Origin: a virus
DNA length: 23,454 bases
Strand: one strand, 5' to 3'
IMG/VR virus record: IMGVR_UViG_3300031857_001434
Span: 1 to 23,454 of that record
Shown: in pieces, positions 1-23,454 of the stretch
Numbering within the stretch: position 1 is the first letter of the stretch
Layout: every line of letters starts with the position of its first letter
The notes under the pieces: generated by a model
What the model saw: the letters and a program-made list of their open reading frames with translations, nothing else
What the model was told of the DNA's origin: nothing
Databases searched by the model: none
Program-made: the position numbers and the translations under genes

Positions 1-52
1 GTCGAGGAAGCCCCGATTTCTTAAATGAAACTCCGTCCGTCCTGATAGCCAT

Positions 53-397
53 GTGGGGAAAGGGGCTGGCGTGCCTCTGGAGACGATCGCAGACATCAAA
101 CTGACTGGACGTGCCTTAGTGGCTGGATGGCTCACAGGACTTGAAGACAGACGTAGAAGAGCGGTTGAAGAACTGCTGAACGTTGTCGAAAACAATCCAG
201 ATCCGGAATTAAAACGGCAGGCATTTGAAGCACTGGTGAAAGCAGATCAGGCAGACCTGAAACGCGAAGAACTGGAACTAAAAAAACAGGAAGCCGATGA
301 CAACAAGCGTCTTAGATTACTTGACATCCTTGGACGTCTGCCGCCTGGAGAGCTTGCTAAGCTCACATCCGCAGGCGAAGGAGATGCTGACAAGTGA
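53..397 (+). CDS. Putative terminase small subunit (charged helical protein)
   Basis: A 114-residue, highly charged protein lies directly before the large terminase and overlaps it by about 14 bases. Its position in a lambda-like packaging cluster suggests the small terminase subunit, which would recognise phage DNA and hand it to the motor; this is inference from context because I recognise no family motif. Residues from about 35 to 85 read as one long helix rich in Glu, Lys, Arg and Asp, compatible with a coiled-coil oligomerisation segment. The frame is closed by a TGA at 26-28, and the first start after it is GTG at 53, so the gene should be complete or nearly so. An ATG at 51 is in another frame. 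The C-terminus is GEGDADK and the stop falls inside the terminase start region, which suggests translational coupling. Confidence 0.5.
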   Translation: MGKGAGVPLETIADIKLTGRALVAGWLTGLEDRRRRAVEELLNVVENNPDPELKRQAFEALVKADQADLKREELELKKQEADDNKRLRLLDILGRLPPGELAKLTSAGEGDADK

Positions 398-2531
398 CGA
401 GCGCACGAGGGACCGTGTTCGTAAAGCTAAATCACGAGCGTCTGAACGTGACCTGCAAATTCCCTGCCCTGTAAACGCTGACCGCAGACGGGCAACCATG
501 CAGGATGGGGAGTTATTTCTGCGGACATATTTCCCTGATGTGTTCTTTGAACCGTTCACCGCAGACCGTCGCGACATGCACACATCTATCATTCGGGCTG
601 CACGATATGGAGGGGATCAGGCAATCGCAGGTACTCGCGGAGAAGGCAAAACGAAACTGGCGATTTATACCGCTCTGTTTTTGGTGCTGACCGGGCTATC
701 GCGATTCCCGATCGTCATCGGGAAGAACCAACGAAAGAGCGAATCAGAACTGAGGACGGTCCGCGAAAAGCTGCAGCAATCAGAATTGCTGCTGCAGGAC
801 TTTCCTGAGTTGTGTAGACCGTTGCAAGCGATCGGCGGCTGGTCATCACGAGCACGCATGCAGACGGTAGAGGGTGAATTCACCAATGCGGAATTGGCAG
901 CGGATCACATTATCTTCCCGACCATCGGACGGCATCAGTTACCGGACGACTGGCCGGGCGATCTGGAATCAGTTAGCCGTGGCCAGATCATTTCGAGCAT
1001 CGGCATTGATGGCGGCATCCGTGGTACGAACTATCGAGATGTGCGGCCAGATATCGCAATCATTGACGACATTGAGGACCGTCAAGCAGCGGAATCCGAT
1101 GCACTGATTGAAAAGAACGAGGAGATCATTGAGCAGGATATCGGGGGTCTGGCATCGTCAGCGGAACGTGTCGCGCGTGTGTTTCTTTGCACGATCCAGA
1201 ATCGCAAGTCTGTAGCGTTTAAGTTTACCGATCCGAAACAGAAACCATCATGGAAGGGCAAGCGATATCGCAAGATGATTAAGCCGCCGGATCGCATGGA
1301 TCTGGTGCAGGAGTATTTGCGACTGCGAATTGAGACAGAGGAAACGGATCCGGACGCACGGACTGCATTCAGGTTTTGGCGTGACAATCAAGCAGAGATC
1401 GAGCGGGATTGCATCATTAGCAACCCACAAAGCCACAGTAAGAAACTGCATGAAGACGGCGAACCGCTGGAACTGTCAGCGATCCAGTCGTACTACAACA
1501 AAGTTGCAGACCTCGGCGAAAAGGCAGTCGCCACTGAAATTGATAACGATCCACCGGAAGAAGTCGGCCCACAAGGGAGCGGTCTCACATGGCATACCGT
1601 AGCAGGTCGTTTAAGCGGACTGGATCGCGGCCAATTACCAGCAAATGCGTCCTGCATCACAGCGGCGATAGACCTCGGAAAATATCTTTGTCATTGGGTC
1701 GTGGTCGCATGGTGGAAGGGTGCTGGCGGCTGTGTGATCGATTATGGCAGAGCCGAAGTGACTGGCACTGATCGTGCGATGAACAACGAAGCCAGCGAGC
1801 CGATGATTCACCGAGCGTTGCTGAACTGGCGTGATGAGCTGTTGCAAAAAAAATACGTGGACGCATCCGGATCACCAAGGAAGGTGGATGCGGTATTTAT
1901 CGACTCGGGCACGTTTACAGACGCAGCGTATCAGTTTGTGCGAGATGTGCAGGGTTCACCGTTCTATGTGACCAAGGGCATCGGCAACTATCGTGACAAG
2001 ACGACAGCAACCGACAAGATAAAGCCCGGAAACCATTTTCACGCATCATACCAGGAGGCACAGGGGCTGTGGTTGTATGAACTGGATACAGACTTCTGGA
2101 AACAATTCGTGCATGAGCGGTTTCTGACTCCAACGTTTGACGAGCAGAACTTTCTGAGGCGTGGTGCGTTGTCGCTGTTTGTTCAGCCGAACGACCGAAA
2201 ACACACCAGCTTCGCACAGCATATCGTCGCGGAAGAACTGGTAAGCGAGTTCAAGGAAGGCAAAGGCACGAAAACATACTGGAACAAAGTCAGCGAAAAT
2301 AATCACTGGCTGGACGCACTGTACATGTCAGCGGCTGCGGCAAGTGCTCGCGGCATTTATCTATTGTCACCCACAGCGGAAACCCCGGATGGTCCCTCAG
2401 TTACTGCAAGGCAGAAGAACCCAAATGAGCAAGCACAACAGAAACCACCGTCAGGGAAACCTGCAGGCCAGCGGCACGGAGTCCCAAAACGCCGAAACGG
2501 TGGATGGGTCAACAGCCTGCGAAAACGTTAA
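384..2531 (+). CDS. Terminase large subunit (GpA-like packaging ATPase/nuclease)
   Basis: This is the DNA packaging motor: an N-terminal ATPase pumps DNA into the prohead and a C-terminal RNase H-like nuclease cuts it. With ATG 384 as start (715 residues), a P-loop GTRGEGKT lies at about residues 83-90. A Walker B segment IAIIDDIED lies at about 224-232. Three acidic nuclease-like motifs follow: AAIDLG near 430, FIDSG near 507 and HWLDALYM near 644. Length and order fit the GpA/lambda-type large terminase family. The frame is open back to ATG 297, but that start would lie deep inside the upstream gene. ATG 384 is preceded by AAGGAG with almost no spacer, so the start is uncertain, and later starts (ATG 498) are possible. 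The C-terminal 100 bases overlap the next ORF in another frame. Confidence 0.93.
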   Translation: MLTSDERTRDRVRKAKSRASERDLQIPCPVNADRRRATMQDGELFLRTYFPDVFFEPFTADRRDMHTSIIRAARYGGDQAIAGTRGEGKTKLAIYTALFLVLTGLSRFPIVIGKNQRKSESELRTVREKLQQSELLLQDFPELCRPLQAIGGWSSRARMQTVEGEFTNAELAADHIIFPTIGRHQLPDDWPGDLESVSRGQIISSIGIDGGIRGTNYRDVRPDIAIIDDIEDRQAAESDALIEKNEEIIEQDIGGLASSAERVARVFLCTIQNRKSVAFKFTDPKQKPSWKGKRYRKMIKPPDRMDLVQEYLRLRIETEETDPDARTAFRFWRDNQAEIERDCIISNPQSHSKKLHEDGEPLELSAIQSYYNKVADLGEKAVATEIDNDPPEEVGPQGSGLTWHTVAGRLSGLDRGQLPANASCITAAIDLGKYLCHWVVVAWWKGAGGCVIDYGRAEVTGTDRAMNNEASEPMIHRALLNWRDELLQKKYVDASGSPRKVDAVFIDSGTFTDAAYQFVRDVQGSPFYVTKGIGNYRDKTTATDKIKPGNHFHASYQEAQGLWLYELDTDFWKQFVHERFLTPTFDEQNFLRRGALSLFVQPNDRKHTSFAQHIVAEELVSEFKEGKGTKTYWNKVSENNHWLDALYMSAAAASARGIYLLSPTAETPDGPSVTARQKNPNEQAQQKPPSGKPAGQRHGVPKRRNGGWVNSLRKR

Positions 2532-2709
2532 GGCACCGAAGGCGCGGGTGACGGAATTTGTCCCGCAGCCATGCTCCACGTGTCAGGCGTTGCGTGATCT
2601 GGACGCCAAGATTGACGGGCGGTCATGTTCTCGGGTATACAGTACGCAGGGCCGCACACGGTATTGCAAGTGCGGGTTTTGCGGGGCGACATGGAAAGAG
2701 GTTGAGTAA
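2425..2709 (+). CDS. Small zinc-ribbon protein overlapping the terminase 3' end
   Basis: A 94-residue ORF starts inside the last 107 bases of the terminase gene, in a different frame, and ends at a TAA at 2707-2709. The N-terminal half is polar and low in complexity. The C-terminal half has a four-cysteine zinc-ribbon pattern: CSTC, then about 26 residues with a further Cys, then CKCGFCG, followed by ATWKEVE. Such treble-clef or ribbon proteins beside terminases often bind nucleic acid, but the role here is not known. The ATG at 2425 is preceded only by a weak AGAAG, so expression probably depends on coupling to terminase translation. The C-terminal part lies beyond the terminase stop and so codes independently, which supports a real gene. 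Confidence 0.6.
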   Translation: MSKHNRNHRQGNLQASGTESQNAETVDGSTACENVKAPKARVTEFVPQPCSTCQALRDLDAKIDGRSCSRVYSTQGRTRYCKCGFCGATWKEVE

Positions 2710-2922
2710 TTAAGCACTATTCCGAGCAAACTTCATTGCCCCATAGAAGAACATTCCCAGTCCGGCCAGAATCAGTAGGATTCCGAAACCGTTAATCATT
2801 GAATAATACCAGTCCGTGTCAGGCGTTGACGGCTGGTTATTGGCAGTGGCTGATATATCGCCACCCAGTAACGCGACAATCGGACCTGCTACAAGAATTA
2901 CACCAGCTGCTGTTTTGCTCAT
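2710..2922 (-). CDS. Two-helix membrane protein, inverted in the late operon (holin-like or moron)
   Basis: A 70-residue protein is encoded against the late operon, between the zinc-ribbon ORF and the gpW-like gene. It has two hydrophobic segments, at about residues 5-21 (AAGVILVAGPIVALLGG) and 44-60 (FGILLILAGLGMFFYGA). A polar loop rich in Asn, Pro, Ser and Asp joins them, and the tail is short and basic (KFARN). Size and topology fit small phage holins or other membrane-acting peptides, but no family is recognised. The ATG at 2922 is preceded by AGGAGAG at good spacing. A promoter-like sequence lies further upstream at 2964-2992. The inverted orientation, own promoter and single gene fit a moron that could be expressed in the lysogen. 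Its stop meets the stop side of the + strand neighbour without a gap. Confidence 0.7.
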   Translation of the reverse strand: MSKTAAGVILVAGPIVALLGGDISATANNQPSTPDTDWYYSMINGFGILLILAGLGMFFYGAMKFARNSA

Positions 2923-2963
2923 GACCACTCTCCTAAAAGTGTGAAGCCACATTACCACACCAT

Positions 2964-2992
2964 AGCATATCACCGCCAGTAATCTTTGCCAA
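2964..2992 (-). promoter_or_regulatory. Sigma70-like promoter for the inverted membrane-protein gene
   Basis: Read on the minus strand, TTGGCA (2992-2987) and TATGCT (2969-2964) are separated by exactly 17 bases. Transcription would begin near 2957, about 35 bases before the ATG at 2922, leaving room for the AGGAGAG ribosome binding site. No opposing hairpin terminator was found at the 3' end. The assignment is by sequence only. Confidence 0.5.
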
Positions 2993-3021
2993 TTTCACCG
3001 CAGTGGCACGACACTGCAGGC

Positions 3022-3237
3022 ATGGCAACACCCGCATCATTGCTGGCACAGATTGACGCAGCGATCGAAGCACTGCTGACCGGCGGTGCGTCATCGTACT
3101 CGATCGGATCCCGCACAGTAACCGCACTCGACCTGTCAACGCTGTTTGAACAGCGAAACATGTTACAGACGCAGGTTGACCGCGAATCAGGCGGCGGAAT
3201 GTTTCGCCTCGCCAAGATGCAGAGGACCAGTCGATGA
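3022..3237 (+). CDS. gpW-like head-tail connector protein
   Basis: A 71-residue protein sits immediately before the portal gene, as lambda gpW does. It has the family pattern: an N-terminal helix (LLAQIDAAIEALLTG), a short beta hairpin (SYSIGSRTVTALD), and a second helix (LSTLFEQRNMLQTQVDRE) followed by a Gly-rich tail. In lambda, gpW plugs the portal after packaging and prepares the head for tail attachment. The frame is open back to ATG 2986, but MATPASLL from ATG 3022 gives the normal family length. The stop TGA overlaps the portal ATG (ATGA at 3234-3237), so the two genes are probably translationally coupled. Confidence 0.8.
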   Translation: MATPASLLAQIDAAIEALLTGGASSYSIGSRTVTALDLSTLFEQRNMLQTQVDRESGGGMFRLAKMQRTSR

Positions 3238-5063
3238 TTGGTTCCACCATCGATCGCATCGTGGGAATGCTGTCACCGGCAGCCGGTGTACGTCGCACAA
3301 TGCAGCGGCGCACGCTTGAACGCATGTATGCGGGGGCGGAAGCCAATCGGCTGACGAACAATAAAAAACCCCGCAACCAGTCAGCAGACAGCGAGCTTCT
3401 CGGCCCATTCGGAGCAGACGCACTGCGGGCGTGGTCCCGTGCTCTGGTTCGAGACAATGCGTATGCCTGGGGCGTTGTCGATACCATTGTCAGTTCAGTG
3501 GTTGGTTGCGGTATCACTGCTCAATCTCAGGTGGAAACGCCTGAAGGCACTGACATTGAGGACGTGAACGAATCACGCGACAAGGTTTGGTCGGAATGGT
3601 GCGAGGTCTGCGACGTCAACGGACGGTTGAATTTTGCAGAGATCCAGCAGCTCGCACAGCGTGAAATGGTTGAGGCCGGTGAAGTCCTGATTCATCTGGT
3701 TAAAACTCCGTCGCTCAAGTATCGCGGAATCTATCGCCCGGTGCCCCTTGCGATCGAATTGATTGAAGCCGACAGACTCGCGACTGAGAAGGACACATAC
3801 AAGGTCCGCAGCACAGACGGAAACCGCATCACGCGGGGTGTGGAACTGGATGAACTCGGCAAGCCGTTAGCGTACTGGATCTATCCGGAGCATCCGAACG
3901 GACCATACACGACCGGACGTCAAGAACCGGAACGAATCGACGCGAAAGACATTTTGCATTTGTACCGGATGGACCGTATCGGGCAGACTCGCGGCGTGTC
4001 GTGGTTTGCTCCTGTCATGTCATGGCTGCGGGATCTCGGCGTATACGTCGATAACGAAATTCAGGCTTCCGCAGTCGCCTCTTGTTTCGGTATCGCCATC
4101 AAAACAAATGGCCGTCCCGGTGCGGGGCTGATGCCGTCGACCGATTCCGAATCAACCGACATAAACGGCAACCGGCTGGAGTATCTCGAACCGGCGATGG
4201 TCACCTATTTAAACGAAGGTGAATCCATTGAGTCAATCAATCCTGGTCGACCAAACTCAGCATCCGAGCCGTGGATTAACCTCATGCTGCGAGGAATCAG
4301 CGTCGGCACGGGGCTGAGTTACGAAGTCGTCTCCCGCAACTACAGCGGCACCAGTTACAGCAGCAGCCGTACAAGCATGCTGGAAGATCGTCGACGTTTT
4401 CGCCGATGGCAAAAATACATGGTGCAGCACTGCTGCCAGCCGGTTTGGGATCGATTCAATGATCAGGCCGCGACGGCTGGCGTGGATGGCTTTGCCTCGA
4501 TGACAGACATTCTGGCCGACCGCCGAACGTCAACGGCTGTCGAATGGCAGACCCCGGCATGGGAATGGGTGGACCCACAGAGCGAGCAGTCAGCGTCGGA
4601 TTCCGCACTGACGTCATTCCAGAGCACATACCAGGACGAACTTGGACAACGTGGCAAGAACTGGCGGAACGTGTTCTACCAGCGAGCCAAAGAGGAAAAA
4701 CTGAAGCGATCTCTGGGACTTGTTACGGCAGACATGGCGAACGTGGAAGCTGCTCAGGCAGAAGCTCAGCAGTTATCCGCCACTGGCGCAGCAGCGATCG
4801 CGGATACCACAGCGAATCAACCGACCGGCGAAATGTCTGACATGTCGCGGCTGCAGTGGGGTAGAAATCGTAAAGCGATCGAGGACATCCTTGCTGAACT
4901 GATCGCAGGCACTGCAACCGAGACCAAGGCACGAGTGTTTTTGCAGACACTGGGGCTGACAGAAGCGACTGCGAGTGCCCTGATTACTGATGCACTGGAC
5001 GGCACTGTTGACACAGACCTGACTCAGGTTCCTGAAACGGAGATGGCAGCGGATGCCACGTAA
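3234..5063 (+). CDS. Portal protein (lambda gpB-type)
   Basis: This is the dodecameric ring at the head vertex through which DNA enters and leaves. The 609-residue sequence shows the running motifs of the lambda-type portal family. ALVRDNAYAWGVVDTIVSSVVGCGI is near the N-terminus, IELIEADRL and ELGKPLAYWIYPEHP are in the clip/stem region, and AKDILHLYRMDRIGQTRGVSW follows. INPGRPNS and the SYEVVSRNYSGTSYSSSRTS region near residues 360-380 complete the pattern. Length is slightly above lambda gpB because of an Ala/Thr-rich C-terminal tail of roughly 100 residues (from about 510). The start ATG overlaps the gpW-like stop, and the C-terminus overlaps the start of the capsid gene by 11 bases. Confidence 0.95.
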   Translation: MIGSTIDRIVGMLSPAAGVRRTMQRRTLERMYAGAEANRLTNNKKPRNQSADSELLGPFGADALRAWSRALVRDNAYAWGVVDTIVSSVVGCGITAQSQVETPEGTDIEDVNESRDKVWSEWCEVCDVNGRLNFAEIQQLAQREMVEAGEVLIHLVKTPSLKYRGIYRPVPLAIELIEADRLATEKDTYKVRSTDGNRITRGVELDELGKPLAYWIYPEHPNGPYTTGRQEPERIDAKDILHLYRMDRIGQTRGVSWFAPVMSWLRDLGVYVDNEIQASAVASCFGIAIKTNGRPGAGLMPSTDSESTDINGNRLEYLEPAMVTYLNEGESIESINPGRPNSASEPWINLMLRGISVGTGLSYEVVSRNYSGTSYSSSRTSMLEDRRRFRRWQKYMVQHCCQPVWDRFNDQAATAGVDGFASMTDILADRRTSTAVEWQTPAWEWVDPQSEQSASDSALTSFQSTYQDELGQRGKNWRNVFYQRAKEEKLKRSLGLVTADMANVEAAQAEAQQLSATGAAAIADTTANQPTGEMSDMSRLQWGRNRKAIEDILAELIAGTATETKARVFLQTLGLTEATASALITDALDGTVDTDLTQVPETEMAADAT

Positions 5064-7287
5064 GCCGGGAAAACTTCCAACAATACCGAAAGCGAAACGC
5101 ACAAGCGTTGTTCTGCGCTCGGTCGGGTACGGAAACGGTGTATCTGATGTGGTGATCGCCACAGAGACCCCGGTACGGCGTTACGACGAAGAGCGTGGCT
5201 ATGTAATCAGCGAAGTACTGCTGATGGAAGGCGTTGTTCTCCGCACCAATCAAGCACAGATCCCGATTGTTGATTCTCACGATGATTCCACGGTGCGGAA
5301 CATTTTCGGAAGCGTTCGCAGTCTGCAGGTGGTCAATGGCGAGTTACACGGAACCCCCAGTTTCGCCAGTGATCCGGAAGCTCAGTTGATTTGCCAGCGA
5401 ATGAATGAAGGGCACATCACTGACTTTTCAATCACCGCTCTGCCTCTTGAATCACTGTTTATTCCTCACGGCAAGTCCTTCACGACAAGTCGCGGGGCTG
5501 TCATCGATGGTCCGGCAGTTATCCACACGCGATGGCAGCCGCATAACGCTTCGATCTGTGCCACTGGTGCGGACGAACTTTCCACAGTACGCAGGTCATA
5601 TACAGACCTCGAAAGAAAGGTTGAGAGAATGGACGAGGCACTGTTGAGCCAGCTTACGGCAATGGGACTTCCTGAAGGCATGGTCGACCCGAATCAGATT
5701 CTGTCCTGGGTGGTTGGCAAGATGAAACCCGACACTGAGCCGGAAACAGAAGACATGGTTGAAAACGCCATGACCGAAGATCCCGCAAAAAAAGTAATGG
5801 CAGCCGATTCCGCAGCAGCACCAGCGAGCGAAGCCGCACCAGCTGCTGCAACTGAAGAGGATCCAAAGACTGTGGAAAAGTCCATCGCACGAGCCATTCA
5901 GGCTTACGCGAAGGCAGACCAGACCCGGCGCAAAGAAATTCAGGCGTTGTGTTCTCAGCACAAAATCGAACGATCGTTTGCCGACTCGCTCTGCGATGAA
6001 GGCATTGACCTCAACACAGCACGAGCAAGGATACTTCAAAAAATGGCAACAGCACCGATTGGACAGAGTTCCGACAGAGTGGCATTAACCGAATCCGCTG
6101 ACGACAAGTTGTTTGCAGCGGCCAGAGATGGCCTGATCATGCGAACGTTCCGACAGGGCGGGATTCGCAGTACCGCAGTAGCGACTCCGGCTGTCGGGCA
6201 TCAGGACTTCGTCAACATGAAACTCAGCCGCATGGCTGAAATGTACGCCGAAAAGATGGGCTGCGATGTTCGCCGGATGGCTCCGAAAGACATCGCACTT
6301 GTGGCAATGGGTCACCCAGGGTCGATGAACCGGTTCCGAATCCAGCGAGATGCGTACCACACGACCGGCAGCTTTGCCAATCTCCTGCTGGATGCGGCAA
6401 ACAAAACGCTTCTGGCTGGCTACGAGGAAGCTCCATACACCTGGTCAATGTGGGCACGGGATGCCGGTACGACCAGTGACTTCAAGACACTGAATCGAAT
6501 TCGCTTCAGTGAAATGGGGACACCGGAAATGGTTCCGGAGGGCAGCTCATATCCTGATGCGTCGATGAGCGACGCGAAGGAATCCTACAAGGTCAACAAA
6601 TATGGCAACATGTTTACCATCACTTGGGAAACTGTTGTTAATGATGATTTGGATGCCATCAGCCGTATTCCTGCCATGCAGGGTGCAGCATGCCGTCGCC
6701 TGCAAAATCAGGCAGTATACGGTGTATTGACTGCCAATGCAGCAATGGCCGATACAGGGTTGCTGTTCAACGCGACGGCACAGACAACGGCTGGCGGTCA
6801 CGCCAACTATGCGACTGGTGCAGGTGCTCCGGCTGTCGGAACGCTGAACACTGCGTACATCAGCATGATGACGAAGAAGGGCCTTCGTTCGGACGTGATC
6901 CTGAATATTCAGCCAGCCTTCCTGATCGTTCCTGCAGCAATCAGTGCAACCGCACTGCAGTTGATCGGTTCGATTGCTGATCCGTCTGTGGGTGGTTCTG
7001 CCGCTGGCAACAGCAACACGAAGAACATCTACGGGCCAAACGGAGACCGACCGCTGAAGGTTATCGTTGAGCCACTGCTCGACGCCAACAGTTCAACGGC
7101 ATGGTACCTGGCAGCGAACAACAGCCAGGTCGACACCGTTGAGATTACGTTTTTGGAAGGCGAGCAGTCCCCAGTTCTCGAATCTGAATGGGACTTCGAC
7201 AAAGACGTCTACAAAAACAAGGTTCGTCAAACGTTTGGCGTTGCAGCGATCGACTACCGAGGGCTGTACAAGCACAACGGGGCGTGA
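5053..7287 (+). CDS. Prohead protease fused to major capsid protein
   Basis: A single 744-residue frame holds two normally separate head proteins. Residues 1 to about 185 match the HK97-type prohead serine protease (U35/S78 family): the candidate catalytic His is H76 in VDSHD and the candidate Ser is S126 in ITDFSITALP, followed by the conserved WQPHNASI stretch near 161. Residues 185-340 are charged, Ala/Pro/Glu-rich and probably serve as scaffold. Residues of about 345-744 resemble the Mu gpT-like/HK97-fold capsid domain (GSFANLLLDAANKTLLAGYEEAP, then TWETVVNDDLDAISRIPAMQG). The protein probably assembles as a fusion and cuts itself to release mature capsid subunits. The start overlaps the portal gene by 11 bases. 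A strong terminator-like hairpin follows. A slippery heptamer lies in the linker at 5787-5793. Confidence 0.92.
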   Translation: MPRKPGKLPTIPKAKRTSVVLRSVGYGNGVSDVVIATETPVRRYDEERGYVISEVLLMEGVVLRTNQAQIPIVDSHDDSTVRNIFGSVRSLQVVNGELHGTPSFASDPEAQLICQRMNEGHITDFSITALPLESLFIPHGKSFTTSRGAVIDGPAVIHTRWQPHNASICATGADELSTVRRSYTDLERKVERMDEALLSQLTAMGLPEGMVDPNQILSWVVGKMKPDTEPETEDMVENAMTEDPAKKVMAADSAAAPASEAAPAAATEEDPKTVEKSIARAIQAYAKADQTRRKEIQALCSQHKIERSFADSLCDEGIDLNTARARILQKMATAPIGQSSDRVALTESADDKLFAAARDGLIMRTFRQGGIRSTAVATPAVGHQDFVNMKLSRMAEMYAEKMGCDVRRMAPKDIALVAMGHPGSMNRFRIQRDAYHTTGSFANLLLDAANKTLLAGYEEAPYTWSMWARDAGTTSDFKTLNRIRFSEMGTPEMVPEGSSYPDASMSDAKESYKVNKYGNMFTITWETVVNDDLDAISRIPAMQGAACRRLQNQAVYGVLTANAAMADTGLLFNATAQTTAGGHANYATGAGAPAVGTLNTAYISMMTKKGLRSDVILNIQPAFLIVPAAISATALQLIGSIADPSVGGSAAGNSNTKNIYGPNGDRPLKVIVEPLLDANSSTAWYLAANNSQVDTVEITFLEGEQSPVLESEWDFDKDVYKNKVRQTFGVAAIDYRGLYKHNGA

Positions 7288-7306
7288 TCGATTGATTCGT
7301 GAACTT

Positions 7307-7337
7307 GCCCGGCTGGCTGTGTAGTCAGCCGGGCTTT
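7307..7337 (+). terminator. Hairpin terminator or attenuator after the capsid gene
   Basis: GCCCGGCTG (7307-7315) pairs perfectly with CAGCCGGGC (7326-7334) around a 10-base loop, followed by TTTAT. It lies 20 bases after the capsid stop and before the next gene, where partial termination or mRNA 3'-end protection would raise capsid expression over the tail genes. The U-tract is short, so read-through is likely. Confidence 0.7.
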
Positions 7338-7397
7338 ATGAAAGCATCTCCACAACGTAGCGGAATGCGATGACCGTTGTTTGTAAAGGAATAGATC

Positions 7398-8066
7398 ATG
7401 GCTGGTATTCAGGATTTTGTCGAATGGTATGATGATTTTCTTGGGCCGCAGACAGTACTCGCGTCCCCAGTGGGAAGTGATCAGTGGGATTTAGTCGTCA
7501 CTGGCACAACGCCAACAGCAACGGTCGGCGGAATCAATGGCGAGTTGACGCTCGCAAATTCATCTGCAACGGAAATACAGAATTGCTGCGTCTTCACGAG
7601 CGACATTCTGAACTATGACATTGACCTGATTCAGCGGGCTGAATTTCGCGTCAAGTTTACTGCTCAGACGGGTGGTACATGCGACTCAACAACTTCGATC
7701 GCGTTTGGTTTGGCCAGTGCCCGCGCCGACGCAATTGATAACATTGCTTCACATGCGTTGTTTCGCATTATCGGCAGCAACGCGATCGTCTGCGAAACAG
7801 ATGACGCGGTCACCGACCGAGACGACGTCGCCACCGGAGTCAGTTTCGTCAGCGGCGTTTATCGCAAATTCGTGATTGATTTCACGGGCGGGAAGTCAGA
7901 CGTCAAATTTTATATCGACGGTGTGCGAGTGGCAGCGTCCACGACCTTCACGATGGCAAACTACACCGCAGGGTTTCAGCCATATTTTCAGATTCAGAAA
8001 ACGTCGGACAACAACACCGATGCGTTTTCTGTCGACTATATCAAGATCGTTTCGAAGCGAAATTGA
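7398..8066 (+). CDS. Capsid-proximal beta-sandwich protein (possible decoration protein)
   Basis: A 222-residue protein is the first gene after the capsid terminator, with AAAGGA at good spacing before ATG 7398. The sequence is beta-rich, with alternating hydrophobic residues and features reminiscent of a concanavalin/LamG-like jelly roll: EWYDDFLG at the start, IQRAEFRVKFTA near 75-90, SDVKFYIDGVRVA near 165-180 and FSVDYIKIVSKRN at the end. Position (the place of gpD or a head fibre in other siphophages) suggests a protein that decorates the capsid surface, possibly binding glycans. This is a fold-level and position-based inference; I do not recognise a named family. It is followed after one base by the next ATG. 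Confidence 0.5.
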   Translation: MAGIQDFVEWYDDFLGPQTVLASPVGSDQWDLVVTGTTPTATVGGINGELTLANSSATEIQNCCVFTSDILNYDIDLIQRAEFRVKFTAQTGGTCDSTTSIAFGLASARADAIDNIASHALFRIIGSNAIVCETDDAVTDRDDVATGVSFVSGVYRKFVIDFTGGKSDVKFYIDGVRVAASTTFTMANYTAGFQPYFQIQKTSDNNTDAFSVDYIKIVSKRN

Positions 8067-8067
8067 T

Positions 8068-8430
8068 ATGAGTCTCGCAGGACGGATTGTAACTGATGCG
8101 GGAACGGTGTTTCTCAACAGCGATCATTTTGCTGAAACAGTGACATACCACCCGCATCGATTCCACACTGCTGCGGTACGACAGCCAAGAACAATCAAGG
8201 CTGTCGTCATCCGCAATCAGGTGGCCACGTTCAATCCGGACGAGCAGATCCTTACTGAATTTGAGGTGCGAGTTGCGAATAACGTCACGACCGGAATCAC
8301 GAGTGCAGAACTCGATACCGGTGGTGATCAGATCGAACTTGCACCACGTATCGGCGAAACAGCTCGGAAGGTATCGGTACAGATGCTGACCGAACACGAC
8401 GAGGGAATGCTGGTGCTGATATGTCGGTGA
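8068..8430 (+). CDS. Putative head-tail joining protein (gpFII-like position)
   Basis: A 120-residue protein starts at ATG 8068, two bases after the previous stop. It has an N-terminal segment, MSLAGRIVTDAGTVFLNSDHFAETVTYHP, then a mostly beta region ending QMLTEHDEGMLVLICR. Size, order after the capsid and the 'DAGTVFLN...ETVTY' pattern fit small head-tail attachment proteins of the lambda FII type, which bind the filled head before tail docking. The frame is open further upstream inside the previous gene, but the ATG at 8068 gives the family length and suits coupled translation. The end overlaps the next gene by 10 bases. Confidence 0.6.
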   Translation: MSLAGRIVTDAGTVFLNSDHFAETVTYHPHRFHTAAVRQPRTIKAVVIRNQVATFNPDEQILTEFEVRVANNVTTGITSAELDTGGDQIELAPRIGETARKVSVQMLTEHDEGMLVLICR

Positions 8431-8918
8431 TCATTGAAAAACCAATCGTCACAAAAATCTCTGATGAGATTTTCACACGGCTGGAAGCATTGATCACAGA
8501 ACCAAACGACGCATTCACGTTCACCAACGTGGTGCGTCCTACGAAGATTGCCACGTACACGCCGGCACACGGCTTGATTGTGTTGACTCGCGGAGAAATC
8601 ACACGAGTGACGGATTTGGACTGCCCCGGAAATCCTCCGGCGATTGCATATCAGCAGACGTTTTTGGTGCGGGTACACATCGCTCCCAGCGAAAAAGACC
8701 CGACGCCAGTGGAACTGTACGAGGACGTAGCAGAGGCTGCGATTCACAAAGCCATCAGAACATCAGGCACATGGCACACGTTCGACGGCAATGCGATCAA
8801 TGCAGACTTCGGGCCACAGATCACAGCAACGTCTGATGGTGGATATGAGGGTATTGCAGTTCCAGTAATTGTGACGTTTCGAGTGTCCGAGGGTGATCCG
8901 TACACGGTACGCAACTAA
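8421..8918 (+). CDS. Putative tail terminator / minor tail protein (gpU-like position)
   Basis: A 165-residue alpha/beta protein: an N-terminal helix with IVTKISDEIFTRLEALITEPNDAF is followed by strands such as YQQTFLVRVHIAPSEKDP, then a helix with YEDVAEAAIHKAIR, then EGIAVPVIVTFRVSEGDPYTVRN at the end. This layout (helix, central sheet ending with a strand just before the C-terminus) is that of tail terminator proteins, which cap the tail tube and join it to the head. The assignment rests on gene order and pattern rather than a sequence signature. It overlaps its upstream neighbour by 10 bases and shares the A of TAATG with the downstream gene. Confidence 0.55.
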   Translation: MSVIIEKPIVTKISDEIFTRLEALITEPNDAFTFTNVVRPTKIATYTPAHGLIVLTRGEITRVTDLDCPGNPPAIAYQQTFLVRVHIAPSEKDPTPVELYEDVAEAAIHKAIRTSGTWHTFDGNAINADFGPQITATSDGGYEGIAVPVIVTFRVSEGDPYTVRN

Positions 8919-9538
8919 TGCTGGCAATTGAAATCGATCAGAACCAATTGCAGAAGCTCGCGACGGCATCGGCTAGCGTTGGCAAGAAGATGAAGAAGGA
9001 ACTGGCTGCAGCAATCAATCAGGTAAGCAAAAAAACGAAGCTGGAAATGGGTCGCGGCATTCGGGCTACGGTTAACTTGAAAAAAGAGGAATCAGAAAAG
9101 CCGTTGAGTATTCGAGCGAGTGCGACGGAGCAAAACCTGTCGGCTGTCGTGTCTCTGAAAAAAACACCACGACTGGGGCTGCGGCACTTTGGAGCGAAGC
9201 AGGATAAACGCGGCGTAAGTTACAAAATCAGCAAAACTGGCGGGCGAAAACGTCTCAACGGGGCGTTTATGGGACCAAAGCCCGGTGTTATAAAAGTCAG
9301 TTGGAAAGGGAATGTTTTCATGCGTGAAGGGGCGGCGGTCAAAATGACTAAGGGTCGCCATCGCGGACGCATGAGACAGCCGATTGTACAGAAGCGGGGC
9401 GTGTCAGCCTGGGGCGCATACGTCAAAAACAGTTTAGCGGCACCACAAGCAAAAGTTGTCGAAGCGGAACTGAGATATCAAATCGATCGTCGTATCAACC
9501 TAAACCTGCTTAAAGCAAGTGGTCTCGTCAAAACATAA
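8918..9538 (+). CDS. Minor tail protein, gpZ-like
   Basis: This 206-residue, strongly basic protein matches the lambda gpZ family layout: an N-terminal helical region with KMKKELAAAINQVSKKTKLEMGRGIRATVNLKK, then a central beta region (LSAVVSLKKTPRLGLRHFGAKQ), then a segment with GAFMGPKPGVIKVSWKGNVFMREG. The position between the terminator-like protein and the tail tube agrees. gpZ is needed to finish the head-proximal end of the tail so that DNA can pass into it. The start shares its first base with the last base of the preceding stop (TAATG at 8916-8920), indicating coupling. Confidence 0.75.
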   Translation: MLAIEIDQNQLQKLATASASVGKKMKKELAAAINQVSKKTKLEMGRGIRATVNLKKEESEKPLSIRASATEQNLSAVVSLKKTPRLGLRHFGAKQDKRGVSYKISKTGGRKRLNGAFMGPKPGVIKVSWKGNVFMREGAAVKMTKGRHRGRMRQPIVQKRGVSAWGAYVKNSLAAPQAKVVEAELRYQIDRRINLNLLKASGLVKT

Positions 9539-9550
9539 GGGAAAGAACTC

Positions 9551-10477
9551 ATGCCATTGCTACGACGTCGCGCGGTATTCGCTGCAAAGACGGAAACGAC
9601 GATTGGAACAGCCGAATCATTGACCGGTGCTGAAGGCGTTTACAACGCTCGAGACTTCATGATTCAGCCCAACGTCGCATTTACTCGGCGTGAAGGTCAG
9701 GGCGGGTTTAACTACCTGACCAGCATTGCCGAAGGCATGACAGGCACCTGCACCATCATTCACGATCTTACGTACAACGGAACGGATATTCCCAATTGGG
9801 CCAGTGTCCTGCTGCCAGCGTGTGGGTGGGTCGATACGGCTGGGGTGTTCTCGCCTGTATCAGCTGGACCCGGTGCAAACGTCAAAACGCTGACCATCGG
9901 CCACTACAAAGACGGCAAACGCACGCTGTTGTCCGGTGCAATGGGCACGTGGAAAATAGTTTGCCCGACTGGCAAGGTTGCTTACATTGAGTTTACTTTC
10001 ACGGGCAAATACTCCAGCAACGAAACAGACACAGCCCTCATTGCACCGACCTATCCAACAGTTTCGCCGCTGCGATTTGCAGCCGGTGCTCTGACATGGA
10101 ACAGCGTAGCACTGTGTACGTCGAACGTCGAAGTAGACGCAGGCAACAGCGTGATCATGCGGGAATGTGTCAACGCTACCGACCGTTCTGGATACGTGTC
10201 TGCTCTGGTCACAAACCGGGCACCAGTGATCACCGCAGATCCAGAGTCGGAACTGGTAGCCACTCAGGACCGTGACTCACTGTGGCTCACGTCATCCGCT
10301 CAGGCATTCTCGATGCGAGTCGGCACCACCGGAACATCGATCACGATCGCAGCACCGAAAGCCCAGCTGGAAAATAAACAGCAGGGCAATCGCTCGGACA
10401 TGATGGTCGACAACCTCACATGGCTGGCGACTCAGGGCAGCAGTGCAGACACAGAACTCACAATCACTTTTGACTAA
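9551..10477 (+). CDS. Major tail (tube) protein
   Basis: A 308-residue beta-rich protein occupies the tail tube position, between the gpZ-like gene and the chaperone/frameshift pair. It starts with a short basic stretch (MPLLRRRAVFAAKTETTIGTAE), then alternating strands typical of the tube fold. It includes GMTGTCTIIHDLTYNG near 75, YKDGKRTLLSGAMGTWKIVCPTGKVAYIEFTFTGKY near 120-155, and a C-terminal region ending ADTELTITFD. Ribosome binding sequence GGGAAAG precedes ATG 9551 at normal spacing, stronger than those of its neighbours, as expected for an abundant protein. The sheath gene of a contractile tail is absent, supporting a siphovirus particle. Confidence 0.75.
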   Translation: MPLLRRRAVFAAKTETTIGTAESLTGAEGVYNARDFMIQPNVAFTRREGQGGFNYLTSIAEGMTGTCTIIHDLTYNGTDIPNWASVLLPACGWVDTAGVFSPVSAGPGANVKTLTIGHYKDGKRTLLSGAMGTWKIVCPTGKVAYIEFTFTGKYSSNETDTALIAPTYPTVSPLRFAAGALTWNSVALCTSNVEVDAGNSVIMRECVNATDRSGYVSALVTNRAPVITADPESELVATQDRDSLWLTSSAQAFSMRVGTTGTSITIAAPKAQLENKQQGNRSDMMVDNLTWLATQGSSADTELTITFD

Positions 10478-10486
10478 TGGAAACGT

Positions 10487-10846
10487 ATGCCGATTTCACT
10501 CGAACCGGGTCAGCAGTACCCCATTGTTCTGGACACCGACAAAGACAAGCCAGCAGACAGCAGGCCAACGTTCTTTGCCAAATCGCAATCGATGCGGGGT
10601 CAGCAGTCTATCGGGACTGTGTTGGATTTGTGGACGAACAATGACGAACTGACGATTGAGGAACTGTTCGACGAAACGTGCAAAGTTCTCGAAGGCGTGG
10701 TGGTCGGCTGGAAGCACATGAGCGGCATCGAGTTTACTCCTGATGCCATTCGGGACGTGTTGACCTATGGCGAGGCGAGGGAGCTACTTCGGAAGGTCAT
10801 GTACAACCAGCACATCACACAGGACGAAAAAAAAAGTATAGAGTAG
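10487..10846 (+). CDS. Tail assembly chaperone (gpG-like, zero-frame product)
   Basis: A 119-residue acidic, mostly helical protein lies between the tail tube and tape measure genes, the standard location of the tail assembly chaperone that coats the tape measure while the tube polymerises. Its last codons (DEKKSIE) run through nine consecutive A bases at 10827-10835, giving an in-frame A-AAA-AAA heptamer. A -1 slip there leads straight into the open frame of the next ORF, as in the lambda gpG/gpGT system. Ribosomes that do not slip stop at TAG 10844-10846. Visible helices include NDELTIEELFDETCKVLEGVVVGWKHM and AIRDVLTYGEARELLRKVMYNQ. Confidence 0.75.
   Translation: MPISLEPGQQYPIVLDTDKDKPADSRPTFFAKSQSMRGQQSIGTVLDLWTNNDELTIEELFDETCKVLEGVVVGWKHMSGIEFTPDAIRDVLTYGEARELLRKVMYNQHITQDEKKSIE
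10828..10834 (+). promoter_or_regulatory. Programmed -1 frameshift slippery site
   Basis: The heptamer A AAA AAA is in the correct phase of the chaperone frame (codons 10829-10831 and 10832-10834) and 10 bases before its stop codon. After a -1 slip the reading continues K-Y-R-V-A-A-L-I-R-G-G-M into the downstream ORF with no stop. Position and phase match the gpG/gpGT frameshift known in lambda-like phages. A GC-rich stretch follows (AGCGGCACTGATACGGGGCGG) but I could not define a clear pseudoknot. Confidence 0.7.
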
Positions 10847-10866
10847 CGGCACTGATACGGGGCGGA

Positions 10867-11193
10867 ATGATCTGTAGAAGTTGCACCCGTGGTCAGTGTC
10901 GAGACGTCAGCGAAAAACCAAACCTGCTGGAAATCGAATGCCCGTCATGCAACGGTGGCGGATGCGAAGACTGTCAGGACGGAGTGTTTACTGTTGAGGG
11001 ATGCCCGAACTCGTTTTGTCGATCGATTGTGACGTCAATTGATCTGATTGACCTGTTCGGAAAAGGGATGCCTCCAATAACCGGCGGCGTGTTGGATCAG
11101 TCGGCAAGTTTCGTTGAAGCGGTCCAGTTCTTCGAATCGGAAGAAAGAAAAGTCGCGAATGACCGAAGCAGTCGAAATACTTATCAAGGCTGA
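10867..11193 (+). CDS. Tail chaperone frameshift extension (gpT-like), Cys-rich
   Basis: This frame is in the -1 phase relative to the chaperone and is open back through the slippery site at 10828-10834. It is therefore most likely made as the C-terminal part of a chaperone fusion, about 240 residues in total, and not from the ATG at 10867, which lacks a ribosome binding site. The T part would recruit the tape measure protein. It is unusual in carrying many cysteines: CRSC, then C, then ECPSCNGGGCEDC, then GCPNSFC, resembling a DnaJ-type or zinc-finger Cys-rich module. The C-terminal half is helical (SASFVEAVQFFESEERKVAND). The 3' end overlaps the tape measure start by 35 bases. Confidence 0.7.
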   Translation: MICRSCTRGQCRDVSEKPNLLEIECPSCNGGGCEDCQDGVFTVEGCPNSFCRSIVTSIDLIDLFGKGMPPITGGVLDQSASFVEAVQFFESEERKVANDRSSRNTYQG

Positions 11194-12952
11194 CGATCAG
11201 GCGTCGCAGAAGTTCGCGACGACTGCGGAAAACATGGACAAGTCACTCAAGCGAGTGAATCAAATCCTGTCCGGTCTCGAAGAACCTGCCGACAGGTATG
11301 CCAAACAACTGGAAGAACTGAACCAGTTGCACCGTGACGGTGCGTTGTCTGCGGAACAGTTTGCAGCCGCTCAAGACAAAATCAGCGGCAAGATGAACAA
11401 CACCGGCGCAGCCATGAAGGACGTGGGCGGCAACGCAAAGAAAACAACCGAGCTTGTCGGAACTCTGGCACAGTTAACCGGAAACACAGAACTCGGCAAC
11501 TTCGCCTCTCAACTGGCTGGAGCAACTGAAAAGATCAGTTCTTTCGGTGAAGTCTCGAAAGCCGGTAAAGCCGGGGCACTTGCATTCAAAGTCGGCCTAG
11601 TCGCACTGGCCGCCACGATCGGTTCCGCAATCGGTAAAGCAATCGGCGATGTGATTTTTGAGACAAAGAAATTCACCCGCGAACTGGAACGAGCAAAAGA
11701 AGCATCCAAAGAACTGGAAGACCGGCTTCAGAAAACTCGCTCTGTAATGATGGAGAACGCGAAAGAGGATATTGAACTCATTCGCGATCCGGACAAGAAA
11801 CGAGCGGAGTATAAAGCGTTACTAGACACGCTGAACAAAGACATTGACGCAGTCAGTAAAAACGTGACCGTGTCGCAAAAGGCTGTCGACGACTGGGCGG
11901 ACGCCTGGCAGGTCACGGGCAACCGCAAAGAGTACGCGAAGCAGGCTCAGGAACAGCTGGAGAACGACAAAGCCCGGCTGGCAGCACTTCGCGATGAACG
12001 CGACGAACTGCAGAAGATTACGTCGGAGCGTACTCGGCAGAACGAGGAACTCGCCAAGGCAAACGAAGCGAAAGACAAATCAGAGGCGTATATAGCCCAA
12101 CTGAAGCAGGAAGTAGAATACCTCGCAGCCACTAAAGAAGAACAGTTGTTGCTCGATGCCGCTCGCAACACAACGATTGAAGATCGTGGAGAAGCCGAAC
12201 GGCTGCTGAAAGAACGCGACGCGATTCTGGCCAAGGCTGAAGCGCAGAAGGAGCTTGAGGAAGCGCAGAAGCGTGTTGAAGAGGAGCGAGCCAAAGCAGC
12301 AGAGAAAGCGATTCAGGACGCGCAGCGGGAACGCGATCGGATTGAGGGCATTGTCCGCACGGAAAACGAACGGCTTGCGTTGCGTGCTTTGGAATTAGAG
12401 CAGGGCAAAGAGGCAGCAAAAGTGCAGGCGTTAATTGCACAGGGCGTCGAAGATGCAGCAGCGAAGCAGATCGCGGCCACTGAATCGGCATTGCAGGCCA
12501 AAGAGGATAAAGCGAAAGCCGAAGAGACCAACGCACAGGAAGCGGCCAAAGAAAAGCAACGGATTGCTGATCTCGTCAAAGCAGAACAGGAACGGCTGGC
12601 ACTCAAAAAACTGGAAGCTGAACAAGGCAAGGAAGCCGCGAAGGCTCAGGCGTTAATCAATCAGGGCGTCGACGAAGCCACCGCGAAAAAACTCGCTGCT
12701 GCCGAAGCGGAAATGGAAAAAGAAAAGACGCCACTGCAGAAACCTAAAGAAACCGGGCCACTAATGGCCAGTGAATCGCGATTGCTGACGAGTGGCAAGA
12801 ACTCTGACCCGATGGATAAGACAAACAAGATTTTGGAGCAGACGCAGAAACACACACAGGAACTCGCAAAATTCAACGCTCAGCAATTGGAACTGCAACA
12901 AAAGATCGCTGAGAACACAGCCAAAGGTTCAAAATTGGTGGCTGTGTCATGA
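11159..12952 (+). CDS. Tape measure protein
   Basis: A 597-residue protein dominated by coiled-coil sequence sets tail length and is later expelled with the DNA. Residues 1-60 (MTEAVEILIKADDQASQKF...) resemble the usual start of tape measure proteins. A hydrophobic stretch at about residues 140-170 (GALAFKVGLVALAATIGSAIGKAI) is the typical membrane-inserting segment. From about 175 onward the protein is Ala/Glu/Lys/Arg-rich helix, with two tandem 74-residue repeats starting at 12338 and 12560. At roughly 1.5 angstrom per residue a tail near 90 nm would be expected (inference from the family rule). The frame is open to 11114, but ATG 11159 gives a sensible N-terminus. The C-terminus overlaps the next gene by ATGA. 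Confidence 0.85.
   Translation: MTEAVEILIKADDQASQKFATTAENMDKSLKRVNQILSGLEEPADRYAKQLEELNQLHRDGALSAEQFAAAQDKISGKMNNTGAAMKDVGGNAKKTTELVGTLAQLTGNTELGNFASQLAGATEKISSFGEVSKAGKAGALAFKVGLVALAATIGSAIGKAIGDVIFETKKFTRELERAKEASKELEDRLQKTRSVMMENAKEDIELIRDPDKKRAEYKALLDTLNKDIDAVSKNVTVSQKAVDDWADAWQVTGNRKEYAKQAQEQLENDKARLAALRDERDELQKITSERTRQNEELAKANEAKDKSEAYIAQLKQEVEYLAATKEEQLLLDAARNTTIEDRGEAERLLKERDAILAKAEAQKELEEAQKRVEEERAKAAEKAIQDAQRERDRIEGIVRTENERLALRALELEQGKEAAKVQALIAQGVEDAAAKQIAATESALQAKEDKAKAEETNAQEAAKEKQRIADLVKAEQERLALKKLEAEQGKEAAKAQALINQGVDEATAKKLAAAEAEMEKEKTPLQKPKETGPLMASESRLLTSGKNSDPMDKTNKILEQTQKHTQELAKFNAQQLELQQKIAENTAKGSKLVAVS
12338..12721 (+). repeat. Tandem 222-bp coding repeat in the tape measure gene
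   Basis: The encoded segments beginning RIEGIVRTENERLAL (12338) and RIADLVKAEQERLAL (12560) are homologous. Both continue as ELEQGKEAAKVQALI and EAEQGKEAAKAQALI, then QGVEDAAAKQIAA and QGVDEATAKKLAA. The period is 222 bases or 74 residues. The second copy is incomplete at its end. Such duplications change tape length and therefore tail length. Confidence 0.8.
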
Positions 12953-13803
12953 GCGTTATCAACGTCACACAAATGTGGTCTAAAACCGGTGGAAGTTTCT
13001 CCACCGAAAACTTCAGCGCTTTTTCCGCGAAATACCAGATCACCGAGGCGTATCAGGTCCTCTGTGAGATTGGTGATGATATTAGTGTGCCAGTCACAGC
13101 AGTTGGAATTCCATCATTTGGCGAACAGCATCCGAGCGGTGCTTTTGCCTACGTCAAAGGATACAACGCGACTCCGCTCGGGCCTACGCTGTGGGTTGTC
13201 ACCGTCACTTACGAGGGCGTTCCAGATCCCGCATTTGTAACGGAAGTTGTCGATGTGGAATGGTCAGACGTCACATCGACCGAACCGATCGACAGAGACT
13301 TCGACGGCAAGGCAATCGTGACCGTCAATAAGGAAAAAGTCGAAGGTCTGACGATGGAGATAGCAGATCAGACCTGCGTCATCCGCCGGCGATTCAACAC
13401 GATCAACACTTACGCGATTTCTGCATACAGACACGCGACGAACTCAGACACGTTTCTCGGATGGCCTCCAGGCACAGCAAGACTGGTTGGGTTCTCCGCA
13501 AAAAGCCAGTTTTCTTACGGTGCACCACAGGGCGGATGGGACGTAACGGCACGGATCCAGTTCCGGGCTCCATTGGCTGGAGCCACAGCGGCGCAGGCAT
13601 GGTACAAACGATGGACGCATGAAGGGTACTACGTGAAAATCGGTAGTGATGTTCGCAGAGCAACCGATGATCAGGGTGTTGATACTGCCAAACCGGTGCT
13701 GCTGAAAGCGGACGGAACCCGCGAAACAAACACCGACACACCGCTTTTCAAATATACAAAAGTTTACGGTTCATTGCCGTACGACGCTTTAGGATTATTG
13801 TGA
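12949..13803 (+). CDS. Putative distal tail / baseplate protein
   Basis: A 284-residue protein follows the tape measure through an ATGA overlap, where siphophages place the distal tail protein that starts the baseplate. The sequence is beta-rich, with WSKTGGSFSTENFSAFSAKYQI near the start and a central region LWVVTVTYEGVPDPAFVTEVVDVEWSDV. A more conserved-looking stretch lies near 150-215: INTYAISAYRHATNSDTFLGWPPGTARLVGFSAKSQFSYG, then GGWDVTARIQFRAP. I do not recognise a named family; the role is inferred from order. The stop TGA shares its A with the next ATG (TGATG). Confidence 0.55.
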   Translation: MSVINVTQMWSKTGGSFSTENFSAFSAKYQITEAYQVLCEIGDDISVPVTAVGIPSFGEQHPSGAFAYVKGYNATPLGPTLWVVTVTYEGVPDPAFVTEVVDVEWSDVTSTEPIDRDFDGKAIVTVNKEKVEGLTMEIADQTCVIRRRFNTINTYAISAYRHATNSDTFLGWPPGTARLVGFSAKSQFSYGAPQGGWDVTARIQFRAPLAGATAAQAWYKRWTHEGYYVKIGSDVRRATDDQGVDTAKPVLLKADGTRETNTDTPLFKYTKVYGSLPYDALGLL

Positions 13804-14189
13804 TGGCCAACTCAGTGCGCACATTGTTTCGTCTCGACTGGTACGAAGATAACGCACTGTCGAGAAGCATTCCGTCCAAACAAAAAACCATCGAGACCAC
13901 CAGCGGGCTGGTGTTTGACGCGACTCAGGTGATCGGCACAACGCACGAAGTGCTTGCCGTAGGCGACGTGACTGACGATGCTGTTTTAGTAGTCGAAAAT
14001 CTTCACGCCACGGCACTGGTGCAAATTGGAATTGATGACGCATCGGTTTTCGTTCCAGTGATCGACATTCCCGCCGGATATCCCGCCGCAGTGCTTCCGA
14101 TCGCGTCTAGCCTCGCGGGCTTGTATTTAAAGTCTTCCGTAGCAAGTACGTCCGTGAGGGTGGCTGCATTTAAGATTGTCGCACCATGA
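13803..14189 (+). CDS. Small tail-tip protein, unknown function
   Basis: A 128-residue protein begins at ATG 13803, which overlaps the preceding TGA. After a polar N-terminus (TLFRLDWYEDNALSRSIPSKQ) it is mostly hydrophobic beta strands: EVLAVGDVTDDAVLVVENLHATALVQIGIDDASVFVPVIDIPAG and LYLKSSVASTSVRVAAFKI. This pattern (short strands carrying V/I/L pairs, Gly/Asp turns) suggests a compact beta domain that packs around the tail tip or fibre base. No named family is recognised. ATGA overlap with the next gene places it in the same coupled set. Confidence 0.6.
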   Translation: MANSVRTLFRLDWYEDNALSRSIPSKQKTIETTSGLVFDATQVIGTTHEVLAVGDVTDDAVLVVENLHATALVQIGIDDASVFVPVIDIPAGYPAAVLPIASSLAGLYLKSSVASTSVRVAAFKIVAP

Positions 14190-14569
14190 CGGAAGAGATT
14201 CCCGTATTGGCTGGCGAGCAGGCCCGGTTGATCTGGCAGGATTATTTACGTCGGACGCAGCAAGGAAATAGCGGCGGCGATAAAGGGCCACGACCGACCG
14301 GAACGCAGCCACCGATTGCGGTGATACTGGATGCGGCACTTGGCGTTGCTACGCATGCACTGACCGGTGCGACGTCGGCAATGGCTACTCGTTGCGATTG
14401 GTCCGTATCGGACGAGGAATATACTGAGGCACCTGACAGCGTACCACAGGTGAAAGTCTGGAACCACAGCGAATCGGACGAATACGAAATCAACACGTTC
14501 GGTAAAGCTGAATGGATTGACGGGCACTGGTGGTTCATGGGCGACTGCGGGCCGATGGCATCGAGGTAA
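14186..14569 (+). CDS. Small tail protein, unknown function
   Basis: A 127-residue protein is coupled by ATGA to its upstream neighbour and lies directly before the fibre gene. It has a helical N-terminus (LAGEQARLIWQDYLRRTQQG), a Gly/Pro/Ser-rich linker near 27-42 (NSGGDKGPRPTGTQPP), and a C-terminal half rich in aromatic and acidic residues ending WIDGHWWFMGDCGPMASR. Tail position and small size suggest a fibre-attachment or assembly protein, but nothing in the sequence identifies it. The linker suggests two separately folding parts. Confidence 0.55.
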   Translation: MTEEIPVLAGEQARLIWQDYLRRTQQGNSGGDKGPRPTGTQPPIAVILDAALGVATHALTGATSAMATRCDWSVSDEEYTEAPDSVPQVKVWNHSESDEYEINTFGKAEWIDGHWWFMGDCGPMASR

Positions 14570-14574
14570 ACGAT

Positions 14575-17500
14575 ATGGCGTTTCGTGTCTGCTGTAGTTG
14601 CCGGGAATTCGATTACGTGAATGTTAAAGCATTCACAGCATCATCAGGCGTGTGGGCATGGGAGAAAAAAGCACTGGCGGTCATGTGCTCGCCAAACAAT
14701 ACCGTTAGAATTCTGCGACAACGCGAAACCTCCGGCTGGACGAATTCAGACACAGCGAACTTTGCCACAGATGGCGGGCTCGGTGTGCTCACCTTGAGAC
14801 CCAGTGCAACCGTGAACACGGTGTGGACAACGAACACCGCAGCAAATATTGACGATGCGATCAGTCCGCCGTCCGGCACAGGTGACGGCTCAATCTGTCA
14901 GGCAGTTGGTCCAACGGACCACAACGATGAACAGCAATGGGCGGTGTCGGGCAGTTACACCGCAGGCACCAACGTCATCAAAGCAGTGTCAATATGGATG
15001 CTGGCAAAGAAGACGTTGACGACGAACTTCCAGCTCAGGCCGGTCGATTCGATAGTTGCAGAAGTGGTAACGCAGCCAACGGCTGGTAACGGAACGTTCA
15101 CAACGTTTTCAACTACTTTGGGCTCAGACACGATTGTCAACACGTGGGAAATGGACACTGCTACGACAACGGCGGCACCCGTCAAAATCACGGTCTGGAT
15201 ATACTGCAGATTCGACAGCAACACAGACGGCACAATCAGCGGTATTCGGCTGCGATCCAATGGCACGTTTTACAGTCGCACGTTGACGGGCTTGCCTGCC
15301 GGTGGCTCGTGGGGTTGGTGCTACGCAGAATTCACTGAGACATTCACTAACGCATCGACGGCGGATTACGCCGTTGAACTCACGATGCCGCTGGCGACCG
15401 TAGATGGCGTTGTTGACATCGACACTATTTACTTCGACGTGGAAATGCCGACGACTGCTGCCGGAATCAGTGCTGTGAAATTCCGCAGCAACGGCACATG
15501 GTACACAGCAGCGACGGCACCAACGCTGACGACAAGCTACGCCTGGCACAGAGTAGACATCGAAGCCACATCGTCTTGGACGCTTTCTACATCGTCGCCA
15601 GCGGTAGCACTGAAAGCGGATGTGCCGAATGCTGGGACGTCCATTGAGGTGGAAGCGGTGCTTGTGTCTGCACTGGCAACAAACAGCCCGTTTACATATC
15701 CCAGCGGCACGACACCGGCAAGCAATTACAAACAGTACGCAGTAGACAGTGTTATCGTTGCGAACGATGGCACGGAAACCGCAGGTGCGACGGATTGCGA
15801 ATTGTTCGAGGTGCTGTGGGATCGAACTAGCTCCAGTGCATGGGTCAGAAGAGGGCTTCCGCTGTCTCCACCGGCGCGAATGATTTATTCGACAGACAAT
15901 CGCTGCAGCAATGGTGGTGTGGTTGTGGATTCCGTCGTACCACAACTGCAAACGTTTGATTTGTGGAAACGAGCGACGGTAAAAAAATATCGCATTTGTC
16001 CGGGCTGGAATGACAACACTGGCTCACCGTTGCAAATTGTGTTTCGCAGGTTCGCAAGTAGTGCGACGCTGACACATGAAGACGACGCAGCGACAATTGA
16101 CACCGCACTAACCGCACTCGATGGCGTCGTGTCAGTGACGGTCACTGGTGGACCGTTGTTTGTAAAAAACGTTGACATTGAAATTACATGGGCTGCGGCA
16201 ACAGATCAGTTTCATTCAGTGCATGGCGTGAACTTTTCGACCAGTTCCAATCAGGCGGCAGCAGTTGTCGACATCGATGATTACCAAGTCACCGGTTACT
16301 GGGAAAACGCATCACGTCCACCCTACTGGACATCTTCCGGCACGGACGCATTGCAAACCGTCGATCAAATTATCAGTAGTGTGAATTGGTATACGCTGCG
16401 ACGATACGCACCGACAACAGACGCAGACGGCTGGACTGTGTACACCAGTTTGGTATGGAACAGTAAGATAACAACTGCTGCGATCGGCGGTACGCTGTCA
16501 GGTGGTAACATGGTTTCGCATGCTCGAAACGGTGTCATCATTGGGGCACATTCGCGGCGAAACTTTTCGTCCAGTGTCAATAAGTACAACTATTTCGTTT
16601 TGGATGAAACTGATGGAAGTGGACTGCCAGACGGTGAGCCGACAGATCAATACATCAACGGTACTGGCGACACCGGACATTCCACAATTGACAAGGCGTA
16701 CATCGCAGACAATGACAAACACATCGTTTACGGATTGCAGGATTCTGCGGCGCTGTTGACGAATGAGCTGTGGGAGATGCCAGCGACACCGAATCAACTA
16801 AATCCAGATCGTTTAATTCTGCTCGGGAAACCACCAGTCAAATCTGATAACGATTACGTGTGGTCCACTGGCAATCTGTACGGATCTACGCCAGCATTAA
16901 ACGCGACGGTGCTTGATATAAGGTACGGTGGAGAAACAACTTTTAAAGCGTCCGGGGATGCGAACTTCGCGGCACATGCTTACAACGCACGAACCGTAAT
17001 CTTTCTGGGTAACCGCACCCGTTATCGCGGTAATACGATGGAATGGAGGTTTGTTCTGGGGTCGGTGGTTTCGGGGAATTGGAGCACTGGGTACAGCAGT
17101 GATTGGCTGCCGACAACTGCTGACGATGCCGATGCAAACACAGCGTTATTCGACATGTGGGGCAACACGTCCGATGCAACGCAGGCAATCAAGGTTGTGT
17201 TTAATGCGGCAGCGGTCGACGATCAAGAGCTGTCGTGGTTTTATCGTGGCGGAACTGTGCTGATTTGTATGGCCAGAAGCGGCAACACAACTGACACTAC
17301 AGTTGATAACCTCGTCCCGTTCGGGCTGACATTACGCATCGAAGTGCGGAATGCCAACACTGAGCGATTCCTCACAATCGCCAAAGAAAACTTTAACGAT
17401 GGTGTGGTGCAGTGGCAACGCAATGCGGGCGTTGCAGCTCTAACAGCCACAGTGACGCCGTCGACTGTTCTTGACAATGGGTCACAACTACTGGCTATCA

Positions 17501-17583
17501 GCGGCTGGTGGAGGCCACTGACAATTGACGAAGACACCGGTTTACCCACAGACGATGTGACAATATACGGCGAATTGCCGTAA
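14575..17583 (+). CDS. Large tail fibre / receptor-binding protein
   Basis: At 1002 residues this is the largest and last gene of the late operon. It is Thr/Ser/Ala/Asn-rich and beta-dominated, the composition of tail fibres or side tail proteins that contact the host surface. Two related modules of about 75 residues begin with GIRLRSNGTFYS near residue 222 and AVKFRSNGTWYT near residue 300. They look like beta-sandwich, possibly carbohydrate-binding, repeats. The first 60 residues contain a Cys-rich start (CCSCREFDYVN) that may anchor it to the tip. The start ATG 14575 has GAGGT upstream, five bases after the previous stop; an earlier in-frame ATG at 14530 lies inside the previous gene. A hairpin terminator follows about 60 bases after the stop. 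Confidence 0.7.
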   Translation: MAFRVCCSCREFDYVNVKAFTASSGVWAWEKKALAVMCSPNNTVRILRQRETSGWTNSDTANFATDGGLGVLTLRPSATVNTVWTTNTAANIDDAISPPSGTGDGSICQAVGPTDHNDEQQWAVSGSYTAGTNVIKAVSIWMLAKKTLTTNFQLRPVDSIVAEVVTQPTAGNGTFTTFSTTLGSDTIVNTWEMDTATTTAAPVKITVWIYCRFDSNTDGTISGIRLRSNGTFYSRTLTGLPAGGSWGWCYAEFTETFTNASTADYAVELTMPLATVDGVVDIDTIYFDVEMPTTAAGISAVKFRSNGTWYTAATAPTLTTSYAWHRVDIEATSSWTLSTSSPAVALKADVPNAGTSIEVEAVLVSALATNSPFTYPSGTTPASNYKQYAVDSVIVANDGTETAGATDCELFEVLWDRTSSSAWVRRGLPLSPPARMIYSTDNRCSNGGVVVDSVVPQLQTFDLWKRATVKKYRICPGWNDNTGSPLQIVFRRFASSATLTHEDDAATIDTALTALDGVVSVTVTGGPLFVKNVDIEITWAAATDQFHSVHGVNFSTSSNQAAAVVDIDDYQVTGYWENASRPPYWTSSGTDALQTVDQIISSVNWYTLRRYAPTTDADGWTVYTSLVWNSKITTAAIGGTLSGGNMVSHARNGVIIGAHSRRNFSSSVNKYNYFVLDETDGSGLPDGEPTDQYINGTGDTGHSTIDKAYIADNDKHIVYGLQDSAALLTNELWEMPATPNQLNPDRLILLGKPPVKSDNDYVWSTGNLYGSTPALNATVLDIRYGGETTFKASGDANFAAHAYNARTVIFLGNRTRYRGNTMEWRFVLGSVVSGNWSTGYSSDWLPTTADDADANTALFDMWGNTSDATQAIKVVFNAAAVDDQELSWFYRGGTVLICMARSGNTTDTTVDNLVPFGLTLRIEVRNANTERFLTIAKENFNDGVVQWQRNAGVAALTATVTPSTVLDNGSQLLAISGWWRPLTIDEDTGLPTDDVTIYGELP

Positions 17584-17640
17584 CCGAAAGCACCGACCGT
17601 CGTAGAGGCATCAAGCAGGCCGACACCACAGCACCGGGAG

Positions 17641-17666
17641 AGCCGCTGCGAGCAATCGCAGCGGCT
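17641..17666 (+). terminator. Hairpin closing the late operon
   Basis: AGCCGCTGCG (17641-17650) and CGCAGCGGCT (17657-17666) form a perfect 10-bp stem with the loop AGCAAT. It lies 58 bases after the fibre stop. The bases that follow (CGCTGTGTTTATCC) are only weakly T-rich, so this may need Rho or act as an mRNA 3'-end structure. Confidence 0.65.
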
Positions 17667-17682
17667 CGCTGTGTTTATCCTG

Positions 17683-17804
17683 CGCGAGTGATATTCAGCC
17701 CGTATCCCGCGCACGTCGTTATCATGTACCTGACTCCGCGAGTGATATTCCGCCGAGCCGAATAAAAACCCCGCGTTTTTGCGGGGTCGGCTGGGGATAT
17801 CACT
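17683..17804. repeat. Repeated CGCGAGTGATATTC motif, with an inverted relative
   Basis: CGCGAGTGATATTC occurs at 17683-17696 and again at 17737-17750, 54 bases apart. A shortened inverted copy (GGATATCACT) lies near 17795-17804. The copies lie between the late-operon hairpin and the cassette array. They could be protein-binding sites or traces of recombination. The region 17584-17821 otherwise contains no gene. Confidence 0.5.
17761..17786 (-). terminator. Rho-independent terminator of the cassette array transcript
   Basis: Read on the minus strand, CCCCGC and GCGGGG (17786-17781 and 17774-17769) form a GC-only stem around AAAAAC, followed directly by GGTTTTTATT. The T-run lies only on the minus-strand side, so the site stops leftward transcription coming from the cassettes, after the last cassette gene at 17823. 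It would also insulate the late operon from the array. Confidence 0.85.
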
Positions 17805-17821
17805 GGGACTGATAATTCAAA

Positions 17822-17828
17822 GTTATGC
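17822..17828 (+). other. Left boundary core (attI-like or secondary insertion site)
   Basis: GTTATGC here equals the right core of attC-2 and attC-5, but no left core or folding arms precede it. It is therefore the left edge of the array: the place where an attI, or a secondary integration site in the phage, would be joined to the first cassette. A second core-like GTCGTTATCATG lies at 17716-17727, outside the array. Confidence 0.5.
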
Positions 17829-18020
17829 GGACCGACCGACATATTGCATCGTCATAGATTCTGCACGCCACTTATCTTCACGGTCCGTTTTGAAAAACAC
17901 CTTGCCATCCGCTGTCAGCCCATACATCATCACGTTGCATTGTGTCGTGCTGTTGTTCTGCACTGATACACACTGAATTTGAACAAATTTTAATTGGCCA
18001 GCCATATCTGACAACGACAT
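17823..18020 (-). CDS. Cassette 1 protein, unknown function
   Basis: A 65-residue protein is the last gene of the array transcript. It is a small beta-type sequence, MAGQLKFVQIQCVSVQNN, then VMMYGLTADGKVFFKTDRED and KWRAESMTM. The pattern 'LTADGKVFFK...KW' resembles one blade or hairpin of beta-propeller-like small cassette proteins; this is only a resemblance. The stop codon TAA is formed by the first three bases of the cassette (TTA of the core at 17822-17828). The start is taken at ATG 18020, with a weak AGGT upstream; ATG 18005 is an alternative. The attC-1 site begins 21 bases upstream of the start. The array terminator lies just past the stop. Confidence 0.65.
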   Translation of the reverse strand: MSLSDMAGQLKFVQIQCVSVQNNSTTQCNVMMYGLTADGKVFFKTDREDKWRAESMTMQYVGRSA

Positions 18021-18041
18021 GTCACCATACCTAGAAAAGCC

Positions 18042-18128
18042 GCATAACAAGGCGATGAACCGGAGCGGCTTCCACCGGTCCCCGCATGGAAAAACAACCG
18101 TCCGCCCGGTTATCGCCGGGCGTTCTGC
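18042..18128 (+). repeat. attC-1 recombination site
   Basis: Left core GCATAAC (18042-18048), right core GTTCTGC (18122-18128). Arms GGCGAT-G-AACCGG and CCGGTTATCGCC pair with one unpaired G on the left arm. The loop is about 40 bases and includes the TTCCACCGG stretch. The next gene's stop begins at the base right after the right core. Confidence 0.85.
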
Positions 18129-18344
18129 CTACTCTGAAACCTGACGCCTTTTTGCTTCGCGACGTGCTTTCCGCAGCAGTGCGGGCAAGGCCCACTCAAC
18201 CATTGACTGACCGGCGGCATCAGCAGCCGCCCTCAGCTCGTCCCAGTCGTCATCTGAAATCCGCCCGAACTGGCGAGCGGGGTTCGGGTTGTACGCTCCG
18301 CGTTCTGTTGCGGGGCGGCCGCGTTTGTTATTCGTCATCATCAT
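18129..18344 (-). CDS. Cassette 2 small DNA-binding protein (AT-hook plus ribbon-helix-helix-like)
   Basis: A 71-residue basic protein. An AT-hook-like NKRGRPATERG stands near the N-terminus. A segment GRISDDDWDELRAAADAAGQSMVEWALPALLRKARRE at about 27-63 follows, with the strand-helix-helix pattern of Arc/MetJ-type ribbon-helix-helix repressors. It probably binds DNA as a dimer; the target is unknown. It ends exactly at the attC-1 right core and overlaps the preceding gene's 3' end by 17 bases, so it is translationally coupled. Three ATG codons in a row occur at the start (18344, 18341, 18338). The shared transcript with two more ORFs makes this a multi-gene cassette. Confidence 0.7.
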   Translation of the reverse strand: MMMTNNKRGRPATERGAYNPNPARQFGRISDDDWDELRAAADAAGQSMVEWALPALLRKARREAKRRQVSE

Positions 18345-18702
18345 CTCCGTGGCATCCGCAAATCACACAGCCAGAGTCGTATCTATACCCAGCATCCGAC
18401 GCCTTTTCATACACCTCACAATTTGAAAGAGGACGCCGCGACTTCTCAACGAACACAGAAACACAGCCTTTACGCTTATCTTTGCTTTCCCATGTGCATT
18501 CAATGGCGTATTCATAAACGACCCGGCTCGAAACAATTTCACCCAGCGAAACACTGTCGTACGCCTCTCTCAGAGACATTGACTTCAAATCTTTTGCCAT
18601 TCCGCACCCCTCGCAAAAGCCAGCCTCCCATTCTTCGAGAGACTGGCGACAACTGGCACACATCACGCCATGCTCATTGCATCCGCCATTGTGGACGCCC
18701 AT
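18328..18702 (-). CDS. Cassette 2 zinc-ribbon protein
   Basis: A 124-residue protein has an N-terminal four-Cys knuckle pair (CASC at about residues 15-18 and CEGC at about 32-35) and ends with CVICGCHGDDDDE, another Cys/His cluster with an acidic tail. The middle region, VVYEYAIECTWESKDKRKGCVSVFVEKSRRP, looks beta-stranded. I chose ATG 18702, which has GTGAGAG upstream; a later ATG at 18663 overlaps the upstream gene's stop as TGATG and would give 111 residues. The function is unknown; a nucleic-acid or metal-binding role is plausible. It lies between two other small genes of the same cassette and overlaps both. Confidence 0.6.
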   Translation of the reverse strand: MGVHNGGCNEHGVMCASCRQSLEEWEAGFCEGCGMAKDLKSMSLREAYDSVSLGEIVSSRVVYEYAIECTWESKDKRKGCVSVFVEKSRRPLSNCEVYEKASDAGYRYDSGCVICGCHGDDDDE

Positions 18703-18863
18703 CCGACTCTCACTTCGTTTTTGAAAATCCACCATTCTGACTTTCGCCCCTTGCTGTCGCCTCGGCACACTCGAAGATTGTCGTCACCCTTTTTGGCGAA
18801 CCACATTCCTTCAGAGTCTGAGTATTCCCACTTGATCCCGTTTTCGTTTCGTGTTCGGCTCAT
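18663..18863 (-). CDS. Cassette 2 small protein, unknown function
   Basis: A 66-residue protein rich in Trp, Lys, Asp and Gly: GIKWEYSDSEGMWFAKKGDDNL, then SEWWIFKNEVRVGWASTMADAMSMA. The alternating aromatic residues suggest one small beta sheet followed by a short helix; no family is recognised. It is the first gene of its cassette. ATG 18863 is preceded by GAGAG, and a very good promoter lies 45-72 bases upstream. The stop TGA is shared with an internal ATG of the next gene (TGATG). Confidence 0.65.
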   Translation of the reverse strand: MSRTRNENGIKWEYSDSEGMWFAKKGDDNLRVCRGDSKGRKSEWWIFKNEVRVGWASTMADAMSMA

Positions 18864-18907
18864 GTCTCTCGCTCCCGTGTTTAGTGTTGTGTTCGGCACT
18901 GACAGCA

Positions 18908-18935
18908 ATTCTATCGTCCCGTTCTTTGTTGTCAA
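18908..18935 (-). promoter_or_regulatory. Cassette-borne sigma70 promoter
   Basis: On the minus strand TTGACA (18935-18930, a perfect -35) and TAGAAT (18913-18908) are spaced by 16 bases. It lies in the 128-base gap between attC-2 and the first gene of cassette 2, the only cassette with such a leader. It would drive cassettes 2 and 1 independently of the array promoter. Confidence 0.75.
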
Positions 18936-18990
18936 TACAACAAATACGGATTTAGAAAAGGTTTTTCAGAAACTTTCCACAACAGGAGAG

Positions 18991-19080
18991 GCAGAACAAA
19001 GCGTTGAACCGGAACCGCGAACAACCCGTTTTCAGAATCGACGTCAACCGCTCGCGGTCCGGTTAACGCCGTCGTTATGC
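18991..19080 (+). repeat. attC-2 recombination site
   Basis: Left core GCAGAAC (18991-18997), right core GTTATGC (19074-19080). Left arm GCGTT-G-AACCGG-A-ACCGCGA against TCGCGGTCCGGTTAACGC leaves exactly two unpaired bases on the left arm, the classical attC pattern. The loop carries the shared GTTTTCAGAAT motif. Confidence 0.88.
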
Positions 19081-19083
19081 GGA

Positions 19084-19302
19084 CTAATCGACCCGCCATC
19101 CATCGGCAAGCATTTCGTCCGATGAACTGTACTGAATAAACCTCCCTGTTCCTCCGTCCCACACGTATCCAAGATTTACGTCCCAACATCCCTGAATCAC
19201 GAAACCATGCTGACGCTCACCATCTCGATTACGGATGACGCACAAGTATCGACCACCATCTGCAAAACATGGCCACTCAGACACGCTCAATAATTGACTC
19301 AT
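19084..19302 (-). CDS. Cassette 3 protein, unknown function
   Basis: A 72-residue protein with short strands separated by Gly/Asp turns: SEWPCFADGGRYLCVIRNRDGERQHGFVIQG, then WDVNLGYVWDGGTGRFIQYSSSDEMLADGWRVD. It is probably a small all-beta domain ending in a helix; no family is recognised. GGAGGG immediately before ATG 19302 is a strong ribosome binding site, squeezed into the 14 bases between the gene and attC-3. The stop TAG is 3 bases past the attC-2 right core, so the cassette holds almost nothing besides gene and attC. Confidence 0.7.
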   Translation of the reverse strand: MSQLLSVSEWPCFADGGRYLCVIRNRDGERQHGFVIQGCWDVNLGYVWDGGTGRFIQYSSSDEMLADGWRVD

Positions 19303-19316
19303 AAACCCTCCAATCC

Positions 19317-19405
19317 GCATAACAAAAAAATGCACCGGAGTTGCCGTCCGGCTGTTTTCTCATCGATACTCACCGGCGGCAACCCGGTGATTTTGTGCGT
19401 TATCC
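19317..19405 (+). repeat. attC-3 recombination site
   Basis: Left core GCATAAC (19317-19323), right core GTTATCC (19399-19405). Left arm AAAAT-G-CACCGG-A-GTTGCCG against CGGCAACCCGGTGATTTT again leaves a G and an A unpaired on the left side only. Confidence 0.88.
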
Positions 19406-19744
19406 GCACTGATGAGCAACCAACAAATGAACGCGAAAGTCTTCCGCTGACTCATAAATCGTATCACAACAGATCGCGCCCTTCGGTTCCCATTCGTAAT
19501 CATTGTCGATCCACCGGAACCCAGCCGCGTCTCCGAGCACCATCCCCATAGCTTCCCATGGGTCAGCATAAAACGTCGCGTGGCCTGGGCCGGCGTGAAT
19601 TTGCCACAGTTCCCTGCCACTGACCGGAAAAACGATTCCGTTTAACCACGGACCATCCATCCGGTTTTTCCATTGGAACCGCTGTGGAAGGCGGATAACA
19701 AGGCGTTGCACGGGAGCCGTCGGTTCAGCGTTTTCAGAATGCAT
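19400..19744 (-). CDS. Cassette 4 protein whose start lies inside attC-4
   Basis: A 114-residue protein of unknown function. Residues 1-17 (MHSENAEPTAPVQRLVI) are encoded by the loop and left arm of attC-4; the rest is cassette-specific. Visible pieces include DGPWLNGIVFPVSGRELWQIHAGPGHATFYADPWEAMGMVLG and a C-terminal AICCDTIYESAEDFRVHLLVAHQCG, which with its Cys and His residues could be a degenerate zinc finger. GGAGGAG, 7 bases before ATG 19744, is one of the best ribosome binding sites in the window and lies inside the attC. The stop TAA is the first three bases of the cassette (TTA of the attC-3 right core). Confidence 0.7.
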   Translation of the reverse strand: MHSENAEPTAPVQRLVIRLPQRFQWKNRMDGPWLNGIVFPVSGRELWQIHAGPGHATFYADPWEAMGMVLGDAAGFRWIDNDYEWEPKGAICCDTIYESAEDFRVHLLVAHQCG

Positions 19745-19784
19745 AGTTTTACTCCTCCGGCCACGTGAACGCCGGGCGTTATCC
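19693..19784 (+). repeat. attC-4 recombination site (contains a gene start)
   Basis: Left core GGATAAC (19693-19699), right core GTTATCC (19778-19784). Arms GGCGTT-G-CACGGG and the complement of CACGTGAACGCC pair with one unpaired G on the left. The loop contains the shared GTTTTCAGAAT and, on the minus strand, the ribosome binding site and ATG of the cassette 4 gene. Confidence 0.85.
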
Positions 19785-19785
19785 G

Positions 19786-19968
19786 TCAGACTTGTTTGGC
19801 AACGTCATGAGGACGGTATTTGATTCGCTGCGACTCTTTGTGAATACGACATACACAAGAATGACCGGTTGACTTCTCTGGTTCCCAATTATCCAAATCA
19901 CAATTGCACCGCATCCCATCGGCCTTCAGTTTACTTGCGATCTCTCTCAAGGTTCTTTCGTCCTGCAT
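19786..19968 (-). CDS. Cassette 5 Cys-containing small protein
   Basis: A 60-residue protein: an N-terminal helix (MQDERTLREIASKLKADG) is followed by a Cys/His-rich core, CNCDLDNWEP then GHSCVCRIH, and a basic tail (KESQRIKYRPHDVAKQV). Four cysteines in two C-x-C pairs suggest metal binding, although the spacing is not that of a standard zinc ribbon. The frame extends upstream to a GTG inside attC-5, but no ribosome binding site supports that. ATG 19968 with GGTG is more likely. The stop is 1 base past the attC-4 right core. Confidence 0.6.
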   Translation of the reverse strand: MQDERTLREIASKLKADGMRCNCDLDNWEPEKSTGHSCVCRIHKESQRIKYRPHDVAKQV

Positions 19969-19986
19969 AGCGTCACCACAAACGAC

Positions 19987-20079
19987 GGATAACAAAGCGG
20001 TGAACACGGAGCCGCCGATCTGCCGTGTTCACAAATCCGAGCCTCTTGTCGGCGGCCCGGTTACCGCTGGTCGTTATGC
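19987..20079 (+). repeat. attC-5 recombination site
   Basis: Left core GGATAAC (19987-19993), right core GTTATGC (20073-20079). Left arm AGCGGT-G-AACACGGAGCCGCCG folds on CGGCGGCCCGGTTACCGCT with the extra bases again on the left. It lacks the GTTTTCAGAAT loop motif and has its own loop. Confidence 0.86.
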
Positions 20080-20361
20080 GGACACCATTTCCGCGTCGAT
20101 TGCAGCATCAAGCCGATCGTGTGACGGGCAATCATGCCCAAGCTTTACCGATGTTTTTGGGTTTACCACGACACCGAGAACGCCATCATTCCAGTTCTGC
20201 GAACGCAACCACCTGTATCTGGCAGCGTCCGTGCGTATTGCTTCTTCCAGATCGGCAACCCTCGCCATCAGTGCATTGTGGGCTTTTGCAATTCGTGCTG
20301 TTCCAAAATGCTCTACTTCCGCATTGAGTGCGAACTCTGTCCATTGTCTGCTGAAATCCAT
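20074..20361 (-). CDS. Cassette 6 small helical protein (phage-type)
   Basis: A 95-residue protein: helices in the first half (WTEFALNAEVEHFGTARIAKAHNALMARVADLEEAIRTDAARYRWLRSQNW) and a compact C-terminal part ending SHDRLDAAIDAEM. The 'DAARYRWLR ... LDAAIDAEM' combination is one I associate with small accessory proteins found in phages and prophages; its function is not known. ATG 20361 has GAGGG four bases upstream and lies 13 bases from attC-6. A longer reading from a TTG in attC-6 (20382) is unlikely. The stop TAA is the first three bases of the cassette. Confidence 0.72.
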   Translation of the reverse strand: MDFSRQWTEFALNAEVEHFGTARIAKAHNALMARVADLEEAIRTDAARYRWLRSQNWNDGVLGVVVNPKTSVKLGHDCPSHDRLDAAIDAEMVSA

Positions 20362-20373
20362 GCTACCCTCGCC

Positions 20374-20463
20374 GCATAACAAAGCATTCCACCGGAGTGC
20401 CGCACCATCCGTTTTCAGAATTCCACACCGGGCTGCGGCACCCGGTGAATGCTGTCGTTATTT
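20374..20463 (+). repeat. attC-6 recombination site (near-identical to attC-8)
   Basis: Left core GCATAAC (20374-20380), right core GTTATTT (20457-20463). Arms AGCATT-C-CACCGG-A-GTGCCGCA and the complement of TGCGGCACCCGGTGAATGCT pair with two unpaired bases. Over 81 bases it differs from attC-8 by a single base, and that base is the unpaired one (C here, G there). Confidence 0.88.
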
Positions 20464-20549
20464 TGACTAAACACTGTGACGCGACTTAGGCGGTGTCTTT
20501 CACCTGATTCCTGCGTTTCCTCACGGATAAGCCGTATCGCATCACTGAA

Positions 20550-20713
20550 GCATCGGACGGGAGTCGAACCCGCTGGCTGTTGATGTTTCCCACAAATCGC
20601 CCCAGTGAATAAATCACATGCCGCTGCGAAGCTACGGGAATCGAACCCATCCATCTCACGGTCAGACACTGGTTGTCTTTCGATTTGCTACGTTTCCCAC
20701 ACGTCGCCGATGC
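20550..20713 (-). ncRNA. tRNA-like RNA with two T-arm motifs (possible tRNA remnants)
   Basis: On the minus strand the ends GCATCGG (20713-20707) and CCGATGC (20556-20550) are perfectly complementary over 7 bp, like an acceptor stem. A canonical T arm, GCGGG-TTCGACT-CCCGT, stands directly before the 3' strand. A second T arm, ATGGG-TTCGATT-CCCGT, lies 77 bases upstream. A GTGGGAAAC motif inside a small hairpin occurs twice (20700-20692 and 20593-20585). CAAATCG and CGATTTG can form an inner helix. I could not assign a normal anticodon arm, and no CCA is encoded, so this may be a degenerate tRNA pair, a tRNA with an insertion, or another structured RNA. It starts 8 bases after the cassette 7 gene's stop. 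Confidence 0.45.
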
Positions 20714-20720
20714 AACACAT

Positions 20721-20912
20721 CTATGACTTACTGAATCCAATTTCGCGAAGCGTTTTGATCGCTTCCACCAATTTCTGAATGTCCTTTTCCTCTGGCTGAA
20801 ACCGAAGACTGTTCCAGTACCAATCCAGTCCCAGTCTTTCAGAAAACGTGATTTCCGAATCGGTTTCCTCAGCCAGTTTCGCAATCTGTCGAAATGAATG
20901 CTTTAGTCCCAT
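20721..20912 (-). CDS. Cassette 7 small helical protein, unknown function
   Basis: A 63-residue acidic protein, MGLKHSFRQIAKLAEETDSE then FSERLGLDWYWNSLRFQPEEKDIQKLVEAIKTLREIGFSKS, predicted as two or three helices around an aromatic centre (LDWYWNSLRF). No family is recognised. GGAG six bases before ATG 20912 supports translation. A longer overlapping frame (20486-20884) runs through the tRNA-like element and is rejected as a shadow. The cassette differs from the others by a 250-base non-coding tail holding the tRNA-like RNA. Confidence 0.68.
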   Translation of the reverse strand: MGLKHSFRQIAKLAEETDSEITFSERLGLDWYWNSLRFQPEEKDIQKLVEAIKTLREIGFSKS

Positions 20913-20928
20913 CAGAACTCCGAAAGCA

Positions 20929-21020
20929 AAATAACAAGGCATTGCACACGGAGTTACGGTCCGCGCTGACTCAGAATTCCATATCCACCGGCCGCAACCC
21001 GGTTAACGCCGTCGTTATCG
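20929..21020 (+). repeat. attC-7 recombination site (imperfect arms)
   Basis: Left core AAATAAC (20929-20935, less typical), right core GTTATCG (21014-21020). Left arm GGCATT-G-CACACGG pairs only partly with CCGGTTAACGCC, so this site looks like a hybrid of two attC types. The loop contains TCAGAATTCCA, related to attC-6 and attC-8. Confidence 0.75.
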
Positions 21021-21024
21021 TGAC

Positions 21025-21234
21025 TCAATACCGAATATTCAGCCACCTACGGGAAGTGGACAACTCAAACCCTAGAATGCGAGCGTCTATTTTCTTTTGT
21101 TCGCATACAATCCGTTCTCCCACTATTACAGGAATCGCTGGTTTGACGCGAATCATTCGCCTGTCTTCATCCACCATAGCAATACATTTATGGCTATCGA
21201 TCGTCACTTCGCAGCCAAACATTTCGAACGACAT
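21025..21234 (-). CDS. Cassette 8 protein, unknown function
   Basis: A 69-residue beta-rich protein: MFGCEVTIDSHKCIAMVDEDRRMIRVKPAIPVIVGERIVCEQKKIDARILGFELSTSRRWLNIRY, read in pieces as MFGCEVTIDS, CIAMVDEDRRMIRVKP, VIVGERIVCEQKKID and ARILGFELSTSRRW. The regular alternation of hydrophobic and charged residues suggests a small barrel or sandwich; no family is recognised. It is the first cassette gene after the array promoter and so probably the most strongly expressed. GGGTGG precedes ATG 21234 at good spacing; the gene ends 4 bases past the attC-7 right core. Confidence 0.68.
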   Translation of the reverse strand: MSFEMFGCEVTIDSHKCIAMVDEDRRMIRVKPAIPVIVGERIVCEQKKIDARILGFELSTSRRWLNIRY

Positions 21235-21247
21235 TGAACCACCCGCA

Positions 21248-21338
21248 CGATAACAAAGCATTGCACCGGAGTGCCGCACCATCCGTTTTCAGAATTCCAC
21301 ACCGGGCTGCGGCACCCGGTGAATGCTGTCCCTTACGT
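21248..21338 (+). repeat. attC-8 recombination site with degenerate right core
   Basis: Left core CGATAAC (21248-21254), and arms and loop are identical to attC-6 except for one base. The expected right core after GCTGTC (ending 21330) is replaced by CCTTACG. A good core, GTTCTGC, is found 16 bases further at 21347-21353. The site may be inactivated, or an insertion may separate arm and core. Confidence 0.8.
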
Positions 21339-21395
21339 ACTGCGTTGTTCTGCAGCGTATTGTTCGGCCATTCGTTTTTGAACGCAATGTGGAGC

Positions 21396-21423
21396 ACTAT
21401 ACAAAAATGAATAGTGGCGTCAA
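21396..21423 (-). promoter_or_regulatory. Array promoter (Pc-like)
   Basis: On the minus strand TTGACG (21423-21418) and TATAGT (21401-21396) are spaced by 16 bases, giving a strong sigma70-type promoter. It begins 5 bases after the recombinase stop and points into the cassette array, with the start point expected near 21389. There is no hairpin terminator between it and the first cassette. By position it plays the part of the cassette promoter of integrons. Confidence 0.75.
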
Positions 21424-21427
21424 GCCA

Positions 21428-22369
21428 TTATTTTGCAACCAATCTTTCTGCCGTGTCTGAAATGAGATTCTGCGCTTGTGGATCTAGACGGCGAAAATTC
21501 GTCAGCAAAGTTTCTTCAGCTCCTCCGGGTTTGTGATTTCCGAGCATCGCCGCAGGAACAGCCACACGAGGTGCGGCGGCCTGCAGCACGGTGAGCGGAT
21601 CCAGATAGTGCTGAAGCACCCCAATTCCGGAACCGTGAATTAGGCTACCAGCGGTGGCGTTCGCATTACTCCATTCATTTACAGAACGCTGCCGCATCAG
21701 TTTCGGATGGAAATACGTGACTCCGGCTGCCAAGCACGCCGCTTGCAAATGCTGCTTCAGGATTTTAGCGGTCCAGCCTTCAGCGTGTTGGTACGGTAAC
21801 TTATGCCGCACTGAAATGATTTCTGACAGCCATGCAGGAACCGGGTACTGATGCACATACCCGGTCTTGCTCGCTTCCCAGTACAGAACTGGGTCCGATG
21901 TCGGCAGGCTCAATTGCAACCTGAGTGAATCTCGCAGCCTGAGACCAGTCCACAGCGTCAGGGCGAGCCACTGTTGCAGCCATGGTGTGGCGTGCAGGTA
22001 CGCAGCGTTGATGGTTTCAAGTGCTACGGGTTTCGGCTTCGGCTTTGGTCGTCTCAATCGCTTTCCCGGGCTGAACGTCACACCAGTTGCAAACTTTATA
22101 ACCGTGCAGACATCGGTGATCGTTTTTTCGATGGTGACCGGAGAAAGGCAACTGGCCCGGCATCTTTCTCGAAATGCAGCCAGCATTTCGCTTTTGATGT
22201 CCGAGCATTGCTGAACCTGCATAACCCGCTCAAATCGCCTGCAATTTGAGGCGATCATGAAACTCCGCAAACCATTGGTGCGGACGTATTCTGCGGCCTG
22301 AAACGATAGAAACATGTGTGTGCTCCAAAAGTTGAGCACTCCTTCGCGAACCAGTTCCTTCACGCCCAT
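21428..22369 (-). CDS. Divergent tyrosine recombinase (phage-type integrase)
   Basis: A 313-residue enzyme that would cut and rejoin DNA through a tyrosine. Residues of about 50-105 look like the SAM-like core-binding domain (LSPVTIEKTITDVCTVIKF); the catalytic domain follows a basic linker (KRLRRPKPKPKP). Candidate catalytic residues: R144 in LWTGLRLRDSLRL, K168 in EASKTG, R226 in HPKLMRQRS, and Y255 in LQHYLDP. The usual H-x-x-R of box II reads K-L-M-R, with a His five residues before the Arg, and the usual G-H reads H-G, so the active site is atypical. The extra helix of IntI integrases between boxes is not seen, so I do not call it an integron integrase. ATG 22369 was chosen; a GTG at 22387 is possible. 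It ends just before the array promoter. Confidence 0.8.
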   Translation of the reverse strand: MGVKELVREGVLNFWSTHMFLSFQAAEYVRTNGLRSFMIASNCRRFERVMQVQQCSDIKSEMLAAFRERCRASCLSPVTIEKTITDVCTVIKFATGVTFSPGKRLRRPKPKPKPVALETINAAYLHATPWLQQWLALTLWTGLRLRDSLRLQLSLPTSDPVLYWEASKTGYVHQYPVPAWLSEIISVRHKLPYQHAEGWTAKILKQHLQAACLAAGVTYFHPKLMRQRSVNEWSNANATAGSLIHGSGIGVLQHYLDPLTVLQAAAPRVAVPAAMLGNHKPGGAEETLLTNFRRLDPQAQNLISDTAERLVAK

Positions 22370-22387
22370 GAAATCGCAGAGCGCCAC

Positions 22388-22622
22388 ACACTACAGGACA
22401 GCAAAAAAATCAATATGCGAGATGTTACTACCCTCCCATACGGCAGCATCCTATGCCTGCCTCCGCAATAGACCTCCTGCCTTAGTAACGGGTGATTCCC
22501 AAGCTGAGGATGCGATTTCGATTATCGCCAGCCGCTTTTCCGTTGTCAGACGCATGTTCTCGCGAGGGGCATGGCTGCTGAAGACAAGTCTCGCAGTTAC
22601 GAACGCCTGACAGCGGAAATTC
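22388..22622. other. Gene-free divergent region with paired short repeats
   Basis: No convincing gene lies between the recombinase and the regulator promoter. CCTGCCT occurs at 22456-22462 and 22476-22482, 20 bases apart (two helix turns). GTTACTA at 22424-22430 is complementary to TAGTAAC at 22483-22489. Such sites beside an integrase could be arm-type or operator sites (part of attP), but no core or flanking direct repeat can be shown. Confidence 0.35.
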
Positions 22623-22651
22623 TTGCAACGTCTTATTCAATCTTGTATAGT
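22623..22651 (+). promoter_or_regulatory. Promoter of the regulator gene, probably leaderless
   Basis: TTGCAA (22623-22628) and TATAGT (22646-22651) are separated by exactly 17 bases. The expected start point, 7 bases after the -10, falls on the ATG at 22658, so the transcript may begin with the start codon itself. Confidence 0.75.
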
Positions 22652-22657
22652 GACAGG

Positions 22658-22927
22658 ATGCAAACAATGTTCGAAAAGAAAGCAGCAAAAAAAGCGATTG
22701 CAGAAAACCTGCATTTGTTGATGGAAGCGTTTTCGTTGTCGCAAAGCGAATTGGCTCGTCGCGCCAATGTGAAACAGGTCTTCATCAGCCGATTGCTTGA
22801 TGAAATTATGGTCCCAAATTCTGTGGACCTTGGAAACGTAGCCGAAGTCCTTGGCACCACAGGAGATGGGTTAATGCGAAAAAATACTGCGAAAAATATT
22901 TTGAAGAATCTTCAGCACTCGGCTTGA
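22658..22927 (+). CDS. Cro/CI-type helix-turn-helix regulator
   Basis: An 89-residue DNA-binding protein. Residues 13-65 form a typical Xre/Cro helix-turn-helix domain: AENLHLLMEAFSLSQSELARRANVKQVFISRLLDE, then DLGNVAEVLGTT. There is no C-terminal cleavage or peptidase domain, so it resembles Cro or a short repressor more than lambda CI. It is divergent from the recombinase and is a reasonable candidate to control it or the lysis-lysogeny choice (inference). The frame is open to 22571, but the promoter fixes the start at ATG 22658; ATG 22667 is an alternative with a 9-base leader. A strong terminator follows the stop. Confidence 0.85.
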   Translation: MQTMFEKKAAKKAIAENLHLLMEAFSLSQSELARRANVKQVFISRLLDEIMVPNSVDLGNVAEVLGTTGDGLMRKNTAKNILKNLQHSA

Positions 22928-22955
22928 CAGTTAATCAAATTTGAATAACACTTCC

Positions 22956-22999
22956 CCCGTCGATTCGGCTTCGTAACCGGTTCGACGGGTTTTTGTTTT
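22956..22999 (+). terminator. Rho-independent terminator after the regulator
   Basis: CCCGTCGA (22956-22963) pairs with TCGACGGG (22982-22989), with further pairing of CGG/CCG inside, and is followed by TTTTTGTTTT. It lies 28 bases after the regulator stop, so the regulator is a single-gene unit. Confidence 0.88.
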
Positions 23000-23092
23000 G
23001 AGACTTGTCGCTCGTGATTACGGATCACATCAGCCGGAGCATTCGGTTGCAGCGGCGCAACTTGTCCAGCAGAAGCTGGTCGGAGGTTGTGT

Positions 23093-23212
23093 ATGTTTGC
23101 TTTTCTTCGTCGCCTGCGCGATGCCTGGAAGTGCCCTGCGTGTGGCACTGTGAACCCTAAGTCTGCTGGGACCGCGTCCATTTGTTCTTGCGGTGCGTAT
23201 CACCGCAATTGA
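23093..23212 (+). CDS. 39-residue zinc-ribbon microprotein
   Basis: A very short gene: MFAFLRRLRDAW is an amphipathic basic helix, and CPACGTVNPKSAGTASICSCG forms a C-x2-C plus C-x-C zinc-ribbon pattern, ending AYHRN. GGAGG seven bases before ATG 23093 is an excellent ribosome binding site, and a hairpin follows the stop, which together support a real gene despite its size. The function is unknown; such rubredoxin-like knuckles are common in small phage proteins that bind nucleic acid or a host protein. Confidence 0.6.
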   Translation: MFAFLRRLRDAWKCPACGTVNPKSAGTASICSCGAYHRN

Positions 23213-23220
23213 AACAGCAC

Positions 23221-23251
23221 GATGCACCGGATTGTTTTCGGTGCATCATTT
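23221..23251 (+). terminator. Hairpin after the zinc-ribbon microgene
   Basis: GATGCACCG (23221-23229) pairs perfectly with CGGTGCATC (23239-23247) around GATTGTTTT and is followed by ATTT. The U-tract is short; it may be a weak terminator. Confidence 0.55.
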
Positions 23252-23331
23252 CGCGGTCCTCAGCCAGTGGCTCTGTCCGACTGCTGCGACTGAGGCCGCG
23301 TTTTCTCAACGCTCATAACGGAGTGTGTCCC

Positions 23332-23427
23332 ATGAATGAATTCATAGCCATCTTTTTCGCTGTGCTCGGCGGCATCGTCTGCTGGGTAATCACTGACGAA
23401 AACCTGCGGCGAAACGACCGCGACTAA
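23332..23427 (+). CDS. 31-residue single-helix membrane peptide
   Basis: A very short gene with GGAG at suitable distance before ATG 23332. Residues 4-19 (FIAIFFAVLGGIVCWV) form one membrane helix and the tail is charged (TDENLRRNDRD). Size, charge pattern and location in a phage early region suggest a small membrane-active or membrane-anchored peptide; nothing more specific can be said. The frame is open upstream to 23182, but that part overlaps the preceding gene and hairpin and looks non-coding. Confidence 0.5.
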   Translation: MNEFIAIFFAVLGGIVCWVITDENLRRNDRD

Positions 23428-23454
23428 ACGCATGCTCCGCACTGGAGGCGGTCT

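Follow-up and report, generated by a model that had tools for sequence, protein, structure and literature searches.

Integron cassettes usually, though by no absolute rule, hold one gene in the sense orientation to attC, with attC at the 3' end. Translation signals have been linked to integron recombination sites, as with the peptides of class 1 attI. In phages, lysogenic-conversion (moron) loci hold accessory genes between the tail genes and the integrase/repressor block. Clusters of attC without an integrase (CALINs) have been reported in phages by Qi et al. (2023; PMC9892861); the sections of that paper on which we draw count, among 10,705 genomes, 17 clusters and four elements classed as integron or In0, describe use by IntI1 of five of six tested attC, and place an attI at a CALIN in one cryptic Shewanella prophage.

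Here we analyse a viral stretch of 23,454 nt (the window). A preliminary description had claimed an integron-type cassette array in it, between a tail fibre gene and a phage integrase. The observation of an eight-site attC cassette array is confirmed, and it extends further than had been claimed.

Results

Eight attC sites, at 18042-21338, bound eight cassettes in the window (Table 1), and position 17822, previously given as the start of the array, is exactly the last base before cassette 1. The sites have the R and L boxes, hairpin fold and one-arm unpaired bases of an attC cluster; in all eight the arms pair, leaving two left-arm bases unpaired. Across the eight sites 92.8% of cells pair, a level reached by 0 of 500 shuffles (slid controls, 25-44%), and 9 of 19 pairs changed on both sides. 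The paired cores and unpaired left-arm bases described earlier hold up. Folding each site, as had been proposed, gave a less uniform picture: single-strand folds mostly beat shuffles, but site 7 folds weakly (z -0.18 on the + strand, -1.69 on the - strand). The right core of site 8 reads CCCTTAC.

Table 1. Features of the cassette array and its surroundings in the window
Feature	Position	Strand	ORF	attC or remarks
Long fibre-like late gene	14530..17583	+	ORF	last gene ahead of array
Terminator-like hairpin after late genes	17640..17667	+		pattern match only
Terminator-like hairpin	17767..17788	-		faces leftward transcription leaving array; pattern match
attI-like site, GATAATTCAAAG^TTA	17811..17825	+		cut 17822/17823; at array left end, 13 records
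Cassette 1	17823..18122	+	17823-18050 (-)	attC 18042-18129
Cassette 2	18123..19074	+	18129-18344, 18328-18768, 18663-18935 (-)	attC 18991-19081
Cassette 3	19075..19399	+	19084-19335 (-)	attC 19317-19406
Cassette 4	19400..19778	+	19400-19744 (-)	attC 19693-19785
Cassette 5	19779..20073	+	19786-20007 (-)	attC 19987-20080
Cassette 6	20074..20457	+	20074-20382 (-)	attC 20374-20464
Cassette 7	20458..21014	+	20721-20942 or 20486-20884 (-)	attC 20929-21021, weak fold
Cassette 8	21015..21330	+	21025-21282 (-)	attC 21248-21338, right core degenerate
Promoter-like site	21396..21423	-		aimed into array; pattern search
Phage-type integrase (weak), not IntI	21428..22387	-		phrog_1, E 4.4e-6
HTH regulator, repressor-like	22571..22927	+		phrog_8 and others; Pfam HTH below cut-offs

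The first core of each window cassette equals the core of its own attC at 7 of 7 bases (8/8 cassettes). Own cores also match in 68 of 70 cassettes from nine phage arrays (shuffles 14.5, sd 3.3, max 26), a set in which cassettes common to several phages were retained and all twelve sites of G004 were counted (another comparison, whose host sample had been picked by a pattern derived from the phage sites, used ten of these twelve). The set omits G002 (a near copy of G003), G421 (which copies the G422 array), G424 (whose sole site is that of G423), L002 (a copy of the window), and G418 and G420, whose contigs stop just past attI. Among 71 host cassettes, 40 had cores agreeing at all seven bases, with cores called more crudely than for the phages. 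A covariance model (R1), built from the eight window attC and therefore circular for the window itself, found no match, at E up to 0.1, in 80 of 84 sources totalling 830,765 bases and located attC adjoining a chromosomal intI in six of seven fetched regions. The nine window cassette ORFs had no NCBIfam match (family scans took 73 of 81 listed cassette ORFs, near duplicates and some short ones being omitted), and tRNA and Rfam searches of the window, the latter at gathering threshold, returned nothing informative.

The array lies within the phage, as the preliminary description had held. Portal, capsid, neck and tail genes precede the fibre-like gene, which by itself drew no hit in Pfam or PHROG and is matched at 96% in G418 and at 92% in G423. 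On the other side, record L002 overlaps the window at 100% from 21264 to 23454 and runs on into replication genes (RusA, Sak4, SSB, helicase, methylase). Tail genes, attI, array and replication genes share one contig in four further records (G009, G011, G419, G422). Neither of the outcomes that would have undone the earlier interpretation, an array in chromosomal DNA or failure of all sites as attC, was found, and an integron-type cassette array within a phage is supported.

Arrays of this kind were looked for, and found, in other phage contigs. The attI-like site occurs in its context in 13 records, with attC following in all 11 that have room beyond it and 4 to 12 detected cassettes wherever the contig is long enough; 62 stretches match the attI pattern, and 50 of them, without flanking context, were set aside as chance. 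Ten distinct loci with the site have ten different first cassettes. Its position at the cassette entry end and its conservation in 13 records point to a putative attI. The exact sequence had four matches in 392 planctomycete genomes, none with attC alongside, and the attI region had no match among INPHARED phages. When six host regions were compared with the phage site, two had resembling candidates, two had candidates that matched in the core but were not close, and two had no candidate; between host and phage attI sites the resemblance is loose. The near relatives by portal (G006, G007, G008) have neither attI-like site nor attC, G014, G016 and G018 have one R1 match each, and INPHARED portal matches were all below 60% identity.

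The hairpin at 17767..17788 recurs in five of nine arrays, the five of type A, and is missing from the four of type B. Promoter-like sites numbered five against 4.2 expected, the one at 21396..21423 is without counterpart in the eight other arrays, and comparison of nine arrays revealed no conserved promoter at the far end. As for a Pc promoter by attI driving the cassettes, the ORFs face the opposite way.

Two cassettes of the window recur almost unchanged in other phages, at different array positions. Over 295 nt, a length that takes in the attC, cassette 5 does not differ from cassette 1 of G012, and cassette 4 matches cassette 8 of G009 at 99.3% in the body and 98.8% in attC. In these two best pairs the flanks are unrelated and the boundaries exact at G^TT, as expected if a body moves together with a single attC; the backbones of the phages concerned are 68-80% identical. 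Two further pairs share the body only (98.5% and 98.8%), their attC having diverged (71% and 84%), a pattern that plain transfer of cassettes would not produce.

Small genes do separate the sites, as previously described, but the main ORFs are read from the - strand, opposite to the polarity of attC. The polarity used for the phage arrays is supported by the canonical intI-attI-array layout of planctomycete integrons. In 59 of 70 phage cassettes, compared with 8 of 72 host bodies, the antisense ORF exceeds the sense one in length, and the median body is 273 nt in phages and 536 nt in hosts, the host sample being limited to bodies of 150 to 1500 nt. Most phage cassettes depart from the usual arrangement of a gene sense to attC with attC at its 3' end. 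In cassette 4 the start codon of the ORF lies within the cassette's own attC, after GGAGG. A Shine-Dalgarno (SD) sequence and ATG occur within attC in 17 of 70 phage cassettes (missing in 53), in 0 of 70 mirror controls, and in 0 of 62 and 1 of 87 host sites, where one host sample was picked by a pattern derived from the phage sites and one contig (L132/L269) is present in both.

The integrase beside the array was considered as IntI and rejected: its kinship to IntI extends to no more than 26% over 58 residues, it has no Pfam, NCBIfam or meaningful PDB match, and TIGR02249 has no match in the window. Across 12 phage records, all possibly incomplete, TIGR02249 exceeded its cut-off in none and gave weak matches in four, i.e., the intI gene of a complete integron was not found in these records. 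As the records are fragments, an IntI may lie in other parts of the genomes. IntI exceeded the cut-off in six of eight planctomycete MAGs with the same attC family. The preliminary description had not mentioned the attI-like site, the antisense ORFs or the absence of an integron integrase.

Planctomycetes are probably infected by this phage lineage. The same attC family occurs in 114 of 150 genomes of one planctomycete order, and planctomycete attC of this family stand beside IntI in six of seven regions. Portal matches at E up to 1e-20 occur in 48 of 392 planctomycete genomes (identities 25-35%). The host is inferred, since these 392 genomes yielded no prophage of the lineage.

Discussion

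We consider it likely that this locus is an integron platform without its integrase, held at one locus by a phage lineage that probably infects planctomycetes and presumably loaded by host IntI. The chromosomal IntI of the host would act in trans on the folded attC strand, inserting cassettes at the phage attI and shuffling them; the array would therefore be the phage's exchangeable accessory-gene locus. Transcription may run towards attI and end at the leftward terminator there, so that a new cassette would be added at the distal end of the unit and would bring its own start of translation. We lean slightly towards a fuller version of this proposal, a phage-adapted integron in which host IntI loads an attI platform with cassettes from the phages' own pool of reversed cassettes, attC serves as translation leader, and host integrons sometimes acquire phage-type cassettes. 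An attC doubling as leader would accordingly evolve for recombination and expression together.

That the cassettes are moved by the tyrosine integrase of the phage itself, or by some other enzyme of the phage, in place of host IntI seems improbable. The integrase does adjoin the array or lie near it in the window, L002, G003 and G419, and in incomplete records other enzymes may be unseen. However, tblastn found no relative of the window integrase in array-bearing G009, G011, G012 and G422, the integrase gene of G003 is inverted relative to the array, and the limited kinship to IntI likewise argues against it. It is equally doubtful that the array is a fossil, assembled once by an integron and now spread or rearranged only by homologous recombination among phages, as the degenerate last attC of the window and the two bodies shared with diverged attC might indicate; the exact G^TT boundaries with unrelated flanks, the 68 of 70 intact cores and the ten different first cassettes at attI speak against it. 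An array in chromosomal DNA beside a prophage end, made to look viral by record cutting, could appeal to the same attC family in planctomycete chromosomes, but is rejected as contradicted by the phage genes on both sides in window+L002, G009, G011, G419 and G422, and by cassette size and ORF direction unlike those of host arrays.

With an integron platform loaded by host IntI, infection becomes a concrete vehicle by which integron cassettes could spread. The idea lends itself to testing: there are cassettes common to different phages, a viral attI is defined, and the enzyme would come from the host. The results suggest that these phages gather and exchange accessory genes in the manner of bacterial integrons, relying on a recombinase of the host to do so.

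Planctomycete chromosomal integrons have attC of the same structural family as the phage arrays but differ in having intI, longer bodies and sense ORFs. Moron loci too carry accessory genes in this interval, with tail genes on one side and the integrase/repressor block on the other; the genes of the present arrays are cassettes with attC, preceded by attI. As with translation signals at integron sites, recombination-site sequence would aid translation of a cassette gene, except that in the phage arrays a reversed gene starts within the attC of its own cassette, at its 5' end, and this arrangement matters for understanding how capturing a cassette relates to expressing it. An array in a phage, although borne out, is not the first, as phage attC clusters were already known (Qi et al., 2023; PMC9892861). 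Like those CALINs, as far as the sections cited describe them, the present arrays hold attC cassettes without intI, including DNA methylase cassettes. Whereas the CALINs of those sections are scattered cases, each in its own context, here a single lineage keeps its arrays, of up to 12 attC, at a conserved attI locus, with cassettes shared between phages and ORFs antisense to attC.

An attC array inside a phage lineage

The window covers one IMG/VR virus record in full (23,454 bases). The preliminary description had recognized eight attC-like sites with unpaired left-arm bases, and these were borne out: the sites share their left arms, which the right arms match, both sides had changed in 9/19 pairs, and pairing of arm cells reached 92.8%, a level attained in 0/500 shuffles. 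Two bases in the left arm are unpaired. Canonical attC sites likewise have two unpaired bases on the same arm at similar spacing. Sites 6 and 8 share 99% identity along 81 nt, and the bodies of their cassettes are unrelated.

Features of the window and of related stretches
Feature	Stretch	Position	Strand	Remark
Terminase, portal, capsid-protease, neck and tail genes	window			
Long fibre-like ORF	window			
GTGATAT-type repeats	window	17680-17700, 17734-17754, 17794-17805		upstream of attI
attC-like sites, n=8	window			
attC 6	window	20376-20456		
attC 8	window	21250-21330		
Overlap with L002	window	21264-23454		100% match
Promoter-like site	window	21423-21396		
Phage-type integrase	window		-	weak match
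HTH regulator	window			
Array locus	G003 (L090)	11223-21726		
Left end	G004	1-1023		compared with last 1022 bases
Host attC with inside start codon	L264	4180		
Methylase gene	L118	4229-4924		
Methylase gene	L225	744-1472		
attC left-arm pattern	L106, L109, L111, L116, L120, L124, L133, L137			non-planctomycete titles

The same description had placed the array within the phage and proposed a search for it in other phage contigs; both points held. Beyond its overlap with the window, L002 encodes RusA, Sak4, single-strand binding, phosphatase-like, helicase and methylase genes, and in four phages (G009, G011, G419 and G422) the tail and replication genes share one contig with attI and the array. 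The array also occurs in G004, a 43-kb record with late genes, attI, 12 attC and a 36% relative of the window integrase, and in G003, which has the same attI, six attC and an integrase 92% identical to the window's. None of the window's structural genes was detected in G003 by tblastn, and its locus lies between a resolvase gene and a replication-initiation gene. With respect to its array, the G003 integrase points the other way from that of the window, in a phage with non-matching structural genes; it seems that attI, array and integrase pass from one phage type to another. Overall, attC matches were present in 9/17 relative records searched, and neither attI nor attC was found in G006, G007 and G008 (with portals of about 83% identity). 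The two ends of G004 are 84% identical and lie in fibre-like genes.

A conserved attI-like site

The left end of the array carries GATAATTCAAAG^TTR in either of two contexts: type A, a hairpin (ACCCCGC..GCGGGGT) plus GGATATCAC, or type B, GATATCAC..ACGGATAATTC. A viral scan for the attI pattern returned 62 stretches, 12 in a type A or B context, giving 13 records with the window. All 11 records of sufficient length have attC beyond attI, the other two ending within 125 bases of it, and the first cassette is a different one at each of ten distinct loci. Beside host intI, candidate attI sites with a matching core were found in 4/6 regions; GATGATAATTACGAG^TTATCCCG and CATCTAATACAAAG^TTATGTTG are similar to the phage site, CAGATAATAAAGAG^TTATGTGG is less similar, and the fourth is not. 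The GTGATAT-type repeats, direct and inverted, have similar motifs in other phages and are possibly enzyme or regulator binding sites.

Cassette exchange

When cut at G^TT, all eight window cassettes have a first core complementary to their own attC core. Across nine distinct phage arrays this was true of 68/70 (within-array shuffles 14.5, sd 3.3, max 26), as expected for units once closed into circles; the host sample gave 40/71, with cruder core calling. Cassette 5 has an identical counterpart in phage G012, both in body (208) and in attC (87): cassette 1, which directly abuts attI. Cassette 4 and G009 cassette 8 agree at 99.3% in the body and 98.8% in attC. Flanks on both sides of these pairs show only background similarity. 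Together, the matches and their limits define the unit that moves as a body with the attC to its right. In their late genes the two phages share 68-80% identity with the window. In two other pairs, bodies are 98.5% and 98.8% alike and attC only 71% and 84% (random pairs: mean 62, 95th percentile 75), a pattern for which simple cassette transfer does not fully account.

Among 73 cassette ORFs, Pfam identified three DNA methylases, and other families once each, such as PAPS reductase and a SLOG-family domain. PHROGs added phage families (among the first 25 of 36 matches listed) and PADLOC mainly methylases (among the first 25 of 71).

Reversed genes and putative translation leaders

The ORF antisense to attC polarity was the longer one in 59/70 phage cassettes, and in 8/72 and 3/47 bodies of two host lists. 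Of 56 short phage cassettes, 94.6% had an antisense and 23% a sense ORF spanning 85% or more of the body, against 17% of simulated sequences with matched dinucleotide composition. Differences by codon position (23, 15, 40) in the sole diverged cassette pair are distributed as in coding DNA; the remaining pairs have too few differences for this comparison. Inside attC, a ribosome-site motif with an ATG that opens into the ORF occurs in 17/70 phage attC (e.g., MHSENAEPTAPVQRLV), in 0/62 and 1/87 host attC, and in 0/70 in a mirror test. The lone host case of the 87 (L264; leader MISQTARSAARVDRLVMPGF) appears phage-like in leader and offset. Many phage ORFs stop at the TAA of the neighbouring core, and 5/9 arrays, the five of type A, have a leftward terminator-like hairpin ahead of attI. 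This arrangement points to a unit read towards attI. Its promoter is putative: the promoter-like site has a counterpart in none of the other eight arrays.

Methylase genes in two planctomycete chromosomal arrays (L118 and L225, the latter also with intI over cut-off) are 31-43% identical to phage cassette methylases and, as in the phages, antisense to attC polarity; a third relative (L113) is in sense orientation.

Probable host and recombining enzyme

The IntI model TIGR02249 scored over cut-off in 0/12 phage records, and its weak matches in four of them were of a kind arising in control genomes too. It exceeded cut-off in 6/8 planctomycete MAGs with the phage's attC family, and attC matches were present in 6/7 regions fetched around these intI genes. 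The attC left-arm pattern occurred in 36 bacterial-genome stretches, 28 titled planctomycete, and attC model sites in 114/150 genomes of one planctomycete order. We infer a planctomycete host, whose IntI, acting in trans, would drive cassette movement and is the likeliest engine. Other titles with the pattern were Desulfobacteraceae, Actinobacteria, Verrucomicrobia, Thiosymbion, Adonisia, Chloroflexales and Nitrospinota. A relative of the cassette 4 protein (39%) is encoded in planctomycete genome G220 (L251/L273); a portal-like gene lies ~20 kb away, and no attC was found near the relative.

Comparison with known phage integrons

Qi et al. (2023; PMC9892861) report three integrons, one In0 and 17 attC clusters among 10,705 phage genomes, with IntI1 using 5/6 phage attC sites. 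Among open-access papers (titles and abstract openings), no match was found for a lineage-wide viral attI with reversed cassettes. Therefore, phage attC clusters are of a known kind and the variant is new: the likeness to those clusters lies in attC within phage genomes, while the lineage-wide viral attI platform, with cassettes reversed and partly self-leading, belongs to the phages described here.

Follow-up and report, generated by a model that had tools for sequence, protein, structure and literature searches.

The DNA analysed here, called the window throughout, is the whole 23,454-nt stretch at positions 1 to 23,454 of the IMG/VR virus record IMGVR_UViG_3300031857_001434, and it belongs to a tailed phage carrying a tRNA-like RNA inside an attC-bounded cassette array. 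Terminase, portal and head genes lie on the plus strand upstream of this array, which holds eight attC-like sites (18037-21330) and ORFs mostly on the minus strand. On its 3′ side, a phage-type recombinase (21428-22387) is followed by an HTH gene, and a putative promoter (TTGACG-16-TATAGT, 21396-21423, minus strand), a match to the consensus only, would read into the array. The recombinase matches only a general phage integrase PHROG; Pfam and NCBIfam gave no match, and the neighbouring IntI by which an integron cassette is recognised was not found. A search of genomes for relatives of this integrase, as a clue to the host, returned none. A further record, L044, is the continuation of the same phage, with 100% identity over 2,191 nt ending at an attC copy.

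The cassette with the RNA is bounded by two plus-strand attC-like sites, one at 20924-21019 (repeat families D1 and D6) and the other at 20376-20461 (repeat family D2, 99% identical to 21250-21330); the repeats are attC-like, putative recombination sites. A neighbouring cassette (19778-20086) is 99% identical to positions 3465-3157 of the phage contig L048 exactly between the attC borders, while the structural genes of the two phages are only ~68% identical, which points to a recent cassette exchange between phages. Similar attC-like arrays with other cassettes occur in five related phages (L047, L048, L050, L045 and L046), and their ORFs are also mostly opposite to the canonical attC orientation. 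Integron pieces carried by phages have already been described (PMC9892861), and the window resembles those arrays in its attC-like sites around small ORFs and in the absence of an integrase recognised by Pfam or NCBIfam, whereas it differs in that most of its ORFs point against the direction usual for attC sites and that one cassette carries a tRNA-like RNA. The RNA shares its cassette with an adjoining upstream ORF of 73 aa (20721-20942, minus strand) that belongs to no known family and for which no relatives were found in viral contigs and phages; the 5′ end of the RNA lies 7 nt past the stop of this ORF.

An earlier note on this DNA had described a 164-nt tRNA-like segment with duplicated T arms inside a cassette (20550-20713). 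The segment is real, and all the elements named there are present when it is read on the minus strand, from 20713 to 20550. Its acceptor-like ends, GCATCGG (20707-20713) and CCGATGC (20550-20556), pair 7/7, with no CCA after the 3′ strand. Two bases, C8 and G9 (20705-20706), link the acceptor to a D-like hairpin, D1 (ACGU-GUGGGAA-ACGU, 20690-20704), whose first pair is A-U. A canonical T arm, T2 (GCGGG-UUCGACU-CCCGU, 20557-20573), stands directly before the 3′ acceptor strand and is preceded by an A at the place of tRNA position 48 (A48). Between D1 and T2, where a tRNA has its anticodon arm, lies a domain of 116 nt (20574-20689, the last base being A48), hereafter the cargo. It contains the second T arm that had been placed 77 nt upstream, T1 (ATGGG-TTCGATT-CCCGT, 20634-20650), with a 5-bp stem and a TTCGATT loop; then AGCTTCG (20627-20633), the 3′ acceptor-like end of this internal copy, for which a 5′ partner was sought and none found; and finally a second GUGGGAA hairpin, D2 (GAUUU-GUGGGAA-ACAUC, 20582-20598), which shares the heptaloop of D1 and differs in its stem by a C-G to U-A change and one mismatch. 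The motif reported as repeated, GTGGGAAAC, is indeed present twice. The inner helix CAAATCG/CGATTTG that had been proposed also exists; it clashes with the second GUGGGAA hairpin, has no support from homologues and is not needed, and we treat it as a chance pairing. Both GUGGGAA hairpins were considered as Pro(GGG) anticodon arms, a reading that was dropped, the hairpin standing two bases after the acceptor in all members of the family described below.

The composite was found in a scan for T arm, acceptor and D arm over ~1.08 Mb of phage DNA (both strands), where canonical tRNAs measured 66-98 nt. Shuffling the upstream 190 nt produced an acceptor with a D arm in 1,035 of 200,000 trials (p ~0.005), and the free fold of the 164-nt segment is no better than that of shuffled sequences (z = -0.28). 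Taken alone, the composite is only modestly significant, and its significance comes from the homologues found later. Programs and models for tRNAs do not recognise it. ARAGORN in its default, relaxed, mitochondrial, intron and tmRNA modes found nothing credible in the window, and Rfam, at gathering and permissive thresholds, gave only a 16-bit partial match to tRNA-Sec. As for the checks against tRNA and tmRNA models suggested in the earlier note, the best RF00005 hit in the window scores 9.8 bits against a cut-off of 29 and covers the T arm alone, and neither ARAGORN nor Rfam calls a tmRNA in the window or in the 27 members described below. An anticodon arm is missing from the segment, as had been noted, and the RNA would be unable to decode mRNA.

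Relatives were retrieved in several ways. A T-arm pattern fetched, from L008 and L030, a 74-nt RNA (z = -3.2) that folds into an acceptor, a GUGGGAA hairpin, a mini-hairpin and a T arm, and a pattern with a longer gap fetched the RNAs of L080 and L082, of 141-153 nt, which likewise begin with acceptor-CG-GCGU-GUGGGAA-ACGC. The common 17-mer of the first hairpin, CGRCGTGTGGGAAACGY, occurs at 41 loci in IMG/VR phage contigs. Of these, 39 are non-redundant, and in 27 of them the heptanucleotide directly preceding the motif pairs 7/7 with the one that follows a T arm further downstream. Of random anchors in the same DNA, 1.3% gave a 7/7 acceptor with a T stem, and 0.013% had a TTCRA T loop in addition; this comparison is a fair test of the existence of the family. 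All members come from metagenomic viral contigs without known hosts. The 17-mer gave no convincing member by BLAST in annotated phages and plasmids, a method that is weak for such short words; matches in a Halorubrum virus lay inside a CDS at 18.9 bits and were rejected. The duplicated form, searched for as D1-T1-D2, was found neither in viral contigs nor in 84,980 genomes. A T1-D2-T2 pattern was discarded, since most of what it matched was phage tRNA arrays whose D loop reads GGGAAAC. In L061 and L073, the first T arm of each match is closely followed by a tRNA-like stretch that recurs in both, contains GGGAAAC and a T arm, and is not called by ARAGORN; a paired change distinguishes the two T stems (GAGG/CCTC and GGGG/CCCC).

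The family shares a chassis of 50 nt. Across the 27 members, all 432 of 432 base-pair cells are paired, and two-sided changes occur in 102 cells, at 12 of the 16 pairs, versus 26.3 cells in shuffles, values that 0 of 500 shuffles reach and whose effect size is partly selected because the members were chosen by acceptor and T-stem pairing. All seven acceptor pairs covary, as do four of the five pairs of the T stem, and sliding the partner strand by 1-3 columns lowers the pairing to 27-43%. The conservation of the first hairpin is in part a product of selection, because the search motif, by which most members were found, includes it; C8 and G9, a CG in every member, also lie inside that motif for most members and outside the looser patterns that fetched L008, and L080 and L082. 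Two features were not selected for: the base before the T stem is A48 in all 27, and the T loop begins with TTCRA in 23. A Levitt-type pair between U15 and A48 is possible in the members; one tandem copy of L091, whose loop differs, shows the usual Levitt pair of G15 with C48, a single case.

In the window, the 5′ part reads GCATCGG-CG-ACGUGUGGGAAACGU, that is, the 7-bp acceptor, C8-G9 and a hairpin of the family form NCGU-GUGGGAA-ACGN (its first pair is G-C in the other 26 members), and the 3′ part has the T arm with its 5-bp stem, preceded by A48 and followed immediately by the acceptor strand. A covariance model (R2) built from 21 members, leaving out the window, L008, L030 and L086, recovers the window's RNA at full length with 57.7 bits (E = 1.9e-11). 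Under the model R1, the members that contain the motif and the stronger tandem copies reach 41-78 bits, and tRNA-rich control loci at most 33.5 bits; the weaker tandem copies score 32-34 bits, so that the weakest overlap with the background. The left-out score of the window falls inside the family range and above those controls (57.7 bits with R2 versus at most 33.5 with R1). The earlier note had made its case depend on a homologous segment with compensating base changes, and such homologues exist. Judged by sequence and covariation, the segment encodes one member of a widespread phage RNA family that keeps the ends and the elbow of a tRNA, and that we call elbow RNA.

Tandem copies of the RNA occur in L082, L091, L092 and L107, and in a weaker form in L105; both copies in L091 share the same acceptor, and an internal T arm is also present in the second copy of L082 and in the cargo of L091. 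The T arms of the window are doubled because its cargo holds parts of a second copy: the orphan T arm, its 3′ acceptor strand and the second GUGGGAA hairpin. The simplest account would be a tandem pair fused into one RNA with its outer stems intact, the cargo still bearing the trace of the fusion. The suggestion of two decayed tRNAs thus survives in part, as the cargo resembles a collapsed tandem pair of the family RNA, whereas the outer chassis is intact and conserved, so that decay alone does not describe the segment. The copy in this phage might then be a mere pseudogene, two tandem copies that recombined and are now decaying inside a captured cassette: its composite nature with the orphan AGCTTCG, the mismatch in the second hairpin, a fold no better than shuffles, and the absence of a copy from six records of this phage and its relatives all agree with this. 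We nevertheless regard it as unlikely, since the 7/7 acceptor, the first hairpin, A48 and T2 are intact, with two-sided differences from the relatives, and since the left-out model score stays within the family range. The window copy is a composite and may be decaying.

That the segment could be a split tRNA or one interrupted by an intron, which splicing would turn into a normal decoding tRNA, had also been considered. When introns are allowed, ARAGORN reports 'tRNAs' for 16 of the 27 elements, and true phage tRNAs with insertions are found in L007, L010, L016 and L023. These calls, however, have random isotypes and are absent from the window; an anticodon stem around the insert is found in 6 of the 27 members against 7.0 in shuffles, as expected by chance; the shortest member, of 72 nt, is too small for an intron; and the family has C8 and G14 in place of U8 and A14. 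We give this explanation almost no credence. The phage tRNAs just mentioned carry insertions of ~25-140 nt in the anticodon loop (L023 9270-9544, L016 1425-2310, L010 3404-5271 and L007 6504-6610), and the insert of an Arg tRNA in L023 resembles that of an Asp tRNA in the same contig, which may point to a small intron family. Other tRNA-like sequences lack a normal anticodon arm and go down to 57 nt (L062 6633-6689 and 9829-9874; L009 11312-11390). Phages with the elbow RNA also carry minihelices of an acceptor and a T arm, such as AGCCCGA-CACGGAGC-GCCGGTTCGACTCCGGC-ATCGGGC, on the minus strand of L044 (7362-7290, ~30 nt past the window end at 23454), L008 (2305-2282) and L030 (2563-2540); the one in L044 may alternatively represent an attP within the 3′ end of a tRNA.

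Between the first hairpin and the T arm, the members differ in the length of their cargo, from 24 to 197 nt, and the cargos cannot be aligned with one another. In the related phages L087 and L121, whose flanking genes are 82% identical, the chassis is kept and the cargo is replaced at the same locus. By contrast, the whole RNA is 94% identical between L094 and L100, which otherwise have no DNA similarity in the stretches compared. As a group, the cargos fold slightly better than shuffles (mean z -0.55, n = 30, standard error 0.17); the cargo of the window is no more structured than shuffles (z = +0.5). Matches of the cargo in antisense to its own locus are no longer than those given by shuffled sequence. 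In most loci the RNA and the genes beside it share a strand, with a distance that is often 9-30 nt, and among 69 neighbours there is no recurring gene.

An acceptor with a T arm is a minimal substrate of RNase P, and the enzymes of tRNA maturation recognise the elbow; we therefore propose that host tRNA enzymes release the RNA from the gene transcript. From 5′ to 3′ the RNA consists of the 7-bp acceptor, CG, the GUGGGAA hairpin that substitutes for a D arm, the cargo where a tRNA has its anticodon arm, the T arm and the acceptor 3′ strand, and it would be transcribed together with its flanking genes. RNase P of the host would cut the 5′ end and RNase Z or exonucleases would trim the 3′ end, probably followed by the addition of CCA, and the acceptor and T arm would let these enzymes release and stabilise an RNA whose cargo, which differs between phages, probably does the specific work. 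As a whole, this reading of a tRNA-elbow phage RNA that is cut out by host tRNA enzymes and acts through its cargo seems to us probable.

Its main rival, which we consider rather unlikely, makes the elbow nothing but a cutting signal in polycistronic phage transcripts, like the tRNA punctuation of mitochondria, and the cargo a neutral filler. The tight intergenic position on the strand of the genes, the lack of a constant neighbour and a cargo that is unconserved, replaced at one locus and weakly structured are what such punctuation would give. Against this, the cargo of most members stays at 50-110 nt and has not shrunk, compact as these genomes are. Moreover, the cargo remains 94% identical between L094 and L100, with a pair in one of its hairpins changed from G-C to A-U, and the cargos of L103, L100 and L090 fold better than shuffles.

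Non-decoding RNAs with the shape of a tRNA are known from plant viruses and among the Y RNAs. What is new here is a family, widespread among phages, that combines a conserved chassis with a replaceable cargo, is missed by tRNA finders and matches no family in Rfam 15; it is apparently undescribed, as we found no publication on it in a search that covered few subscription papers. It suggests that in phages the shape of a tRNA serves to carry other RNA, with exchangeable cargo. If this is true, the family would open up a class of viral RNAs, regulatory or anti-defence, that is new, and the function of phage tRNA-like genes becomes testable, since chassis and cargo can be changed separately in phages. 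The segment may also be, as the earlier note suggested, a tRNA mimic that acts in phage-host conflict.

Compared with known systems, the elbow RNA is close to class II tRNAs (Leu/Ser) in its 7-bp acceptor, its GCG..CGC D-type stem two bases after the acceptor, its TTCRANT-loop T arm directly before the acceptor strand, and an A that is often found at 73. It departs from them in that an anticodon arm is missing, C8/G9 and G14 stand where tRNAs have U8 and A14, the cargo measures 24-197 nt, the score stays below the RF00005 cut-off and no CCA is encoded. YrlA has a tRNA-like domain, and competitive inhibition of an anticodon nuclease has been proposed for it (PMC7790460); the elbow RNA could by analogy be a phage Y RNA, in which the tRNA-like module would bring in a nuclease or inhibit one that cuts anticodons, and the other module would bind a Ro-like protein. 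Both are non-decoding RNAs that mimic tRNA, with D- and T-like arms and a second module (PMC7790460 and general knowledge). This explanation is nonetheless quite improbable: the YrlA model RF02553 has no match in the window or, at cut-off, in 14 family loci (12.9 bits against 69 in L082, E 8.8), no Ro or TROVE gene was found among the 69 neighbouring proteins, and the second module is unconserved. The tRNA-Other of Bacillus cereus is a pseudo-tRNA, tRNA-like, inactive in translation and tied to a mobile element (PMC3399842), traits it shares with the elbow RNA; its abstract describes no cargo, and it is a single bacterial locus, in contrast to a widespread phage family. A tmRNA likewise replaces the anticodon arm by a long insert held between tRNA-like ends, whereas the elbow RNA is much shorter, with no conserved pseudoknots or tag frame seen; a tmRNA gene with the tag VNGESYIDADGNIVFEGQSVEFADLEVA was observed in the phage contig L083 (2803-3182). 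Finally, the artificial 'tRNA scaffolds' of biotechnology copy just such a design, and, as a tentative view to which we lean slightly less than to its opposite, the elbow RNA might be a natural counterpart: a chassis matured by host tRNA enzymes that displays exchangeable cargos acting on the host or on rival phages, and that moves between phages as a unit of its own, here even inside an integron-type cassette.
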